A stretch of 64,000 bases of DNA. Origin: Candidatus Lindowbacteria bacterium RIFCSPLOWO2_12_FULL_62_27. GTDB lineage: Bacteria; Lindowbacteria; 2-12-FULL-62-27. The translations under genes and the position numbers were made by a program. The stretch covers positions 124,001 through 188,000 of the forward strand of contig MFPR01000001.1 of assembly GCA_001784175.1 (NCBI GenBank). The letters are read 5' to 3'. The notes below the pieces were generated by a model. It was given only the letters and a program-made list of their open reading frames with translations. It made no database searches and had not been told where the DNA came from. Each line of letters opens with the position of its first letter. The stretch's first letter is position 1. Of this stretch, positions 1 through 64,000 are shown piece after piece.

Positions 1-715
1 GACCCTCGCCATCGTCGAGATGCAGCCGCTCGAAGGATCGAGCGTGTTCGAGATCGACCCCAGCATCGTCTTTACCATCATCGACCGCATCCTCGGCGGC
101 AAGGGCTATTCGACAAACCTGTCCCGGGAGCTGACCGACATCGAGATTTCGGTGATGGAGCGGATCGTCCAAAAAATACTCGCGTCCCTGCGCGAATCCT
201 GGGCCAACGTCGTCGATCTGAAACCCAAGCTCGACAAGATCGAGGCCAATCCCCAGTTCGTCCAGATCGTGCCGCCCAACGACATGGTCGTGCTCGTGAC
301 CCTGGAAACCAAGGTCTCCGAGGTCGAGGGCATGATCAACCTCTGCATCCCCTACATCGTTCTGGAGCCGATCGTCAACAAGCTCTCGGCCCAGTTCTGG
401 TATTCGTCCATCCGCAAGCGCTCGACCGAGGAGCAGATCGAAAACCTCAAGCAGCGCATCGGTGAAATCTATGTGCCGCTCAAGGTCGAAATCGGCAAGA
501 CGCGCCTCACGGTCGGCGATATTCTCCGGCTCCAGCGCGGCGACGTCGTCAAGCTGGACCTGCACGCGGACGAGCAGTTCATGCTGAAGGTCCGCGACAA
601 TCCGAAATTCTTCTGCATCCCGGGGGTCCACAAAATGAAGCTGGCGGCGAAGATCACCAAGGCGGTCGGGGAGATGGACAAGATTCGGGAGCGCGGGGAA
701 CAAGCGGATCAATGA
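1..715 (+). CDS. fliM: flagellar motor switch protein FliM, C-terminal part (5' end outside the window)
   Basis: The reading frame is open from the left window edge, so the N-terminal CheY-binding region is missing. FliM sits in the C-ring under the flagellar basal body and helps set rotation direction. The visible part has the FliM middle-domain signature (FEIDPSIVFTIIDRILGG), and the last ~80 residues form a SpoA/surface-presentation domain (KVEIGKTRLTVGDILRLQRG). The stop is followed after 18 bp by the next C-ring gene with a clear ribosome-binding site (AGAAGGAGG), so the two are co-transcribed. The family assignment is firm. Confidence 0.95.
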   Translation, partial: TLAIVEMQPLEGSSVFEIDPSIVFTIIDRILGGKGYSTNLSRELTDIEISVMERIVQKILASLRESWANVVDLKPKLDKIEANPQFVQIVPPNDMVVLVTLETKVSEVEGMINLCIPYIVLEPIVNKLSAQFWYSSIRKRSTEEQIENLKQRIGEIYVPLKVEIGKTRLTVGDILRLQRGDVVKLDLHADEQFMLKVRDNPKFFCIPGVHKMKLAAKITKAVGEMDKIRERGEQADQ

Positions 716-733
716 CACTTAGAAGGAGGAACC

Positions 734-1741
734 ATGGGAGAAGATCTCTTATCACAGGGTGACATCGACGCCCTTCTCCAAGGGCTGGAGGCCAGCGCGC
801 CCCCCGCGGCAGCCGCGCCGCCTCCGCCGCCGGCCGCGGCCGCGCCCGCGCCCGGACCGGCCGCGCCTCCGCCCGGCGCAGCGGCCCACGTGCTTCGCGC
901 CGCCGCCGCCATCGCTGATACCGCCACCGCGGATCTTGGCCGGAAAGTCGAACTCAGCCAGGTCGCGGTATCGTCCCGGCCGGGTTCCACGGCCACGGCC
1001 GCGGTCAAGGTCCCGGCCGTCATTTTTTACGGCGGGTCGCCCGGCGGCGGGTTTCTCCTGGCGATCCCGAAGGACATGGGCGGGCGGATCAGCGACATCA
1101 AGATGGGCGGAGACGGATCGAAACCGCCGGAAACTTTCAGTGACCTTTATATATCGGCCGTTACAGAATTCGCCAATTTGATTACCGGCAGTTTCTTCAC
1201 CGCCCTTGGGACCGGAGGGGTCACCAACCCGCAGACGCTTATCGCCGAAACAGCGGCCGACCTGGCCAATCTTCCGCTGGCGCGGCTTCCGGGCTGTTCG
1301 GTCATCACCGGCACAGCCTCAATTCAGAATCTGATGGAGGGAGAATGGATCATGATCATGGGTGAGCAACCCGCGGCGCCCGCTCACGCGGCGCAGCCCG
1401 CTCCCGTTTCGCCGGCCGAGACGCGGCCCGTGCAAAAGGTGGAATTCGGATCCTTTGAAACGGCGCCCGCGCCTGAGATGCCGGCCAATCTGAATCTGCT
1501 CCTCGATGTTCCGATGAACATCACCGTGGAGCTTGGCCGAACCAAAATGACGGTGCATGACGTCTTGAACCTCGGCTCCGGATCGATCGTCGAACTCGAC
1601 AAACTCGCCGGCGAGCCCGTTGATTTCATGGTCAACGGCAAACTCATCGCCAAGGGCGAAGTCGTGGTCATCGACGAGAATTTCGGCCTCCGCATCACGG
1701 ACATCGTTTCGCCCATGGAGCGATTCCGGGGCGTCATTTAG
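734..1741 (+). CDS. fliY: FliY-type flagellar motor switch protein (CheC-like phosphatase domain plus FliN)
   Basis: 335 residues, far longer than a plain FliN (~100-140). Residues 1-18 carry a short helix ([13 protein letters not shown]) of the type that binds CheY-P in FliM/FliY. Residues 20-52 are an Ala/Pro linker. Residues ~55-225 look like a CheC phosphatase domain with one visible active-site motif, S141-x3-E145-x2-N148. Residues ~255-335 are the FliN SpoA domain ([23 protein letters not shown]). The sequence supports a C-ring component that may also dephosphorylate CheY-P; that second activity is inferred from the motif only. A second CheC motif was not recognised. Confidence 0.9.
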
Positions 1742-1772
1742 ACCGGAACGGCGCGAGGGGGGAGCAAGGCCG

Positions 1773-3269
1773 CTGAGCGCCTTTCTGGTCACCGATACGC
1801 CCCGGGCGGTGGGTCCCCACCACCGGGTCGTGGTCTGGTTTGGCCGCGACCACGGCCCGCTGCCGGGCAAAGTGGTCATCCACGCCTCCAGCCCTGCCGA
1901 GTTCCTCCATGTCGCCGTCGAGCACGTCCAGCCGGGACTGCTCGAAAATTTCGAATGCGTCCTCGCAGGCGACCGCGCCCGCGTCCAGGCCCTCGCGACC
2001 GATCTTTTGGAACGATACAAATACGCGTCCCGCTTGGCGCACTTCGATCTCAACACCCTCGGCTGGACGTACAAGATTTGCGCGCTCCAGTCCATTCAAA
2101 AAGTCCGGCAGCTTCCCGAACGGATTTTCACCCTCGATCAGCTCATCGACCGCCACAGAGACGAGACGCTCCTCATCATCGGCGCCGGGCCGTCGATCGG
2201 CATCGAGTCCATCGATCCGCGAAAAATCGTCACCCTCGCGACCACCCGCACCGCCCTCCTGTGTCTCCAGGCCGGCTGGTGCCCCGACTACATCATCCAC
2301 ATCGACCCGGACCCCTTCGAGGGCCTTCGCGAGCGGCTTCTTTCCTTTCCGCAAATCGGGCGCGCCCGATGGCTCCTCCCGCTCCAGGTCCATTCCAATT
2401 TCCTCGATCTGCCCGGCCAGGTCTTCTGGTTCGGCAGCCGGCTCAATCCCGTCAGCAACTGGATCGCCCGGCAGCTCCAGCCGCACCTCCGCTTCCCGCT
2501 CATCCTTTCCGGCGGGTCCGTTTCCTGCTGCGCGTTCACGATCTCGGAGTTCCTCGGCGCCAGCCCCCTGTGCCTCATCGGCCAGGACCTGTCCTACCTC
2601 GGGCCTTCGAAATACTCGGCCACGCAGGTCCTGGATCGCTACACCAGCGTCGTGCTGGCCGAGCCGGACAGTCTGTATCTTCCGGCCATCGGCGGCGGGA
2701 AGGTCGAAACGACGATGGACTACATGTCCTACGCCGAATGGTTCGTCCGGCAGGCCCAGGGCTCGCGCCGGAAGCTGATCAACTGCACCACCCGCGGCGT
2801 GCATCTGCCGGGATTCGAACACGTCCCCGTCCAGCAAGTGTACGAGCGATACCCCCGGCCGCCCGGGCGCGCACGGCCGGACGTTCAGCCGCGCCCCTTT
2901 CCGAGACCCGACGTTCCCGCCGCCCTGGCCCGCGCGCGCGCGGCCTGCGGCGATCTGAATCGCCGCGTCGCGGCCGGAGACCACGCGGCCGCTTTCCAAA
3001 GGATCGAAAACATGAAGCACATCGACGCCGACGGATTCATCCTCACCGCCTGCGCGCAGTACGAATCCAAAATCGTTGCGTATTTCTCGCATCTGCCCCC
3101 GGATCATCCCGGCATGAAACGATGCATCGACCTCTTCGCGCGCGCGCTGGATGACGCGGTCGGCCTCCTCGACGGCGCGCTCGACGGACGCATCGACGTC
3201 CCACCCACCACGGAGGACATCATCCTCGAACGCATGGAAACGCTCAAGGAGATCAATTCCCTGACCTGA
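1773..3269 (+). CDS. Maf/DUF115-family glycosyltransferase (motility accessory factor)
   Basis: Contains the DUF115 core: LIIGAGPSIG near the start of the domain, then HIDPDP, and later ILSGGSVSCCAFTISEFLG followed by LCLIGQDLSY. Maf proteins of this family attach nonulosonic acid sugars to flagellin in Campylobacter, Aeromonas and Clostridium; here it lies between the C-ring and export genes, which supports a role in flagellin modification. The start is uncertain. There is no ATG; a GA-rich ribosome-binding site at 1755-1764 points to a CTG at 1773, and GTG at 1809 is the alternative. The C-terminal ~120 residues after a Pro/Arg linker look helical. Confidence 0.8.
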   Translation: MSAFLVTDTPRAVGPHHRVVVWFGRDHGPLPGKVVIHASSPAEFLHVAVEHVQPGLLENFECVLAGDRARVQALATDLLERYKYASRLAHFDLNTLGWTYKICALQSIQKVRQLPERIFTLDQLIDRHRDETLLIIGAGPSIGIESIDPRKIVTLATTRTALLCLQAGWCPDYIIHIDPDPFEGLRERLLSFPQIGRARWLLPLQVHSNFLDLPGQVFWFGSRLNPVSNWIARQLQPHLRFPLILSGGSVSCCAFTISEFLGASPLCLIGQDLSYLGPSKYSATQVLDRYTSVVLAEPDSLYLPAIGGGKVETTMDYMSYAEWFVRQAQGSRRKLINCTTRGVHLPGFEHVPVQQVYERYPRPPGRARPDVQPRPFPRPDVPAALARARAACGDLNRRVAAGDHAAAFQRIENMKHIDADGFILTACAQYESKIVAYFSHLPPDHPGMKRCIDLFARALDDAVGLLDGALDGRIDVPPTTEDIILERMETLKEINSLT

Positions 3270-3368
3270 GTTTTTTGTGACGTTTTCGCTTGCATTCATC
3301 CCTAAACTGTTGTAAGAGCAAGCTTCGGGCTGTCCGTGAGGGGCGGACAGGAGACAGGGGGAATAGGG

Positions 3369-3977
3369 GTGAGGCTGTCCGACGTGGCCGCGCGCACGAC
3401 CGTTGCGGCCCTCGCGGGGTTGGCCTTGATCCTGCCGGCGAATGCCGTTATTCCGGATACCGATATCGCTTTTCTGACGACGTCGTCGCCTGTGACGGCG
3501 CGGTCTGATTCTTTTATGCCCTCCATGCTCAGACCCATTCTGCTGGTGATGCTCTTCGGAAGTCTCATGATCGGATCGCTCTACCTGGCCTGGCGCCGGC
3601 GCCGGCGGGAGGCGGGCAGCGATCTCATCCAGGTGTTGGCGACCTCTTCCGTCGCGCAGGGCGTGATGGTGCAAATCCTCGACGTCGGCGGCGTCCTCTT
3701 TGTGGTTTCGATGAGCAGAAGCGGCATCGTGTCGCTCGGACAGATCACCGACCGGGACAAAATCAGCGAGATCCGCACGCGGGCCTCCCAGGAGGCCCTC
3801 GCCATCGCCATTCCGCCGATCCCGTTCAAGAATGCCCTCAGCCGTTTCTTCCGGCGGCCCCCCGCTCCGACGGTCGCAACGCCCGACGCGCCGGTCAGGC
3901 CTTCCGCGCGGGAGAAAACGCTCCAGGAAGTCTTCGACCGCATCCGCCGGCTGAATCCAAAGGAAAATGAAAAATGA
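3369..3977 (+). CDS. fliO: flagellar export protein FliO
   Basis: A hydrophobic N-terminal stretch (signal-like) is followed by a second membrane segment (LRPILLVMLFGSLMIGSLYLAW), a basic patch and a short FliO core (LIQVLATSSVAQG ... VLFVVSMSRSGIVSLG). FliO assists assembly of the FliP-FliQ-FliR export pore. GTG 3369 is chosen because a purine-rich AGGGGGAA lies just upstream; GTG 3336 would add 11 residues. The gene overlaps fliP by four bases (ATGA), the usual fliO-fliP coupling. FliO is poorly conserved, so position carries much of the weight. Confidence 0.82.
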   Translation: MRLSDVAARTTVAALAGLALILPANAVIPDTDIAFLTTSSPVTARSDSFMPSMLRPILLVMLFGSLMIGSLYLAWRRRRREAGSDLIQVLATSSVAQGVMVQILDVGGVLFVVSMSRSGIVSLGQITDRDKISEIRTRASQEALAIAIPPIPFKNALSRFFRRPPAPTVATPDAPVRPSAREKTLQEVFDRIRRLNPKENEK

Positions 3978-4747
3978 TTCGACCGGGGCTGCATCGGTTG
4001 TTTCATTTGTTCGCCGTCGCCCTCCCTGTCTTGATCTTCTGCCTGCCGGCCATGGCCATCGACATCCCGGTGCCCAAAGTCGAGCTGACGATCACGCAGG
4101 CCAAATATCCGAAGGAAATGGCGCTCTCCCTCGAACTCCTCCTCATCTTTACCGTCCTTTCCCTCGCCCCCTCCCTCGTCATGATGCTGACCGCCTACAC
4201 GCGGGTCTTCATCGTCCTGTCCTTCGTCGAGCGCGCCATTGGCCTGCAGCAACTGCCGCCCCGGCAGATCCTCGCCGGAATGGCCATGTTTCTGACTTTT
4301 TATATTATGGCCCCGACCTTCACCGTCATTTACCATGAGGCCGTCATGCCTTTTTATAATCAGGAGGTCCCGACCCAGACCGCCTACGCGAAGACCATGC
4401 ATGAACTCAGAAAATTCATGTTCAGCCAGACCCGCGAAAAAGACCTCGGGTTGTTTTTCAGGCTCTCCAGCACGCCCGCCCCCAAGTCTCGCGGGGGCGT
4501 GCCGACCCACATCCTCGTGCCGGCCTTCATGCTCTCCGAAATGAAAACGGCCTTCACCATGGGCATCATCATCTACATTCCGTTTATCGTGATCGACATG
4601 GTCGTCGCCTCCGTCCTCATGTCCATGGGCATGATCATGGTCCCGCCCGCGATGATCTCCCTGCCGATCAAGGTCCTCATTTTCGTCCTCGTCAACGGCT
4701 GGGACCTCCTCGCCTACTCGATCGTCAAGAGCTATCACCTCGTATGA
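3974..4747 (+). CDS. fliP: flagellar type III export pore protein FliP
   Basis: 257 residues, normal for FliP. Starts with a cleavable signal-like segment (residues ~8-27), then the conserved cytoplasmic/membrane block with LTAYTRVFIVLSFVERAIGLQQLPP and the C-terminal LMSMGMIMVPPAMISLPIKVL. FliP forms the ring of the export gate with FliQ and FliR in the inner membrane. It is translationally coupled to fliO and followed closely by fliQ. Confidence 0.97.
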   Translation: MIRPGLHRLFHLFAVALPVLIFCLPAMAIDIPVPKVELTITQAKYPKEMALSLELLLIFTVLSLAPSLVMMLTAYTRVFIVLSFVERAIGLQQLPPRQILAGMAMFLTFYIMAPTFTVIYHEAVMPFYNQEVPTQTAYAKTMHELRKFMFSQTREKDLGLFFRLSSTPAPKSRGGVPTHILVPAFMLSEMKTAFTMGIIIYIPFIVIDMVVASVLMSMGMIMVPPAMISLPIKVLIFVLVNGWDLLAYSIVKSYHLV

Positions 4748-4756
4748 ACAACGCCC

Positions 4757-5029
4757 GTGGATAAAGCCCAGGCCGTCGATCTCGTCCGCAAGGCCCTCTG
4801 GTTCACGATCCTCATCTCGTCGCCCGCGCTCATCCTCTCCGTCGCCGTCGGCCTCTTCGTCAGCATCCTCCAGACCACCACCCAAATCCACGAACAGACC
4901 CTGACCTTCGTCCCGAAAATCTTCGCGCTCCTCGCCGCCGTCATCCTCTTCGGCCCCTGGATGCTCGAATCCTTCCACGACTACATCTGGAACCTCTGGG
5001 GAACCCTCCATGAAATCGCACCGCATTAA
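4757..5029 (+). CDS. fliQ: flagellar export protein FliQ
   Basis: 90 residues with two membrane segments and the typical FliQ central loop (TTTQIHEQTLTFVPKI). Start is GTG, giving MDKAQAVDLVRKALW. FliQ packs around the FliP-FliR pore. It lies 9 bp after fliP and 9 bp before fliR. Confidence 0.95.
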   Translation: MDKAQAVDLVRKALWFTILISSPALILSVAVGLFVSILQTTTQIHEQTLTFVPKIFALLAAVILFGPWMLESFHDYIWNLWGTLHEIAPH

Positions 5030-5038
5030 CCGGCGTCC

Positions 5039-5815
5039 GTGATCGAACTCATCATCGCCCACTGGACCGTGTTCCTCCTCGTGCTCGTCCGCATCCTCGG
5101 CATGTTCTCCGTGGCGCCCTTCTGGTCCGGCGAGGGCGCGCCGGGGCAGGTCAAGGTCGCGATGGCTTCGGCGGCCACCCTCGGCGTCTTTCCCATGGTC
5201 TACGCCAAGGGTCTCCTCCCGCACGCGTTCGCCACCTCCTTCGAGTTCGCCTTCGAACTCATCGGCCAGGCGGCGGTCGGAATGATCCTCGGATTCATCG
5301 CCCTCATGTTCTTCACCATTTTCGACGCCTCCGCCCGTTTCTACGACACGCAGATGGGCCTCGGCATCATCAACGTCCTCGATCCGTTCAATGCGATCGA
5401 GGCCTCTCTCATGGCCCAATTCCAGAGCTTCCTGGCACTCCTGATCTTCATCGCCGTCGACGGGCCTTCATTCCTCCTGATTGCGGTCCAGAAAAGTTTT
5501 ATCCTCGTGCCGCACCTCGAACTCCATTCCGGCGCGCTTCCCCGCGCCGTCTTCAGCCTCTGTTCGCGGATATTTTATGTCTCGATCATCTTCGTGATGC
5601 CGATCCTGGGCGTCCTCTTCGTCACCCACGTCATTTTGGGGATCCTCTCCAAGGCCTCCCCGCAGCTCAACGTCATGGTGCTGGGATTTCCGGTCAATAT
5701 CGCCGCCGGCTTCTTCACGCTCATCCTCCTCCTCGATTATTTCGAAAACCTCGTCCCCGAAATCTTCGCGACCATGTTCACCGAAATCGACCTCTTCATG
5801 ACGCACCTCTTGTGA
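5039..5815 (+). CDS. fliR: flagellar export protein FliR
   Basis: 258 residues with a GTG start and about six hydrophobic segments. It contains the family features around ARILG-like VRILGMFSVAPFWSGEGAPG and the FIALMFFTIFDASARFYDTQMGLG loop. FliR completes the export pore and contacts FlhB. Its stop overlaps the GTG start of flhB by four bases (GTGA). Confidence 0.96.
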   Translation: MIELIIAHWTVFLLVLVRILGMFSVAPFWSGEGAPGQVKVAMASAATLGVFPMVYAKGLLPHAFATSFEFAFELIGQAAVGMILGFIALMFFTIFDASARFYDTQMGLGIINVLDPFNAIEASLMAQFQSFLALLIFIAVDGPSFLLIAVQKSFILVPHLELHSGALPRAVFSLCSRIFYVSIIFVMPILGVLFVTHVILGILSKASPQLNVMVLGFPVNIAAGFFTLILLLDYFENLVPEIFATMFTEIDLFMTHLL

Positions 5816-6921
5816 TTCCATTCCCGATCGACGTCCAGTTCTTCGCGCGCGCCGAGGATGAAGGCCGCACAGAGGAGCCGACGACACGGCGCCGCAGCAA
5901 GGCCGAGAGCGAAGGGAATTTCCCGCGCAGCAGAGACCTGCCGGCGCCGCTGGCCATCCTGGCGGTCGCGACCTATCTGAAATACTCCATCCCGTTCATG
6001 ATCGACGCCATGCGCGATTTCACCGCCGCCTTCCTCTCCGGCGCCGTGCTCGTCACCGATCCGACCGTTCGCGACATGATTCAGATCGCACAACTCTCCG
6101 TCCTCGCGCTCATCAAGATCACCCTGCCGGTCATGATCCTCGGCGCCGCCTTTCACATCGCCGGCGACATCCTGCAGATCGGGTTCCATTTCGACTGGGG
6201 TTACCTCAAATTCAACTGGGGCGCGCTCAAACCCGACTTCTCCCGCGTCTTCAGCCGATTTCTCCCCCAGCGCGAAACGCTGGTGGAGCTGGTCAAGAGC
6301 ATCGGGAAAATCCTGATCGTCGGCGCGGTCGGGTTCTACATCTTCTGGGACAACTACGGCCTCATCGTCGAAACGGTGCGGATGGGACTCTGGGACGGCC
6401 TGTCCCGCATCGGCGAGGTGACCTACCAGATCATCCTCTGGACCACGCTCCTCTTGATCGCCTTCTCCATCCCCGATTATTTCTACCAGCGGTACGAGTA
6501 CACCGATAAACTGAAAATGACGAAAGAGGAAGTCAAAGACGAGCACAAGCAGTCGGAGGGCGACCCGCAGGTCAAGGCCACGCAGCGCAAGCGCATGATG
6601 GAACTCATCAGCCGCCGGATGCTCCATAAGGTCCCGAAGGCCGACGTCGTCATCACCAACCCCACGCATTACGCCGTCGCGCTCCGGTACGATCAGCAGG
6701 AGGACAACGCGCCGATCTGTCTGGCCAAGGGCGCCGACTTCCTCGCACTGCGCATCCGCGACATCGCGGAAAAAAACGACGTCCCCATCTACGAGGACCG
6801 CTTCCTCGCGCGCGCCCTCTACGACGCGGTCGAAATCGGCGAGGAGATCCCTCATCCATTCTATGACGCCGTCGCCAACGTCCTCGCCTTCGTCTACCGC
6901 CTCCGCACCGCCGCCGTCTGA
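5812..6921 (+). CDS. flhB: flagellar export switch protein FlhB
   Basis: 369 residues. The N-terminal half has four membrane segments; a positively charged linker follows, then the autocleavage motif N283-P284-T285-H286 (ITNPTHYAVAL). FlhB self-cleaves between N and P and switches export from rod/hook to filament subunits. Residues 20-40 (RTEEPTTRRRSKAESEGNFP) match the family N-terminus. The GTG start overlaps fliR; the stop is 2 bp before flhA. Confidence 0.97.
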   Translation: MIPFPIDVQFFARAEDEGRTEEPTTRRRSKAESEGNFPRSRDLPAPLAILAVATYLKYSIPFMIDAMRDFTAAFLSGAVLVTDPTVRDMIQIAQLSVLALIKITLPVMILGAAFHIAGDILQIGFHFDWGYLKFNWGALKPDFSRVFSRFLPQRETLVELVKSIGKILIVGAVGFYIFWDNYGLIVETVRMGLWDGLSRIGEVTYQIILWTTLLLIAFSIPDYFYQRYEYTDKLKMTKEEVKDEHKQSEGDPQVKATQRKRMMELISRRMLHKVPKADVVITNPTHYAVALRYDQQEDNAPICLAKGADFLALRIRDIAEKNDVPIYEDRFLARALYDAVEIGEEIPHPFYDAVANVLAFVYRLRTAAV

Positions 6922-6923
6922 AC

Positions 6924-9020
6924 ATGCCGCCGATTCGAACACCCCTCGCGATGGAGCAGCTCGTCAAGAACAGCGACATCATGCTCGCCGTCCTCATCGT
7001 CGCCGTCATCATGATGATGATCATTCCCCTGCCCACGATCATCCTGAATCTCCTCCTGGCCGTCAACATCACCCTGTCCATGCTCGTGCTCCTCACGGTC
7101 GTCTATCTCGACAAGGCCATCGACTTCTCGGTCTTCCCGTCCCTCCTCCTGGTCTCGACGCTCTTTCGGCTCTCGCTCAACATCTCCTCGACACGCCTGA
7201 TCCTCCTCGAGGGACGGGCGGGCGTGGAGGGCGTGATCACGGCCTTCGGCGATTTCGTCGTCGGCGGCAGCTACATCGTCGGCATCGTCATTTACCTCGC
7301 ACTCGTCATGATCCAGCTCATCGTCATCGTCCGCGGCTCCACGCGCGTCGCCGAAGTCGCCGCACGGTTCACCCTCGACGCGATGCCCGGCAAGCAGATG
7401 GCCATCGACGCCGACCTCAACTCCGGGTCCATCACCCGCGAGGAGGCCGACCGCCGGCGGACCGAGATCCGGCGTGAGGCCGATTTCTACGGCGCCATGG
7501 ACGGCGCCGCCAAGTTCATTTCGGGAGACGTGACCGCCGGAATCGTCCTCACGGTCATCAACATCCTTGGCGGGTTCGCCATCGGCATGTGGCAGCGCGG
7601 CGAAACTTTCCAGGAGTCCCTTCAGACGTACACCCTCCTGACCATCGGCGACGGCATGGTCGCCCAGATCCCGTCGCTCCTCCAGTCCGTCTCCATGGGC
7701 CTCATCGTCACCCGCGCCGCCAGCGTCGACAACCTCGGCAAGGACCTCACCAACCAGCTCACCATGAACTCGCGCGCCATGGGCATCACGTCAGGCACGC
7801 TCCTCTTTCTTGGGCTTGCCACGCCCCTGCCGGCCTTCCCGTTCCTCGTCGCCAGTTTCGTGACCGGCGTTTTGTCGGTCGCGTCGGCCGAATCCAAACA
7901 GAAAAAGGAGGCGGCGCTGAAAAAAGAGGAGGAGCAGAAGAAGAAGGGGGCGACGAAAGGCCCCGAAGACGTCACAGCCCTCCTCGCCGTCGAAGCCATG
8001 GAACTCGAGATCGGCTACGGGCTCATCCCGCTCGTCGACCGCGAACAGGGCGGGGAACTCCTCGACCGCATCGCCAACATCCGGCGCCGGTCCGCCATCG
8101 ACCTCGGTATTGTCGTTCCGCCCATCCGCATCCGCGACAACATGCAGCTCAAGGCCAACGACTATGTCATCAAAATCCGCGGCGTCACCGTCGGCGCCTT
8201 CGCCGTCCATGCCGACCGCTACCTCGCCATGGCGCCGGCCAGGGTCAAGGAACCGATCGCAGGCGAAACGGTCAATGAACCTTCCTTCAACATGCCGTCG
8301 GTGTGGATCTACGAAAAGGACCGCGAAAGGGCCGAATCGGCCGGATACACCGTCGTCGACGCCACCACCGTCATCGCCACGCACCTGACCGAAATCATCA
8401 AGCGCCACTCCGCCGACCTCCTCACGCGCCAGGAAACTCAGAAAATCCTGGATCATGTCAAGGAAACCGCGCCGGCCCTCGTCGACGAGACCGTCCGCGA
8501 GGCGCAACTGGGCGGCATCCAGAAGGTCCTCCAGATGCTGCTTCGAGAGGGAATCTCGGTCCGCGACATGGTCACCATCCTCGAAACCCTCGCCGATAAA
8601 TCCAAGGCCCTCCCCGACCCGCTGCAGCGCACCGAGGCCGTTCGGACGGCCCTCTCTCGAACCATCTGCGAATCGCTCAAGGAGCCGGACGGCAGTATCC
8701 ACGTCGTCACGCTCGCGCCCGACCTCGAGGCGCGGCTGCACCAGAACATCGTCTTTCGGCCCGATGCCGCCAACGTCAACCTGCCGCCCCGGGAGCTTCA
8801 GGACGCCATCGAATCGTTCCGCGCCGAATTGAAAAAACTCATTGACGAGGGGTTCCCGCCCATTGTCCTCGCGTCGCCCAGAATTCGCCCCGCCGTCTGG
8901 GATCTCTTGGCGCCCTTTGTCCATAACCTCAAGGTCATTTCGTTCAACGAAGTGACGCGGGGCATCGTGTTGAAGACTCGCGGCAGCGTCCGCATGCCGG
9001 CGCCCGCGCCCGTCGGATGA
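6924..9020 (+). CDS. flhA: flagellar export gate protein FlhA
   Basis: 698 residues, the standard length. The N-terminal ~330 residues hold eight membrane segments and the conserved loop FTLDAMPGKQMAIDADLNSG with the proton-channel region. A charged linker (KQKKEAALKKEEEQKKK) precedes the cytoplasmic ring-forming domain, which ends with VLKTRGS. FlhA is the export gate that couples proton flow to secretion and docks substrates. The operon order flhB-flhA-flhF is typical. Confidence 0.97.
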   Translation: MPPIRTPLAMEQLVKNSDIMLAVLIVAVIMMMIIPLPTIILNLLLAVNITLSMLVLLTVVYLDKAIDFSVFPSLLLVSTLFRLSLNISSTRLILLEGRAGVEGVITAFGDFVVGGSYIVGIVIYLALVMIQLIVIVRGSTRVAEVAARFTLDAMPGKQMAIDADLNSGSITREEADRRRTEIRREADFYGAMDGAAKFISGDVTAGIVLTVINILGGFAIGMWQRGETFQESLQTYTLLTIGDGMVAQIPSLLQSVSMGLIVTRAASVDNLGKDLTNQLTMNSRAMGITSGTLLFLGLATPLPAFPFLVASFVTGVLSVASAESKQKKEAALKKEEEQKKKGATKGPEDVTALLAVEAMELEIGYGLIPLVDREQGGELLDRIANIRRRSAIDLGIVVPPIRIRDNMQLKANDYVIKIRGVTVGAFAVHADRYLAMAPARVKEPIAGETVNEPSFNMPSVWIYEKDRERAESAGYTVVDATTVIATHLTEIIKRHSADLLTRQETQKILDHVKETAPALVDETVREAQLGGIQKVLQMLLREGISVRDMVTILETLADKSKALPDPLQRTEAVRTALSRTICESLKEPDGSIHVVTLAPDLEARLHQNIVFRPDAANVNLPPRELQDAIESFRAELKKLIDEGFPPIVLASPRIRPAVWDLLAPFVHNLKVISFNEVTRGIVLKTRGSVRMPAPAPVG

Positions 9021-9049
9021 CGACGGGGGAATTGAGAGGAGTCGAATGA

Positions 9050-10369
9050 ATGTATAAGAGGTACGAGGCCGAAACATTGAAAGCGGCCCTGCATAAGGTC
9101 AAGATGGATCTTGGATCGGACGCCGTCATCCTCAGCCAGCGGGAAATCCGCACGGGGGGAATCAGCGGGATCCTTGGAAAAAAAGTCTGGCAAATCGTCG
9201 CCTACCGCCCCGTGTCCGATGAGCCGCCGGCAGCCCCGAAGACCAGGCCCGCACCCGCGCCGGTGGCGGCCGCCGCACCGCCCCTGCATATCCGGGAACT
9301 CGAGCGGCAGGCCAGATTGAAAATTCGCCGGCCGGTCGATCACGTCGTGGATGAGCCCGCGCTGCCCTTCGCCGAATTGCCTTCAACCTTGAGGTCTCCC
9401 GCGCCTTCTTCAAAAACGAGGAATTTCAAACCCTACACGCCGGCCGGATTCCAGGTTTCCACCGCCGATTCGCCGGATCAATCGGCGCTCAGAATCCTGC
9501 TGAAAGAGGTTCGGGCGCTCTCGGAAAAAATCGCCGCGCCCCCGCCGCCCGTCTCCGACCAGGTCGTCCTCCCCGGCGTCCTCCCCGCCTTTTACCGCCG
9601 GCTCCTCTTGCAGGAGGTCCCCAGACAAACGGCGCTGGATGTCATGAACTCCTTTTTCGAGCGCCCATCCCTCGATGTCAACGACGAAACCAAAGCCCTG
9701 GAATGGCTCGAAGAGCGGCTCGCGCAGGAAATTCCGGTCGCCGGCCTCGACCAGCTCCTTTCCACCCGCCGGCCCCGCATCCTCTTTCTGGTCGGACCCG
9801 CCGGCGTGGGAAAGACGACGACGCTCGCGAAAGTCTCCGCCATGGCCAGCCGGGACGAGAAAATGAAAATCGCGTTCGTGACGCTCGACACATTCCGCGT
9901 GGCCGCCGCCGAGCATCTCAAAACCTACGCCGATCTCATCCAGGCCGATTTCGAAATCGTCCTGTCCGAGGGCGAGTTCGCATCGGCCGTCGTGCGGCAC
10001 GCCGACAAGGACCTCATTTTCGTCGATACGCCCGGCAAGAACCCCTGTTCGCCCGCCACGCTTTCCGATTTCGCGTCCTATCTGAAGCACCTCACCGCCG
10101 CGAAACTCCCCGGGCCGGCCGTGCTCCTCGTCCTGTCGGCCGCCACCCGGCTCGCAGATCTCCAGCGGTACATCGCCTGCTATCGAACGTTGGGGCCGGC
10201 GGGGGTGATTTTCACCAAGATGGATGAAACCCAGACCTACGGATCCCTCCTCCCCGTTCTGGAAACCGCCAGGCTGCCCGTCGTTTTTCTCGCCTGCGGG
10301 CAGGACGTGCCCGGGGACATCGAGCCCGCCAACGCGGGTCGGATCGCCAGAAAAATCCTCGGCGCGTGA
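9050..10369 (+). CDS. flhF: SRP-type GTPase FlhF (flagellar placement)
   Basis: 439 residues. The B domain starts MYKRYEAETLKAALHKVK. A Pro/Ala linker follows, then the NG GTPase domain with P-loop LVGPAGVGKTTTLAK (around residue 247), VTLDTFRVAAAEHLKTYAD, and FVDTPGKNP in place of the more usual DTAGR. FlhF marks the site of flagellum assembly and normally works with the MinD-like ATPase FlhG. No FlhG is encoded next to it or elsewhere in the window. The ATG is preceded by GAGAGGAG. Confidence 0.95.
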   Translation: MYKRYEAETLKAALHKVKMDLGSDAVILSQREIRTGGISGILGKKVWQIVAYRPVSDEPPAAPKTRPAPAPVAAAAPPLHIRELERQARLKIRRPVDHVVDEPALPFAELPSTLRSPAPSSKTRNFKPYTPAGFQVSTADSPDQSALRILLKEVRALSEKIAAPPPPVSDQVVLPGVLPAFYRRLLLQEVPRQTALDVMNSFFERPSLDVNDETKALEWLEERLAQEIPVAGLDQLLSTRRPRILFLVGPAGVGKTTTLAKVSAMASRDEKMKIAFVTLDTFRVAAAEHLKTYADLIQADFEIVLSEGEFASAVVRHADKDLIFVDTPGKNPCSPATLSDFASYLKHLTAAKLPGPAVLLVLSAATRLADLQRYIACYRTLGPAGVIFTKMDETQTYGSLLPVLETARLPVVFLACGQDVPGDIEPANAGRIARKILGA

Positions 10370-10429
10370 TCTGGTTCGCAAGAAACAGCTTGCCTCCCGC
10401 CGGACACTGGTGTATTCTTGTGCGGACTT

Positions 10430-10720
10430 ATGCCGCTCATGAAACCGGCTTTTGTAATTTCGCTGGGGTGCGCCCTGCTCGCGTTTCTCTTTGCGCCGAC
10501 CTCGGTCCGCGCCGAAGCGGTCCTGAGGGCGACGGTGGTCTTTACCGGCGTTTTTTTCTGGTCTCTCGTGGCCCTGACGATCATGCGCAGGACCATGCCC
10601 GCCGGCAAGTCGCTCTTGTCCGACGGCGGGCCGCGGCCGGAAGGCTCGGGGGAGAACAAGTTTGTCGATCTGTCAAAACAGACGGTGGACCGGTCCAAAC
10701 TTTTGGATCTGCTCCGATGA
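10430..10720 (+). CDS. small membrane protein of unknown function in the flagellar operon
   Basis: About 96 residues. Two hydrophobic segments: a signal-like one (VISLGCALLAFLFAPTSVRA) and a second (TVVFTGVFFWSLVALTIM), followed by a hydrophilic tail. I do not recognise a family. It sits between flhF and the next unknown gene, directly upstream of the flagellar sigma factor, so a motility role is plausible by position only. ATG 10439 is an alternative start. Confidence 0.6.
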   Translation: MPLMKPAFVISLGCALLAFLFAPTSVRAEAVLRATVVFTGVFFWSLVALTIMRRTMPAGKSLLSDGGPRPEGSGENKFVDLSKQTVDRSKLLDLLR

Positions 10721-10734
10721 GGGAGTAAGCCGAC

Positions 10735-11796
10735 GTGGAAGCTGAAGACATGCAGAAACTCGCCGCGAAAACCGGACAGTCCGAAAAGGATGTCGCGCTT
10801 GCCCTCAAGGCGGCCAAGGACGACGCGGCCGAGGCCGAACGGCTCCTCGAGCCGTCCATCTTCATCGTGAAAGGCCGCTACGCCGCCAAGACCAATCGGC
10901 TCAACGGCGGCATCATCATCATCGCCGATTCGGCGCAACGGCGCATCCAAAAAGTGAAGACCATCGCCACCTATGACGCCGAATTCGCCGAATTGTCCAT
11001 GGATCCGTCCTGGGAGGACATCGAGAAGAAGGTCGTCGACGCCGAAATCAAACAGAACTTCGTGCCCGCCATCTCCCACGACCTCGCCGCCGAAATGGAG
11101 TTCTCCCTCAACGATACCATCGACGAAGTCCTGCCCCTCCTCTCCGCCGGGTCTGTCGACGAACTCGCCACGCGCATCCGCCGCATCGTCTGCACCTGCC
11201 TCGGCGATTCCGACGTCGATGTGAACTGCCTCGTCGAAAAAATTACACCGCTCGCGATGAAAATCCACGACAAGGAAATCCAGCCGGACGCGGCAGCGGA
11301 GGCCGGCGCGCCCGGCGAGCCTTCGGCGGACGCCGGGACGGGAGCCGGGGCGCCGCCCATCCTCGGCGACGAGCGGCACCTCGTCCTCAAAACCGACGTC
11401 ATCCTCTCGCCCGTCTCCGGCACGCCCGTCACCACGCTCAACGTAGGCGACTACATCCTCGTCAAAATCACCGACACGCGCCAGCAGGCCAAATACATCG
11501 CGGACCTTCTGCACGCCAAGGACGGCGACAAGATGCTGCCGGTCCGGGTTCCCATACGGAAAATTGACCGGTCCGAGTCCCAGCGCCTGGTCATCACGAC
11601 CGAATTCGGCCCCGGCGTCTACGGGCAGACCGTCGTGCAGGAGGGACTCAAAATCAAGGACGTCATGGACGGCGCGGGGGCCAAGGCCGAGAGCATCAAG
11701 CTTCCGATCCACCAGATTCTCCTCATCGTCGGGCTCGGCGGGCTCGTCCTGTTTCTCATGGGCATGGTCATCTGGTACGTGGTGGGGCTCCTGTGA
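10735..11796 (+). CDS. unrecognised protein with N-terminal UBA-like helix bundle and C-terminal membrane anchor
   Basis: 353 residues from a GTG with AGGGAG upstream. Residues ~4-40 (DMQKLAAKTGQSEKDVALAL) resemble the three-helix UBA-like fold of NAC and EF-Ts type proteins. A mixed region follows, then an Ala/Gly/Pro linker (~190-215), a second conserved-looking block, and a single membrane segment at the very C-terminus (ILLIVGLGGLVLFLMG). It occupies the place where flhG often lies and overlaps the sigma factor start by four bases. I cannot assign a function; the UBA likeness is a weak pattern match. Confidence 0.7.
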   Translation: MEAEDMQKLAAKTGQSEKDVALALKAAKDDAAEAERLLEPSIFIVKGRYAAKTNRLNGGIIIIADSAQRRIQKVKTIATYDAEFAELSMDPSWEDIEKKVVDAEIKQNFVPAISHDLAAEMEFSLNDTIDEVLPLLSAGSVDELATRIRRIVCTCLGDSDVDVNCLVEKITPLAMKIHDKEIQPDAAAEAGAPGEPSADAGTGAGAPPILGDERHLVLKTDVILSPVSGTPVTTLNVGDYILVKITDTRQQAKYIADLLHAKDGDKMLPVRVPIRKIDRSESQRLVITTEFGPGVYGQTVVQEGLKIKDVMDGAGAKAESIKLPIHQILLIVGLGGLVLFLMGMVIWYVVGLL

Positions 11797-12617
11797 CAAG
11801 ATCCTACCCGCCCCGGCGCCGGCAGCCCGCCATCGAGATGACGGAAGAGGAGGAGATGAAGCTCTGGAAAATCTACAAGAAAACCAGCGACCTCGATGCC
11901 AGGAACAAGCTCATCCTCTACTTCGCGCCCGTCGTCAAATTCGTCGCCGGACGCATGATGGTCAACATGCCGCCCAACGTCGAGTATGAAGACCTCGTCA
12001 GTTACGGAACCCTCGGCCTCATCGACGCCATCGACAAATTCGACATCACCAAGGGCATCAAGTTCAAAACGTACGCCAATCTCCGCATTCAGGGCGCCAT
12101 CCTCGATGAACTCCGCGCCTCCGACTGGATCCCCCGCTCCATCCGGAAAAAGGCGCGCGACGTCGAACGCGCCATCCAGGCCCTCGAAGCCAAGCTTGGC
12201 CGGCCCGCCACCGATGAGGAGATCGCCAAGGCTCTCGACATGTCCTTCGAGGAGTACGCCGAGCTCCTCTCCCAAATCAGCGGCACCGCCATGCTGTCCC
12301 TCAACGACGTCTGGTATATCGGCAAGGACGACGATGAAATCACGGTCGGCGACCAGGTTGAAGACACCGAATCCACCACGCCCGACCTCCAGATCGAACG
12401 GGACGAAGCCAAGTCCCTCCTGAAAGAAATGATTCTCAAATTGCCGGAACGCGAAAAACAGGTGATTTATCTGTACTATTACGAGGAATTGACCCTCAAG
12501 GAAATCGGCGAGGTCCTCAACGTCACCGAATCCCGCGTCTCGCAGATCCACACCCAGTGCATCCTGCGCCTGCGCTCCAAACTCGCAAAAGAAAGAGAAC
12601 TCTTCGGAAGCCTGTAG
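11793..12617 (+). CDS. fliA: FliA/WhiG-family RNA polymerase sigma factor (sigma-28)
   Basis: 274 residues. Region 2 is clear (YFAPVVKFVAGRMMVNMPPN then YEDLVSYGTLGLIDAIDKFD and KFKTYANLRIQGAILDELRA), followed by WIPRSIRKKA of region 3 and region 4 (LPEREKQVIYLYYYEELTLK with IGEVLNVTESRVSQIHTQ). Sigma-28 directs late flagellar genes. It starts with GTG overlapping the upstream stop (GTGA) and closes the operon. The N-terminal ~15 residues are unusually basic and Pro-rich. Confidence 0.93.
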   Translation: MTRSYPPRRRQPAIEMTEEEEMKLWKIYKKTSDLDARNKLILYFAPVVKFVAGRMMVNMPPNVEYEDLVSYGTLGLIDAIDKFDITKGIKFKTYANLRIQGAILDELRASDWIPRSIRKKARDVERAIQALEAKLGRPATDEEIAKALDMSFEEYAELLSQISGTAMLSLNDVWYIGKDDDEITVGDQVEDTESTTPDLQIERDEAKSLLKEMILKLPEREKQVIYLYYYEELTLKEIGEVLNVTESRVSQIHTQCILRLRSKLAKERELFGSL

Positions 12618-12632
12618 TGGGGTTGACCGATT

Positions 12633-12706
12633 CCGCCCGTAGCTCAACTGGATAGAGCATCAGACTTCGGATCTGAGGGTTGGGGGTTCGAATCCCTCCG
12701 GGCGGG
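12633..12706 (+). tRNA. tRNA-Arg (anticodon TCG)
   Basis: All four arms pair. The acceptor is CCGCCCG/CGGGCGG, the D stem GCTC/GAGC, the anticodon stem TCAGA/TCTGA around loop CTTCGGA (anticodon TCG, reading CGA), and the T stem GGGGG/CCCTC with loop TTCGAAT. The discriminator base is G. The 3' CCA is not encoded and must be added. It begins 15 bp after the sigma factor stop. Confidence 0.97.
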
Positions 12707-12726
12707 GAAATTCAAAATTCAGACTA

Positions 12727-12754
12727 TTGACATGGCTTGAAAAAAGTGTATCAT
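12727..12754 (+). promoter_or_regulatory. sigma-70 type promoter of cspA
   Basis: TTGACA at 12727-12732, 16 bp spacer, TATCAT at 12749-12754. It lies between tRNA-Arg and cspA and would give a leader of roughly 115 nt. Match to the consensus is strong; transcription start is inferred. Confidence 0.7.
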
Positions 12755-12836
12755 CATCGACTGTTTAGTGTGGCCCTTTCAGTCTGAGGAGGCCAAAGGA
12801 TTGCCTCGCAAGGGGTGAGCCGAGTTCGTCAGAATG

Positions 12837-12852
12837 CCCGCCATCGGGCGGG
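12837..12852 (+). promoter_or_regulatory. hairpin in the cold-shock mRNA leader
   Basis: CCCGCC (12837-12842), loop ATCG, GGCGGG (12847-12852): a 6-bp GC stem 23 nt before the cspA start. Long structured leaders control translation and stability of cold-shock mRNAs in other bacteria; here only the structure is seen. Confidence 0.45.
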
Positions 12853-12875
12853 AAGTCAGAATGAGGTGAAAGGTT

Positions 12876-13091
12876 GTGGCTACAGGTAAGGTGAAATGGT
12901 TTGACGCCAAAAAGGGGTATGGGTTCATCGAAATGGATGACGGCGGCGGCGATATTTTTGTCCACTTTTCGAGCATCAACGGCGAAGGCTTTAAGACGCT
13001 GGAAGAGGGACAGAAGGTGACGTTTGAAGTCGGCGAAGGCAAGAAAGGCAAGCAGGCGCTGAACGTCAACAAGGCCGGAGCGGCAGCTTAA
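12876..13091 (+). CDS. cspA: cold-shock protein (CspA family)
   Basis: 71 residues, one cold-shock domain. RNP1 (KGYGFIEM) and RNP2 (DIFVHFSSI) are intact, and the N-terminus [14 protein letters not shown] is typical. It binds single-stranded RNA/DNA and melts mRNA structure. Start is GTG with AGGTGAAAGG upstream. It is a single gene with its own promoter and a long leader. Confidence 0.96.
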
Positions 13092-13100
13092 GTCAGCGGC

Positions 13101-13427
13101 TTAGCAGCAACCCCATAGTTTCTGTTCCACGGCGGTTTGGAGTTCACGGAGCGTCGACGGATTCTCTACGACGATGGTAATCTTCCGGCCTCTGAACGTG
13201 TCGGGTTCACCCGGTCGGCGCACCAGCCAGACGGCGGCACCTTGGTCGATGAGTTTGTCCAGGTCGGCACGCCGGGAGCTGAGCCCGTCTACCAGGTGGA
13301 AACCCTGCCGGGTATCGCGTTTGAGCGCTTGCGCGGCGTCCAACACGTGGAACTTGTGTTTCTGGGCAAGATATCGGGCGACCATGGTCTTGCCCGAACC
13401 TTTTCGGCCAACCAGAGCAACCAGCAT
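13101..13427 (-). CDS. small P-loop NTPase/kinase-like protein of unknown function
   Basis: 108 residues. Walker A GRKGSGKTMVARYLA is at residues 7-21. A later DGLSSRRADLDKLIDQGAAV and WLVRRPGEPD resemble small nucleotide-kinase-like proteins that lack a large lid. I do not recognise the family. It is the only minus-strand gene in the first 23 kb and is divergent from rplU. Its stop lies 10 bp from the cspA stop, so the two are convergent. Confidence 0.7.
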   Translation of the reverse strand: MLVALVGRKGSGKTMVARYLAQKHKFHVLDAAQALKRDTRQGFHLVDGLSSRRADLDKLIDQGAAVWLVRRPGEPDTFRGRKITIVVENPSTLRELQTAVEQKLWGCC

Positions 13428-13486
13428 GGGCGTACCCTATCATCTGGACGGAAGGGTTGACAACGCGGCGGAGGTTTTATAGCGTC

Positions 13487-13807
13487 ATGACATACGCCAT
13501 CATTTCGGTGGGTGACAAACAATTCTGGATTTCGGAAGGAGACCGGGTTCTCGTTCCGCGGCGGCAGGAGGAAGAAGGAGCCACACTCGAGATCCAGGAG
13601 GTACTGTGGATCGGCGGCAATGGATCGATCCAGGTGGGTAAACCTTACGTTTCAGGCGCCGGCGTGACGGCGAAAGTGCGGGGCCACCTCCGGGGGCCCA
13701 AGGTTGTCACTTTCAAATTCAGGCGGCGGACCGGCATGCGGAAAACCATCGGGCACCGGCAGCCGCTGACGGAACTGGTCATAGAAAGAATACGGGGTGG
13801 GATGTAG
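13487..13807 (+). CDS. rplU: 50S ribosomal protein L21
   Basis: 106 residues. MTYAIISVGDKQFWISEGD is the L21 N-terminus, and the C-terminal region has KVVTFKFRRRTGMRKTIGHR. The start at the second ATG of the open frame is fixed by GGAGG at 13470-13474. It heads the rplU-prp-rpmA-obgE cluster. L21 binds 23S rRNA in the large subunit. Confidence 0.95.
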   Translation: MTYAIISVGDKQFWISEGDRVLVPRRQEEEGATLEIQEVLWIGGNGSIQVGKPYVSGAGVTAKVRGHLRGPKVVTFKFRRRTGMRKTIGHRQPLTELVIERIRGGM

Positions 13808-13828
13808 GGGCGCCGCGCGACGGCGCCC
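13808..13828 (+). promoter_or_regulatory. intergenic hairpin between rplU and prp
   Basis: GGGCGCCG (13808-13815), loop CGCGA, CGGCGCCC (13821-13828): a perfect 8-bp GC stem directly after the L21 stop codon, without a T tract. It could stabilise or attenuate the mRNA; only the inverted repeat is seen. Confidence 0.4.
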
Positions 13829-13883
13829 GTACAGGACGGGGTGGATCCTGACGGATTCGCCCGGTTGGGAGGGGGACAGCGGT

Positions 13884-14252
13884 ATGATCCGGATTGTTCG
13901 GGAAACCGGCCCGAAGGGATTTGTATCCATCCGCGCATTGGGCCACGCGGATTTTGGAAGCCGGGGAAAGGACGTTGTGTGTGCGGCGGCCTCGGCGCTC
14001 CTGCAGGCATGGCTCAGGAACATGATCGAAATTTTGGGCGATCGGTTGCATGTGGAACTGGACCGGAGAGCCGGCCGCATGGTGTTTGTGGCGCCTCCGG
14101 AGGTGGAAGACCCCGTGCGGGAGGAGGTCGAACGGCTCTGCCGGTATTTTTATCCTTCAATCCTCCAGCTCGCGGAGCAGTACCCTGAGAATATTCTGGT
14201 TTCAGAAATCGATTCTTCCGGGGTGCAAGTTCAGGACGTGGTAAGACAATAA
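13884..14252 (+). CDS. prp: ribosomal-processing cysteine protease Prp
   Basis: 122 residues. The catalytic pair is visible as G-H21-A and, 12 residues on, C33 in VVCAAASAL, the Prp signature. In Firmicutes Prp removes an N-terminal extension of L27. It lies between rplU and rpmA as in Bacillus and Staphylococcus. Start ATG with GGGAGGGGG upstream. The adjacent L27 has no extension (see findings). Confidence 0.92.
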   Translation: MIRIVRETGPKGFVSIRALGHADFGSRGKDVVCAAASALLQAWLRNMIEILGDRLHVELDRRAGRMVFVAPPEVEDPVREEVERLCRYFYPSILQLAEQYPENILVSEIDSSGVQVQDVVRQ

Positions 14253-14272
14253 GGGCGGCGGCAACGCCGCCC
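14253..14272 (+). promoter_or_regulatory. GC hairpin with GCAA tetraloop between prp and rpmA
   Basis: GGGCGGCG (14253-14260), loop GCAA, CGCCGCCC (14265-14272): an 8-bp stem closed by a GNRA tetraloop immediately after the prp stop. There is no T run, so it is not a plain intrinsic terminator. It may tune the prp/rpmA expression ratio. Confidence 0.4.
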
Positions 14273-14296
14273 GCGCCGGCATCGAGGTGATTCACG

Positions 14297-14578
14297 ATGG
14301 CGCACAAAAAAGGACAGGGATCGACAAAAAACGGGCGCGACAGCCAGTCCAAGCGGCTGGGGGTCAAGCGCACGCATGGCGCCTTGGTCAGCGCCGGCAG
14401 CATTATCGTCCGGCAGCGCGGCACGGCCTTCCGGCCGGGGCTCAACGTCGGCGTCGGCAGGGACGACACGCTCTTCGCGAAAATTCCCGGCTACGTTTCG
14501 TTTATCTCAAGGCTCGGCCGGAAGTTCGTCAGCATCCAACCTGCAGCCGCACCGGCCGCGGCCGCGGCCGCCGCCTGA
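14297..14578 (+). CDS. rpmA: 50S ribosomal protein L27
   Basis: 93 residues. [20 protein letters not shown] is the mature L27 N-terminus that reaches the peptidyl-transferase centre. There is an in-frame TGA three codons upstream of the ATG, so no cleavable extension is encoded. The C-terminus ends in an Ala-rich tail. GAGGTGA lies before the start. Confidence 0.95.
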
Positions 14579-14606
14579 AGACGCTTCGCGTTCACGTGCC
14601 ATTCCC

Positions 14607-15860
14607 ATGTTTGTCGATGAGTGCGTGGTTCGTCTGCGGGCGGGGCGCGGGGGCAACGGGTGTGTCTCCTTCCATCGTGAAAAATATGTCCCGAGGGGCG
14701 GCCCGGACGGAGGCGACGGCGGCAACGGAGGCAGCATTTTCCTGGAGGCCGACCGCAATCTAGCCACGCTCCAGGACCTGTCCGTTCATCCCACCTTTCA
14801 CGCCGATGACGGCAAGAACGGCGGCAGCAACAGAAAAAACGGACGCGCCGCAAAGGACCTGACCATTCGCGTCCCGGTCGGTACCGAGATTTTCCTGGAG
14901 CCGCAGGGTTCCGGCGCGAACGGCCCGAATCTCATCGCCGATCTGGTATCGCACGGCGAACGGCTTCCCGTCGCGCGCGGCGGGCGCGGCGGTGGAGGAA
15001 ACGCGCGGTTCGCATCTGCGAAAAATCGCCTCCCCCGGTTCGCACTCCATGGCGCGCCGGGTCGCGCGTTGCGCATCCGGCTTTCGCTCAAACTCCTCTC
15101 CGATCTGGCCATCGTCGGACTTCCCAACTGCGGCAAGTCCACGCTCCTGGCCGCGCTGACCGCCGCGCGGCCCAAAATCGCCGATTATCCGTTCACCACG
15201 CTGACGCCCAATCTCGGCGCCCTGCGTTCGGAAGACGGCACATCGATCGTCCTCGCCGACATTCCGGGGCTGATCGAAGGGGCCCACAAAGGCCGCGGGC
15301 TCGGAAACCGGTTTCTCAAGCACATCGAGCGGGCGCGGGCGCTCGTCGTCCTGCTCGACGCGTCGAGCGACCCGGACGCCGATTTCCGGCTGATCCGGGA
15401 CGAGATCCTTCGCTTTAATCCTGGCATCTGGCGGCGTCCGATGATCGTGGCCGTCAACAAAATCGATCTCGTCCGCCGGCCGCCGCTGAAAAAATGGAAG
15501 GAGCGCCTGGCGACGGATGTGTACGCAATCAGCGCGTTGAAAAATATTCGAATCGATGCCCTCCTCAAAGGCATCGAGTCGCTCATCCTCCAGGCGGACG
15601 CGCCGAAGGATCGGCCGGTCACAGTCGTCCTCGGCGACCCGGCGCCCCGCATTGTTCAGGACGGCGACGCCTTCGCAATTCTCTCCGCGGAATGGGAGGA
15701 GCTTGCGTCGATGCTGCCCGCGGGACAGAGCGACGCGATGTTGTGGTTCCAGTCGAAACTGCGGTCCAGCGGCGTCCTGCGGCGGCTGGTGGAGGCCGGA
15801 TGTACCGCGGGTGGCCGCGTCATCGTGGGGCCGGTGGAGTTTGTCTATGAAGGAGCTTGA
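14607..15860 (+). CDS. obgE: Obg GTPase (ribosome assembly, stringent response)
   Basis: 417 residues. The Gly-rich Obg domain (residues 1-158) starts MFVDECVVRLRAGRGGNGCV. The G domain has GLPNCGKSTLL, the G2 loop YPFTTLTPNLG, DIPGLIEGA and NKIDL. The last ~80 residues are an OCT domain (VVLGDPAPRIVQDGDAFAIL), a C-terminal extension found in only some lineages such as Firmicutes and Actinobacteria. It overlaps proB by 14 bp. Confidence 0.95.
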   Translation: MFVDECVVRLRAGRGGNGCVSFHREKYVPRGGPDGGDGGNGGSIFLEADRNLATLQDLSVHPTFHADDGKNGGSNRKNGRAAKDLTIRVPVGTEIFLEPQGSGANGPNLIADLVSHGERLPVARGGRGGGGNARFASAKNRLPRFALHGAPGRALRIRLSLKLLSDLAIVGLPNCGKSTLLAALTAARPKIADYPFTTLTPNLGALRSEDGTSIVLADIPGLIEGAHKGRGLGNRFLKHIERARALVVLLDASSDPDADFRLIRDEILRFNPGIWRRPMIVAVNKIDLVRRPPLKKWKERLATDVYAISALKNIRIDALLKGIESLILQADAPKDRPVTVVLGDPAPRIVQDGDAFAILSAEWEELASMLPAGQSDAMLWFQSKLRSSGVLRRLVEAGCTAGGRVIVGPVEFVYEGA

Positions 15861-17013
15861 CCGGGCGGACTTTTCCACGGCGCGGCGGGTGGTCATCAAG
15901 GTCGGCACGTCGCTCCTGCGCGGCGCCGACCACGCCGTCGACAGGGGATTTCTGAAAAACATCGCCGCCCAGATCGCCGAGACTCGGAGCCTTCCGGATC
16001 GCCGGCAGATCATCCTCGTGTCCTCCGGCGCGGTCGGCTTCGGCATGATGCGCCTCGGCCTTTCCCGCCGCCCGGCCGATGTCGCGACCCTGCAGGCCGC
16101 CGCCGCCGTCGGCCAGCCTGAGCTGATGAAGGCGTGGGCCGACGCGTTCGCGCCGCACAGCGTCCGCGTCTCGCAGATCCTCCTCACCAACGACGGGCTC
16201 CAGGACCGGGCGCGGTTCGTCAATGCCAAGCACGCGATCCGACGCATCCTCGACCTCAATGTGGTTCCCGTCGTCAACGAAAATGACACCGTTGCCGTCG
16301 ACGAGCTGACCTTCGGAGACAACGACACGCTCTCGGCCCTGGTCGCCGCCATGGTCGACGCAGATCTCCTCATCAACCTCACCAACGTCGATGGATTCTT
16401 CGCGCCTTCCGACGGCGGCGGCCGGACGCTCCTGAAGACCGTCCCGGTCATCCGGCCCGAATGGATCACCGCCACCCAGGCCGGCGAGCGGAGCGAGCGC
16501 GGCAGAAGAGGCGGCTTTACGCTTGGCGGAATGTCCGCCAAATTGAAAGCCGCGCGCCTGGCGCTCCGCGCCGGCATCCCGGTCGTCATCGCCAATGGCC
16601 GGGAGAAAAAAATCCTCGCAGCGGTCCTTTCGGGCAGGCCCGCAGGGACGCTCTTCCTCCCGCAGGAACGCGGCTTGAAGGGCAAGAAAGTCTGGCTGTC
16701 GCTCTTCCGCGCGCCCGCCGGGACCATCGTGGTCGACCGCGGAGCGGCGGCGGCCGTCGGCAGAAACGGCAAGAGCCTTCTGGCCAGCGGGATTCTGCGT
16801 GCGACCGGGCAATTCTCCAGACAGGACTGTGTTTCGATCGTGTCCGAGGACGGCCGCGAAATCGCACGCGGCATCAGCGCCTATTCGTCCGGGGAAATCC
16901 AAACCATCGCCGGGTGTCCTTCAACGGACATCCGCAGGCGGCTCGGAATCGCGCCGGCCGACGCTGCGCCCGCCGAGGTCATCCACCGCGATAATATGGC
17001 GCTCCTGCCATGA
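15847..17013 (+). CDS. proB: glutamate 5-kinase
   Basis: 388 residues, starting at ATG 15847 inside the end of obgE. The kinase domain begins VVIKVGTSLLRG; further marks are SSGAVGFGM, NENDTVAVDELTFGDND, and NVDGFF. The C-terminal ~75 residues are a PUA domain (GTIVVDRGAAAAVGR). It phosphorylates glutamate in the first step of proline synthesis and usually feeds back on proline. proA follows directly. Confidence 0.95.
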   Translation: MKELDRADFSTARRVVIKVGTSLLRGADHAVDRGFLKNIAAQIAETRSLPDRRQIILVSSGAVGFGMMRLGLSRRPADVATLQAAAAVGQPELMKAWADAFAPHSVRVSQILLTNDGLQDRARFVNAKHAIRRILDLNVVPVVNENDTVAVDELTFGDNDTLSALVAAMVDADLLINLTNVDGFFAPSDGGGRTLLKTVPVIRPEWITATQAGERSERGRRGGFTLGGMSAKLKAARLALRAGIPVVIANGREKKILAAVLSGRPAGTLFLPQERGLKGKKVWLSLFRAPAGTIVVDRGAAAAVGRNGKSLLASGILRATGQFSRQDCVSIVSEDGREIARGISAYSSGEIQTIAGCPSTDIRRRLGIAPADAAPAEVIHRDNMALLP

Positions 17014-17036
17014 AGTAAGGTATGAGGGAGGTGACC

Positions 17037-18308
17037 ATGAGTACGGACGTCCAAAAACTTCTGGCGCGAATTCGAAGGGCCAAGACCGCCCAGATTGATC
17101 TCGGCGGGGTGGGCAAGGACGCGCGCGACGCGCGCACGCGTGTCATCCGGCGCGCGGCCCGTGTCCTCCGCGCCGGCGGCGCGCGCATCCTGGCCGAAAA
17201 CAAAAAAGATGCGGCGTCGGGCGCGCAATCCAGCGCGTTTCGCGACCGCCTGATGTTGAATGCGGACCGGCTGAAAAAAATGATCAAGGGCGTCGAGTCC
17301 GTGGCCGCGCAGCCGGACCCTGTCGGCCACGTCGTTGTGTCCCGGCGGCGGCCCAACGGCCTCCGGGTCGACAAAGTCCGCGTCCCGCTCGGGGTCGTGG
17401 CGGTCGTCTACGAGTCCCGGCCGAATGTCACGGCCGACGCCGCCGCGCTGGCGATCCGGTCCGGCAACGCGATCGTTCTCCGCACCGGCCGCGAAGCCAT
17501 CCGGACCAGCCGCGCGATCGCCGCGTGTTTTCGTCAGGCCCTGCGGGCCGAAGGCTTTGATCCCGAGTGCGTCCTGTTCGTGGACTCGCCCGACCGGCGG
17601 CTCGTGAGGGCGATCCTGGGCGCAGAGGGTCTGGTGGACGTGGCCATCCCCAGAGGCGGCCCGGGCCTGATCCAGGAAGTTGTGCGATCCGCAAAAATTC
17701 CCGTCATCAAGCATTACCTCGGCGTCTGCCACACGTACGTGGACGCGAGGGCCAATCTCGCGATGGCGCAGAAGATCTGTTACAACGCCAAGGTTCAGCG
17801 CCCGGGCGTCTGCAACGCCATGGAAACGCTCCTGGTCCATTCCGCCGTCGCTCCGCGCTTTCTCACGCCGCTGTGCAGATCCTACGAATTGGCCGGCGTT
17901 GAGATTCGCGCCTGCCCGAAAACCCTGAAAATTCTCAGAAAGATGCAGGTCGTGTGCCGCCCGGCGGCCGATGGCGATTTCGGCGCCGAGTTCTCCGATC
18001 TCATCCTCGCCATCCGCGTCGTCGATTCGCTCGACGACGCCATCGACCACATCAACACCTGCGGCAGCCACCACACCGATTCGATCGTCTCGGCCGACCG
18101 CGCCGCCACACGAAGATTCCTGGACCGCGTCGACTCCGCCACGCTCTTCGTCAATGCCTCCACCCGTCTCTCCGACGGCGGGGAGTTCGGGCTCGGCGCC
18201 GAGGTCGGCATCAGCACCGACAAGCTTCACGCGCGCGGGCCCATGGGCGCCGAGGACCTGACCACCACCAAGTACATCGGCTACGGCGACGGCCAGATCC
18301 GCGGATGA
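17037..18308 (+). CDS. proA: gamma-glutamyl phosphate reductase
   Basis: 423 residues. GGGAGGTGA before ATG 17037 fixes the start. The aldehyde-dehydrogenase-like fold shows YESRPNVTADAAALAIRSGN and the catalytic cysteine region RPGVCNAMETLLVH. It makes glutamate semialdehyde, the second step of proline synthesis. The stop overlaps nadD (ATGA). Confidence 0.95.
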   Translation: MSTDVQKLLARIRRAKTAQIDLGGVGKDARDARTRVIRRAARVLRAGGARILAENKKDAASGAQSSAFRDRLMLNADRLKKMIKGVESVAAQPDPVGHVVVSRRRPNGLRVDKVRVPLGVVAVVYESRPNVTADAAALAIRSGNAIVLRTGREAIRTSRAIAACFRQALRAEGFDPECVLFVDSPDRRLVRAILGAEGLVDVAIPRGGPGLIQEVVRSAKIPVIKHYLGVCHTYVDARANLAMAQKICYNAKVQRPGVCNAMETLLVHSAVAPRFLTPLCRSYELAGVEIRACPKTLKILRKMQVVCRPAADGDFGAEFSDLILAIRVVDSLDDAIDHINTCGSHHTDSIVSADRAATRRFLDRVDSATLFVNASTRLSDGGEFGLGAEVGISTDKLHARGPMGAEDLTTTKYIGYGDGQIRG

Positions 18309-18895
18309 GGATCGGCGTATTCGGCGGTTCCTTTGATCCCGTCCATATCGGCCACCTCGTCGCTGCCGAGTACGTTCGTGAAGCCTTTCAACTGGACCGC
18401 GTACTCTTCGTGCCCGCCGCAAGGCCGCCGCACAAGGAAAATTCGCCGAAGGCGACGCCCGGCCAGAGGCTGAAAATGCTCGAGGCGGCCGTGCAGTCCC
18501 ACCTCCAGTTTGCGGTGTCCGACATCGAAATTCGCCGCGAAGGCCCCTCCTACACGGTGGACACACTGAGGGAACTGGCGCGGTCCCATCAAGGCGCAAA
18601 ATTGTACTTCATCCTCGGCACCGATCTTTTGCCCGACATTCAAAATTGGCACGACTGGCGCGTGGCCCTCGAGATCGCCACCTTCGTGGGCGTCTTGAGA
18701 TCCGCGGATCCGGGCCGGAAGCCCCCCCCGGAAATCCGGGATGCAGTCAAACAGGTCGCCATCCCGGCCATCGATGTTTCCTCCAGCCTGATCCGAACGC
18801 GCGTGGCCGAAGGCAAGAGCATCCGGTACCTCGTGCCGGCGCCCGTCGCGGACCTGATCGAGCAGGAGCGGCTGTATCGGCTTGCCGATGCCTGA
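18305..18895 (+). CDS. nadD: nicotinate-nucleotide adenylyltransferase
   Basis: 196 residues. The nucleotidyltransferase motif is GGSFDPVHIGHL, with ISSSxIR-type SSSLIRTRVAEG at the C-terminus. It makes deamido-NAD from nicotinate mononucleotide. It overlaps proA and yqeK by a few bases, matching the common nadD-yqeK arrangement. Confidence 0.95.
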   Translation: MRIGVFGGSFDPVHIGHLVAAEYVREAFQLDRVLFVPAARPPHKENSPKATPGQRLKMLEAAVQSHLQFAVSDIEIRREGPSYTVDTLRELARSHQGAKLYFILGTDLLPDIQNWHDWRVALEIATFVGVLRSADPGRKPPPEIRDAVKQVAIPAIDVSSSLIRTRVAEGKSIRYLVPAPVADLIEQERLYRLADA

Positions 18896-19460
18896 CCGCA
18901 AGTCCGTCGAGGTCGCCCTGAGGGACCGCATGCCCTCCAGGCTCTTCGATCACAGCCGTCAGGTCGCGAAGTACGCGGCGCATCTCGCGGAACTGCACGG
19001 CGTGGATCCGGACTGGATCTACATCGCAGGCCTCTATCACGATCTCGGTAAAACAATGGATGTCGACGCCATGCGCGGCGCAGCCGAATCAGAACGGATT
19101 GCGTTTGATGATATGGAAGCCAGGTCCGCGTCACTCTTGCACGCCGCCGCGTCCGCCGCGCTTTTCCAGAAAGACATGAAACCTCCCGATTCGTTCGTCA
19201 AGGCCGTCCGCGGGCACACCGTCGGCGCGGCGCCGTTCGGGCCCGAAGAGCAGATCCTCTATGTCGCCGACTTCGCCGAACCCGGCCGGTCCTACGAGGA
19301 ATGCGAGTCCGTGCGCCGAACGGCCGAACGGGACCTTCACCTGGCGACACTCGAGGCCGTCGCATTCAAGATGCGATTCCTCATGCTCCGCAACAAAACC
19401 ATCCACGCCCGCTCGCTCGCGCTCTATAATTTTCTGCTCGAACGTCCCGGCAGAGGATGA
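18888..19460 (+). CDS. yqeK: YqeK-family HD-domain hydrolase (Ap4A hydrolase)
   Basis: 190 residues. HD metal-binding pattern: H in LFDHSRQVA, then YHDLGKTM, then H in LLHAAASA and RGHTVG. YqeK proteins split diadenosine tetraphosphate symmetrically. ATG 18888 is chosen; TTG 18882 is two codons upstream. It lies within the nadD operon. Confidence 0.88.
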   Translation: MPDRKSVEVALRDRMPSRLFDHSRQVAKYAAHLAELHGVDPDWIYIAGLYHDLGKTMDVDAMRGAAESERIAFDDMEARSASLLHAAASAALFQKDMKPPDSFVKAVRGHTVGAAPFGPEEQILYVADFAEPGRSYEECESVRRTAERDLHLATLEAVAFKMRFLMLRNKTIHARSLALYNFLLERPGRG

Positions 19461-19470
19461 CGGAGGGCCG

Positions 19471-20640
19471 GTGAAACGCTGGTTCAGGGTCATGCCCCTT
19501 CTGGTCGCCGTCGCCATGGCCTGGTGGATCTATTACCGCTGCGCGGACCCCCGGGCCCTCCTGGACATCGGCACGACGATCGACCAGGGCCGCCGGGTCA
19601 ACGTCTTGATTTTGTCGCCCGGCGCCGAGGAGAGACTCGAAGCGGCCGTGATGATCTCCTACGAGCCCCTCTCCAAGCGCGCCGTCGTCTTTCATGTGCC
19701 CACAGCCTTGTGTCTCGACGGCACCGCCGAGGACTCCGCTTCGGCTCGCAGGGACAACCTGCCGGTCACGCTCGAGTCGGCCTACGCGCGGGTGAGCATC
19801 GCGGAACTCGAGGACCGGGTCCGCCGGTTTTTCGGCCTCGACCTGTCGTTCACGGCCATCCTGCCGGCAAACAGATTTTATCGCCTCGTCGACCTCATGG
19901 GCGGCATCTGGGTCAATGTTCCCTCGCGGATCAGTTTCAGAAGCACCACCGTGCGGCCGCTCGAACCGGTCGCGGAATGGATGGAAATCCCTGAAGGAGA
20001 AGAGGTGTTTTTTGATTCCGACAAATCCCGAATGTATCTCGCCTACCGCTACGATGGACTCGGCCTCAAGGGACAACTGTTCCGCGCCCGGCGTGTTGCA
20101 ATCGCATTTCTGCAGCGCCTGAAGCCTCATCTGGAGGAGACCTGGTTCCGCCGCGAACTCGTCGCCGGCTTCTCCAACGCGCCCGCCGAATCGGTCTTGG
20201 AATGGGCCCGCGCGGTCTCGGCGACGCCGCTGGCCTCCATCGACGTCCAGACCATGCCCGGTCAGACCGACCTCAATTCCGGCGTCTTCTGGCTCTCCCC
20301 CGCCGCCCTCAAGCAGGCGCTGCCCCGGGAGCTGAAACCGCTCATCCAGGCCGGCCTGCCCCAGTCCCGCATCGTCGTCCAGATCCTCAACGGATCCGGC
20401 GCGCCCAACATCGCGGCGAAACTGCGGGAACTGCTCACGGCCCATCCCGACATCGACGTCGTGGAAATCGGAAACGCCGCGCGCCAGGACCACGAAACAA
20501 CACAGATCATCGACCGCAGCGGCCACCTCCGGTCGGCCGAACGCATCCGCGACCTCCTCGGCGCCGGCGCCCTCCGCCAGGACCTCGACCCCAAGGCCCT
20601 CCTCGACGTCACGGTCGTCATCGGCAGGGATTACCGCTGA
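19471..20640 (+). CDS. LytR-CpsA-Psr (LCP) family protein with LytR_C domain
   Basis: 389 residues. A single N-terminal membrane anchor (VMPLLVAVAMAWWIYY) is followed by a divergent LCP domain (LILSPG ... YARVSIAELEDRVRRFFGLD ... FYRLVDLMGGIWVNVP) and a C-terminal LytR_C domain (VVQILNGSGAPNIAAKLREL). LCP enzymes attach polymers to the cell wall. An LCP gene after nadD-yqeK is a known arrangement; the rsfS gene that usually follows is absent. Start is GTG with GGAGGG upstream. Confidence 0.82.
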   Translation: MKRWFRVMPLLVAVAMAWWIYYRCADPRALLDIGTTIDQGRRVNVLILSPGAEERLEAAVMISYEPLSKRAVVFHVPTALCLDGTAEDSASARRDNLPVTLESAYARVSIAELEDRVRRFFGLDLSFTAILPANRFYRLVDLMGGIWVNVPSRISFRSTTVRPLEPVAEWMEIPEGEEVFFDSDKSRMYLAYRYDGLGLKGQLFRARRVAIAFLQRLKPHLEETWFRRELVAGFSNAPAESVLEWARAVSATPLASIDVQTMPGQTDLNSGVFWLSPAALKQALPRELKPLIQAGLPQSRIVVQILNGSGAPNIAAKLRELLTAHPDIDVVEIGNAARQDHETTQIIDRSGHLRSAERIRDLLGAGALRQDLDPKALLDVTVVIGRDYR

Positions 20641-21836
20641 CCCCGCGCCAAAGTGCGAGGGCGGCGGCGATTCTGGCCGGGTGGGTGCTGCCCATGGACC
20701 GCCCGCCCATCCGGGACGGGGGGGTGATCTGGCGGGGCGGACGGATCGTCCGGGTCGGCCGCCGGGCCGACATTTTGAGCCGCCCGGTCCGAATCGCCGC
20801 GGATGCGCCCGACGCCATTCTCATGCCTGGCCTCATCAACGCGCACGCCCACCTCGAACTTTCCCGGCTGGCCGGGAAAATCCCCCGGCTTCCGTTTACC
20901 GACTGGCTCGCCCGGATCGCCGCCGCCCGTCGAACGCTGACGGGCGCGGACATCCGCCGCGGGATTCGCGAAGGGGAGCAGAGGCTCCTTGCGCTTGGCG
21001 TCACATCCGTTGTCGATATTGCAAGTTTCCAGGCCGCGCGCGAAACACCGCGGACGCTGCGCACACGCGTTCTGCACGAAATCGTCGGCCTGCGAAATCC
21101 CGTCCGGATCCCCCGCAAAACTGCCGTCAGCCCCCACGCACCCTATTCCCTCTCGGACTCGAATCTTGACCGGGTCGCCCGTTGGTGGGACCGGCGCCCC
21201 TATGCGTTCGTTTCCATGCACATCGCGGAATCCAATGCCGAAAACTGTTTCTTCAAGTCCGGGACGGGCCCCTTTAAATCATTTTACGCCCGCATGGGCC
21301 TGTCGCCTCGCCCATCACCCGGCCGGCGCGTCGTGGCGCATCTCGATGGCCGGCGACTTTTGCGTCGTGGCCTCCTCGCGGTACACGTCAACGACATCCG
21401 GCCGGCCGAGGCGCGCTTGCTGACTGCCCGGGGCGTGGCCGTGGCGGTCTGCCCGGGATCGCTCGCCTTCTTTGGATTCCCCCGCTCCGGCGTGCGGAGA
21501 CTTATAGAAGCAGGAGCAGCCATTCTTTTCGGGACGGACTCCCTCGCCTCCAACGGCGATTTGAATCTCTTCGCGGAACTCCGCCGCGCCCGGGCGTACT
21601 GGCGGCTGCCGCCCGAGCGGATCATCCGCTCGGCGACACAGGCGCCAGGCCGGTGGATATGGGACGGCCGCGCAGGACGGATCGCCGCCGGCGCATACGC
21701 CGATTTCATCCTCGTCGGCGCCCGCACACGCATGGCCGATCCTTTCTCCGACCTGCTCTCCGGTCACGCCGAGCGCCGGATCCGGCTCCGAGTGGTGGGC
21801 GGCAAAATTTTCGGATTGACACGGTTTTGTCCGTGA
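20637..21836 (+). CDS. amidohydrolase of the chlorohydrolase/adenosine-deaminase-like family (candidate aminofutalosine deaminase)
   Basis: Metal sites typical of the superfamily are visible: HAH in LINAHAHLEL, H in MHIAES, H in LLAVHVNDI and D in LFGTDSLASNGDLNLF. The closest families act on S-adenosylhomocysteine, methylthioadenosine, guanine or 6-amino-6-deoxyfutalosine. Because mqnD is present at 47943-48767, the MqnX-type role in menaquinone synthesis is a reasonable guess, not proven. The start is unclear: no ATG lies near the domain start, and CTG 20637, overlapping the LCP stop, fits best. Confidence 0.75.
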   Translation: MTPRQSARAAAILAGWVLPMDRPPIRDGGVIWRGGRIVRVGRRADILSRPVRIAADAPDAILMPGLINAHAHLELSRLAGKIPRLPFTDWLARIAAARRTLTGADIRRGIREGEQRLLALGVTSVVDIASFQAARETPRTLRTRVLHEIVGLRNPVRIPRKTAVSPHAPYSLSDSNLDRVARWWDRRPYAFVSMHIAESNAENCFFKSGTGPFKSFYARMGLSPRPSPGRRVVAHLDGRRLLRRGLLAVHVNDIRPAEARLLTARGVAVAVCPGSLAFFGFPRSGVRRLIEAGAAILFGTDSLASNGDLNLFAELRRARAYWRLPPERIIRSATQAPGRWIWDGRAGRIAAGAYADFILVGARTRMADPFSDLLSGHAERRIRLRVVGGKIFGLTRFCP

Positions 21837-21875
21837 AGTAAGGAGGAGGTATCCGTAACAGGGGAGGAAACACAC

Positions 21876-22550
21876 ATGTCAGTTCCCAAGCGTATTGATA
21901 TTTTTGCCGGACTCAAGGAAAAGGAATTGAAGAAAATCTACCAGCTCGCCATCGAGAAAAATGTCCGCAAGGGCGAGTATGTGTTTCTCCGGGGCACCTT
22001 CGGCAAGGTCCTCTATCTTATTATGGAGGGCCTGATCAAAATTGAGCAGCCGACCGAGCGCGGGAAGGTCAAGACGCTGTCGCTCCTTGGAGCCGGCGAA
22101 TGTTTTGGCGAAATGGCCATCATCACCAACCTGCCGCGCTCCGCCTCCGCGCTGGCCCTCGAGGACTCCACGCTCCTGATGCTGAAACGCGAGGCCTTCC
22201 TGTCGCACATCCAGAGCCATCCCGAGGTGTCGCTGAAGATCATCGAGGTCATGTGCCAGCGGCTGACCGACGCCAACGAACAGATCAAGTCCCTGAGCTA
22301 CGACAGCGTCGCCGCCCGGCTCGCCAACCATCTCGTGTCGCTGGCCGAGAAATTCGGGGAAACCGAGGGCAGCTCCTGGCACATCCGCATCCGCCTCACC
22401 CATCAGGAACTCGCCGACCTTTGCGGCAGCACCCGCGAAATCGTCACCCGCACGCTCAAGCTGTTCTCGGACGAGGGCAGCGTCGAAGTTGATGGAAACC
22501 GCAATCTCTGGATCCGCGATCCACAGAAACTTTCGCAGTGGATAAAGTAG
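21876..22550 (+). CDS. Crp/Fnr-family transcriptional regulator
   Basis: 224 residues. The cNMP-binding jelly roll spans ~10-125 (GECFGEMAIITNLPRSASAL, close to the cAMP pocket consensus GE.A...R.A). The C-terminal winged helix has LTHQELADLCGSTREIVTRT. No Fnr-type cysteine cluster is visible, so a nucleotide or other small ligand is more likely than an FeS cluster. Start ATG with GGGGAGG; monocistronic or followed by birA. Confidence 0.92.
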   Translation: MSVPKRIDIFAGLKEKELKKIYQLAIEKNVRKGEYVFLRGTFGKVLYLIMEGLIKIEQPTERGKVKTLSLLGAGECFGEMAIITNLPRSASALALEDSTLLMLKREAFLSHIQSHPEVSLKIIEVMCQRLTDANEQIKSLSYDSVAARLANHLVSLAEKFGETEGSSWHIRIRLTHQELADLCGSTREIVTRTLKLFSDEGSVEVDGNRNLWIRDPQKLSQWIK

Positions 22551-22551
22551 G

Positions 22552-23376
22552 ATAACGCGCTCCTCCTTACACAACCGCAATTTTAAAATCCAAACCGGCG
22601 TCAGGGCCGTCTATGAGTATTCCGCCCTGCCCTCAACAAACGATCGCGCCAAACTTCTCGCAGTTCAGGGCGCGCCGGACCGGTCCCTCGTCATCACCTC
22701 CCGGCAAACCGCAGGTCGGGGCAGGGGCGGCAACCGCTGGTGGTCCGGCCAAGGATCGCTGACCTTCTCAGTCATTTTCAGGGTGCCGCGCACGTCGATC
22801 GCACTGCAGAATCTCGCTCCGATTTCCCTCGTCGCCGGCCTGTCCGTTGTCCGGACCGTCCGGCGGATTCATCCGGCATGCCCGGTCGCCCTCAAGTGGC
22901 CCAACGACATTTATTCGGGGCCGAAAAAGCTCGGCGGCATCCTGACGGAGAGCAGCGTACGCGCCGGCCGGCCCGCCAACCTGATCGTGGGGGTGGGGCT
23001 GAACGTCAACACAAGGTTCGAGCGTGCGCCGGCGGCCATCCGATCCACTGCAACGTCTCTTTGCCAAGGCACGTCGCCAAGCCATCGCATGGACGAAGCC
23101 CGGGTTCTGGCGTCTGTCTTGAAGGAGCTGTGCAAACTGGTCCGCCAATTCCTCAGAAGCGGATTTCAGCCCCTTTGCGACGAATGGACTTCCTTCGACG
23201 CCGTCCCATTCGGAAGCAGAATCAGCGTCGACGACGGCAATATTAATATGGAAGGACGCTACGAAGGCATTCTTCCGACAGGTGCACTAAAATTGCGTGG
23301 AGAATCGGGCCTCCACACGATCCTCTCCGGCACGCTCCGTCCCGTGGGCGTACTTCCCATAACGCATAAAGTGTAA
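22552..23376 (+). CDS. birA: biotin--[acetyl-CoA-carboxylase] ligase BirA (short form)
   Basis: The catalytic signature RQTAGRGRGGNRW is followed by KWPNDIYSGPKKLGGIL and a C-terminal SH3-like domain. It joins biotin to the carboxyl-carrier protein. There is no N-terminal DNA-binding domain, so it is probably not a repressor. The frame is open from 22546 but holds no ATG, GTG or TTG before the conserved region; ATA 22552 is used as a boundary and the true start (possibly ATC 22588 or CTG 22627) is unresolved. The last two codons and the stop lie in the Xer site: KV-stop now, IM-stop in the uninterrupted chromosome. Confidence 0.85.
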   Translation: MTRSSLHNRNFKIQTGVRAVYEYSALPSTNDRAKLLAVQGAPDRSLVITSRQTAGRGRGGNRWWSGQGSLTFSVIFRVPRTSIALQNLAPISLVAGLSVVRTVRRIHPACPVALKWPNDIYSGPKKLGGILTESSVRAGRPANLIVGVGLNVNTRFERAPAAIRSTATSLCQGTSPSHRMDEARVLASVLKELCKLVRQFLRSGFQPLCDEWTSFDAVPFGSRISVDDGNINMEGRYEGILPTGALKLRGESGLHTILSGTLRPVGVLPITHKV

Positions 23377-24703
23377 ACTTGGTAGATGTATCTGATTGTA
23401 TACTGCTTTTTTCGTTACCTCCTCCCACTGTTGGGATAAGATTTTTTGGTCTGTACCGTTTGAAAACATCCATAACATAACGTTCGTCGGCCATGAGGGA
23501 CCAGGTGGAGTAATGGAGGCGGCCGGTCGGCATTTCCATGACGGGGATCCATTTCTGGGATACGGCCCAATCCAGGCGCTCCTCCGCCTCCGAAAGGTGC
23601 GTGGGCCGGCCGACGCGGCACATGTCGACGAGGTACTCCACGATCATGCGTTCACGCCAGGCGGTGGCGCAGCGATAGACGGCGCGTTCGGCAATCATCT
23701 GCCAGCGCCGGCAGGCGCCGAGTTCCCGGCGGTTGCATTCGAGTTCATGGCGGGCCTCCAGGCAGTCGCCGGCGTTGGCCTGGGCCCATTCGAGGAGGCG
23801 GGTCTTTGATTCGGCCTGGATGTCGTCGACCGACTTCGTCGGGATCCGTTCGAGACGCCGGCGCCAGTCGGCGAGGATGTCGGCTTTCGTTCTGGACGGA
23901 TCCTTGTCCCGGCGCGTGTTCATTTCGGCGGCCTTCGCGTTCGTAGTTGTGAGGAGGGCCTTCCGGATCTGCGCCTGGCGCGTCGAAAACTCCTCCTGGG
24001 CCTCGTGGGATACGAGGTCGGACCGCCACTGGCCATGGGGCATATAGGAGCGCTTGAGGTCGAAGCGGTGGAGGCGGGCGCGCAGTTCGTGCATGTAGAT
24101 TTGTGTCGCCAGATAGGGAAAGTCCCGGAAGTAAAATCGGGCGCCGTGGATGCCCGAAAAATGCGGCGCGCCATTTTTCTCCCACTGCGTGATGTTGAAC
24201 ACCAGCACATGGGAGGACAGGTGCGGATCATACTCGCGTGAGAAGCCGTCACGCAGGATCGAGTAGACCATGTTATCAGTCGATAGATCGACTTGAGTCT
24301 GGCCGCCCTTTCCCATCCTAGCACGAGAGTATCGTATCTCTATTTCCCGCATGGTCGCCAGGACCGCGTCATCATGCGCTGCCGTGATGTCGGCACGGGT
24401 CATATTGCGCGGTAGCTCAAAGCCGTCCATGAGCGCCAGCATGGAGATTGATTTGGGCGCGGAAAAGGCCCAGGAAAAGCAAAGTACCTTGTGTTTTTGC
24501 ACGATCTTTTTGCCGGCGGCGTCACAGCCTTTGAGCAGGTTCACCATGTCGTCCCGGCCAATGGGCTGCCCTTCCTCAAAGCCGAGGTAGGGCGCGGTTT
24601 TGCCGTAGACGCGGACTCCTACGGAGTCATCAGCCTGGTCAAAGTAGTAGTTTGTACTCTTGTCGTAGAAATAATCGGCGATGCCGACCGGGTCCTGTTT
24701 CAT
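23243..24703 (-). CDS. TrwC/TraI-type (MobF) relaxase, N-terminal half of a replicase split by integration
   Basis: As integrated, 486 residues; the last 41 codons (up to the stop at 23243) are the Xer core and host birA read antisense. The relaxase domain shows Tyr pairs ADYFYDKSTNYY (residues 9-20), FSAPKSISMLALM (80-92) and DPHLSSH (159-165), which align with the catalytic tyrosines, FSAPKS motif and HxH region of TraI. Two of the three metal-binding His appear replaced (R151 and S163), leaving H165. Start ATG 24703 with AGGGG upstream; TTG 24769 would add 22 residues. In the circular element this frame runs on into the helicase at 34379. Confidence 0.85.
   Translation of the reverse strand: MKQDPVGIADYFYDKSTNYYFDQADDSVGVRVYGKTAPYLGFEEGQPIGRDDMVNLLKGCDAAGKKIVQKHKVLCFSWAFSAPKSISMLALMDGFELPRNMTRADITAAHDDAVLATMREIEIRYSRARMGKGGQTQVDLSTDNMVYSILRDGFSREYDPHLSSHVLVFNITQWEKNGAPHFSGIHGARFYFRDFPYLATQIYMHELRARLHRFDLKRSYMPHGQWRSDLVSHEAQEEFSTRQAQIRKALLTTTNAKAAEMNTRRDKDPSRTKADILADWRRRLERIPTKSVDDIQAESKTRLLEWAQANAGDCLEARHELECNRRELGACRRWQMIAERAVYRCATAWRERMIVEYLVDMCRVGRPTHLSEAEERLDWAVSQKWIPVMEMPTGRLHYSTWSLMADERYVMDVFKRYRPKNLIPTVGGGNEKSSIQSDTSTKFTLYALWEVRPRDGACRRGSCGGPILHAILVHLSEECLRSVLPY
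23351..23379 (+). other. attL: Xer recombination site, left end of the integrated element
   Basis: XerC-type arm ACTTCCCATAA (23352-23362), centre CGCATA (23363-23368) and degenerate XerD-type arm AAGTGTAAACT (23369-23379). It shares 18 identical bases (23351-23368) plus TGTAAACT with the right copy at 34362-34390. The only differences within the site are the three bases 23369-23371. The arms resemble the dif arms of Bacillus. By the crossover model the XerC arm is host DNA and the XerD arm belongs to the element. Confidence 0.85.
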
Positions 24704-24893
24704 CGGGACGCCCCTAAACACGTCCCACCCCAACTTCGAATCGCGCGTTAGCTCCTTTCGGATCGACAAAAAAATCCAACCCGCCGGGCGGCGCCGCGCG
24801 CGGGCAGACCGGGGCCGAAGGGGTCAACCCCGGCGAAACGTTATCGGAATGCGATTGGATGCGCTCTGAATCCCCTTCTCTCATTACGCGGAG

Positions 24894-24923
24894 TGTCTAC
24901 CAGTGATTAAAACAAAATGTCAA
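24894..24923 (-). promoter_or_regulatory. putative promoter for the relaxase gene
   Basis: On the minus strand TTGACA (24923-24918), 18 bp spacer, TAGACA (24899-24894). It would yield a ~185 nt leader to ATG 24703 that contains GC-rich inverted repeats (for example GGGGTCAACCCC around 24820). A replicative origin or nick site might lie in this leader; no such site is recognised. Confidence 0.45.
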
Positions 24924-24979
24924 TAGCCGGCGTGAAAATTGTTTCCATGTGCGGCGCCGTCGAATCCGCGGGACAGCGC

Positions 24980-25008
24980 TTGATTTTCCGGTATACCGCC
25001 GGTATACT
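24980..25008 (+). promoter_or_regulatory. promoter and operator of the VapBC-like pair
   Basis: TTGATT (24980-24985), 17 bp, TATACT (25003-25008). The spacer and -10 carry CCGGTATAC twice (24988-24996 and 24999-25007), also readable as GTATACC-GCC-GGTATAC dyad. A repeat over the promoter is typical of antitoxin autorepression; the binding protein is inferred to be the antitoxin. Confidence 0.7.
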
Positions 25009-25030
25009 GTCCCTCGAGGAGGTGATCGAC

Positions 25031-25261
25031 ATGAAAAAACAGTCGCTCAACGCCACGTTCACGCTGAAAGTGACGCAGGAAATGAAAAAAGAGCTGGACA
25101 AACTCGGCGCGGACATGCAGAGATCAGCGCTTGAGGAAATGCTCAACGACAAGATCAGGGACAAGTTGATGCGGCGCCTGGACCGGATGAATCGAGGCAT
25201 GAAGCCTCTGGGCGGCCGACCCGTCGGCGAGATCCTTCGGAGGATGCGGGACGGTGGATAG
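25031..25261 (+). CDS. antitoxin-like protein (VapB type), element-borne
   Basis: 76 residues. The N-terminus (NATFTLKVTQEMKKELDKLG) looks like a ribbon-helix-helix antitoxin and the C-terminal half is basic and probably unfolded until bound to toxin. Start ATG 25031 after GAGGAGGTGATC. It overlaps the PIN gene by 8 bp. Only this pair lies on the + strand of the element. Confidence 0.7.
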   Translation: MKKQSLNATFTLKVTQEMKKELDKLGADMQRSALEEMLNDKIRDKLMRRLDRMNRGMKPLGGRPVGEILRRMRDGG

Positions 25262-25670
25262 ACTGGTGATGGACGCGAGCGCATGGATCGAGGTCATTTT
25301 GGCGCAGCCACACGCAAAGCTGGTCCGTCCATATATCCATCGCGCGGAATGGTTGGCGCCGTCATGGATCCGGATCGAAGCCGCAAACGTCATCCTGCTC
25401 AAGGCCCGTGAAATGAAACGGCCGGAAATATTGAATCGACTTCAAGATGTCATGAGATTTCCGTTTTACAAAGTTCCGCGGGGCGTATGGTGGCGGGACG
25501 CAATAGAGATGGGGACGCGGCACAGGATCACATTCTATGATGCGGTCTATCTTTCCATCGCGAGGAAATTCAGTCTTGCGCTTCTGACGCTGGACAATCT
25601 TATGAATCGAGCAAGAGAAATCGAGCGCATACCGGCCGTCATCGAGACCATCCAAAAACCGAGAAAATAG
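25254..25670 (+). CDS. PIN-domain toxin (VapC type), element-borne
   Basis: 138 residues. PIN acidic residues are visible: D in VMDASAWIEV, E in RIEAANVILL, D in TFYDAVYLSIA and D in LLTLDNL. VapC toxins are RNases that cut tRNA or rRNA. Start GTG 25254 overlaps the antitoxin stop. Such pairs on prophages stabilise the element or block other phages; here that is inference. Confidence 0.85.
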   Translation: MDRLVMDASAWIEVILAQPHAKLVRPYIHRAEWLAPSWIRIEAANVILLKAREMKRPEILNRLQDVMRFPFYKVPRGVWWRDAIEMGTRHRITFYDAVYLSIARKFSLALLTLDNLMNRAREIERIPAVIETIQKPRK

Positions 25671-25681
25671 CGGCGTACAAA

Positions 25682-25703
25682 CCCGTATCCTCGCGGATAC
25701 GGG
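25682..25703. terminator. hairpin between convergent toxin and phage operon
   Basis: CCCGTATCC, loop TCGC, GGATACGGG: a perfect 9-bp stem in the 55 bp between the convergent ends of vapC and the structural operon. T tracts are weak on both sides, so termination strength is uncertain. Confidence 0.5.
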
Positions 25704-25725
25704 ACGGGGGGGAAATATGGTCGGA

Positions 25726-25899
25726 TTAGTTGACGGGTTCGACGTCGGACGACACGTCCATGGCCGGCGTCAGTTCAATCGTCCGTTTGACGCCGAATCC
25801 GACGTCGGCCGTGAGGGTGTCGGGGACGAAGCGCCGGGGGCGCAGGAGCAGCCAGGCGAGAAGGAGCGCAAGGAGGATCCACAAAAGATTACGGTTCAT
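25726..25899 (-). CDS. small membrane protein, last gene of the phage operon
   Basis: 57 residues. N-terminal membrane segment (NLLWILLALLLAWLLL), then Arg-rich RPRR and a short tail. The ATG overlaps the upstream stop (TGATG). Unrecognised; a virion membrane or lysis protein is possible. Confidence 0.6.
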   Translation of the reverse strand: MNRNLLWILLALLLAWLLLRPRRFVPDTLTADVGFGVKRTIELTPAMDVSSDVEPVN

Positions 25900-26141
25900 C
25901 ACGGCGCGGGCGGCGGATAGAGGACCGGATCCGTCGCGCGGGCCCGGGCGCCGGCGGCGTCGAGGATCGTGCAGACGGCGCAGCCGGCGAGCTTGTGGGC
26001 GAGGAGGCGCGGAAATTCCAGCGACATAATCACCGTGCCGTCGGTCGCGGTCGGTTTTTGCGCCAGACAAAAGGCGTCGACCTTCACGTCATTTTCGAAG
26101 TGCGTTCGCGCGGCGTAGACGTAGTTGGTTGCCATGGTCAA
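25899..26141 (-). CDS. small phage protein of unknown function
   Basis: 80 residues (or 78 from the second Met). Soluble-looking, with an Ala-rich centre (LLAHKLAGCAVCTILDAAGA) and Pro tail. Overlaps both neighbours by 1-4 bp, which supports a real coupled gene. No family recognised. Confidence 0.55.
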   Translation of the reverse strand: MTMATNYVYAARTHFENDVKVDAFCLAQKPTATDGTVIMSLEFPRLLAHKLAGCAVCTILDAAGARARATDPVLYPPPAP

Positions 26142-26914
26142 TGGATGTCGTTTATGAATGGATTGCCGGTGAAATTGAATGTGTTGGCAGTGCCGTTCAC
26201 GATTTCGTTGATGGGTTGATTTCCGCTGAGATTGATGTCGTCATTGAAGCGGCAATTGAAAAGGAGCCCCATTTCCGGCGATGTCAGTTCAGAAAGCATG
26301 TCGCCCTGAAGTTGTGCAATTGTTCTTGCATGGTTGTACAGACGGACATCATCCATGAGTCCGTTAAAAAAATGGCTGTTGCCGTAAACCGAACCGACCC
26401 GCCAATTCCATCCGATGTTTCCGGGCAGACTGTTCCCGTGCGAACCACTAAACACGGCGTTGAAATAAAATGAAACATTACCCGCCGCCCTTACCTGGCT
26501 TACGTATGTCCAGATATTGAGCGGCACGACGCCGCTCGATTTCAGGCCCGTCAAGTTGTCGTTGAGAAATCTGTTTTGGTCGATCAACAATCCCACAAAA
26601 CTTGACGATCCGCCGTCGACGGATGTGACCGTATAATTCGCGCCGGCAGGCGGCGGCGTAATAATTTTGATCCATCCCGAAATTGTATAATCATTCAAAG
26701 TCGCCGCAAGCGTAAACGGCGACTGGACAAACGAATCGACGCCGTCAAACATGAGGGACTTGTTTAATTGCGTCTCCAGTTTAAGTACAAGCTCATCATT
26801 GACAAATTTAAATTGCTGGTTGCTGACTTCGGATATGAATTTATGACGGAAGGCCGTGCGGCGGTTGCCGAGTTCATCGACAAGAGTCGGCGGCGGGTTG
26901 ATGATCTGGCCCAT
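26138..26914 (-). CDS. LamG/concanavalin-like protein, candidate spike or receptor-binding protein
   Basis: 258 residues from ATG 26914 (TAATG overlap with the previous gene). Residues ~55-230 form a LamG/ConA-like fold: SLMFDGVDSFVQSPF, NDYTISGWIKI, and FFNGLMDDVRLYNHARTIAQ. Such domains bind glycans. The locus is more AT-rich than its neighbours, as often seen for variable host-recognition genes. A vertex spike role is inferred from family and position near the lysis gene. Confidence 0.7.
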   Translation of the reverse strand: MGQIINPPPTLVDELGNRRTAFRHKFISEVSNQQFKFVNDELVLKLETQLNKSLMFDGVDSFVQSPFTLAATLNDYTISGWIKIITPPPAGANYTVTSVDGGSSSFVGLLIDQNRFLNDNLTGLKSSGVVPLNIWTYVSQVRAAGNVSFYFNAVFSGSHGNSLPGNIGWNWRVGSVYGNSHFFNGLMDDVRLYNHARTIAQLQGDMLSELTSPEMGLLFNCRFNDDINLSGNQPINEIVNGTANTFNFTGNPFINDIH

Positions 26915-27114
26915 TACTTCTCCCGTCCCTGGGCCAGGCTGATCGTGAGGAGAAGATCGTTCGCGTGTTTGATCTCCTTTTCGAGTTCGGCGATTTTCTC
27001 GTTGAATCTGAATTCCATCTTTTGCAGCCGCGTGTAAAAGTAGAATCCCAGCGCGACGACGGCCGGGGAGGACTGCGCGGCCTGGATGAGAAAGCGTACC
27101 AGCGCCTCCTCCAT
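26914..27114 (-). CDS. small membrane protein with coiled coil (holin-like candidate)
   Basis: 66 residues. One membrane segment (SSPAVVALGFYFYT) is followed by a charged heptad region (MEFRFNEKIAELEKEIKHAN). It starts on the stop of the transglycosylase gene (TAATG). A small membrane protein next to a lysozyme gene suggests a holin, but topology alone cannot show this. Confidence 0.6.
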   Translation of the reverse strand: MEEALVRFLIQAAQSSPAVVALGFYFYTRLQKMEFRFNEKIAELEKEIKHANDLLLTISLAQGREK

Positions 27115-27722
27115 TATGCCGCCACCTTCCGGTAAAATTCCATGACGCGGTCCACGTACTTCTGATTGACATAGGTATTTTCGACGTAGTTCGGATGCGA
27201 AGCCGCCGGCCGGCCCTGCCAGGTGTCGGAGAAGAATTTGCCGTCGTCGGCGTGGACGACGCGGCCGCCGGCGAATTTCAGGGCGCTGCCGGCATTGTAA
27301 GACGCGGCGACATGTTCCGTCACGCCCTTGTAGCGCCGGGTCTGCCGGCCGATGTAGAGGCCGGCCAGGTCGGCGGATACGGACGGATCGAAAAGATCGT
27401 CGAGCTTGACCGAAGGGCGCAATTCCTCGGCCGTGGTGTTGAGCATCTGAAAGAGTCCCGCGGAAGCCACGCGCCGGCCGGCCCGGGCCGTCAGGTTCTT
27501 TTCCTCAAGGACCGCCGCCGGATCGCCGGAGGACTCGACCTTGAGAATGGAGAGCATGAGGGCCGGATCCACGCCGTGTTTGTCGGCCGCAAGCTCGACC
27601 AGGGGGATCCATCGGTCGATGTTCACAAAGCCGGAGGGTTTCACGCGGGTCACAGACGGCCGCCTAGAGCGGGTGGCAACAATCCAGATAAAAACGGCGG
27701 CGAGCGCGAGAGGGATATACAC
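27114..27722 (-). CDS. membrane-anchored lytic transglycosylase (SLT family)
   Basis: 202 residues. N-terminal membrane anchor (IPLALAAVFIWIVAT), then an SLT domain with the catalytic Glu in ILKVESSGDP, AGLFQMLNTTAEEL and VAASYNAGSAL. It cuts peptidoglycan. Tailless phages such as PRD1 carry a virion transglycosylase for entry as well as lysis enzymes; which role applies is not known here. Confidence 0.85.
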   Translation of the reverse strand: MYIPLALAAVFIWIVATRSRRPSVTRVKPSGFVNIDRWIPLVELAADKHGVDPALMLSILKVESSGDPAAVLEEKNLTARAGRRVASAGLFQMLNTTAEELRPSVKLDDLFDPSVSADLAGLYIGRQTRRYKGVTEHVAASYNAGSALKFAGGRVVHADDGKFFSDTWQGRPAASHPNYVENTYVNQKYVDRVMEFYRKVAA

Positions 27723-27737
27723 GGCGGCGCCGGCGGC

Positions 27738-28286
27738 TCATTCGTTGACTTCCAGGACGGCGACAGTCTGGGCGGCGGCGCCGGGGTTGAACACATAGAC
27801 GGCCGCCGTGGTCGTCAGGGACACGGCGCCGGCCGGGGGGAGGGGATAGCCCCGGCCGGTGGCCGCCGCCGAATCGCCGACCCGGAGGGTTTCAACGTTC
27901 GTGTCGAGGCTTGCGACGATGATTTCTTTTCGGGTCGCGTTAACGGCCTTCACGAGCACGGTTGCGCCGGCCGGCAGGGACACGTCCGTGGACGACACGA
28001 GCGTCTGACCGCTCGTCACCGTCACGTCTCCGGTCAGGACGAACCGGGTAAAGTCGCCGAATCCGGCCGTCACGGTGATCTGCACGTCGGCGCCGGTGGG
28101 GTTGGTGATGCGGAAACTTTCGTAGGGCCGTTCGGACCGGCGGGCGTCGCCCTCCTTCATGTCGGTGATGTCGCCGTTGATTTCGACGTTGACGATCGCC
28201 GTCGATGCCTTCATGTGGATGAAATCGCCGGTCACGGCAAAGTCACTGCCGGCGCCGGCCGCAATCGTTCTCGTAAAGTCTTTCAT
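27738..28286 (-). CDS. putative phage structural protein (beta-rich)
   Basis: 182 residues, rich in Thr/Val/Ala and predicted beta strands (for example FRITNPTGADVQITVTAGFG and TVTSGQTLVSSTDVSLPAG). Together with its 88-residue neighbour it looks like minor capsid or penton-type jelly-roll proteins. No family recognised from sequence alone. Confidence 0.65.
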   Translation of the reverse strand: MKDFTRTIAAGAGSDFAVTGDFIHMKASTAIVNVEINGDITDMKEGDARRSERPYESFRITNPTGADVQITVTAGFGDFTRFVLTGDVTVTSGQTLVSSTDVSLPAGATVLVKAVNATRKEIIVASLDTNVETLRVGDSAAATGRGYPLPPAGAVSLTTTAAVYVFNPGAAAQTVAVLEVNE

Positions 28287-28287
28287 C

Positions 28288-28554
28288 CTAGATGGCCTTC
28301 AAAGTCCGGATCAGTCGGCCGGATCCGGCCGTAAAGACGGCGGTGACGGATTGGGCGTTGTTGTTGATGACCTTAAACTGGAAAAAGACGCGGTTGTCGA
28401 AAATGAGGGCGTCGCCGGGTTGCATTTCGACCTGATCCTGGTCGATTTCGACGACGAGGTTTTTGTTGGCGCTTTTCAGGAAAATAAAATCGCCCTGCCG
28501 GATCACGTCCTGATTTGCGTTGGCGAGGATCGTCACGGAGATGTCACGGAGCAT
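28288..28554 (-). CDS. small beta-rich phage structural protein
   Basis: 88 residues, alternating hydrophobic/polar strands (ISVTILANANQDVIRQGDFI, NLVVEIDQDQVEMQPGDAL). Size and pattern suit a small jelly roll such as a penton. Only 1 bp separates it from the next gene. Function is a guess. Confidence 0.6.
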   Translation of the reverse strand: MLRDISVTILANANQDVIRQGDFIFLKSANKNLVVEIDQDQVEMQPGDALIFDNRVFFQFKVINNNAQSVTAVFTAGSGRLIRTLKAI

Positions 28555-29016
28555 TTAGGCGCGCCTCGTTGCAAAATAGGCGCCGCCGAGGAGCACGAGT
28601 CCCACGATCACAAACTTGGAGATGTTTTCAAATGTTTTGGTCGTCTCCTGGCGCGTGGCCTCGGCGATTTGCGCTTGGGTTTCAAGACTCGCTTTCTGGA
28701 TTTGCTGCACAAGTTTTTCCTCTCCGGTGCGGACGTTTTCGAGAAAGCCGAGGGATTTTCCGAAGATGTCGCCGCCAAGATCGAGCACGTCGCCGGTACC
28801 CTTCGCCACCACGTCCAGGGACCGCAAACTAATGTCCCTGGCGGCGGCCACGGATTGAGGGTCCGTGATCGTGACGGGTCCGTCGACGCTTGCGACGGTG
28901 ACGCCCTCGGTTTCCATGACGGATACCGGCTTTGAGACGGTGACAGTCTCCTGCTGGGTCGTGGTGACGGCGCTCGATTTGGAGTCCTCACCGAAAATCT
29001 TTGAAAGAAGTCCCAT
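28555..29016 (-). CDS. phage membrane protein with C-terminal anchor
   Basis: 153 residues from ATG 29016. N-terminus MGLLSKIFGEDSKSS, a long polar/helical middle (residues ~60-120), and a C-terminal membrane segment (FVIVGLVLLGGAYFATRRA). Possibly a virion internal-membrane protein. Confidence 0.6.
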   Translation of the reverse strand: MGLLSKIFGEDSKSSAVTTTQQETVTVSKPVSVMETEGVTVASVDGPVTITDPQSVAAARDISLRSLDVVAKGTGDVLDLGGDIFGKSLGFLENVRTGEEKLVQQIQKASLETQAQIAEATRQETTKTFENISKFVIVGLVLLGGAYFATRRA

Positions 29017-29017
29017 G

Positions 29018-29233
29018 TCAGGCGTTCCGAAACGCGAGGAAAAGCGCGAAGGCGGCCAGACCCAGAAGAAGGAGGACCGCCGTCCGGTCGCGGCCGGCGA
29101 CGTTAAAGTCTCCGAAGTCAATCGTCACGGGACCGCCTCGGGCTTCGCCGGATCGGGTGGTGAGAGCGGCGTTCACGCCGGCTTCGGGGTTGAGTTCGCC
29201 GGCCGCAAGGGCGGCGATTTCGCTGAACGGCAC
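29018..29233 (-). CDS. small phage membrane protein
   Basis: 71 residues from GTG 29233. Acidic/polar N-terminal half and a C-terminal membrane segment (TAVLLLLGLAAFALFLAF). It lies tightly between two other small membrane proteins. Confidence 0.55.
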   Translation of the reverse strand: MPFSEIAALAAGELNPEAGVNAALTTRSGEARGGPVTIDFGDFNVAGRDRTAVLLLLGLAAFALFLAFRNA

Positions 29234-29235
29234 CG

Positions 29236-29373
29236 TCAGCGCCTCGGCAAAAAAACGGTCAGATAGACGACGCCTCCGAGGATAAGGAGCAGGGAAAAGA
29301 CGTTTCGGGAGGTGCGGCTTATGCCGAGCGTCGCCAGAATGCCGGTTCCAAGGCCCAGAAGAAGAAGCGGCAT
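29236..29373 (-). CDS. very small two-span phage membrane protein
   Basis: 45 residues: MPLLLLGLGTGILATLGI, a short basic loop (SRTSRN), then VFSLLLILGGVVYLTVFL and a basic end. The frame exactly fills the gap between neighbours (stop 2 bp before the next start), which supports a real gene despite its size. Confidence 0.55.
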   Translation of the reverse strand: MPLLLLGLGTGILATLGISRTSRNVFSLLLILGGVVYLTVFLPRR

Positions 29374-29374
29374 G

Positions 29375-29662
29375 TCAATTCGACGCCGCCACAAACGCAA
29401 GAAGGGCCAGGCCTACAACGATCACGAGCATCCCGAGGCCCTGGTTGTTCGCGGCCGGGGATGCGGCGGTTTGCGCGGGTTTGGCGGAGGAAGCGCCGGG
29501 CGGGGCCGGCGGCGTTCGTTCGGGGAAAACGTCGGGCGCCGTCGGCCCGCCGCCGTTAAAAATGACCGGCTCGTCCAGTTCCGGCGGCAGTCCCTTCAGG
29601 AAAATGTCCAGGGCCGCGCGGGCGCCGGTTCGGAGGGCCTCGTCCAGGTTCGGGGTCGCCAT
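29375..29662 (-). CDS. small phage protein with C-terminal membrane anchor
   Basis: 95 residues. Amphipathic N-terminus (DEALRTGARAALDIFLKGLP), a Pro/Ala-rich middle and a C-terminal membrane segment (LGMLVIVVGLALLAFVAASN). Directly downstream of the capsid gene. Confidence 0.6.
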   Translation of the reverse strand: MATPNLDEALRTGARAALDIFLKGLPPELDEPVIFNGGGPTAPDVFPERTPPAPPGASSAKPAQTAASPAANNQGLGMLVIVVGLALLAFVAASN

Positions 29663-29672
29663 GAGGCGCCGC

Positions 29673-30491
29673 CTAGACCGACTGGATCCGGTTGAGGTAC
29701 TCGACGACGACGGGGATCGCGCCGGGGGCCGACAGGGTCAGGATGAAGCGCAGGTCGTTGACCTGTTCCGTCGCCAGGGCGTCGGCGCCGTTGCCGTCCT
29801 CGGTCGTGTCGTAGACGAATACGCCCGTCTGCGGCACGCGCACGCCGTCGGACTGGACCCGGTTGTTTTCGGCGACCAGCCGCTCAAAGACCGTGAAGTT
29901 GTCGCGCTTCACTTCGAGCTTGGTGATGGCCGAACTCAAAAACAGGATCTTGTTGACGAGCGGTCCGCGGGGCAGGTCGGAAATCTCAAAGGTCCCGCTG
30001 CCGGCGGCCGTATAGGAAAAGTTCCGGATGTCCCGGATGATGCCCGACGGCCGGGGCGCCGACTGGATGGCCTTCGCCGAGAGCGTGGGAACGGAGACGC
30101 CGGCCGTAATGTCGATTTCGAGGGCCAGGGTCGTGATCTTCGCCTGGTCGTTCGGGTCGCCCGTACCGAGGGACGTCAGCTCCTCGGCCGCGCGGGTGCG
30201 AAGTCCGAAGCGGTCGAAGTCGACGATCAGGATATTGTCGGCGGTCGCGGAGGCGCGGCCCTCGTATTTCATGATCGTGTCCAGTTGCGTGCCGGAGGTG
30301 AATCGCTGAATGGCCTTGCCGTTGGCGACGATGCGAAGTTCCGTCATCTGCGCCGGCGTCAGATTGCCGTAAGAAACCAGGACCTGGTGATAGGTGCTGC
30401 CGATGGGAAGCCGGAGGGTGGCAGTTCCGGTCTGGTTGGCGCCGGGGATGCCCTCAAAATTCGGCAGGACCTTTGTATTTTTCAATCCCAT
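29673..30491 (-). CDS. candidate major capsid protein, double-jelly-roll type (PM2 P2-like)
   Basis: 272 residues, close to the ~270 of PM2 P2. Features reminiscent of this capsid group: LRLPIGSTYHQVLVSYGNLT, LRIVANGKAIQRFTSGTQLD with a following Tyr, then FSYTAAGSGTFEISDLPRGP followed by VNKILFLSSAITKLEVKRDN, and a C-terminal LRFILTLSAPGAIPVVVEYL. It is the largest structural gene and lies two genes after the packaging ATPase. Two jelly rolls cannot be proven from sequence by eye; a structural prediction would decide. Confidence 0.7.
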   Translation of the reverse strand: MGLKNTKVLPNFEGIPGANQTGTATLRLPIGSTYHQVLVSYGNLTPAQMTELRIVANGKAIQRFTSGTQLDTIMKYEGRASATADNILIVDFDRFGLRTRAAEELTSLGTGDPNDQAKITTLALEIDITAGVSVPTLSAKAIQSAPRPSGIIRDIRNFSYTAAGSGTFEISDLPRGPLVNKILFLSSAITKLEVKRDNFTVFERLVAENNRVQSDGVRVPQTGVFVYDTTEDGNGADALATEQVNDLRFILTLSAPGAIPVVVEYLNRIQSV

Positions 30492-30518
30492 GTCGATGTG
30501 CTCGCTTTCTGTCGTTTC

Positions 30519-30617
30519 TCAGGCGTTGACGATGTCTTTCAGCGCCTGCACGCGGTTGACGACTGCCATCGTCACCACGACGAGGATCACTGTCCACACA
30601 ATCATTCTCGGGGTCAT
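30519..30617 (-). CDS. tiny single-span membrane protein upstream of the capsid gene
   Basis: 32 residues: MTPRMIVWTVILVVVTMAVV then NRVQALKDIVNA. An excellent ribosome-binding site (AAGGAGGACAAACAG) stands before the ATG, and a consensus promoter lies just upstream, so it is likely translated. Probably a virion membrane protein. Confidence 0.6.
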   Translation of the reverse strand: MTPRMIVWTVILVVVTMAVVNRVQALKDIVNA

Positions 30618-30645
30618 CTGTTTGTCCTCCTTAAAATGCAATACA

Positions 30646-30695
30646 GTTGCAAATGCAACATGACCGCATTATACCGAAGGCGGGCCGCCTGTCAA
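30646..30695 (-). promoter_or_regulatory. consensus late promoter with operator
   Basis: On the minus strand TTGACA (30695-30690), 16 bp, TATAAT (30673-30668): both hexamers match the sigma-70 consensus. Just downstream lies GTTGCA-AA-TGCAAC (30646-30659 on +), and AAATGCAA occurs twice 17 bp apart (30634-30641, 30651-30658). The dyad sits at about +2 to +15 of the expected transcript, a good place for a repressor. It would drive the 32-residue gene and the capsid operon. Confidence 0.75.
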
Positions 30696-30881
30696 GTCCT
30701 TTTTTGTCATGACCGTCACGACGATCCGGGCGGTACTTTTCAGTTCGGCCACAAGATCGAGAAACTCGCAGGGCGTCACACGCCGGCCGTCGACATGGAT
30801 TTCAGCCAGGTCGGGGTCGATCTTCTCGACATAGAGTCGAAGGACGGGCTTCCAGGAATGATAAAGCGACAGAACATCCAT
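30669..30881 (-). CDS. small phage protein of unknown function
   Basis: 70 residues, soluble, mixed alpha/beta (VLRLYVEKIDPDLAEIHVDG). The downstream promoter overlaps its 3' end. Unrecognised. Confidence 0.5.
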   Translation of the reverse strand: MDVLSLYHSWKPVLRLYVEKIDPDLAEIHVDGRRVTPCEFLDLVAELKSTARIVVTVMTKKDLTGGPPSV

Positions 30882-30887
30882 GAGCGG

Positions 30888-31502
30888 CTAATTGGGCGGC
30901 GCGGCCGCGCGGCGGACGGAATCGCCGGGGCGCCAGTCGGCGGGCAGAATGTGGGCGGCGCCGGTTTCGCCGTGGTAGACGATGCATTCATGTTCGTCGA
31001 GACAATCCGCCATGGTTTCGTAATTCGGGATCATCCTGGCGCAGTAGTCCCGGTCGCGCGGTTCGGAGAAGCGGAAGCAGTAGAGGTCGTTGTTCGCGGT
31101 GAGTTCCCGCGGCACTTCCGCGGGACGCTGGGAGGTGGCGAGAAGTTCCACGCCAAAATGCCGGTCCCGCCGGCAGAGGGTGGCGAAAAAGACGGACCGG
31201 ACCGTAGGCGATACAAAGTCGGCGACCTCCTCCACGTGCAGCCGGGGGACGCGAAGCCGAAGGACAATCTCGCAAATGGTGTCAAATTCGTCGCGGTCGC
31301 AAAAGGGCGGCACGTAGGCGATATGTTGCGAGAGCGGTCGCTTGAGCCAATCGAATAAAATGCGGTGAGAATCGGTCTTTCGTCTAACGCGATGTTCCCC
31401 GTTCGGGTCGATGATGAGGGTGGGACCCGAGACGGCGAGAAATTTTTTTGCAAGCGTGGTTTTTCCGGAGAGCTTGCGGCCGAGGATGACGCGGGTGGGC
31501 AT
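30888..31502 (-). CDS. packaging ATPase of the A32/FtsK-HerA type
   Basis: 204 residues. Walker A GRKLSGKTTLAKKF (residues 8-21), IDPNGEH, Walker B-like RLHVEEVADF, and LLATSQRPAEVPRELTANND, the sensor/arginine region typical of FtsK-HerA packaging ATPases (PRD1 P9, PM2 P9, poxvirus A32). These translocate DNA into preformed tailless capsids. It is close to the capsid gene, as in other members. Confidence 0.85.
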   Translation of the reverse strand: MPTRVILGRKLSGKTTLAKKFLAVSGPTLIIDPNGEHRVRRKTDSHRILFDWLKRPLSQHIAYVPPFCDRDEFDTICEIVLRLRVPRLHVEEVADFVSPTVRSVFFATLCRRDRHFGVELLATSQRPAEVPRELTANNDLYCFRFSEPRDRDYCARMIPNYETMADCLDEHECIVYHGETGAAHILPADWRPGDSVRRAAAPPN

Positions 31503-32057
31503 TTATGCATGAAGGGGCGCCGACGCCGGCGGCGCGGCCGGAGGCGGCGGCGCGGCGCCGGCCGCTTTCCACCGGCGATAGAGGACGACCTTGTCGGCGG
31601 CGATGTCGAGGATCGTCATGAGGGCCACCGTCTCCGCCATGTATTTGAAAATCGGATGATCTCGGTTCTTGAGGTAGAGCGGATAGATCGCCTCCTGGAC
31701 GGACTTTCTCTGTCCGTCGGTCAGACTGACGGCGTCGCAGCCGGTGGCGGTGGCGCACATGCCGAACAAGCCTCCGACGATATGGCCGAGGACCACAGGC
31801 TCAAGAACGGCAGCAGGAGGGGCCGCCGGCGGACTCTGCGGCCTGGGGGCCTCCGAGTCCGCCGGCTCCTTGTCCGGCGCGCGGCGGCAGCCGAGCTTTT
31901 GGTGGACTTTCAGGCCCTGGTCGGTCTTGCAGATTTTCCCGCACGCCGGACACTCATGGCGGCGGGCGGCCAGCTCGCGGGCGGCGGCGTCGACGATTGC
32001 GGCGCGGTCCGGTGGGTCCGGCGCCGGAGGCGCCGTCACAGCAGCGGTCGGTCCCAC
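31503..32057 (-). CDS. phage protein with C2H2-like zinc finger and hydrophobic C-terminal half
   Basis: 184 residues. Residues ~35-57 hold C-x2-C ... H-x4-C (CPACGKICKTDQGLKVHQKLG then C). A Pro/Ala linker follows, then segments that could cross or lie on the membrane (VVLGHIVGGLFGMCATATG; ETVALMTILDIAADKVVLY). The stop abuts the ATPase start. Function unknown. Confidence 0.65.
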   Translation of the reverse strand: MGPTAAVTAPPAPDPPDRAAIVDAAARELAARRHECPACGKICKTDQGLKVHQKLGCRRAPDKEPADSEAPRPQSPPAAPPAAVLEPVVLGHIVGGLFGMCATATGCDAVSLTDGQRKSVQEAIYPLYLKNRDHPIFKYMAETVALMTILDIAADKVVLYRRWKAAGAAPPPPAAPPASAPLHA

Positions 32058-32284
32058 CAGGATTTTTCCTCCGCCGGTTTTTCTTCCGTCCTGGGTATTG
32101 ACTCGCCCGCCGTTCGTTCGTCCTGCGCAATCACAGGCGCGGAATTCGGGTCGTCTACGGCGCCGGCGCCGTTTTCATGCGCCGAAGCGTCCACAGGCGG
32201 AGGCGCCGGCGGCTCGTCTGGGGCCGGCGCCGGCGCCGGCGGCGGAGTTTCACAAATATTGCAGACCTTTTCCGGGTCGGTCAC
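32036..32284 (-). CDS. Pro/Ala-rich small phage protein
   Basis: 82 residues with CNIC near the N-terminus, a Pro/Ala-rich middle and acidic tail (SWWDRPLL end). It overlaps the next gene by 22 bp. Low-complexity content limits interpretation. Confidence 0.45.
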   Translation of the reverse strand: MTDPEKVCNICETPPPAPAPAPDEPPAPPPVDASAHENGAGAVDDPNSAPVIAQDERTAGESIPRTEEKPAEEKSWWDRPLL

Positions 32285-32484
32285 GGCACACGCGCGACCG
32301 CCGAGTCCGGCGGCGCGGCCGGCGCTGACGTCGCGGTTCCGTCCGCCGAGTCCGGCGGCGCGGCCGGCGGCGTCGGCGCGGATCCGGCCGCCGGGTCCGG
32401 CGGCGCGGCCGGCGCCGCCGGCGCGGATCCGGTCGCCGGGTCCGGATGACGCTTGTCCTTATTCGTTCCTCTTCGTCCACTCAT
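32281..32484 (-). CDS. Pro/Ala repeat phage protein
   Basis: 67 residues from ATG 32484 with GGAGGAG upstream. Basic N-terminus (SGRRGTNKDKRHPDP), then repeats of GSAPAAPAAPPDP type. The underlying DNA (about 32295-32440) is a tandem-like GC repeat, CCGCCGxGTCCGGCGGCG units, prone to length change. Confidence 0.5.
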   Translation of the reverse strand: MSGRRGTNKDKRHPDPATGSAPAAPAAPPDPAAGSAPTPPAAPPDSADGTATSAPAAPPDSAVARVP

Positions 32485-32519
32485 GAGGCACTCCTCCACA
32501 AATCTCCCGAGGGGAGTTT

Positions 32520-32759
32520 TCATCGAAGCACAATCAACGTTGTGCTTATAAAATCTATCTTCCATCCTCGCGCGCGGTATCGGCGGCGCAGCTCCCGTTG
32601 CGTATCGGCCGATGTACACCGTGAGAGCCGTATTGTGAGGGCGTCGCCGTTCCAAAATCTTGTGATCATCGGATCAATCTCACGCTCATAAACGTTGGCC
32701 TCCATCGTTGTGCCGTCATCACAGAACGGCCGCAAGGCTTGAGCATGACTGATTGCCAA
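32520..32759 (-). CDS. small phage protein of unknown function
   Basis: 79 residues, basic C-terminal half (DTQRELRRRYRARGWKIDFI). It starts 3 bp after the next upstream stop. Unrecognised; possible regulator. Confidence 0.5.
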   Translation of the reverse strand: MAISHAQALRPFCDDGTTMEANVYEREIDPMITRFWNGDALTIRLSRCTSADTQRELRRRYRARGWKIDFISTTLIVLR

Positions 32760-32761
32760 AG

Positions 32762-32974
32762 TTATCGAACCTCCGCCGAACCTTGCGGCAATCGTTTCAT
32801 AACCTTGTCCAGGGCGGCCCGAAGGTAGAACAACCCTCCGGCAACGATCAAACCCTTGGCATTCAACGCGGCGCCCGCAAAGTCTCCCATAGAAAGCGGA
32901 CTGATGACCGGCGGGGCGCTGACGATGGCCAAGAGGCCCGCAAACAGTTTCGTTCTGAATCCTGAAAGGTTCAT
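32762..32974 (-). CDS. small phage membrane protein downstream of the helicase
   Basis: 70 residues from ATG 32974 with GAGGAGGTC upstream. Hydrophobic segments LFAGLLAIVSAPPVI and LIVAGGLFYLRAAL. First gene after the replicase stop (17 bp). Confidence 0.55.
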   Translation of the reverse strand: MNLSGFRTKLFAGLLAIVSAPPVISPLSMGDFAGAALNAKGLIVAGGLFYLRAALDKVMKRLPQGSAEVR

Positions 32975-32990
32975 GACGTTTGACCTCCTC

Positions 32991-34379
32991 TCATGCGATG
33001 TTTGAAACCATTGATCTATGGTTCGGAAAGGGTTTGCAACCCTTCTCAAATGGTTCTTCAAACGATTCGAGCAACTCGGAATGAACGGTTTGTCGAATCG
33101 TTTCGCGGCGCGCCAGGCACTCCTCCAGCGTCACGTCCGGCCAGCCCCAGGAAAGGGTCGTTTCGGCGTGCTGTCCGAGCCTGGCGAGAAAGAGCAGGTT
33201 TTCCCAATCGTCGGTGAAGATGAGACAGAAGTCCCGGGCGCGCGTGATCTGAACGTACTGGGCCCGCATGGTCTCAAGGTCCTTGCGGGTCGTGTCGGCG
33301 TCGATCAGGACCGTTCCGACGGTCCGGCCCTGGGCCTTCCAGGTTGTGACGGCGTAGCCATGGTCGAACCACGGATAAAGCGCCGGATTGATTTCGACGG
33401 TCCGGCCGCCGTCGAGCCGGACGGTGAAACGGTCCCGGCCGATATCGGCCACCGTTCCGGTGAAGCCGTTTCGGAGATTCAGGCGGCCGTAGAGGTTCTT
33501 CGTGCAGACGATGCGGTCGCCCGGCAAAATCTCCACGTCGAATTCGGAGCGCTTGCGCCTCGCGCGAAACTTCACGGCCGCGCGGCGCAGACGCAGGGGG
33601 AAAAGCTTTTCGCGGATCCGGCGGTTGATCTCCATGCACGAAAGGGCCGAAGGAGAAATGACAAGCATCCCGGGCCGAAAGAGGCGCGCGATTTCGGCCC
33701 ACCGTTCCTCCGGCGGCCCGATCTCGCGGACCCAGCCGAGGTCCCGAAGCGCGCCCAAAGACGCCGGCATGTTTCGCGCGCGGGCCAGGTCGCAGGCGTG
33801 ACGCAGACCTGAATGACGCTGTCTGAAATTTTCGTGCAGTTCCACAAGGACGCCGGCGCCGCGCGCGAAGTCGCAAAGGTTCGTGAAGGGATCGCCGGCC
33901 GTCAGGGGCGTCAGCTGCGAGGGATCGCCGATCAACAGGAGATTCATGCCGAGCCGTTCGCATACCCGGGTCAGGCGCGCCATGTCGGTTATGCCGATCA
34001 TCGAGCTTTCATCGACGACGATGAGCATGGAATCGGCGGACCGGCGGCGCTTGATGCCCTCGTAATAGGCGAGGAAAGCGGCGAGCGTCACGGCGGGGAT
34101 GCGGCTTTCCTCGTGCAGGTTGGCCGCCGCGGCGCCGGTGGGCGCCACGCCGCGGATCTTCCATCCCCGCGGTAGAAGTATCTGACGCAACACGTCGACC
34201 AGATACGTCTTTCCGGAGCCGGCGTCTCCACGCCAGCACATGAAAGTTTCGTTCTGCGCCGTCAGCGATTGAACGGTATAGATAAGGGCTTTTTTCTGGT
34301 CCCCTGTAAGATTATGTAGACTTTCCTCAAGCTCCAATCCCGCAAGGAGCTTGCGGAACGCTACTTCCCATAACGCATA
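32991..34379 (-). CDS. TraI/RecD-type SF1 helicase, C-terminal half of the split replicase
   Basis: 462 codons read from the Xer core. SF1 motifs: GDAGSGKT (Walker A), VVDESSMI (II), GDPSQLTPL (III), ENFRQ (IV-like), TWKAQGRTVGTVLIDA (V) and VQITRARD (VI). In the integrated state an in-frame TAA from the host XerD arm (34382-34380) stands just before the core, and the first usable start is TTG 34337, without a good ribosome-binding site. In the circular element the frame is fed by the relaxase ORF (23369 joins 34379). It would unwind DNA during rolling-circle type replication. Confidence 0.85.
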   Translation of the reverse strand, partial: YALWEVAFRKLLAGLELEESLHNLTGDQKKALIYTVQSLTAQNETFMCWRGDAGSGKTYLVDVLRQILLPRGWKIRGVAPTGAAAANLHEESRIPAVTLAAFLAYYEGIKRRRSADSMLIVVDESSMIGITDMARLTRVCERLGMNLLLIGDPSQLTPLTAGDPFTNLCDFARGAGVLVELHENFRQRHSGLRHACDLARARNMPASLGALRDLGWVREIGPPEERWAEIARLFRPGMLVISPSALSCMEINRRIREKLFPLRLRRAAVKFRARRKRSEFDVEILPGDRIVCTKNLYGRLNLRNGFTGTVADIGRDRFTVRLDGGRTVEINPALYPWFDHGYAVTTWKAQGRTVGTVLIDADTTRKDLETMRAQYVQITRARDFCLIFTDDWENLLFLARLGQHAETTLSWGWPDVTLEECLARRETIRQTVHSELLESFEEPFEKGCKPFPNHRSMVSNIA

Positions 34380-34390
34380 TTATGTAAACT
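34362..34390 (+). other. attR: intact dif-like Xer site at the right end of the element
   Basis: ACTTCCCATAA (34363-34373), CGCATA, TTATGTAAACT (34380-34390): a 28-bp site with the two 11-bp arms and 6-bp centre of a dif site, very near the Bacillus dif arms. It is intact on both sides, so chromosome dimer resolution should still work. Left of the element host genes run on +, right of it mostly on -, as expected around the terminus. Confidence 0.85.
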
Positions 34391-34408
34391 AGCCCCGAGG
34401 GCGTTTTT

Positions 34409-35390
34409 TTACGCCCACCGCGAGGAAAACCAGCACGCCGAACAATGGCTCGGCGCGAACGCCTCGATCGGCGGCTCAGCCTCAGCGCACTTCAGCTCAG
34501 CATGGAGGCAACGCGTGTGGAACCGGCAGCCGGAGGGGGGGTCGGCCGGCGAGGGGATCGAGCCTTTGAGAACAATCCTCTCTTTTCGGGCCGCCGGGTC
34601 CATCGACGGGATGGCCGATATGAGCGCCCGCGTGTATGGATGCAGGGGCCGTGCATAGAGACGGCTGCGGTCTGCCAGCTCCATGATTTTCCCCAAATAC
34701 AGGACCGCCACCCTGTCCGAGATGTGCTGAACGACCGACAGGTCGTGCGAGATAAACACCATGGTCAATCCGAACTTGCGCCGCAGGTCCGTCAGAAGAT
34801 TCAGGATTTGCGCCTGGATCGACACGTCCAGCGCCGATACCGGCTCGTCGGCGATGACCAGGTCCGGCCGGACGATGAGCGCCCGCGCGATGGCGATCCT
34901 CTGGCGCTGGCCGCCTGAAAACTCGTGGGGGAACCGCGCCATGTGTTCGGCCGCAAGACCGACCTGCTCGAGCATGCCGGCCACGCGGCGCGCGCGTTCG
35001 GCGCGCGGGAGAGACTCGTGGATTCGCAGCGGCTCCGACAGAATGTCGTAGACCGTCATTCGCGGATTGAGGGACGAGTAGGGATCCTGAAAAATGATCT
35101 GGACCCTCGACCGGAACGGCCGAAAGGCGCGGCGCGAGAGGCCGGTGAGTTCCGCGCCGTTGAACCGGATGGACCCGGCCGACGGCCGGGCCAGGCCGAC
35201 GATCGCGCGCCCCAGGGTCGATTTTCCGCTCCCGGATTCTCCCACCAGCCCGAGAACCTCCCCCCGCCGGACGGATAGACTCACACCGTCGAGCGCCTTC
35301 ACCACGCCGATCAGTTTGGGGCGCAGCATTCCTTTCAATAATGGAAAATGGACTTTGAGGTCCTGGATTTCGAGCAACGCCGCTTCCGCT

Positions 35391-35404
<14 letters not shown>
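34409..35404 (-). CDS. oppF: oligopeptide ABC transporter ATP-binding protein OppF
   Basis: 331 residues from ATG 35404. Walker A GLVGESGSGKSTLGRAI, Q-loop FQDPYSSLNPR, signature EFSGGQRQRIAIARAL, Walker B DLVIADEPVSALD, H-loop FISHDLSVV, and the oligopeptide/dipeptide C-terminal motif with PPSGCRFHTRC. It powers peptide import with OppD. It overlaps oppD by 14 bp. Confidence 0.95.
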
Positions 35405-36440
<1,036 letters not shown>

Positions 36441-36443
36441 GAA

Positions 36444-37304
36444 TCAATCCGCCCGGTACTTCGGATCGAGCGCGTCGCGGAGGCCGTCGCCCAGGAAATT
36501 GAGCGAAAAAAGCGTGAGCGACAGAAAAAATCCCGGAAACAGAATCAGCCACGACTCCAGTTCCATGTGCTTCACGCCCTCGGCGATCAGAATGCCCCAC
36601 GAACAGTTCGGCGGCTGAACGCCCAGGCCCAGGAAACTCAAAAACGCCTCCTCCAGCATCACCGCCGGCACCGTCAGCGTCGCGTAGACGATGATCGGGC
36701 CCAGCACGTTCGGGACGAGATGCCGAAACACGATGCCGGGCGTGCTCACGCCCATCGCCACCGCCGCTTCCACGAACTCCTTCTGCTTCAGCGTCAGCAC
36801 CTGGCCCCGGACGATGCGCGCCGTGGTCAGCCACTGCACGCAGCCCAGCGCGACGAAGAGATTGACGATGTTGCGGCCGAAATAAACCATGAGAATGATG
36901 ACGAAAAAAATGAACGGCAGTGAATACAGAATGTCGACCAACCGCATCATCACCGCGTCCCACCGGCCGCCCAGGTATCCGCTCACGGCGCCGTAGGTGA
37001 TGCCGATGATCATGCTGACGAGCGTGGCAAGGAGCCCGACCACGAGCGAGATGCGGCTGCCGTAGAGCATCCGCGTCAGAAGGTCGCGGCCGAGCGAGTC
37101 GGTGCCGAAGAGGTGCGCCCTCGTGGGCGGCGACGCGCCGAGATTGAGGTCCTGCTCGTCATACGCGTAGGGGGAGATCCAGGGTGTCAAGGCGGCCGCG
37201 ACCAGGAGCGCCCCGGTCACGCACAGACCCAGCACGGCCGCGCGATTCTGCAGGAGCCGCCGGCGCGCGTCCGCCCAGAGACTTTCGCCTTGTCCCCTAG
37301 TCAT
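36444..37304 (-). CDS. oppC: oligopeptide ABC transporter permease OppC
   Basis: 286 residues, OppC_N anchor then the permease domain with six segments in all and the EAA loop FVEAAVAMGVSTPGIVFRHL. Signature HLFGTDSLGRDLLTRMLYG is typical of OppC/DppC. It overlaps oppB by 8 bp. Confidence 0.95.
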   Translation of the reverse strand: MTRGQGESLWADARRRLLQNRAAVLGLCVTGALLVAAALTPWISPYAYDEQDLNLGASPPTRAHLFGTDSLGRDLLTRMLYGSRISLVVGLLATLVSMIIGITYGAVSGYLGGRWDAVMMRLVDILYSLPFIFFVIILMVYFGRNIVNLFVALGCVQWLTTARIVRGQVLTLKQKEFVEAAVAMGVSTPGIVFRHLVPNVLGPIIVYATLTVPAVMLEEAFLSFLGLGVQPPNCSWGILIAEGVKHMELESWLILFPGFFLSLTLFSLNFLGDGLRDALDPKYRAD

Positions 37305-38214
37305 ACCTGACCCGCGGATCCAGCCACGCGTACGCGATGTCGACGAGGATGTTCATCGCGAGGATGAACACGGCGTAAAACAGGGCCGTGCCCATGACCA
37401 TCGTGTAGTCGCGGTTCAGCGCGCTCTGAACAAAAAAACGGCCCAGACCCGGAATGTCGAAAATCAGCTCGATCACCAATGACCCCGTCGCAATGCCGGC
37501 GATCGCCGGGCCCAAAAACGAAACCGTCGGCAATATCCCGCCCCGCAACGCGTGCCGCAAAATCACCACGCGCTCCGGCAGGCCCTTCGCGCGCGCCGTC
37601 CGGATGTAGTCCTGCCGCAGGACCTCCATCATGCCGCCGCGCGTCAGCCGCGCGATGTAGGCGGCGTAAATCGCGCCCAGCGTCAGCGCGGGCAGGATCC
37701 GGTCCTGCGCCGTCTCCCAGCCCGCCACGGGCAGCCAGCCGGTCGTGAGAGAAAAAACGAGGACCAAAAGCGGGCCGAGGACGAAGTTCGGCGTGCACAC
37801 GCCCACCATCGCGAGCGACATGACCCCGTGGTCCTTCCAGGTGGCGGGATAGAGCGCCGCGATGATTCCGGCGCCGATCCCCAGCGTCAGCGCGACGAGG
37901 ATCGCCCAGAACGCAAGTTCGAGCGAGACCGGAAAGGCCGCGGCGATGATTTCGTTGACGGTGCGATTGGCGTACTTGAACGAGGGCCCGAGGTCCAGCA
38001 CGAGGAGCGAGCCCATGTACCGGAGGTACTGCGCGCCGAGCGGCTCGTCGAGGTGATACTTGGCCTCGATATTTTTCAGAATATCCGGCGGCAGGCTCTT
38101 GTCCTGGTCAAAGGGCCCGCCCGGGGCGAGGCGGATCATGAAAAACGTGAGGGTCGCGACGATCCAGAGCACGGGGACCGCCCCGACAAGACGCTTCAGC
38201 GCGTATGCGGCCAC
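37297..38214 (-). CDS. oppB: oligopeptide ABC transporter permease OppB
   Basis: 305 residues from GTG 38214 (VAAYALKRLVGAVPVLW), the normal OppB N-terminus. EAA loop YIRTARAKGLPERVVILRHA and C-terminal LDPRVRYD. The frame extends further upstream but that part is not OppB-like and overlaps the DUF4202 gene. Confidence 0.94.
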   Translation of the reverse strand: MAAYALKRLVGAVPVLWIVATLTFFMIRLAPGGPFDQDKSLPPDILKNIEAKYHLDEPLGAQYLRYMGSLLVLDLGPSFKYANRTVNEIIAAAFPVSLELAFWAILVALTLGIGAGIIAALYPATWKDHGVMSLAMVGVCTPNFVLGPLLVLVFSLTTGWLPVAGWETAQDRILPALTLGAIYAAYIARLTRGGMMEVLRQDYIRTARAKGLPERVVILRHALRGGILPTVSFLGPAIAGIATGSLVIELIFDIPGLGRFFVQSALNRDYTMVMGTALFYAVFILAMNILVDIAYAWLDPRVRYD

Positions 38215-38222
38215 GGCCGGTC

Positions 38223-38807
38223 TCAGCCCAAGGCTTTCCGGATCAGCGCCTGGCCGGCCTCCGACAGCGGCAAATCCAGCGCGATCTTCCGGGCGCGCTC
38301 GCTCATCTTTCCCAGCGTGCCTTTCAGAATCCGCACGGTCTTGGGCTCGTCCCACTCGCTCAGGTAGGCGTGGAACTTCGTTTCAAGGAAGGTCAGGCAG
38401 TCCGCATCCTCCAGCGCCTGCGCCTCCGGGTCGGCCGGGAAGTTTTTCATGAAGATGAGCGCCTCGACCTTCGCGAGGACGTCGTCGCCAAAGCCCGCGT
38501 CTCTCAGAATGTCCGACGCCGCCTTCGCGTGAAACGCCTGCAGCGCTTTTCGCCATCTGTGATAGCCGGCCGTCGTTTTCGGATACGTGTCGCGCGGGAT
38601 CTCCCACCGGCGCAGCGCGTTGCACCGCGCGGCCAGCCGAAGCTCGGCCGACGCGGCCGGCGCCAGCTTCTCGATCCACCCGGACACCTTGATTGCGTGC
38701 AGATATTCCCGCGGGTGGCTTTGGCCGTCGAATTCGGCCGTGCGGGGGTCCCGGCGGTTTTCTTCGTCGAACCGGCGGATCGCCGATTCGAACGGGTCAG
38801 AACGCAT
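38223..38807 (-). CDS. DUF4202 family protein
   Basis: 194 residues from ATG 38807. Conserved phrases DPRTAEFDGQSHPREYLHA, RRWEIPRDTYPKTTAGYHRW and FMKNFPADPEAQALEDADCL match the DUF4202 family, whose biochemical role I do not know. The His and Asp residues (YHRWR, EDADCL) suggest an HD-like hydrolase, but this is only a hint. It overlaps the MBL-cNMP gene by 11 bp and precedes oppB by 8 bp. Confidence 0.8.
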   Translation of the reverse strand: MRSDPFESAIRRFDEENRRDPRTAEFDGQSHPREYLHAIKVSGWIEKLAPAASAELRLAARCNALRRWEIPRDTYPKTTAGYHRWRKALQAFHAKAASDILRDAGFGDDVLAKVEALIFMKNFPADPEAQALEDADCLTFLETKFHAYLSEWDEPKTVRILKGTLGKMSERARKIALDLPLSEAGQALIRKALG

Positions 38808-41043
38808 GTTTGGAGCGCGCGCCGCTTCTTTTGCCGCCTCCGAAAACATATTCGTGGTCCATGAGCCGATAATGGAGACCTGGATTGCGGTTCAGAAAAT
38901 CCTTCAGGTCCGACCCGCCGACCCGGTAGGCTTCGACCACGCCATGGCTGACGAAGCCGAGCTTGGACGGTTTCTGATTGAAGAGGCCGACGGCATCGCC
39001 CGCGAAATCTCCGGTGGAAAGCCGGCAGACGGTCTTCCTCGCCTGCAGCGCGTTCACCTGCCCGCGGCGGACAATGAAGGCGGCGGTCGGCACGGCGCCC
39101 GGGCGCTGCAAGTGGGTCCGCGGGCCGCAGTCCCACGGCTCGAGGATGTGTTCGAGCTGTGTCTTCTGCGTGGTCGACAGCCGTGAAAAAATCCGGCTCT
39201 CCGACAGGAGGTCCCACGATCCCGTGGACCGCACGCGGGCGAGGCGGATGAGGCGGGTGGCGACGGTCGTGCCCCGGATGAAGTGATGAAAATCATGTTC
39301 GGTCAGCGTCAGGAGCTGCACGTCGGTCTTCGCGTAGAGGCTGGACCTCCGAGCCTGCTTGAGCAGGATCGTGGTCTGGCCGAAATAATCGTACGCATCG
39401 TACACGATCGACCGGCCCTCGTACCGGAGCTCCACCTGGCCGGACATCACGATGTAAAATTTCTGCGGCTCGATTTCCCGCCGCTCGGCGAGGGAAACGG
39501 CGTCGCCCGACTTGTACGATTCGATCTTCGCCATCGCCAGAAATTCCTTGGCCTTCTCGATCGGGAAATCCGTAAAGAGGTCCACCCGCGACAGCGCGTC
39601 CAGCGTCTTCACCGCCTCCGTCCTATACGACGGCCGGACCGGCAGGGACATCGTGTTTTCGACGCCGCGGTCGGCGCGCCGGAGGCCGCTGGACGGCGGA
39701 ATGTCGCGCATGTCGGTGTGGAGGAGACGCAGGCGTTTTTTCACGTCGTCCGGGAGCTTCGCGAGAACCGACGCGGGCGTGTGCAGGGGCGGCACGCCGG
39801 CTTCGTGAAATATCATGTCGAAATGCCAGGGGAAGTCCAGCAGGCTGCTCATCCGGTCGCGGCTCATGACACCGGTCTCGTGCATTTTCTGGATCCGCTC
39901 CGGATCGTAGAGCGTGTCGGACGAATACACGAGACTGTTGCCTTCGAAAAATACCTGAAAGCCGATCGTCGGGATCGAATGCAGGGAATAATTGCACCAG
40001 ACCTCCGCGCCGCCGATCCGGTTCGGCCGGCCCAGCGACAGGGGATGAAAATCGAACAGGTCATAGAGATTGACGGCGGGCAGATCGGTCAGCGCGACGG
40101 CCTTGCGGATGAAGCTCTTGAAAATGGTCGGCGTCGTGTAGAGCGTGATTTTGGTTTCCTGAAAACATTTCTGCAAGACCCCGGCGTCATGGTCGGCGTG
40201 ACAGTGCGTCAGAAGCAGGCCCTGGATGTGCTTGGGATTGATGTTGAACGATTCCAGTACGCGCGTGCTGTTGGCCGGCGGATCGACCATGATCCCGCGG
40301 TGGTTCACCCAGAGCACAAACCCGGACGTCGGTTCGGTCGCATCGAACCCGTGCGACGCGCCCAGGCAGGTAACGCCGAACAGCGGCGGCTCGAAGGATT
40401 GCGGCGTGTCGGGCGGGGGTTCGATCTGCGGCGCGAGGAGCGATTCGGGAACCTCCGTCCTCCGGTCTCCGTCCCGGACCCCTACGGCGTTTTTCCCACG
40501 CCTCACGGTGACCGCATGCCCCTTGGCCACCGGCGTTTCGCCGTCGGGCCGCAACTCCACGAACGTGACGAGATCCTCCATCTGCATGAGGTCGCCGCCC
40601 TTGAAGGGGTTCCGCCGGAAATAGTCCATCTCGCGCTTCAGGTCCGGCAGGCCGAACGGGACCGTGTCGCGCGGATAGTCGGCGGTGAGGTCGATCGTTT
40701 CGGGCCCGAAGACCGACTCGCGCAGGACCTCCTCGGCGCGCGCGCGCTGGGATTTCTCGCAGACAATGACCGTCTTTCGTTTCAGCACGAAAAAATTGAA
40801 ATAGACCGGAAACTCAAGCTCCGCCAAACTCACGCCCCATTCCTCGCGGTAGAGCCGGGAGGGCAATATATATATGGAGGGGACGCTGAAATCGTAGCGC
40901 ATGCTGTCTTTGATCGTTTCCGGCGGGGAACCTATCTGAACCGGGCCGGCGCTGGTCATGACGACGGCGCCACCGCGCTTCAGCTGGATGATCTCTCCCA
41001 ATTTTCGAGCAAAGCCGCTGGCCGCCCCTTTCGAGTCCGACAT
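38797..41043 (-). CDS. metallo-beta-lactamase-fold hydrolase fused to two cNMP-binding domains
   Basis: 748 residues from ATG 41043. An N-terminal ~220-residue region without recognised domain is followed by an MBL domain with the metal motif H280-C-H282-A-D284-H285 and later SSDTLYDPERI and FHEAG. The last ~260 residues hold two cyclic-nucleotide-binding-like domains (DLFTDFPIEKAKEFLAMAK; ILEPWDCG onward). Similar MBL-cNMP fusions exist in gliding and sporulating bacteria. A cNMP-gated hydrolase or phosphodiesterase is inferred; the substrate is unknown. The second cNMP domain lacks a clear phosphate-binding cassette. Confidence 0.8.
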   Translation of the reverse strand: MSDSKGAASGFARKLGEIIQLKRGGAVVMTSAGPVQIGSPPETIKDSMRYDFSVPSIYILPSRLYREEWGVSLAELEFPVYFNFFVLKRKTVIVCEKSQRARAEEVLRESVFGPETIDLTADYPRDTVPFGLPDLKREMDYFRRNPFKGGDLMQMEDLVTFVELRPDGETPVAKGHAVTVRRGKNAVGVRDGDRRTEVPESLLAPQIEPPPDTPQSFEPPLFGVTCLGASHGFDATEPTSGFVLWVNHRGIMVDPPANSTRVLESFNINPKHIQGLLLTHCHADHDAGVLQKCFQETKITLYTTPTIFKSFIRKAVALTDLPAVNLYDLFDFHPLSLGRPNRIGGAEVWCNYSLHSIPTIGFQVFFEGNSLVYSSDTLYDPERIQKMHETGVMSRDRMSSLLDFPWHFDMIFHEAGVPPLHTPASVLAKLPDDVKKRLRLLHTDMRDIPPSSGLRRADRGVENTMSLPVRPSYRTEAVKTLDALSRVDLFTDFPIEKAKEFLAMAKIESYKSGDAVSLAERREIEPQKFYIVMSGQVELRYEGRSIVYDAYDYFGQTTILLKQARRSSLYAKTDVQLLTLTEHDFHHFIRGTTVATRLIRLARVRSTGSWDLLSESRIFSRLSTTQKTQLEHILEPWDCGPRTHLQRPGAVPTAAFIVRRGQVNALQARKTVCRLSTGDFAGDAVGLFNQKPSKLGFVSHGVVEAYRVGGSDLKDFLNRNPGLHYRLMDHEYVFGGGKRSGARSKHAF

Positions 41044-41088
41044 TGGGGGCACATTGCCATGATTCCGCGCAACATTCAACGCGAAAAT

Positions 41089-41691
41089 CTATTGAGAAAA
41101 TCTATTGAGATACGCCAACCGGCCGGCGGTCCGGCGGACCTGATCGAGGTTGGCCAGCATGAGGCTCGTCGAGTCCCACGTTCCCTCGAGAAACGCGCGC
41201 CGCACGACGTCTGACAGGCAAACAGGCACGCGTTTCGTGTGGTAGCTCAGCGTCCGGTCGGCCAGCGACAGGCGGAGGCCGAGGGCCGGCGTTTGGCGGA
41301 CCGCCGCCATCAAATCGGCGATCTCGGATTCGGAGGCTGTCACCGTCGGAACGCCCATCGCGGTGCAGTTGCCGGCGAAAATCTCGGCGAAGGACTCGCC
41401 CAGCACTGCGCGGATGCCCGACCGCATGAGCGCCTGGGGCGCGTGCTCGCGGGAGGAGCCACAGCCGAAATTCTTGTTCACGATCAGGAGGCTCGCGCCC
41501 TGGAACCGGGGATCGTTGAACGGATGCGGTTTGGCGGCGCCGCGCTCGTCGAAGCGCTGATCGTAGAAAGCGTACCGGCCCATGTTCGCGAACGTGATCT
41601 CCTTCATGAACCGCGCCGGGATGATCCGGTCGGTGTCGATGTCGTTGCCCTCGACACAAATTCCGGTTCCGGCGAGCTCTGTGATCTTCAT
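41089..41691 (-). CDS. leuD: 3-isopropylmalate dehydratase small subunit
   Basis: 200 residues. The swivel-domain signature is NKNFGCGSSREHAPQAL, with DIDTDRIIPARFM near the N-terminus. With LeuC it isomerises isopropylmalate in leucine synthesis. Its end lies within a perfect 13-bp tandem duplication (41083-41108), so the last residues may be recently altered. Confidence 0.95.
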   Translation of the reverse strand: MKITELAGTGICVEGNDIDTDRIIPARFMKEITFANMGRYAFYDQRFDERGAAKPHPFNDPRFQGASLLIVNKNFGCGSSREHAPQALMRSGIRAVLGESFAEIFAGNCTAMGVPTVTASESEIADLMAAVRQTPALGLRLSLADRTLSYHTKRVPVCLSDVVRRAFLEGTWDSTSLMLANLDQVRRTAGRLAYLNRFSQ

Positions 41692-41694
41692 CCG

Positions 41695-43101
41695 TCACAC
41701 CACATATTTCCGGGCGTCCGCCAGTTTCCCTTCGATGGCGGCGGCGGCGACCATCACCGGACTCATCAAGATCGTCCGGCCCTGCGGGCTGCCCTGACGG
41801 CCGATGAAGTTTCGGTTGGAGGACGAGGCGCACAGTTCCCGGCCTTTGAGTTTGTCAGGATTCATGCCGAGACACATGGAACAGCCGGCGCCGCGCCATT
41901 CGAATCCGGCGTTCGTGAAAATCCGGTCCAGCCCCTCCGCTTCTGCTGCGCGCTTGACGCGCTCGGACCCCGGCACGACCAGCGCCCGGACGGAGGGCGC
42001 GACATGCCGGCCTTTCACGACCGACGCGGCCTCGCGAAGATCCGAGAGACGCGAGTTGGTGCAAGAGCCGATGAAAGCGACGTCGATCGGCAGGCCCTCC
42101 AGGCGCGCGCCGGCCTCCAGGCCCATGTGTTTCAGCGCCTGCGCGGCCGTCGCGCGTTCCGCCTCCGGCAGGCGCGCCGGGTCGGGAACGCGTTCGGTGA
42201 TTCCGACCGCCTGGCCCGGCGTGATGCCCCACGTGACGTGCGGCTCGATCTCGGACGCGTCAAGCTCGACCCCGTCGTCGTAGGCCGCGTCCCGGTCGGA
42301 GGCGACGGAGGTCCAGAAGGCCACGGCGCGGTCAAAGGCCGCGCCTGACGGAGAATACTCCCTCCCCCGGATGTAATTGAAGGTTGTTTCGTCCGGGTTC
42401 ACGTAGCCGATCCGCGCGCCGCCCTCGATGCTCATGTTGCAGATCGACATCCGCTCCTCCATCGTCATCCGCTCGACGCAGGGCCCGCCGTACTCGTAGG
42501 CGTACCCGATCCCGCCGTTCACGCCCAGCTTGCGGATGATCGCGAGGATCACGTCTTTCGAGTAGACCCCCCGAGGTAGTGCTCCGGTCACCTCGATCCG
42601 CCGGACCTTGAGGGGCGTCATCGCCAGGCACTGGGTCGCCAGCACGTCCTTGATCTGGCTGGTGCCGACGCCGAACGCGAGGGAGCCGAAGGCGCCGTGG
42701 GTGCTGGTGTGGCTGTCGCCGCAGGCGATGGTCATCCCGGGCTGGGTCAGCCCGGTCTCCGGCCCGATCACGTGCACGATCCCCTGCCGGCCGTCGCCCA
42801 AACCGAAAAAGGCAATCCCGAATTCCCGGGCGTTGCGCTCCAGCGCCGACATCATCTCCTCCGCCTGCCCATCCGCAAATGGCCGCGTCCGCGCATCGGT
42901 CGGCACGATGTGGTCGACCGTCGCGTAGGTCCGGCCCGGAAAGGCAACGGCGAGGCCCTGCTCGCGGAGCATGTCGAACGCCTGCGGGCTGGTCACCTCG
43001 TGGACAAGGTGCAGCCCGATCAAGAGCTGGGTCTGCCCGGTCGGCAACTGCGCGACCGCATGGGATTCCCAGACTTTTTGAAAGAGATTCCGCCCGGCCA
43101 T
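41695..43101 (-). CDS. leuC: 3-isopropylmalate dehydratase large subunit
   Basis: 468 residues, the E. coli-like length. 4Fe-4S ligands are visible in [12 protein letters not shown] and [28 protein letters not shown] is the aconitase signature. It is 3 bp upstream of leuD, with GAGGA before its ATG. Confidence 0.96.
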
Positions 43102-43269
43102 TCCGTCCTCTTTTCGTGAAAAAATACTTGGCTTCTGCGCGGGATTTTAGAACACATCACCCGTTGGCGCAAGGTCGGTCAGTGTGGTGTACGGAATTAG
43201 GCCTGTATCTTATCGCGAATGTTGATCAGCGCAGTATCTACCCCGAATCCGGATCCGGTTCCTCCTTGC

Positions 43270-44850
43270 TCACTGCGCCGCGCCCAGCCACATGTGTTTG
43301 TACAGCCGCACATCCATCACGTTCAGGACCCAGCCCCCAACTTCCGGCCGCTTTAGAAAAGGATGCGTGTAGATGTACCAAGGCATGATCGGCGCCTCCT
43401 CCGCGAGAATCTCCTCGCACCGCTGAAAATACCGGTACCGCTCTTCCTGAGTCGCCGCCTGCGACGCCTTCCGCACCAGATCGTCATATTCGGCGTTGCT
43501 CCACCCGGTGTGGTTGTTCCCACCGTTGGTCACGTACATGTCGAGAAACGTGTTGGGATCGGGATAATCGCCCCACCATCCGGCCCGGCCGATGTCGTAG
43601 TCCAGTTTTCGTTTTGTGTCCAGAAATACTTTCCATTCCTGATTGTACAGCCCGACCTCGATCCCGAGTTCCCTCTTCCACATCTGCTGCAGCGTCTCCG
43701 CGACCTTTCGGTGACCCTCCATCGTGTTGTACAGAATGTCGAGCTTCGGAAAGCCCTTCCCGCCCGGATAGCCGGCCGCGGCAAGCAGCCGGCGCGCCTC
43801 CTCCGTATCATATCGCAGGCCTGCGCTCGGCGTGAACCCCGCCGTCGCCGGTGGCGTGAACGCGTACGCCGGCATCTGCCCGCCCCGCAGCACCTTCTCC
43901 ACCAGCGCGGTCCGGTCAATGGACATCGCCAGCGCCCGGCGGACCCGCTTGTCCTTCTGCGGGCCGCGCGTCACGTTGAGTTCGTAGTAGTACGTCCCGA
44001 AACTCGGAAACGCGCTGTAGACGTCCGTCTGCTCCCGCCAGTAGGGGATGCGCTCGAGCGGCACCGTGTTCGTCACGTGAATCTTGCCCGCGCGAAACTG
44101 CTTCTCCTCCGTCGCTTCGTCTTCGATCGGATAAAACCGGATTTCATCCAGCTTGACAACCGCCGCGTCCCAGTACGTCGGGCTGCGCTCGACGGCAATC
44201 ACCGAGTTCATTTCCCATTCCTTCAGCTTGAAGGGCCCGTTGCCCACGTAATTCTCAGGCCGCGTCCACCGCGTGCCGTGCGCCTCGACCGCACGCCGGT
44301 GTACGGGATAGAGCGCGTGGTGGTTCAACAGCGACAGGAAAAACGGCGTGGGGGACTCCAGCTCAACCACCAGCGTGTGCGAGTCCGGCGCGGACAGTCC
44401 GAGCGCGGCCGGGTCCTTGAGTTTCCCCTCGTTGTACGCTCTGCCGTTCTTGATGTAGTGCGCCTGATACGCGTATTCGGCGGCGGTGGCGGGCGCCAGC
44501 AGCCGCGTCCAAGAATAGACAAAATCATCCGCCGTGACCGGATCGCCGTTCGACCACCGCGCGACCTTTCGGAGGTGAAAGGTATAGGTCCGCCGGTCCT
44601 TGCTGACCTCCCAGCCCTCGGCCGCCGCCGGGATCGGCTGAAGCGTGGCCGGGTCCAGGCCGGTCAGGCCCTCGAGGAGTGCCTGCAAAATGTGAAACTC
44701 CAGCATCCCGGTCACGATCGCCGGGTCCAGGTCCTTGGGCTCCGCGCCGTTGCCGAGGTGCAGGACCGGCCGGGCCGGCCCGCCGGCCGGCGCGCGGCCG
44801 CCGCAGGCGGCCCAGACCAGGGCGAGGGCCGCCAGGCAACAGCATGCCAT
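43270..44850 (-). CDS. oppA: oligopeptide-binding lipoprotein OppA (SBP family 5)
   Basis: 526 residues from ATG 44850. The N-terminus is a lipoprotein signal ending ALVWAAC (lipid-modified Cys about residue 18). SBP_bac_5 features: GAEPKDLDPAIV, LRKVARWSNGDPVTADDFVY, GNGPFKLKEW and AGWWGDYPDPNTFLDMY. It captures peptides for OppBCDF, encoded 5 kb further along. The upstream ~80 bp is AT-rich. The frame extends upstream without OppA likeness. Confidence 0.92.
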   Translation of the reverse strand: MACCCLAALALVWAACGGRAPAGGPARPVLHLGNGAEPKDLDPAIVTGMLEFHILQALLEGLTGLDPATLQPIPAAAEGWEVSKDRRTYTFHLRKVARWSNGDPVTADDFVYSWTRLLAPATAAEYAYQAHYIKNGRAYNEGKLKDPAALGLSAPDSHTLVVELESPTPFFLSLLNHHALYPVHRRAVEAHGTRWTRPENYVGNGPFKLKEWEMNSVIAVERSPTYWDAAVVKLDEIRFYPIEDEATEEKQFRAGKIHVTNTVPLERIPYWREQTDVYSAFPSFGTYYYELNVTRGPQKDKRVRRALAMSIDRTALVEKVLRGGQMPAYAFTPPATAGFTPSAGLRYDTEEARRLLAAAGYPGGKGFPKLDILYNTMEGHRKVAETLQQMWKRELGIEVGLYNQEWKVFLDTKRKLDYDIGRAGWWGDYPDPNTFLDMYVTNGGNNHTGWSNAEYDDLVRKASQAATQEERYRYFQRCEEILAEEAPIMPWYIYTHPFLKRPEVGGWVLNVMDVRLYKHMWLGAAQ

Positions 44851-44923
44851 AGATATTTGACTGCTACGTATTGATATACAATATGAGTATATCCTTCGCA
44901 TTGGATTCTTATCTATTGATTTT

Positions 44924-46960
44924 CTATTTATTATCACCGTCCGGGACGCCCAGGTCCCGCAAAAACGCCCCGATCTCCGGCCGCCGGCCCAGAAACGACT
45001 GCACCAGCTCGTCCGGAGGACGCGAGCCGCCCTTCGACAGCACCTGCTCCCGCAGGCGACGGCCCGGAACCGGACTCAACAGGCCCCCGCCGTCCCGGAA
45101 CGCCTCGTACATGTCCGCCGCGATCATCTTCGACCACATGTATCCGTAATACCCGGCGGCGTAGCCCATCAGGTGGTCAAATCCGGCCGGACCGCACGTG
45201 CCGGGGATCTCGCCCATCTTTTCGATCTCACGCTTGAGGTCGAACCAGAGCTGGACAAGGTCGGGGACCTTCTGGTTCGGCGCCAGCATGTGCAGGGTGA
45301 GGTCAAAGATGCCGTAGAAGAGCTGGCGCTGCGTTTCGACGCCCGACGTCACGTTCCGCGACTGCACGATCCGCTCGACCAGGTCCGCCGGAATCGTGTC
45401 GCCGGTCTTGTAGTGCTTGGCGAACGTCGAAAGCACGGCGGTGTCCTGCAGCCACTTCTCGAACATCTGCGACGGCGCCTCCACAAAGTCCCGCATCACG
45501 CGGGTGCCGGAGACCGACGCGAAGGCCGTCGTCGACAGGATGCCGTGCAGGAGGTGGCCGAACTCGTGGAAGAAGGTCTCGACCTCGTCGAGCGACAGAA
45601 GCGACGGGCGGCCGGGCGCGGGTTTGGGAAAGTTCGTCACGATGGCCGACGCGGGAAGCTGAACGCGGCCGTCCGGAAAAATCTTGTGCGGCCGCAGGCC
45701 CCAGGCGGCGGCGTGCGTGTATTTGTTCGGCCGCGGATAGAGGTCCATGTAGAACTCGCCGATTTTTTCGCCCGCGGAGAAGACATCGTACCGCACCACC
45801 TCCTCGTGCCACGCTTCGCGCCCGCCAGCCACGCGCTTGAAATCGAGTTCGTAGATTTTCTGCGAGATCGACAGGAGCGCGCCGATCACCAGATCGGTCT
45901 GGAAATATTCCTTCACCTGCTGCGGATCGTAGTCGTATTTGCGGCGCGTCAGAATCTTGCTGTAAAAATTCCGGTCCCATTGCTCAAACGTCGCGGCTGT
46001 GTCGCCCGTCTCCTCGCGCTTCAGCGCCGTCAACTCGGCCATCTCGCCCGCGGCCTTGCGGTCCACCCGCCGGCGCACGTCCTCCAGAAAGACCCGCGCC
46101 GCGGCGGCGGTCTTGGCCATCCGCCGCGAGATGATCGAGTCGGCGTAGCTCTTCCGGCCCAAAAGTTTCGTCCGCTCCTGGCGCATCCGGATGATTTTTT
46201 CCAGGAGCGCCAGATTCTTATCGCTCGCGCGCTTCAGGTATCTGGCTCGAAGCTCTTTCCGGACGGACTCGTCCCGGCCGTAGTCCATGTACGGCAGAAA
46301 GACGGGATAATCGAGCGTCAGAACGTACTTGCCCTCCGGCGTCCGCTCCAGACGCTCGATGTAGTCGCTGTCCATTCCCGCGAGCTGATCCGCCGTCACC
46401 GGCAACGAGTCCCGGTAGGCGCGCAGGTTGCTTGAAAAATCGATGGCGAGGTCGGACAGCTCCTTCGACAGCTCCTTGAACCGCTCGCGCTTCTTGTCCG
46501 GCAGCGCCACGCCGCCGTCCTCGAAGTCCTTCAGCGTTTCGTCCAGAAGATACTGATCCTCCCCGCTGAGCGGCGGCTTGCGGGCCGCCAGCGCTTTGAC
46601 CGCAAGATACAATGCCCGGGAGCTGCCCACATCCACCAGAAATTTTGACGCGACCTTGTCGATCTCCTCGCCGGCCGCGCGGACAAAGGGGTCCGGATGG
46701 ACGTAGGCGTAAAAGCCGGGCCAGTTCACGGCTTCCTCCATCCGATTGTAAAAGTCATCCAGGGATTCCATCGTGTTTTGAAACGTCCGGTCGGCGGGAG
46801 CAATCGCCACGATCGCCTCCAGTTGGCGGTACGCGGTCCCCAACTCCGTCATGAAGGCGTCCACCATCGTTCGGACCGTGTCCCGGTCCTCCGCGCGAAC
46901 CTCGACCCCGTTCGCCTTCGCGACCTCCTCAAGGTCCGGCCCCGGAAACGAGTCCGGCAT
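44924..46960 (-). CDS. M3-family zinc oligopeptidase
   Basis: 678 residues from ATG 46960. The zinc motif is FFHEFGHLLHG with the third ligand in FVEAPSQMFEKW; the fold matches thimet-oligopeptidase-like M3 enzymes (GYAAGYYGYMWSKMIAADMY near the end). It cleaves short peptides in the cytoplasm, in keeping with the neighbouring opp genes. An upstream open stretch (to 47056) is translated repeat DNA and is excluded. Confidence 0.92.
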   Translation of the reverse strand: MPDSFPGPDLEEVAKANGVEVRAEDRDTVRTMVDAFMTELGTAYRQLEAIVAIAPADRTFQNTMESLDDFYNRMEEAVNWPGFYAYVHPDPFVRAAGEEIDKVASKFLVDVGSSRALYLAVKALAARKPPLSGEDQYLLDETLKDFEDGGVALPDKKRERFKELSKELSDLAIDFSSNLRAYRDSLPVTADQLAGMDSDYIERLERTPEGKYVLTLDYPVFLPYMDYGRDESVRKELRARYLKRASDKNLALLEKIIRMRQERTKLLGRKSYADSIISRRMAKTAAAARVFLEDVRRRVDRKAAGEMAELTALKREETGDTAATFEQWDRNFYSKILTRRKYDYDPQQVKEYFQTDLVIGALLSISQKIYELDFKRVAGGREAWHEEVVRYDVFSAGEKIGEFYMDLYPRPNKYTHAAAWGLRPHKIFPDGRVQLPASAIVTNFPKPAPGRPSLLSLDEVETFFHEFGHLLHGILSTTAFASVSGTRVMRDFVEAPSQMFEKWLQDTAVLSTFAKHYKTGDTIPADLVERIVQSRNVTSGVETQRQLFYGIFDLTLHMLAPNQKVPDLVQLWFDLKREIEKMGEIPGTCGPAGFDHLMGYAAGYYGYMWSKMIAADMYEAFRDGGGLLSPVPGRRLREQVLSKGGSRPPDELVQSFLGRRPEIGAFLRDLGVPDGDNK

Positions 46961-46975
46961 CGCAACGTCCAGACG

Positions 46976-47022
46976 CCTCTCCCCCTCCCCCCTTGTGGGG
47001 GAGGCCGGGTGGGGGGACGACT
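46976..47022. repeat. dispersed GC repeat, copy 1
   Basis: CCCCCCTTGTGGGGGAGGCC followed by GGGTGGGGGGA, preceded by C/T-rich sequence. A near copy occurs at 51438-51476. Both lie just upstream of a gene start and contain the hairpin CCCCC-TTGT-GGGGG. Probably a REP-like intergenic element. Confidence 0.6.
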
Positions 47023-47090
47023 TTCCTTCAGTTCGCATGGACGAAAACAGTATCACGCATGTGGAAAGAAGTAGAATCGGAACGCAGCGC

Positions 47091-47474
47091 TTATTGCTCA
47101 GGCGCCGGGGCCTCCGGAGCGGCCGGCGTCGGAATGCCGGCCGGATTGTCCACGCCGCCGGGCGTCGCCGGCGCCTCTTTCGGCGCCGTCTGCTCTTTGA
47201 TCTGCCGCTGAAAGACCGCCTCCTCGCGCTTGATCAGAGACCGCTGGCGTTCGACGACAAAGGAGATCAGCAGGCACGTCGAAAAAAATACGATCGCCGC
47301 CACCGCCGTCGCCTTCCCCAGCGCCGGCAGCGTCCCGCTGCCGAACACCGTCTGGGACGCGCCTCCGCCGAACATGCTCCCGATGTTCGCCTGTTGGGAC
47401 GCCTGCAGAAGCACGACGCCGATGATGAACAGACAGACCACCACGTGGATCACCAGCATTGCGGTTAATATCAT
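47091..47474 (-). CDS. secG: preprotein translocase subunit SecG
   Basis: 127 residues. Two membrane segments (VIHVVVCLFIIGVVLLQ and AVAAIVFFSTCLLISFVV) flank the conserved loop GSMFGGGASQTVFGSGT. The C-terminal Pro/Ala tail is longer than in E. coli. SecG helps SecYE move proteins across the inner membrane. Confidence 0.93.
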   Translation of the reverse strand: MILTAMLVIHVVVCLFIIGVVLLQASQQANIGSMFGGGASQTVFGSGTLPALGKATAVAAIVFFSTCLLISFVVERQRSLIKREEAVFQRQIKEQTAPKEAPATPGGVDNPAGIPTPAAPEAPAPEQ

Positions 47475-47513
47475 AGGGTGTTTTTTAGCCTATTCCCTCT
47501 CTAAAAACAAGCC

Positions 47514-47921
47514 TCATCTCCCCTGCCGTCTCAGGACGTCCATCTCGGCCTTCAGGCTCTCGATCTCCTGCGCCTGTTCCTTGATCGCATTGAGCATGGC
47601 AAAAAGAATCGGCCCGTGGTCGAGCGTCAGATACCCCTTGCCGCCCTGAACGGCCTCAGGAATCACCGCCTGGACCTCCTGCGCGATGAGACCGACATGC
47701 TCCCCGCTGTCGCGGATGCCCGCCGGGTTGTTTTTCTTGTACCGGTACCGCACGGGCGTAAGCTGTCGGAGTTCCGCCAAGCCCGCGTCAAATACGCCTT
47801 CGACATTCTTGAGCCGGCCATCCGAAACCGTCGACCCCCCGGCGCGCGATCCGGCCCGCGCCGCAGCCCAACAGGCAAAGGGCAGCATCAAACACACGCA
47901 GATCAGAATTGTCTTTTTCAT
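47514..47921 (-). CDS. secreted protein with an S74-type (tail-fibre chaperone) domain
   Basis: 135 residues. Signal peptide (TILICVCLMLPFACWAAA) and then the intramolecular chaperone domain: SDGRLKN, LRQLTPVRYRYK, HVGLIAQEVQAVIPEAV and LTLDHGPILFAMLNAIKEQ with a final coiled coil. In phage tail spikes this domain guides trimerisation and then cleaves itself off; here it stands alone after a signal peptide. Role unknown. Confidence 0.82.
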   Translation of the reverse strand: MKKTILICVCLMLPFACWAAARAGSRAGGSTVSDGRLKNVEGVFDAGLAELRQLTPVRYRYKKNNPAGIRDSGEHVGLIAQEVQAVIPEAVQGGKGYLTLDHGPILFAMLNAIKEQAQEIESLKAEMDVLRRQGR

Positions 47922-47942
47922 AGAGTCAACCCTCCTTTGAAA

Positions 47943-48767
47943 TCATAAAAACTCCACGCGGTCCGTTTCCACCAGCCCGCGACGCCGGCCCTCCTCAAGG
48001 AAAACCCGGATGGCGCGCTCGCCGCGCTCGCCCATATCGGCCGTCAGGTCGTTCACATACTGGTTGACGAATTGACGTGTCCGGGCCGGATCCAGCCCCC
48101 GCGAGAAGGTTTGCGCGTAAGATTCGGCCTCGGCCGGGTGGGAACGCGCGTAGGAGATGCTGGCGCTCAACAACCGGCTGAGTTCCGCGAGTGTTTCCGT
48201 TCCCAGATCCCGGCGGATCGCATTCACGCCGAGCGGCAGCGGCAATCCACCCGCGCGCGCCTTCCACCACACGCCGAGGTCCAGGAGCAGGTGCAACCCG
48301 TTTTCGGCGTACGTCAACTGGCCTTCGTGGATGAGAAGTCCAGCGTCCGCTTCGCCCCTCGATACAATCTCCATGATCTGATCGAACGGCGCCGCCACCG
48401 GCCGGAACTCGGGCAGCGCCAGGGACAGCGCGAGAAACGCGGATGTCTTCAAGCCGGGCACCGCGATTGTCCTGCCGCGCAAATCCTCCATCCGGCCCGG
48501 CCGGCGACCGACCACCACAGGACCGTAACCGTCCCCGAAGGAACCGCCGCTTCGCAGGATCAGATATTTGTCAGCCACGTCAGGATACGCCGCCACCGAA
48601 ATCGCGGTGACCGGCAGCTCTCCGGACTGCGCCTTGCGGTTCAGCGTTTCAATGTCATGAAGGGCGTGCCTGAAGACGTATCGTCCCGTATCGATTTTTC
48701 CCGCGGCCAGCGCGTAAAACATGTAGGCGTCGTCGGCGTCGGGACTGTGGCCCACCACTACTTCCAT
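47943..48767 (-). CDS. mqnD: 1,4-dihydroxy-6-naphthoate synthase (futalosine pathway)
   Basis: 274 residues. GHSPDADDAYMFYAL at the N-terminus, then PVTAISVAAYPDVADKYLIL, FDQIMEIVSRGEADAGLLIH and LPLPLGVNAIRRDLG are MqnD features. It converts cyclic dehypoxanthine futalosine to 1,4-dihydroxy-6-naphthoate on the way to menaquinone. The rest of the pathway is not adjacent. Confidence 0.92.
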   Translation of the reverse strand: MEVVVGHSPDADDAYMFYALAAGKIDTGRYVFRHALHDIETLNRKAQSGELPVTAISVAAYPDVADKYLILRSGGSFGDGYGPVVVGRRPGRMEDLRGRTIAVPGLKTSAFLALSLALPEFRPVAAPFDQIMEIVSRGEADAGLLIHEGQLTYAENGLHLLLDLGVWWKARAGGLPLPLGVNAIRRDLGTETLAELSRLLSASISYARSHPAEAESYAQTFSRGLDPARTRQFVNQYVNDLTADMGERGERAIRVFLEEGRRRGLVETDRVEFL

Positions 48768-48789
48768 TTTAGATTTTTGATTTTAGATT

Positions 48790-50139
48790 TCAAGCAGACA
48801 GGAAAGTCAAACCAATATCTGCGGCCTCTTTGCCGTCGACCTGCGCGGCGACGGCTGCGGATTCGAGCCGGTGCAGATACTCGGTCAGCTCGCGCAGGTT
48901 GTCGAAAAACGATATCTCCGGGCGGCGGATCTTGCATTCCGAAGCCTGCGGATGGCCGCCGCCGGTGATCTCGTCCTTGAAGCCGTGCCGCCCGACCAGT
49001 CGCGACGCCAGGTTCGAGCATATTTTGCCCAGATGGATTTTTTCCGACGTTCCGCGCATGGAGAAATGCGTCCAGCCGTTGTTGAGCCGGACGGCCATGA
49101 TCAGCGCGGCGGCCTCGTCGCCGTTTTTCTTCACCAGGTCGCCCAGTTTCACCGAGCCGATCATCGGCAACAGCGGCACTTCGCCGCCCACAAAGAAGTA
49201 AACCGTCACGGGGCCGATCTGGCCGGCGCGAAACGCGTTGTCCAGCTTCGCGCTCGTCGAGTCCCAGTCTTTCAAATACCACTCGTACATCCGGCGGATC
49301 GTCTCCGAATTCGGAATCATCCGGACGAACCGGTCGAGCGAGTCCACCGCCGGAAGGTTTGCCGCGTTTTGGCCCAGCTCGAGAAGCGCGTCGAGATGCA
49401 GGGTCGGCGGATGGGTGTCCTTCAGCGCCGGGTCGCGGTCGCCGTACCAGTACTGAAACCCGCCGCCGGTCACGGCGAAGGACAGCTCGGCGATCTGGTT
49501 CAAGACCAGCGTCCACTCCCGCTGGTCGATCTCCATCCATGTCGGCCGCGTGCGGATCTTCTCGAAGAGCCGGGGGAATTTTGCCGAGGCTTCATCATAA
49601 AACGGCACGATGTAATCCGCGATCGGAAACGTGTGCGGGCGGATCGACCAGTCGGCCCGAAGGCCCACGAGCGCGACGAAATCGTCGAAATCGGTCCGGC
49701 GGCCCAGTGCGGTCAGGATCCGGTGGCAGAGATACGCCGTGCAGCAGGGCTTGCGCGGATTGTAGACGATGCATTTCGCCGGCGTCCCCTGGTACAGATG
49801 ATGGTCGATCACGACGAAGTCCCGGCCCGGCACGGCGAAATCGTCGTAGTATCCACACGTGCCCTTGTCGATGCAAAAAATCGCGTCGAACCGCTCCCGG
49901 TCCGCCCACGCCTGGACGCGGAACGCCTCCAGCTCGAACGGCGCCGGCAGGTCCACCCGGTACTCGATCCCGAGCGCCTTGAAGAGCCGGATCAGAATCG
50001 CCGCCGCCGTGCCGCCGTCCGGATCGTCGTCGGCGAAAATCAAAATCCGTTTCCAGCGCTTCGACCGAAGGCCGTCCACGATCGCGGCAAAGGCGCCGTC
50101 GGTTTTCAATTCGGATTCGATATGCTCTTGATAAGTCAT
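48790..50139 (-). CDS. DHH/DHHA1 phosphoesterase (RecJ-like)
   Basis: 449 residues. DHH motifs: ADDDPDGGTAAAIL, VVIDHH and the DHHA1 motif EITGGGHPQASECK. Family members are single-strand exonucleases or oligonucleotide/cyclic-dinucleotide phosphodiesterases. Without the RecJ OB domains visible, the exact substrate is open. Confidence 0.85.
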   Translation of the reverse strand: MTYQEHIESELKTDGAFAAIVDGLRSKRWKRILIFADDDPDGGTAAAILIRLFKALGIEYRVDLPAPFELEAFRVQAWADRERFDAIFCIDKGTCGYYDDFAVPGRDFVVIDHHLYQGTPAKCIVYNPRKPCCTAYLCHRILTALGRRTDFDDFVALVGLRADWSIRPHTFPIADYIVPFYDEASAKFPRLFEKIRTRPTWMEIDQREWTLVLNQIAELSFAVTGGGFQYWYGDRDPALKDTHPPTLHLDALLELGQNAANLPAVDSLDRFVRMIPNSETIRRMYEWYLKDWDSTSAKLDNAFRAGQIGPVTVYFFVGGEVPLLPMIGSVKLGDLVKKNGDEAAALIMAVRLNNGWTHFSMRGTSEKIHLGKICSNLASRLVGRHGFKDEITGGGHPQASECKIRRPEISFFDNLRELTEYLHRLESAAVAAQVDGKEAADIGLTFLSA

Positions 50140-50170
50140 GAGGGGAGATTAATTGAACAGCCGCGCCTTT

Positions 50171-51400
50171 TCAATCCGCGACCACCCGGCGGCTCGTGGC
50201 TGGATAAATTCGCGCGAACACGGCTTTCAGGTAACGCCCTTCCGGAAAAATGGACGACACCGGGTGGTCCCCCGCGGCGCCCGCGATCCGGAATGCCTGA
50301 AACACCACGCCGGCCTCGGCCGCCGATCGGGTCAGGATCGACAGAAAGTCGGGCTCGGAAATCAGGCCCGAACACGAACACGTCAGAAGAACGCCCCCTG
50401 GCCGCACCGCCTTCATCGCCAGACGGTTCAGGTCCCCGTACGTCCGTCGCGCGCGCGGAATCTCGTCCCGCACGCCGGCCAGCTTCGCGGGGTCGGCAAT
50501 CACGAGGTCCGCGAGATCGCCGCGCGCGACCATGCCGCGCAGATGATCAAAAACGTCGGCATGCAGAAACTCCACCTGCGCGCCGTTCATGCGCGCGTTC
50601 TCGCCGGCCGTCCGGAGCGCCTTTTCGTCCAGGTCCACGCCGGTCACCGACGCGGCTTTCCCGAGCGCGGCGGCGATTGAAAATCCGCCTGTGTAGCAAA
50701 ACAAATCCAGCACGCGCCGCCCGGCCGACATCTGCGCCGCCTCACGGCGGTTTTCACGCTGGTCCAGAAAAAACCCGGTCTTGTGGCCGGCCCTGAAATC
50801 AACCTTCATCCGCACGCCGTTCTCCTGAATGACGACCGATTCCGGCGCCGGATGCCGCCGCGCAAGTTCCGCGCATTCCTTTTCGACGCCCTCGCGCACC
50901 GCATGCTTAGCGTCCGGCCGCACCACCATCCGGCAGGACGGGTAGAGTTCTCGGAGGCCCTTGGTCAGCGCATCCATGAAATACACGTACCCGGCCGAAT
51001 ACGGCTCGATCACCAGCACGTCCGCGTACTTGTCGACCATGAGGCCCGAGAGGCCGTCCGCCTCGCCGTGGATCAAACGGTAACTGTCGGACTGCCTGCC
51101 GATCCCCAGAATTTCCTCGCGCAGGCGCCGGGCCTCGGCCAGTTTCGCCCGGAAAAAACTCCAATCCAGCGGCTCGGACTCGCGCTCGGTCAAAAGCCGG
51201 ACCGCGATGTTGCTGACCGGGTTGTAAATCCCGCGCCCGACAAACTCGCCTTCCCGCGTCACGACCGTCACCGGCGCGCCGCACGGCAGCCGCTTCTTCG
51301 GCGGCCGCACCATCTTCTTGAAGATCCACGGATGAAGAGAATTCCGCCGCGCCCGAAGCTCGATCACGGGCAGCGCCTCATCCGACGGTCGAAATTTCAT
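50171..51400 (-). CDS. rlmI: RlmI-family 23S rRNA (cytosine-C5) methyltransferase
   Basis: 409 residues. PUA-like N-terminus (SLHPWIFKKMV), an EEHD-like middle, and the Rossmann methyltransferase with VLDLFCYTGGFSIAAALG, VIADPAKLAG and LLTCSCSG. RlmI methylates C1962 of 23S rRNA in E. coli. The catalytic Cys is in the TCSCSG motif. Confidence 0.9.
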   Translation of the reverse strand: MKFRPSDEALPVIELRARRNSLHPWIFKKMVRPPKKRLPCGAPVTVVTREGEFVGRGIYNPVSNIAVRLLTERESEPLDWSFFRAKLAEARRLREEILGIGRQSDSYRLIHGEADGLSGLMVDKYADVLVIEPYSAGYVYFMDALTKGLRELYPSCRMVVRPDAKHAVREGVEKECAELARRHPAPESVVIQENGVRMKVDFRAGHKTGFFLDQRENRREAAQMSAGRRVLDLFCYTGGFSIAAALGKAASVTGVDLDEKALRTAGENARMNGAQVEFLHADVFDHLRGMVARGDLADLVIADPAKLAGVRDEIPRARRTYGDLNRLAMKAVRPGGVLLTCSCSGLISEPDFLSILTRSAAEAGVVFQAFRIAGAAGDHPVSSIFPEGRYLKAVFARIYPATSRRVVAD

Positions 51401-51437
51401 GCGGCGACCTTATCACGCGGCGGCCGGGCTGTTAATC

Positions 51438-51476
51438 TCCCTCTTCCCCCCTTGTGGGGGAAGCTGGATGGGGGGG
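51438..51476. repeat. dispersed GC repeat, copy 2
   Basis: CTTCCCCCCTTGTGGGGGAA followed by GCTGGATGGGGGGG, similar to 46976-47022. It separates the divergent rlmI and the downstream membrane-protein gene. Confidence 0.6.
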
Positions 51477-51516
51477 TTCCCGCGAGATGTACCCCCTATG
51501 GAAGGAGGATGTTCGC

Positions 51517-52248
51517 GTGGCGTTTTTGATCCTGTCCCAGATTTCCATTGGAATCATCCTGGCGCTGATCGCGATCTCGCTCGACAAGGTCGGCCGGGGG
51601 TTTTTTTCGTTTCACGCGGCGCTCGCCCTGTCGCTGGAAGCGATCGCCCTCGCTCTGGATCGATCCCGCATGCCGGCTTTCGCGCCCTACGGCGCCTCTC
51701 TTCTGATCCTGACCGTGCTGTACCAGGTTCGGAAACTGCGCTGGACGGGGACGCTGATCAGGCTCACCGCTCTCCTGGGCGCGGCGGCGCTGGTCTGGAT
51801 CGCCGGCCCTTCCACCGCGGACGCGCTCGCGCTGGTGTCCTCCGCATGGGTTCTCGGCGCGGTCCTCGTGGCGATGAACCTCGGCCACTGGTATCTCGTC
51901 ATCCGGGGCCTTCCCATCGACCTCCTCGGCGTCGCCAACCGCCGCCTCATCCAGGCGCTCGTCCTGAGAATTGCCTGCATCGCGATCGGCGTCATCCTTG
52001 CGCGCGAGGCGTGGGCTGCGATGTGGACGGCCGCGGGAGGGCCGATGTGGGACAAGGTCCTGTTTCTGACCGTGCGCGTCGCGTTCGGACTGGCCGCCCC
52101 CTTGGTTCTCTCCTGGATGGTCCACGAGTGCGTGAAAATCAAATCCAACCAGTCGGCCACCGGCATCCTCTACGTCTCGGTGGTCTTCATCCTGATCGGC
52201 GAGCTTTCGGGCCTCTACTTCCTCCTCCACCGGGGCGTCCCGCTCTGA
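51517..52248 (+). CDS. polytopic membrane protein of unknown function
   Basis: 243 residues from GTG 51517, preceded by GAAGGAGG. About eight hydrophobic segments with few charged loops; recognisable phrases are WYLVIRGLPIDLLGVANRRL and MVHECVKIKSNQSATGILYV. His residues occur in and next to helices (NLGHWYL, VHECV), which could bind haem or quinone, but I do not recognise the family. Confidence 0.7.
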   Translation: MAFLILSQISIGIILALIAISLDKVGRGFFSFHAALALSLEAIALALDRSRMPAFAPYGASLLILTVLYQVRKLRWTGTLIRLTALLGAAALVWIAGPSTADALALVSSAWVLGAVLVAMNLGHWYLVIRGLPIDLLGVANRRLIQALVLRIACIAIGVILAREAWAAMWTAAGGPMWDKVLFLTVRVAFGLAAPLVLSWMVHECVKIKSNQSATGILYVSVVFILIGELSGLYFLLHRGVPL

Positions 52249-52279
52249 CGGATCTCATAAACCGACCGCGTCCATGACC

Positions 52280-52329
52280 AAGTGATATCATGATATCATG
52301 ATAGCTATCATGATATCATGATATCACTT
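52280..52329. repeat. 50-bp perfect palindrome upstream of a zinc-ribbon membrane protein
   Basis: Two 25-bp arms are exact reverse complements with no spacer (centre AG|CT at 52304/52305). Each arm holds repeated TGATATCA units, themselves palindromic. It lies 16 bp before the next gene start, where it could be an operator array or, as RNA, a long hairpin. Its AT content contrasts with the surroundings. Confidence 0.9.
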
Positions 52330-52345
52330 TGGCAAAGGAGGGCGC

Positions 52346-52792
52346 ATGGTGAGAGAGATCAATTTCTACTGCCGGGAGTGCGGCAACGGCATCCTGTTGT
52401 CGGGCCCGCCGTTTCCGGAAATGAGCCGGTGCGAAAAATGCAATATCGACTACCCGGTCAAGGCCGACCCCGCCCTGAGCGGCGGCCGGCCCCTTGAAAA
52501 CTGCCCGCGCTGCGACGGCTCTGAGTTTTATGTTCAAAAGGATTTCAACAGAAATCTCGGGCTCGCCGTCGCCATCCTCGCGGCCCTCGGGGTGTACCTC
52601 GTCTTCGGATTGACCTGGAAAAGCCTCGTTGGACTTCTGGCGATCGCCGGCCTCGACGCCCTGCTCTACCGCATCCTGCCGCTCATCACCATCTGCTACC
52701 GCTGCAAGACCATCTACCGGGGATTCCCGATCAATCCCGCACACTCCGCATTTGATCTGCATGTGGGTGAGAAATACAGGAAACCCTCGTAA
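52346..52792 (+). CDS. zinc-ribbon membrane protein of unknown function
   Basis: 148 residues. Cys pairs CRECG, CEKCN, CPRCDG and CYRCK could form two zinc ribbons; two membrane segments lie between them (LGLAVAILAALGVYLVFGL; SLVGLLAIAGLDALLYRI). AAAGGAGGG precedes the ATG. Function unknown. Confidence 0.75.
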   Translation: MVREINFYCRECGNGILLSGPPFPEMSRCEKCNIDYPVKADPALSGGRPLENCPRCDGSEFYVQKDFNRNLGLAVAILAALGVYLVFGLTWKSLVGLLAIAGLDALLYRILPLITICYRCKTIYRGFPINPAHSAFDLHVGEKYRKPS

Positions 52793-52821
52793 CGATTCAC
52801 ATCCCCGTCGATCATCCGGTT

Positions 52822-54456
52822 TAGCCCGGATATTTCATAAACAACCGGATAGCGTGTGAATTTCAGAAAAAATTTGGGGTGAAAAAGTCTGGAGTATTCC
52901 GAGATGGGTTCAGTGATTCAAACTGACGGCATTACAGCGTATAGAGGGCACTGAAAATTCGATTTGGGCATAGAAACTTTGTCAAAGTGACCCAAGTTCG
53001 GTTCTCACGATGAACCCGTCAGGTCAGCCGCTGGATGGCCAGACGGTAGAGGTCTTTGTAGACCCACGAAATATTCTGACATTCGGATGAAGATGCGACG
53101 GGTGTTGACCAGGATGAGCGCGCCGATTTTAATGAGTTTGAGCCGGATGGTTTGACAGCGTGCTTGGGCCAGTTCGGTGCCTCGCAGGGACACGCGCCGA
53201 ATATGCTCCAGCAAGACATAGGCGGCGGAGGCGAGGAACAGACGAAATTGGTTGGCCAAGAACCGATGGCAACTCGTCCGATCGGCAAACAAATCGAGTT
53301 GTTGCTCCTTGATCCGATTCTCCGAGTCTTCTCCGCGCTGTGTGTAGAAGCCGTCATATATCCGTTGGGGAGCGCCCCGCATATTCGTCGTCACATATCG
53401 GACGTTTTCACCTTTCTCCAGTTGCTCTGCTTTCACGATAACGCGGCGTTCGTATGCCCACGTCCTGGCCCCATACCGCACCTCTCCAAACAGCCGGACT
53501 TTCTTTTGAGTTCGTCGGGCCTCCGTCCGAGACGCTTCAATGATCGTTTCCGCCGCCTTCTCCAGCCGGTCATTCTTCCCGATTCCCACGGTATATTCGA
53601 CGCCATGATGATCACACCACGTCAACATCCGATGCCGGCAGAATCCCGAGTCGGCCCGAAATTGAATGCGCACCTTTGGCCACGCCTTCCGCAACTTCCT
53701 CGTCAACAGCGCCAAGATCACCCACGCATGTTTTGCCCCATCAATATTCGACGGCCGCAGGTACCCCACCAAAAATCTATCGTCGCAGAACACGTATAAC
53801 GGCAGGTAGCAGTAATCATCGTAATACCCGTGAAAAAACGCTTTCTCCTGTTGACCGTGAATCCGGTCGTCCGTCGCGTCGAAATCCAACGTCACAACTT
53901 TCGGCGGGCGCGCGTACGATGCGATAAACTGATCCACGAATACCTCCGCCACCCTCCACGCATCCTCGCGGGTCCCTGAATTCTCGAACCTGCAGATTGT
54001 GGGCGGACTTGCCATCGCATGCTCCTCGCCCGGCTCGCGATTCGCCGCGACCTGAAACATCGGATCTTTCCGCAGATGCTCTTGATCGTTCACATCCTCA
54101 TATCCGCTCGCGATCCCGTATATCCTCTGCTTCAGCATTGTCTCCTGTTCATGCTCCACATATGACGGATGCCGCCGATCCTCGATCGCCCGATTCATTT
54201 TCTCGATGAATTTTGTCTGTTGATTGGCCTCCTCAGCAACATCACACCCGCATCCGATGTGATACTTCCCCCAGAAAAATCACTCTCAACTTTTTTTGAT
54301 TGGACGCCTTTATACCTGATACACTTTGTAGTACCCATTTCCATCGGTAAATCCTCCTTCGTTTGGTTTTGCTCACCCCTATTCTATAGGGGATTTCGAA
54401 GGGTTAAAAGGATTTACCGTTATTTTTTCCTGCTTTTTTATGAAATATCCGGGTTA
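52822..54456 (-). mobile_element. IS1380-family insertion sequence
   Basis: 1635 bp bounded by near-perfect inverted repeats: left 52822-52841 (TAGCCCGGATATTTCATAAA) and right 54437-54456 (complement TAACCCGGATATTTCATAAA). Size, single transposase and CCGGATATTTCATAAA-type ends fit IS1380. Flanks GGTT and GGAT differ at one base, so a target duplication is not certain. Confidence 0.9.
53005..54344 (-). pseudogene. IS1380-family transposase, frameshifted near its N-terminus
   Basis: The N-terminal part starts at ATG 54344 with GAAGGAGG upstream and reads FSGGSITSDAGVMLLR, the typical IS1380 start, then runs into a stop at about 54204. The rest (from ~54232, usually seen from ATG 54198) continues in another frame: RIYGIASGYEDVNDQEHLR, VVTLDFDATDDRIHG (catalytic Asp), FRADSGFC (second Asp). 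The join needs one extra G at about 54228-54234 (CTGAGGAGG instead of CTGAGGGAGG), so one base seems lost. Possibly inactive unless the base is a sequencing error. Confidence 0.88.
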
Positions 54457-54526
54457 GGATCAGAGTTTATCCACGCTGCCCGGAAGGCGTTTGACAAAGG
54501 GACCACCAGGGTGGTAACTTTTAGTC

Positions 54527-54775
54527 ATGACGCGGCTGGTCAACGTGAAAGAATTCAAAATGCGGGCGACAAAGTACTTGGGGGGCGAAGACGAGGTCGT
54601 CATCACCAAACGGGGCCGGCCGATGGCGGTACTGACGCCGATTGGGCCCAGATCGGCAGAACGGATCCTGACGTCGATTGGAGAGATTTTCCGGGAAGCC
54701 GGGGTCCGGCCGGCAGACGCGCAGGATGCCCTGGATCGGGTCCGGCGCCGCCTCTATGGCCCGCGTCGTTCTTGA
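54527..54775 (+). CDS. Phd/YefM-family antitoxin
   Basis: 82 residues. LVNVKEFKMRATKYLGGEDE and VVITKRGRPMAVLTPIG are the Phd fold. It would bind the PIN toxin encoded next and repress the operon. It lies 70 bp from the IS end and overlaps the toxin by 20 bp. Confidence 0.88.
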   Translation: MTRLVNVKEFKMRATKYLGGEDEVVITKRGRPMAVLTPIGPRSAERILTSIGEIFREAGVRPADAQDALDRVRRRLYGPRRS

Positions 54776-55181
54776 CGCAAGCGTTCTCGTCTCCGCCGCG
54801 TTCGGCGGCCTGCCGCTGAAGGCCGTCCAGAAAGCGTTCACCCACGAAGTTTTCGTTTCTCCGGCCATCCGCGAGGAACTGCTTCTGTTGCCCGACGAAC
54901 TGAAATACAAACTCTCGCCTGACCGGCGCGCGAAAGTGCGGCGATGGATCCGGGCGATTCTGATCAAAGCGACCGAAGTTTGCCCCACGAAATCGTTGGA
55001 CCTCTGCCGGGATCCCAAAGGCAACGTCTATCTCTCGGCGTGTCTGGCCTCCAAGGCCGACTATCTGATCACGCGCGATCACGACCTCCTGTCCATCCAC
55101 AAAGACCTTTTGGCCCAGAACGGTCTTGAGCATCTGAACATGTTGTCTTCCCGGAAATTTCTGGCGGTTCGGTCGGTGTAA
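54756..55181 (+). CDS. PIN-domain toxin
   Basis: 141 residues. Acidic PIN residues: D in VVLDASVLVSA, E in IREELLLL, D in CRDPKGNVYLSA and D in YLITRDHDLL. It belongs to the PIN group paired with Phd-like antitoxins and probably cuts RNA. Confidence 0.87.
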   Translation: MARVVLDASVLVSAAFGGLPLKAVQKAFTHEVFVSPAIREELLLLPDELKYKLSPDRRAKVRRWIRAILIKATEVCPTKSLDLCRDPKGNVYLSACLASKADYLITRDHDLLSIHKDLLAQNGLEHLNMLSSRKFLAVRSV

Positions 55182-55223
55182 AGAAAATCTCCACCTCCGT
55201 CCCTGCAGAAAGGCTCCACGCGT

Positions 55224-55793
55224 TCACTTCCCCCAGTCCGGCATGACGGCCGGCAGGCCCAGCGCGCGCACAATCTTGTTCACCACGAAATCGACGGCAT
55301 CCTGAATCGTCGCCGGCCGGTGATAAAATCCCGGGCTGGCCGGCAGGATCGTGCCGCCGGCCCGCGTGACGCGCGCCATGTTTTCGATGTGAATCAGGCT
55401 GTAGGGCGTTTCCCGTGTCACCAGGATCAGCTTCTTCCGCTCCTTGAGCATGGTGTCCGCCGCGCGCACCACGAGATTGTCCGAAATCCCGCCCGCGATC
55501 TTGCCCAGCGTGTTCATGCTGCACGGCACGATCACCAGCCCCTCGTACGCGTTGGATCCGCTGGCGATGGGCGCGAAATAATCCTTGTAATGGAAGTATC
55601 GCACCGGACTTCGAGGCTTGAGCGCCGCCGGGTCGAATTTTTCGAGCGTACCCGCGACCTTCTCTTCGAATTTCAGCACATCCAGACCGTCCGGCGTCAT
55701 CGTCAGGAGCACTTCTTCAACGTCCAGTACTTCGAGCAGGCGGCGCGCGTAAATGCCGCCGCTGGCGCCGGTGATCGCGATGGCGACTTTCAA
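55224..55793 (-). CDS. ubiX: UbiX-family flavin prenyltransferase
   Basis: 189 residues from TTG 55793, which overlaps the stop of the upstream radical-SAM gene. AIAITGASGGIYARRLLEVL, VIVPCSMNTLGKIAGGISDN and LVTRETPYSLIHIENM are UbiX hallmarks. It makes prenylated FMN for a UbiD decarboxylase; in futalosine-pathway bacteria UbiX/UbiD homologues act in menaquinone synthesis, which fits mqnD at 47943. Confidence 0.92.
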   Translation of the reverse strand: MKVAIAITGASGGIYARRLLEVLDVEEVLLTMTPDGLDVLKFEEKVAGTLEKFDPAALKPRSPVRYFHYKDYFAPIASGSNAYEGLVIVPCSMNTLGKIAGGISDNLVVRAADTMLKERKKLILVTRETPYSLIHIENMARVTRAGGTILPASPGFYHRPATIQDAVDFVVNKIVRALGLPAVMPDWGK

Positions 55794-56854
55794 GACCAGA
55801 CGCCGGGAATCGCCGTCAGGCATTTTGGGCAGGCGCCGCCCTTCAGGAGATTGCGGACGATCCGGAATCCGATCCGCTCGATCACGGGAGTTTCGCATTT
55901 CGGGCATACCGTATTTTCCCACTCGCCGACCCGGCCCGGCCGGTTGCCCGCATAGACGTAGTGGAGTCCCTCCTCCTTTCCGATCTCCGCCGCGCGGAGG
56001 ATGTCCCGCTCCGTCGTGTCCCGCCGGTCGATCATCTTGTAGTCCTGGTGAAACGCGGTGACGTGCCAGGGAATGTCTTTCGAGACGCCGGCCAGAAACC
56101 GGGCGATGTCACGAAGCTCCGCCTCCGAATCGTTGAAGCCCGGCACCACAAGCGTCACGATCTCGACCCAGAAGCCCATCCGGTGCAGCCGCCCGATGGT
56201 GTCCAACACGACCGACAATTGCCCACCCAACGCGTGGTATCCTTTCTCGGTGAATCCCTTGAGATCCACTTTGTACAAGTCCACCCAGGGCCGAATGTAC
56301 TCGAGAACCTCCGGGGTGCCGTTCCCATTCGAAATGTACGCTGTCTTGAAACCCGCCGACTTCGCCTGCTTGAACACTTCCACCGCCCACTCGCTCGTGA
56401 TCAACGGCTCGTTGTAGGTCGACGCCACCGTCGAGGCGCGCTCGCGCCGCGCGAGATGCACCAGATCCTCCGCTGAAACGTCCCTCGGAGGCGCGGTCGA
56501 GTTTTCGTCCCGCAGCGACTGCGACGTGAACCAGTTCTGGCAATAGGAACAGTGAAAGTCACAGCCCAGCATCCCGAACGACAGAGCCTGCGTCCCCGGC
56601 ATCGCGTGGAAAAACGGTTTTTTCTCAATCGGGTCGCACTGCAAAGCGCCCACGTAGCCTCGCGGCACATAGAGCACGCCGCCTTCGTTGTAGCGGACTT
56701 TGCATATCCCGCGTTTGCCGTCGCCGATGAGACACCGATGGCCGCAGGACACGCACCGGACCTTGTGGTCCTCCATCTTTTCAACCAGCATGCCCGCCGC
56801 CGCGCGACGGCGGAGAGCCGCCTCCAGCGTTTCAACGGGGGTCGCGCTTTCCAT
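55790..56854 (-). CDS. amrS: AmmeMemoRadiSam-type radical SAM protein
   Basis: 354 residues. The radical-SAM Cys motif is CDFHCSYCQNW, with a preceding N-terminal CVSCGHRC zinc-like site, STYNEPLI, and C-terminal CPKCETP and CPKC. The family often occurs beside AMMECR1 and Memo proteins; neither is in this window. The reaction is not known to me. Confidence 0.88.
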   Translation of the reverse strand: MESATPVETLEAALRRRAAAGMLVEKMEDHKVRCVSCGHRCLIGDGKRGICKVRYNEGGVLYVPRGYVGALQCDPIEKKPFFHAMPGTQALSFGMLGCDFHCSYCQNWFTSQSLRDENSTAPPRDVSAEDLVHLARRERASTVASTYNEPLITSEWAVEVFKQAKSAGFKTAYISNGNGTPEVLEYIRPWVDLYKVDLKGFTEKGYHALGGQLSVVLDTIGRLHRMGFWVEIVTLVVPGFNDSEAELRDIARFLAGVSKDIPWHVTAFHQDYKMIDRRDTTERDILRAAEIGKEEGLHYVYAGNRPGRVGEWENTVCPKCETPVIERIGFRIVRNLLKGGACPKCLTAIPGVWS

Positions 56855-56895
56855 ATTAAAATTGTACGGCGTGGCGCCGGCAAAGACAAGCTAGC

Positions 56896-56950
56896 CCCCG
56901 GATTCGGCGGCTGCGCCGTCCGTGGCTATGCCGAATTCCCGAATCCGGGG
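56896..56950. repeat. 12-bp inverted repeat between amrS and aldo/keto reductase genes
   Basis: CCCCGGATTCGG (56896-56907) and CCGAATCCGGGG (56939-56950) are exact reverse complements separated by 31 bp. A stable stem without T tract; it may terminate or process the upstream operon's mRNA. Confidence 0.6.
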
Positions 56951-56965
56951 ACTCGACGTCCGTGT

Positions 56966-58072
56966 CTAGGCCAGTAGAGCGGCGAAGCGGTCCGGCGCAA
57001 GCGGCGGCGTTTTCAGAAGCGACAGATTTTCCTTCACATGCTCCGGACTGCTCATGCCGACGAGCGGCGCCGACACGCCCGGCGTCGACCGGACAAACTG
57101 GATCGCCCGCTGGGCGTCGGTGGCCAGCCCCGGAATACTATCCTTCAGTTCCTTCGGCAGGCCGTACGCCAGCCGGCCCTGAAAAATCGGGACGCTGGTA
57201 AAAACGGACACGCCCAGACGCTTGGCGGCCTCCAACGCCGTGCACCGGCCGCCGGCCACTTCCTGGGTCGGCTCCGACAGCGCCTCCGGCATCATCAAAT
57301 TGTATGGCAGTTGAATGACCCGGAACCGGTGCGACTCCCCGGCCACATCCCGGGCCAGCCGCACCAGTCGCTCCAGGCTGACATGGTCCGGCGCGCCCGG
57401 CGGCGCGCGAAACGCATTCCAGGTGGCGCACCCGTACCAGACGATTTTTCCGTCCGATGCGGCGCGTTCCAGCGCGTCAAACACCTCGCGCATCCGCCCG
57501 TAAAATTCCTCCGTCTCAACGGCGGAAAGCTGGGTCTCGGGATTGTGCACGTAATAGACGTCGATCTGTTCGACGCCCAAATTGGCGCGGCTGCATTCGA
57601 TCTGGTGAATCAAATATTTTGGCGTCATGCAGTGCATCCCGCCGACAAGATCCCGGGGGCCGGCAATGCCGGGCTTGATGAACGTTTCGGTAAAATACGT
57701 CGGCGGATGCGCCGGCACGTCCCCGTCGAACGGGATGAATCCGCCTTTCGTGCAGAGCAGGAGTTCGTCCCGCCGGATGCCTTTCGCGTCCAACCGCCGC
57801 AGGCCCTCGCCGATCGACCGCTCGCTCCGCTGAAACCGGTAATTGGAGGCGGTGTCGATCACGTTGCAGCCCCCGCTGACCGCGTCCACCGCGGCCTGCG
57901 CGTAGGATTCGTCCGCCGCCGGATCCGGCGGCCCGAGGTACGTCCCCATGCCGACCGATCCGATGGTGACGCCGAGCGCCGCGCGAAAATGGCCGGGCGC
58001 GGCGTCGGAAAAACGCCGTGCATACCGCGCGGTTCCCTCAGGCGTGGCTTTTCCGGAAAATCGCGCGGTCAT
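56966..58072 (-). CDS. aldo/keto reductase
   Basis: 368 residues from ATG 58072. AKR features: GSVGMGTYLG, NVIDTASNYRFQRSERSIGE (catalytic Asp/Tyr), DVYYVHNPE (His) and APLVGMSSPEHVKENL at the cofactor end. It reduces carbonyls with NADPH. Its start overlaps the lipoprotein stop (TGATG), so it belongs to the signalling operon. Confidence 0.88.
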   Translation of the reverse strand: MTARFSGKATPEGTARYARRFSDAAPGHFRAALGVTIGSVGMGTYLGPPDPAADESYAQAAVDAVSGGCNVIDTASNYRFQRSERSIGEGLRRLDAKGIRRDELLLCTKGGFIPFDGDVPAHPPTYFTETFIKPGIAGPRDLVGGMHCMTPKYLIHQIECSRANLGVEQIDVYYVHNPETQLSAVETEEFYGRMREVFDALERAASDGKIVWYGCATWNAFRAPPGAPDHVSLERLVRLARDVAGESHRFRVIQLPYNLMMPEALSEPTQEVAGGRCTALEAAKRLGVSVFTSVPIFQGRLAYGLPKELKDSIPGLATDAQRAIQFVRSTPGVSAPLVGMSSPEHVKENLSLLKTPPLAPDRFAALLA

Positions 58073-59202
58073 CAACGCGCCTCGCCCCGGCCGGCCGAGT
58101 CGAGCATCGCCTGAAGCTCCTCCACGACAGGATCGCCCGGAGACAGCCGCCGCAATTCCTCCAGCGCGCGGACCGCATCGGCCGGCCGGCCGCGCAGCGC
58201 CGTTCCGCGGATGAAGTCGGCCAAGTACGCCGTTCGAAGTCCCCGGCGATCCAGCGGCGTGTGCTTTCGCTCGCACGGCCCCGGCGTCTCGCCGGTATCC
58301 GACAGCGGCGGTATCCAGAAAGCGTTCACACAGCCGGGATGAAAATCCTCCTCATTCATCAGGATCAACTTCCCGCCAACTTCCCGGGTGATCGCCCAGG
58401 CCAGGCCCGCCACGCGTTCCTCGCGGCTGAGATCTCCGGAAAGAAACGGCAGCGTCGAGACGATCGACACGCCCGGATAAAGACGCGTGTAGCCCGTCAC
58501 CACCCCGCCCGTGACCAGCGCCGTCGGTGGAAGAGAAGTGAGGGAATCGAAGATCAGAAGGTCGTTGGTCAGAATCAGGTCGGCCGGTTTCCCGTTTACC
58601 GGTACCGTCCCCAGCACCACGGACCACGCGAAGACCGACCTGCGGTCCCTTACGGCATCCGCCGCATACGGGCCGGCCCAGAATGGGGTCTTCTCACGCA
58701 ACTGATCGACGGCACGGCCGAACTGCGTCGTGACGGTGTCGAGAATCGCGCGCACGTCCGGGGAATTCTCGTCCATGGAAAAGCTCGGCAGCATCGGCCG
58801 GAATTTTTCCGACCGCAGAAGATCCATGATCCGCGCATACACGAGCCGCTGTTGGTCCTCCGGCAGCGGCTGCCGGGGATCCAGCCGGTAGGCAAATCGC
58901 AGACGCCCGAACGGCTTGACCAGCGCGTCAAATTCCGCCTGCAAGTCTCCCGGCCGGGGCGCGTCCAACCGGACCTTTCGCGACAGGACCGCCTGCAGGT
59001 GCGCTTCGGACCGACGCAGCGCGCGGTCCAATTCCTCCGCCGGCAACACCGGCAGCGTCCCGTCCGTCCACCACGCCACGCGAAGGACGAGGTCGCCCTC
59101 GGCCGGCAGCGGCCCCGCAATCATTTTTTGACCGCACCCGGCGACGGACAGCACGGCCATCGCCGACAACGCCGCCGCAAGCCATCTCCGGATTCTCTTC
59201 AT
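58072..59202 (-). CDS. lipoprotein of unknown function
   Basis: 376 residues from ATG 59202. The signal ends LSVAGC (lipobox, Cys about residue 23). Downstream regions have no recognised domain; notable stretches are DLVLRVAWWTDGTLPVLPAE and DLILTNDLLIFDSLTSLPPT. It may be an anchored partner of the kinase, with which it overlaps by 4 bp. Confidence 0.75.
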   Translation of the reverse strand: MKRIRRWLAAALSAMAVLSVAGCGQKMIAGPLPAEGDLVLRVAWWTDGTLPVLPAEELDRALRRSEAHLQAVLSRKVRLDAPRPGDLQAEFDALVKPFGRLRFAYRLDPRQPLPEDQQRLVYARIMDLLRSEKFRPMLPSFSMDENSPDVRAILDTVTTQFGRAVDQLREKTPFWAGPYAADAVRDRRSVFAWSVVLGTVPVNGKPADLILTNDLLIFDSLTSLPPTALVTGGVVTGYTRLYPGVSIVSTLPFLSGDLSREERVAGLAWAITREVGGKLILMNEEDFHPGCVNAFWIPPLSDTGETPGPCERKHTPLDRRGLRTAYLADFIRGTALRGRPADAVRALEELRRLSPGDPVVEELQAMLDSAGRGEAR

Positions 59203-61640
59203 CGCGGCCGCCCGCGCCGGTATTCTTCCACGGCGCGCGACGCCTCCCCGGCGCCCGCGTATCGCATGGCCGGATCGCGCGCCAGGAATCCCAGAATGAG
59301 CTGGGTCAGGGCGGACTCGGAAAGAACCTGGTTGTCCAACAGCCGGGCCGGTTCCTCGTTCAGGTGCATGAACATTGTTTCGGCAAGTCCCTCGGCTTTG
59401 AAAAGCGGTTTCCCCGTGAGGCACTCGTAAAAAATGCAGCCGCAGGCGTAGAGGTCGGTTCGATGATCCACTTTTTCTCCACGGACCTGCTCCGGCGACA
59501 TGTAGGCGGCCGTGCCGGCCACCATGCCTTTGCGAAGAATGGACGACTCGGTGGTCACCTTCGCGAGGCCGAAATCCATCAGCTTCACATTTTCCGCCCG
59601 GACGGCGCCGGCGCGGATGAGGATGTTGGCGGGCTTGACGTCGCGATGGACGATGCCGTTTTCATGGGCGTTCTCCAGCGCCGACAGGAGCGCGGCCAGG
59701 ACCGCGAGGGAATCCGGCGGAGACAACGGCCCCCGTTTCAGGAGTTCCTTCAGTGTCGGCCCATCGATGAACTCCATCGCCAGAAGCCATTTCCCGCCTT
59801 CCTTCGCCACATCATAGATCGAAACGATGTTGGGATGGCTGAGCTTCGCTGTCGTCCGCGCCTCCCGGATCAGCATCTCGAGCGCCTCCGAATCCGCGGT
59901 CGATAGAAACTTGAGCGCGACCAGCCGGTCCAGTTTCCGGTCGCGCGCCTTGTGGACCACCCCCATGCCGCCCTCGCCCAGAACTTCGAGCAATTCATAT
60001 CTCGATTCGAGCGCGCCGGCCGGTCGCTGCATGCTGACGGTGCGGTCCACCTCGTGAGCGTCTGCCTCCCGCTCCGCGCGCAGCCGCTCCAGCCGATCGG
60101 CGGCGTCACGAAACTGGTACTCCTTCTCCAGCAGCCGCTCATACAGCGCCACCGCCTTGTTCGCCCTTCCGCCCTCCTCCCAGAGGATGGCCGCCGAATA
60201 GCAAACCTCGGCCCATGTCCCACGGCCCGCTTTTTCCGCGTCGGGCAACGCCGATTCCAGGCGCTTGGCCATCCGCAGTCGCGACGCGTCATCCTCCGAT
60301 CGCGCGATGGCGCCCAGCCGCATCAGTGCGTCCCACCGCGCCTCGCCCTCCAAGAGTTGCTCCAAGCGGTCCCTCGCCTCTCCGAGGCTGCCCGCCGCCT
60401 CCAGGTCCTGCGCCTCCAGCAGCCGGTAATGGTCCGCCGGGTAGCCCATGATTCGCGCGACGTCGTACAAGAGATTCAACAGGGGATACCGGTTCTCCGT
60501 GTTCTTCTCGACATACGCGTGCGCCGTCCGGATGACCGGTTCGGCCAGGTCCTGGTCCAGCCTCAGCGCCCGCCGGAACGCCGGCGCCGCGTCCGCGGCG
60601 GATCGGCACCGCAGAAAAATTTCGGCCAGACGCATGAGGTCGGCGGCGTCCGTCAGCGTTTCTGAAAGCCGCCGGGCGGCTTCAAGGGCTTGCCCGGGAT
60701 CGGCCGCGGCCAGAAGTTCCGCGTAGGCCAGCCCGGCGCCGGCGTCGCCAGCCTGCCATGCCAGCGCGAACGTCCGCCGGGCCTCCTCCATATCGTTTTC
60801 CGCGATCGCCAGCTCGCCGAGCCGCCGGGCCACCTGGGATTGGGTGGGATCGTGGTTTAAGAGCAGCGTGTAGAAATATCGCGCCGAGGACGAATTGCCG
60901 GAGCTGTCCGCCAGATGCGCTCGGTGCGCCAGCGCCCACTCATCGGCGGGCTGTTCCGCCAAAATGGCGTCGAGCAGGCGCTCCGCACGGTCGCTGTGTC
61001 CGGCCTGAATGAAAAAATGCGCGCGGTGGTGAATCGGCAATGACGCGTCGGCCTCCAGCTTCTCCGCCACCGCCGTCTGAACCTGCGCATCGACCGACTG
61101 CAGATGCCCGACGGCCTGATCGAACTCCGAGTCGGCGAGATGTCGCCGCAAAAGTTCGAGGTGCGGTTTCTCCGATTGCCGCTGATGTTGAATCCATGCC
61201 GACAGCGCCTCTTTTGCCTTCGGAATGTCCTCTCCGGCCGACAGCTCGTGATACCAGGCCTCGAAGTAAAACGCCCGGAGATCCGGCTTCAACGCCGCGA
61301 CTTTCACGCCGGCAAGGCTCGGCCCCTGTTTCCCTTCGTGCATCGACCGGTAGGCCAGTTTGACCCGCTCGTCGTCGTGATGGCCGGCCGACGGAAGCGC
61401 CGCCGCAAGTTCGGAGGCCTCCTCCAGCGTGCCGCGTCGGATGAGGCGGTCGAAGAGCGCGGTTCGCGCGGCGTCGAATCGGCCGCCGAATTCCTGCAGG
61501 CGCGGCTTGACGCCCGGAATGAATTCCATCTTCGACAGTTGATCAAGCGCAGCCCGCGCGGCCCTGGCCGAATCGAGGTTGGGCGCGGATTCGAATCGCG
61601 CGATCGCATCCCCGGCCTTTCCCCACGGCAGCAGGCTCAT
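59199..61640 (-). CDS. Ser/Thr protein kinase with N-terminal TPR-like region
   Basis: 813 residues from ATG 61640. Residues ~1-540 are helical repeats of TPR type. The kinase lies at the C-terminus (~546-813): glycine loop LGEGGMGVVHKA, VALKFL, IVHRDVKPANIL, DFGLAKV, and MSPEQVRG. There is no membrane segment, so it is cytoplasmic. The layout (TPR first, kinase last) is the reverse of many bacterial kinases. It overlaps the cyclase and the lipoprotein genes by 4 bp each. Confidence 0.9.
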   Translation of the reverse strand: MSLLPWGKAGDAIARFESAPNLDSARAARAALDQLSKMEFIPGVKPRLQEFGGRFDAARTALFDRLIRRGTLEEASELAAALPSAGHHDDERVKLAYRSMHEGKQGPSLAGVKVAALKPDLRAFYFEAWYHELSAGEDIPKAKEALSAWIQHQRQSEKPHLELLRRHLADSEFDQAVGHLQSVDAQVQTAVAEKLEADASLPIHHRAHFFIQAGHSDRAERLLDAILAEQPADEWALAHRAHLADSSGNSSSARYFYTLLLNHDPTQSQVARRLGELAIAENDMEEARRTFALAWQAGDAGAGLAYAELLAAADPGQALEAARRLSETLTDAADLMRLAEIFLRCRSAADAAPAFRRALRLDQDLAEPVIRTAHAYVEKNTENRYPLLNLLYDVARIMGYPADHYRLLEAQDLEAAGSLGEARDRLEQLLEGEARWDALMRLGAIARSEDDASRLRMAKRLESALPDAEKAGRGTWAEVCYSAAILWEEGGRANKAVALYERLLEKEYQFRDAADRLERLRAEREADAHEVDRTVSMQRPAGALESRYELLEVLGEGGMGVVHKARDRKLDRLVALKFLSTADSEALEMLIREARTTAKLSHPNIVSIYDVAKEGGKWLLAMEFIDGPTLKELLKRGPLSPPDSLAVLAALLSALENAHENGIVHRDVKPANILIRAGAVRAENVKLMDFGLAKVTTESSILRKGMVAGTAAYMSPEQVRGEKVDHRTDLYACGCIFYECLTGKPLFKAEGLAETMFMHLNEEPARLLDNQVLSESALTQLILGFLARDPAMRYAGAGEASRAVEEYRRGRPR

Positions 61641-63136
61641 TCGACGACCTCCACCAGTTGAAACACAGGCACCGGCCGGGCCTTGCCCTTGATCGACATC
61701 TCCCCGCGCTCCCGCGTGACGACCCGGCCCGCCCGCCGCGCCGTCTCCTCGTCCATCAGAATTTCGCCGGGGCCGGCCAGCCCGCTGAGCCGGGCGGCCA
61801 GGTTGACCGTGTCGCCGATGCACGTGTGTTCCATCCGCTTTTCCCAGCCGATGTTTCCGGAGACCACTTTTCCGGACGTCAGCCCGTATCCCATTTTTGC
61901 GACGATGTTCTTCTCCCGCTGAATCCGCTGCGAAATCCCGTCGACCACCCGGCGGACCTCCAGCGACATCCGGCACGCGCGCCGGGCGTCGTCCGGCTGC
62001 CGGACCGGAGAACCGAACACCGCCATGACGGCGTCGCCGATGAACTTGTCGATCGTTCCCCCGTGATCGAAGATCGTCCGGGCGATTTGCTCGAAGAAGA
62101 GATTCAAAATCCGGACCAGCTCTTCCGCCGCCAGCGTTTCGGAAAGACCCGTGTAGCCGCGGATGTCCGAGAAGAAAATCGTCACGTCCCTGGCTTCGCC
62201 GCCCATTTTCAGGCCGTCCTCCGCCTTCAGCACGTGATCGACCACGTCCCGCGAGACATAGCGCTCCAGCATCGCCTTGTCCCGCTCCACTGCCCGCGCC
62301 GCTTTGCGCACCGTCGCGCCCTCGATGACCGCGCCAATGATGTTGCCGATGACCATCATCCGCCGCAGGTCCGATTCGACGAATGGCAAAAGAGGCGCCT
62401 CCAACTGCAATACGCCGATCACTTCGCCCCCCCGCATAATCGGCGCCGCGAGAAGCGATTCAATGCCGCCGGCGATGAGCGACCGGCCGATTTCCCGGTC
62501 GGCGCCCAACGCGCTCTCGGGCACGTCGCTGAATAGAACCGCGCCGCGCTTTTCGAGGACGCTCCGGATCACTTTGCGGGAAACCGTCGGCGGAGCGCTG
62601 CGCGCGCGGTGGGCCGCAAGTTCGGGCTGGGAAATATTTTTCCAGAGTATGATGCCGGCGGCGGACAGGGACGGAAAATCGCGCATGAGGATGTCGAGCA
62701 GATGCCCGAAAAACGCCGGAAGATCGCGGTCGGCGGTCAGGAGCAGGGATATTTCAAAAAGAACCCGGTCGAAGGAATTCTCCTGAAACAATGGGTCATC
62801 GGCGGGTTTGGTCATGAGCACGCTCATGGATTCCTTCGCCGCTTTCGCCTCCTCCGGCGCAGACGCCATCGGCCGGATCGTCGTCTCGCCGATCCGGATC
62901 GCCGACCCGTTCTCGCAAATGCCGCCCTCCATCACCCGGCCGTCCAGCGACGTGCCGTTGGTGGACCCGAGATCCTCGAAATATATCCCGCCAGCGAGGG
63001 CGCGAATGCGCAGGTGCCGGCCGGATACGGCGGCGTCCTCAAGCCGGAGGTCGCAGTCCTCATGCCGGCCGACAATCATCTCGCCCGCAAGGTCAATCTC
63101 TCGCCCGCCGGTTTTGTCCTGAACGAGAATTTTCAT
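61637..63136 (-). CDS. FHA-GAF-class III adenylate cyclase
   Basis: 499 residues. FHA at ~1-95 (VGRHEDCDLRL, SGRHLRI, GSTNGT), a GAF-like domain at ~125-285, then the cyclase: metal Asp in FFSDIRGYTGLSE, DKFIGDAVMAVFG, and GDTVNLAARLSG. The Lys in DKFIGD argues for ATP as substrate. The FHA could bind phosphothreonine made by the adjacent kinase. It overlaps the kinase gene by 4 bp. Confidence 0.92.
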   Translation of the reverse strand: MKILVQDKTGGREIDLAGEMIVGRHEDCDLRLEDAAVSGRHLRIRALAGGIYFEDLGSTNGTSLDGRVMEGGICENGSAIRIGETTIRPMASAPEEAKAAKESMSVLMTKPADDPLFQENSFDRVLFEISLLLTADRDLPAFFGHLLDILMRDFPSLSAAGIILWKNISQPELAAHRARSAPPTVSRKVIRSVLEKRGAVLFSDVPESALGADREIGRSLIAGGIESLLAAPIMRGGEVIGVLQLEAPLLPFVESDLRRMMVIGNIIGAVIEGATVRKAARAVERDKAMLERYVSRDVVDHVLKAEDGLKMGGEARDVTIFFSDIRGYTGLSETLAAEELVRILNLFFEQIARTIFDHGGTIDKFIGDAVMAVFGSPVRQPDDARRACRMSLEVRRVVDGISQRIQREKNIVAKMGYGLTSGKVVSGNIGWEKRMEHTCIGDTVNLAARLSGLAGPGEILMDEETARRAGRVVTRERGEMSIKGKARPVPVFQLVEVVE

Positions 63137-63282
63137 TCATCTTCTCCTGCTTTGTAAAGGATCCAGTCCTTCCATGGTTGTAAAACGTCCGGGATGCCTT
63201 TGTCGTCGGAGGCGCATACGGGCATCGAGGCAAGGACAAACGCGAGCAGGATGGCGACCCTCATCGGAGCTGGAAGCCGCAT
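63133..63282 (-). CDS. tiny exported protein coupled to the cyclase gene
   Basis: 49 residues: MRLPAPMRVAILLAFVLASM then a signal-peptidase-like site (PVCASDD) and IPDVLQPWKDWILYKAGEDE. The stop overlaps the cyclase start (ATGA). The DWIL-type motif often opens large periplasmic proteins of unknown function, so this may be a truncated remnant as well as a real small protein. Confidence 0.5.
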   Translation of the reverse strand: MRLPAPMRVAILLAFVLASMPVCASDDKGIPDVLQPWKDWILYKAGEDE

Positions 63283-63321
63283 AGAGGGGAAATGTAGCAG
63301 AGTTTGGGCGGAAGGGCTATT

Positions 63322-63819
63322 CTAAATTATGGCGAAGAAAGAGGCGGGGCTGATGTGGAAGCGTTTGCTGAGGCGTTCGATATGTTCTCTGGAGAGTTTA
63401 CGCTTTCCGTTGAGAATATCGGAGACGACGGATTGACCTCCCAAGTCGTCGGCCAAGTCGTACTGGCTCATTCCATTTTGTTCCATCAAGAACCCAAGCA
63501 TGTTCTCCGGAGAAACCTGCTGTCTTGGATACTCCTTTTTCTCGTACTCCACGATGAATGGAACGATGGCCTCCAGATACCTTTCAATGGCGGCCCGGTG
63601 GGAACGAGTAACATCCTGTTCCAGTTCTTCCATTAAAATTCCGGCGACTTTCGCGTAGTCCTGGTGCATTTGCCGATTCCGGATGGGCATGGGCGGCAAT
63701 AGGTCGTACAGCCGTTTCAGGAACCGGTTTTGAATGGGTCCTTTATAACGCAGTATTTTCTTCTCAAGCGTCTGTATCGTCACGTCAGTCTCTCCAGTCT
63801 CCATTGTCGTATTCTGCAT
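63322..63819 (-). CDS. higA: HigA-family antitoxin/transcriptional regulator
   Basis: 165 residues (or 160 from the second Met). The C-terminal XRE helix-turn-helix is NGMSQYDLADDLGGQSVVSD, followed by ILNGKRKLSREHIERLSKRF, the HigA phrase. It overlaps the toxin gene by 35 bp; toxin-first order is typical of higBA. Confidence 0.88.
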   Translation of the reverse strand: MQNTTMETGETDVTIQTLEKKILRYKGPIQNRFLKRLYDLLPPMPIRNRQMHQDYAKVAGILMEELEQDVTRSHRAAIERYLEAIVPFIVEYEKKEYPRQQVSPENMLGFLMEQNGMSQYDLADDLGGQSVVSDILNGKRKLSREHIERLSKRFHISPASFFAII

Positions 63820-64000
63820 GCGTTAAGATGCATTTAATGAAAATGGTACCCAACTTGTAATTGACCACGGAGATCAAACGGTATTTATTGCCCGATACGT
63901 CAAAAATGGTATGAGGCTTGACGTAATCGGCCATTCCGAAGGTCTTTTTCAGTTCAATCGGCGTCTTGAACATGTTGGTTTCGACGGTTTGTACCCATGC
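63785..64000 (-). CDS. higB: HigB-family toxin (N-terminus outside the window)
   Basis: The frame is open to the right window edge. KTFGMADYVKPHTIFDVSGN with KYRLISVV and ILTHAEYDNGDWRD are HigB mRNA-interferase features. About 70 residues are visible; roughly 25 are missing. The pair would act as a translation-dependent RNase system. Confidence 0.85.
   Translation of the reverse strand, partial: AWVQTVETNMFKTPIELKKTFGMADYVKPHTIFDVSGNKYRLISVVNYKLGTIFIKCILTHAEYDNGDWRD

Follow-up and report, generated by a model that had tools for sequence, protein, structure and literature searches.

When a virus integrates through a site that lies within one of its own genes, does integration simply rearrange that gene, or does it also decide what the virus can do while it resides in the chromosome? 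The question is raised by an element in the window analysed here, a stretch of 64,000 nucleotides from Candidatus Lindowbacteria bacterium RIFCSPLOWO2_12_FULL_62_27. The draft genome comprises 4.39 Mb, the contig that carries the window 292,560 bp, and the phylum is represented by only three members in the collection of whole genomes that was searched. The integrated element, a provirus of 11,011 bp, occupies positions 23351 to 34361 at the host dif, the chromosome-dimer site, with an 18-bp core, TACTTCCCATAACGCATA, repeated exactly at both ends (23351 and 34362, an offset of 11,011 bp); a 17-bp part of this core, ACTTCCCATAACGCATA, has two copies in the whole 4.39-Mb draft genome, both of them at the element ends. 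Removal of the element in silico leaves ACTTCCCATAA-CGCATA-TTATGTAAACT, a 28-bp dif site. The right boundary, attR (34363 to 34390, plus strand), is a perfect host dif, ACTTCCCATAACGCATATTATGTAAACT, and the 28-bp attL (23352 to 23379, plus strand) combines the XerC arm and the 6-bp centre of dif with an element-derived XerD arm, AAGTGTAAACT. The genome of a sister genus carries the same dif site intact, with two mismatches in 25 bases; the Crp/Fnr-type gene close by is likewise the same, at 77% nucleotide identity over 531 bp. Searched with the capsid and relaxase genes of the element, that genome returned no match. A host gene for a birA-like biotin ligase (22783 to 23376, plus strand) overlaps dif with its 3' end and retains a stop codon on integration, the encoded C terminus changing from ITHIM to ITHKV. 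Along the 292-kb contig the GC skew has no sharp flip at dif, its nearest sign change being some 100 kb away, so that the position of the terminus is unconfirmed by skew.

The host encodes both XerC and XerD, each scoring above its NCBIfam equivalog cut-off. The genome has 14 tyrosine-recombinase matches, all of them outside the element, in which no gene of the Phage_integrase family is found. The presence of a dif site and of both host recombinases, together with the lack of an integrase of its own, makes host-Xer integration the straightforward reading, and we infer that this is how the element entered dif. Its attP is a dif half-site of the TLC-phage type, in which the XerC arm and the centre are those of dif while the XerD arm is degenerate; integration at dif, dif-like flanks and a degenerate XerD arm are features by which the TLC-phage/GGI type of IMEX has been described (PMC4246890, PMC5357621), and the element shows all of them, besides having no integrase of its own in a host with XerC and XerD. 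Integration of the TLC type is described as reversible, with phage production dependent on excision (PMC4246890), and on its arm pattern the present attP belongs to this reversible type. In the attP the TAA codon of dif has become CTT, a change that opens the reading frame at the joint. We dropped the idea that this substitution is an adaptation for coding: G712, a dif-integrated relative, has the same AAGTGT arm (TTATGT in dif) in an attP that is non-coding, and the change is thus no proof of coding selection. The attP arms of NO16 and L016 depart from dif in a similar manner, and the substitution may belong to the attP type, with the open frame exploiting it.

Joining the element ends in silico yields a circular joint that reads ...CTACTTCCCATAACGCATAAAGTGTAAACTTGG... 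(KFTLYALWEVAFRKLLAGLE on the minus strand), and in the predicted circle CTACTTCCCATAACGCATAAAGTGTAAACTT is flanked by element sequence on both sides. Through this joint runs a single stop-to-stop frame of 947 codons, encoding about 907 residues from the ATG at 24703: on the minus strand the relaxase frame reads into attL and the helicase frame out of attR, and the joined product is a MobF protein of the TrwC/TraI type, with the relaxase from the left end and an SF1B helicase from the right end in one polypeptide. Only in the reconstructed circle do the two domains share one frame. The 5' part of the gene (23369 to 24703, minus strand) encodes a TrwC-type relaxase and a linker with a YSTW motif (PF08751, E=7e-41); it scores above the NCBIfam MobF cut-off and has TrwC as its best Foldseek match (1qx0, E=3.6e-13). 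The 3' part (32991 to 34379, minus strand) encodes an SF1B helicase of the RecD2/Pif1/Dda/TraI fold (PF13604, E=2e-38; TraA_Ti, E=3e-49), with Foldseek matches to RecD2 (E=5e-25) and also to TraI. In structural models predicted for each half separately, both halves show the folds expected for MobF. The Y(S/T)TW motif that is conserved in the MobF linker lies before the joint and the Q motif of the helicase after it, and the core itself contributes part of a linker that exceeds those of other MobF proteins by roughly 20-30 residues. By this order of motifs, the attP sits in the interdomain linker of a MobF relaxase-helicase gene.

An open joint of this kind might in principle be accidental, two unrelated genes happening to lie at the element ends in compatible frames. 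Under a model of random sequence of local composition, the right frame followed by about 50 open codons at the joint has a probability of about 0.02, which is not negligible when taken alone; the argument is therefore carried by homology across the joint, which is by far the stronger evidence. In blastp searches the joined protein aligns to single-gene plasmid MobF proteins in single HSPs that pass through the joint, among them the MobF proteins of Nostoc C052 (residues 30-797, E=4e-39) and of a P. silesiensis plasmid (residues 29-798, E=2e-37). The nearest relative found, G381, belongs to another lineage and aligns over residues 25-776 with 29% identity (E=1e-97), its homologue being one open frame. 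Such uninterrupted alignment of single-gene proteins over the joint shows that the fusion is not a product of chance, and since the two halves make up one complete MobF protein from end to end, we regard coincidence as barely credible. No relatives with the relaxase and the helicase as two separate genes were found, the nearest homologues being single fused genes. Searches for the same architecture elsewhere returned no relative: in IMG/VR there were neither close relatives by the relaxase, the capsid protein or the helicase alone nor an exact copy of the attP-arm pattern, the relaxase had no match among phage records, and a MobF gene was detected at neither of the two loci from a capsid-profile scan of about 85,000 genomes nor at any of 10 more capsid loci from another group of genomes.

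In the lysogen this gene is divided. Past the core, the relaxase frame takes in 41 host codons before it stops at 23243, and the helicase half, 11 kb away, is closed off by a TAA at 34382-34380 (minus strand). This stop belongs to the XerD arm of the host dif, where the frame reads TTT-ACA-TAA-TAT; the same stop is encoded by the dif of the sister genus (ACA-TAA-TAT). These results bear on an earlier note on this DNA, which had claimed an open frame across the joint, a relaxase-then-helicase order as in TraI/TrwC with the junction in the linker, 41 host-encoded residues on the relaxase, a TAA beside the core and recombination by Xer. The open frame and its length, the host residues and the position of the stop are confirmed; the domain order is borne out by the domain matches and by the alignment of the reconstructed protein, run as that note had proposed, which crosses the joint without interruption; and Xer integration draws support from the dif core, the host recombinases and the integrase-free content of the element.

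Whether this division silences the protein depends on what its halves can do apart. The attP may instead occupy a tolerated position in a flexible linker and act as no switch at all, with the two halves produced in the lysogen and acting as separate subunits or with another regulator, such as a ribbon-helix-helix protein of the element, blocking replication in the lysogen. Conservation within the protein is lowest in the linker, interdomain insertions in TrwC can leave wild-type activity (PMC5826034), and in other dif-integrated relatives the attP lies beside regulator-like genes, so that its placement appears flexible. Against this reading, the separated domains of TrwC are stated to be non-functional in conjugation (PMC5826034), the dif stop stands directly upstream of the helicase half, and a scan of the early start codons of that half in the lysogen found no Shine-Dalgarno-like motif at any of them, whereas the next genes downstream do carry such motifs (AGGAGG at 32974, AGGAG at 32480). 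The missing start signal is suggestive only, since some element genes have no such motif, and the helicase half may show leaky expression from a start that escaped recognition. On balance, we consider a switchless attP in the linker unlikely.

What the divided protein might do for the element is best judged from the other genes. The capsid gene (29673 to 30491, minus strand) encodes a PM2-like double-jelly-roll protein of the P2 type that matches both PM2 P2 domains (PF18628, E=8e-26; PF25513, E=1e-35), with identities of about 41% to Autolykiviridae and 32-33% to NO16 and PG21. Near it, as is expected of Vinavirales, lies a gene for a packaging ATPase of the PM2/NO16 kind (30888 to 31502, minus strand), whose matches are weak but consistent (phrog_2666, E=6e-17; tblastn to the NO16 ATPase, E=1e-9). 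Also on the minus strand are genes for a lytic transglycosylase with an SLT domain (27114 to 27722; PF01464, E=4e-15) and for a Laminin-G/concanavalin-A-like protein (26138 to 27172; PF13385, E=6e-15), a lectin-like product that is likely the receptor-binding spike. Divergent from the relaxase gene is a plus-strand pair resembling VapBC toxin-antitoxin modules (25031 to 25670), composed of a ribbon-helix-helix protein (E=0.002, below the cut-off) and a PIN protein (E=5e-8), with a palindrome at 24991-25007. By this gene content the element is a tailless double-jelly-roll provirus of the PM2/NO16/Autolykivirus assemblage. Among its genes we recognised neither a polymerase nor any other replication gene besides the one of MobF type, which is hence likely a rolling-circle replicase, and on this basis we infer that the MobF protein replicates the virus. 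MobF proteins are mostly transfer relaxases of plasmids, and the relaxase could accordingly serve conjugative mobilisation of the element in place of replication; with capsid, ATPase and lysis genes present and no transfer genes recognised in the element, we hold mobilisation to be improbable.

The relaxase itself invites a further doubt. Near its N terminus are two tyrosine clusters (DYFY...NYYF) that align with the Y18/Y26 region of TrwC, and no nick site was identified. In place of the three histidines that serve as metal ligands in most MobF proteins (H150/H161/H163 in TrwC), it has D/S/H; the aspartate is common to G381 and G117, and the serine, at the position equivalent to H161, is absent from these and from the other MobF proteins compared. 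Such a triad would fit a decaying provirus, in which the relaxase is already inactive and the open joint frame a relic. Against decay stand the recognised genes, each of which is an intact reading frame, the precision of both att sites and the lack of any stop in the 947-codon frame at the joint. We judge decay improbable as well, and relaxase activity with D/S/H ligands plausible.

The reading that we favour is one in which the attP-split MobF gene is a replicase turned off by integration and on again by Xer excision; taken as a whole, we consider this proposal reasonably probable. A temperate tailless virus would use host XerC and XerD both to integrate at dif and to excise from it. By sequence, the MobF gene is whole in the free circle, whereas integration separates the relaxase from the helicase and leaves the helicase behind a stop encoded by dif. 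With its two activities parted in this manner, the integrated form could not start rolling-circle replication from its place in the chromosome, and excision by Xer would restore the replicase in the very step that releases the genome, so that lysogeny would silence replication by itself. More tentatively, and here we lean slightly the other way, there would be no separate replication repressor: Xer recombination at dif would itself be the switch, leaving an inert relaxase and, behind the host dif stop, an untranslated helicase. Capsid expression would be controlled in some other way. Upstream of the capsid gene is a sigma-70-type promoter-like site, TTGACA-16-TATAAT (30668 to 30695, minus strand), which by pattern matching alone agrees at 12/12 positions and is present in both the integrated and the free state; this perfect match weakens the idea that the entire late operon loses its promoter on integration, and a capsid operon with its own promoter-like site means that the structural genes need separate control.

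If the proposal holds, lysogeny would be switched with no regulator devoted to the task: one and the same recombination would move the genome and decide whether it can be copied, and the dimer-resolution machinery of the host, active at cell division, would time the switch. Integration-dependent switching would thereby extend from repressors to a replication enzyme. The locus also offers a rare case of a MobF conjugation protein on a capsid-encoding element, and suggests a rule for further searches, namely to seek genes that are split in a provirus and complete only in its circular form.

Several known systems share parts of this arrangement. Vibrio phage NO16 and its relatives (Corticoviridae/Asemoviridae; PMC9966536), with circular dsDNA of about 10.6 kb, resemble the element in a PM2-like capsid, in integration at dif through XerCD and in a degenerate XerD arm in the attP. 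In NO16, by contrast, no MobF-like gene was detected and the attP lies in no long frame: across the three dif-integrated double-jelly-roll controls (NO16, L016 and G712) no frame of more than 85 codons spans the attP, so that an attP lying within a large gene characterises this element and not its group. The Autolykivirus-like records examined have DNA polymerase genes instead of a MobF gene. With TrwC of R388 and TraI of F the reconstructed protein shares domain order, folds, the conserved linker motif and the tyrosines, and it differs from the plasmid MobF proteins in its capsid-encoding carrier, its division at an att site and its D/S/H metal ligands.

As regards the principle, mycobacteriophage BPs has an attP in its repressor gene and integration-dependent immunity (PMC4557955); as there, the attP here lies within a gene that probably controls the life cycle and whose predicted products differ between prophage and free form. 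In both cases integration alters the protein, which in BPs establishes lysogeny and here would do likewise. BPs differs in using a phage integrase and in activating its repressor by truncation; in the present element, splitting would inactivate an enzyme. In SNJ2, a betapleolipovirus of Natrinema, circularisation forms an attP-spanning orf26 and a replication operon, and replication of the genome requires both that ORF and the joined genes (PMC13107129), so that excision likewise creates a reading frame across the attP and joins replication genes; this virus is archaeal, however, has its own integrase, and has its attP-spanning ORF downstream of the integrase gene and distinct from the relaxase-helicase. 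The Xer/dif filamentous phages RSS0, with the attP inside ORF13 (PMC3816273), and XacF1/Cf1c, with the attP inside ORF12 (PMC4076744), use host XerCD and dif as attB and change a phage gene on integration; that gene encodes a DNA-binding regulator, RSS0 ORF13 loses its C terminus only, and no replication enzyme is split. The earlier note had placed the attP in the element's own replicase gene and knew of no comparable Xer case: its location in the MobF gene stands, with a replicase role that is likely, and published Xer phages with attP in genes narrow the claim of novelty, although a full-text search of one open-access library, a limited test, found no precedent for a relaxase-helicase split by Xer. 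What is new, within a principle that is otherwise known, is the splitting of a relaxase-helicase between its catalytic domains by host Xer.

The host birA-like gene (22783-23376) has its 3' end within dif, and integration of the provirus replaces the last two residues alone (HIM* becoming HKV*) and retains the stop, which leaves the gene intact. A host xerC gene (G000 C1:192552-193034, L037) lies only about 34 kb from dif.

Within the provirus, a VapBC-like pair of RHH and PIN genes occupies 24917-25670, and an 8-bp palindrome at the pair (24991-25007) overlaps a promoter-like site; pair and palindrome together could constitute a maintenance or control module of the element. By pattern matching, a perfect TTGACA-16-TATAAT is found upstream of the capsid gene on the minus strand (30668-30695), the sole 12/12 match to this pattern within 13.5 kb. 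The protein encoded at 31503-32057, with the packaging ATPase on one side and the helicase half on the other, gives a weak C2H2-type zinc-finger match. Elsewhere, a pair of P2-type capsid loci that score identically, both distant from the window's capsid, occurs in a single chromosome (genome G624, L086-L089); a 39-bp terminator-like direct repeat flanks one of the two.

The closest relatives of the split MobF protein among those found in this analysis are fused proteins from genomes G381 (L095, 6463-8724) and G117 (L096, 1-1836), in both of which D replaces the first metal histidine. Among other double-jelly-roll proviruses, the IMG/VR locus L016 holds one of 10,231 bp (1683-11914) with dif-like sites at its bounds and no long frame containing attP. 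Another, of 11,644 bp, lies at dif in genome G712 (L081 8664 to L082, joined coordinate 20308); its attP position is non-coding, close to a small HTH-like gene, and its attP carries the AAGTGT change in the XerD arm, identical to that of the window element.

Follow-up and report, generated by a model that had tools for sequence, protein, structure and literature searches.

Insertion of tailless double-jelly-roll (DJR) viruses at the chromosomal dif site has been described before. The NO16-like phages (proposed Asemoviridae) are integrated tailless DJR viruses whose attachment sites resemble dif, and for them use of the host XerCD has been proposed (PMC9966536), and dif insertion of a tailless phage has likewise been proposed for Jorvik (PMC10589892). 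Among related viruses, the Autolykiviridae (Vibrio phages 1.020.O and 1.249.A, and also D526) are lytic and have linear genomes with a type B DNA polymerase and a terminal protein, and PM2 (Corticoviridae) replicates via its P12 initiation protein, without MobF. Replicases described for Vinavirales include PolB, Rep_trans, HUH, DnaD-like and other types (PMC9502842, PMC5894146), and MobF does not appear among the types that the survey text considered here names for tailless DJR phages (PMC9502842). Proteins of the MobF kind (TraI, TrwC, TraA) belong to conjugation systems, in which a relaxase with a canonical HUH triad is followed by an SF1 helicase, and their genes are not interrupted by a recombination site. 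The Xer-using filamentous phages provide a model for reversible recombination with dif by a double-stranded circular genome (PMC4246890); in one filamentous phage, XacF1, attP lies in a phage coding frame that is split by XerC/D insertion at dif (PMC5666396). Mycobacteriophage BPs and its relatives show integration-dependent immunity involving the attachment site (PMC4557955).

In this study, we analyzed a 64,000-nucleotide stretch of a Candidatus Lindowbacteria genome (hereafter the window), in which an initial annotation had proposed a tailless DJR phage with a conjugation-type replicase. The locus very probably represents a circular, approximately 11,011-bp, tailless, membrane-containing virus of the PM2/autolykivirus kind (Vinavirales), integrated at dif by XerC/XerD, with its attP within a 929-aa MobF-type replicase gene.

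Results

A provirus at the host dif site

The provirus measures 11,011 bp (about 23363-34379) and is inserted at the host dif, with dif-like sites at both ends (Table 1). An 18-bp direct repeat joins positions 23351 and 34362, each copy being part of a dif-like 28-mer; the output of a general direct-repeat finder consisted mostly of GC-rich low-complexity runs. The left site has three mismatches to a perfect dif, and the right site is the sole perfect dif in the 4.39-Mb assembly, with 0 exact dif expected in shuffled sequence. The reconstructed attP junction contains AGTTTACACTTTATGCG, and the XerD-side arm of attP and attL is degenerate. In each of two other genera of the family dif is singular, and in a sister genus (G002) it is empty, lying between birA and the opp ATPase gene, with a CRP-type gene beyond birA. 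Because the same neighbors (matches between window and G002 with E of 8e-74, 1e-168 and 2e-124) surround this empty dif, the provirus can be delimited to 11,011 bp and sited at dif. The interval originally assigned to the phage, 25726-32974, is thus too short, leaving both replicase halves outside, and the integrated state and dif location had not been part of that description. Integration alters only the last two BirA residues (IM to KV; 23352-23376), and the birA stop codon, which falls in the dif site, survives.

Profile scans of the element proteins, with some very small frames left out, gave no match to an integrase. Integration at dif, a dif-like attP and no integrase of its own among the scanned proteins place the element among the Xer-exploiting integrative elements (IMEX), and we infer from the sequence that host XerC/XerD would have carried out the integration. 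The host encodes a XerD homologue scoring over the curated cut-off; a second XerC/XerD-type recombinase gene (G000:C1:192513-193391) is found about 34 kb from dif. GC skew shows no sign change at the site within about 60 kb, and thus gives no support for a terminus here.

Table 1. Features of the provirus and its flanks, by position in the window
Feature	Position	Strand	Evidence or remark
Host birA, left flank	22549..23376	+	TIGR00121, 152 bits
Replicase N-terminal half, MobF/TrwC relaxase domain	23243..24769	-	PF08751 7.1e-41, 141 bits; NF041492 MobF 119 bits (cut-off 100); TraI/TrwC structures
Left dif-like site (attL)	23352..23379	+	Host XerC arm ACTTCCCATAA + CGCATA (23363-23368) + phage XerD-side arm AAGTGTAAACT
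VapBC-like pair: ribbon-helix-helix antitoxin (24917-25261), PIN toxin (25254-25670)	24917..25670	+	PF01850 4.5e-8; RHH_1 0.0017 (below cut-off)
LamG/concanavalin-like protein	26138..27172, likely start about 26914	-	PF13385 6.2e-15
SLT transglycosylase (cell-wall hydrolase)	27114..27722	-	PF01464 3.8e-15
Conserved structural protein	27738..28286	-	Common to autolykiviruses and NO16: L006 3e-17, L015 8e-16, NO16 2e-7
Probable virion protein, C-terminal hydrophobic end	28555..29121	-	Weak match to D526 gene at same position, 2e-4
Two tiny membrane proteins	29236-29400, 29018-29233	-	KD 2.34 and 2.24
Membrane protein after capsid gene, P3 position	29375..29662	-	C-terminal hydrophobic segment, KD 2.68; position
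Major capsid protein, PM2 P2-type double jelly roll, 272 aa	29673..30491	-	Pfam, PHROG, predicted structure
Short membrane protein, P7-like	30519..30641	-	Upstream of capsid gene; hydrophobic segment
Perfect sigma-70 promoter TTGACA-16-TATAAT	30668..30695	-	12/12 matches, before capsid operon; consensus only
Packaging ATPase (P9/A32-like), 204 aa	30888..31502	-	phrog_2666 5.6e-17; matches to NO16, L016, L018, L019 ATPases
Possible orf-h-like protein with C2H2-like zinc motif	31503..32057	-	Directly upstream of ATPase
Replicase C-terminal half, TraA/RecD-like SF1 helicase	32991..34379	-	AAA_30 2.2e-38; TIGR02768 TraA positions 373-717 of 751, 3.4e-49
Right site (attR)	34363..34390	+	Complete host dif ACTTCCCATAA-CGCATA-TTATGTAAACT, regenerated at junction
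Host oligopeptide ABC ATPase gene (opp/dpp), right flank	34409..35419	-	Profile match; syntenic in sister genome G002

Virion genes of a PM2-like virus

Each gene of the initial annotation was found where it had been placed, on the minus strand, and its assignment to a tailless DJR virus is borne out by the capsid protein. This protein matches P2_C (E 1.3e-35) and P2_N (E 7.6e-26), both far over the Pfam cut-off, as well as phrog_8536 'major head protein' (3.7e-33). The predicted structure (mean pLDDT 86) has the expected two-jelly-roll fold, matching PM2 P2 closely (Foldseek E 4.6e-24, TM 0.87; VIA Z 32.6, rmsd 1.7 over 258 residues), with the capsid proteins of STIV, PR772/PRD1 and PBCV-1 as the next-ranked folds. 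In the capsid tree the protein forms a deep separate branch near two autolykivirus clades, without starred support.

The ATPase, which might have proved to be a conjugation coupling protein, is by its sequence matches of the tailless-phage packaging type (phrog_2666 and NO16-type matches) and not TraD-like. An FtsK/A32-like packaging ATPase close to the capsid gene is in keeping with Vinavirales. The protein encoded directly upstream is possibly orf-h-like, judging from a position like that of PM2 gp h and a weak zinc-finger match. Tiny membrane proteins had also been predicted, and strongly hydrophobic segments are present in each of the small membrane-protein frames of Table 1; the frame before the capsid gene weakly matches ORFs at the equivalent place in L007 and L018. 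The predicted transglycosylase has a clear SLT domain. The LamG protein exists and is possibly a receptor-binding or fiber protein, but its claimed membership of the core gene set is not established. Inside the provirus, the VapBC-like pair lies on the opposite strand and adjoins the relaxase gene; it may stabilize the lysogen.

A replicase gene split by integration

The domains of the proposed MobF relaxase-helicase replicase are real, but only circularization unites them in a single gene, which is split in the window. The relaxase (23243-24769) is found at the left end of the provirus and the helicase (32991-34337) at the right end, both on the minus strand. When the ends are joined across the shared CGCATA, a single uninterrupted ORF of 929 aa results, with relaxase then helicase on the same strand and in phase, and only in this joined form is the helicase domain fused behind the relaxase. 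Since one frame stays open across the joined ends, attP lies inside the replicase gene, namely in the interdomain linker of the relaxase-helicase, a region in which the viral protein exceeds its homologues in length. In the replicase frame, the reverse-complemented host dif reads FT*YALWE and attP reads FTLYALWE; the two 28-mers differ in only three bases, which are exactly the stop codon (TAA in dif, CTT in attP). This exact avoidance of a stop codon is the clearest indication that selection keeps the joined frame open when the genome is circular. After integration, the relaxase frame reads past the site for about 35 foreign residues and then stops, and the helicase half is immediately preceded by in-frame TAG and TAA codons (host dif arm and flank). 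For this half a TTG is available as start, and it lies downstream of the co-oriented opp operon.

Relative to TraI, the relaxase carries Asp where the first metal-ligand His would stand (as in the homologues L056 and L057), and its second metal-ligand position is occupied by Ser, an additional His being found two residues before it; the third metal-ligand His is kept, and a Tyr is present at the TrwC-like catalytic position. These departures from the HUH triad mean that nicking activity is not assured, and because two of the three metal-ligand positions differ, the term replicase denotes a presumed role.

The initial annotation had set MobF apart from the replication systems of PM2 and PRD1. 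The relaxase query matched none of 50,697 phage records, and relaxase scans of IMG/VR gave no match. Capsid scans of IMG/VR (single sequence and alignment) returned only Vinavirales without MobF. No close relative of the provirus was found in IMG/VR or the GTDB species genomes, and no DJR virus with a relaxase or MobF in the open-access literature. The MobF relaxase-helicase genes L056 and L057 (genomes G381 and G117, of another lineage) are located at contig ends, and RDGF replaces the first metal-ligand His; they possibly represent a distinct MobF subfamily. These close homologues do not adjoin capsid genes.

Comparison with known viruses

The closest capsids are those of Autolykiviridae (41-42% identity), with which the element also has a structural protein and the gene order ATPase - small membrane proteins - capsid - small membrane proteins in common. 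In contrast to these lytic viruses, the element is integrated at dif and has a MobF replicase, and no PolB was found in it, a linear genome with terminal repeats and a protein-primed PolB being the mark of that family. The likeness to PM2 extends from the capsid fold to the ATPase gene just upstream of the capsid gene and the small membrane proteins downstream, whereas the replicase is of TrwC/TraA type and not the PM2-type P12 initiator typical of Corticoviridae. Capsids of NO16 and of L016, a Vinavirales dif provirus from IMG/VR, are only 32-35% identical to that of the element, and their replicases are of other types; the attachment-type site of L016 lies outside its replicase. Dif-like sites occur in L016 at 1683 and 11914, and the lysin- and holin-like genes that follow at 14103-16770 are possibly part of another element in tandem.

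A P2_C family search of 290 genomes yielded only one other provirus (in G284), with a tyrosine-recombinase-like gene nearby and no dif-like site. A GTDB scan revealed a PM2/autolykivirus-type provirus in a Pseudomonadales MAG (L020; cut by a contig end), with a capsid 38% identical and its right end at a dif-like site around 7303; another match of the scan, L021, lies in an ABC transporter and was rejected as false. The host phylum is represented by three genomes in the comparison collection.

Discussion

Capsid, ATPase, attachment sites, the empty site of the sister genus and the continuity of the replicase frame are the parts of our explanation that are read from sequence. By analogy with filamentous phages, a circular double-stranded genome whose XerC arm is intact and whose central region is identical would recombine reversibly with dif. 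The intact MobF protein would start rolling-circle-type replication, by nicking and unwinding, and integration would cut the gene, leaving a relaxase that lacks the helicase domain, and a helicase fragment preceded by two in-frame stop codons. As insertion would disconnect nicking from unwinding, no full replicase would be made from the chromosome. Xer excision would rejoin the gene and restore the full enzyme; insertion and replication would be mutually exclusive at the DNA level, and a perfect dif would be left behind for chromosome dimer resolution. Some helicase could still be made through read-through from the opp operon and initiation at the TTG, and therefore the 'off' state may be leaky. 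Host Xer recombinases would in this way act as a lysis-lysogeny switch that cuts and rejoins the replicase where nickase meets helicase, and the off-state stop would come from the host dif; to this proposal we give an even chance.

It is unlikely that the element is instead a decayed provirus, with a replicase that was once intact, now fixed as a relic in which the split has no regulatory meaning. The atypical HUH triad and degenerate XerD-side arm would fit such decay, as would the failure of the IMG/VR scans to find relatives as free viruses, yet all core frames of the provirus are intact, the capsid model is confident, and the rejoined frame is not only open across the junction but avoids the dif stop codon exactly.

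The split might also stabilize lysogeny by other means, the truncated relaxase serving as a repressor or competitor at the viral origin. In the provirus the truncated relaxase retains its N-terminal domain, along with the region upstream of its gene, and mycobacteriophage BPs and XacF1 are precedents for a regulator at attP that is affected by integration (PMC4557955, PMC5666396); we give this role a low probability.

Very improbable is a coincidental in-frame meeting of two independent viral genes at the junction. Relaxase and helicase are separate ORFs in the window, a TTG can start the helicase half, and two ORFs would be joined in phase by chance in one case out of three. However, the two ORFs have the order, strand and phase of a single gene, they match complementary parts of the profiles (the N-terminal half of TrwC versus TraA positions 373-717), the differences between attP and dif coincide with the stop codon, and L056 and L057 are single proteins with continuous frames through both domains, to which the joined protein is 29% identical over residues 26-777. 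Lastly, although MobF relaxases are typical of conjugative plasmids and the relaxase query matched at least 5,000 plasmid records, a conjugative or mobilizable element with captured capsid genes, using its relaxase for transfer and not replication, is likewise very improbable, given a packaging-type ATPase, the capsid, membrane proteins and lytic transglycosylase; profile scans recognized neither a coupling protein nor any type IV secretion gene within the 11 kb.

Returning to the proposed switch formed by a split replicase, what is new here, in one genome, is the MobF replicase type in a DJR virus and the attP within it. We regard this as a new variant of dif insertion by tailless phages, because the relaxase matches no phage record, the L016 site lies outside the replicase, and XacF1, although likewise split in a coding frame, is an inovirus in which a putative regulator is split, and not the replicase of a DJR virus. 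With its deep capsid branch near the autolykiviruses, again from one genome, the virus possibly represents a new family. Tailless DJR phages often swap replication genes, and this find adds to their range a bacterial phylum that is sparsely sampled. For the host, active replication at the terminus would presumably be harmful, and an attP inside the replicase would be a simple, repressor-free way to keep the provirus from replicating in the chromosome.
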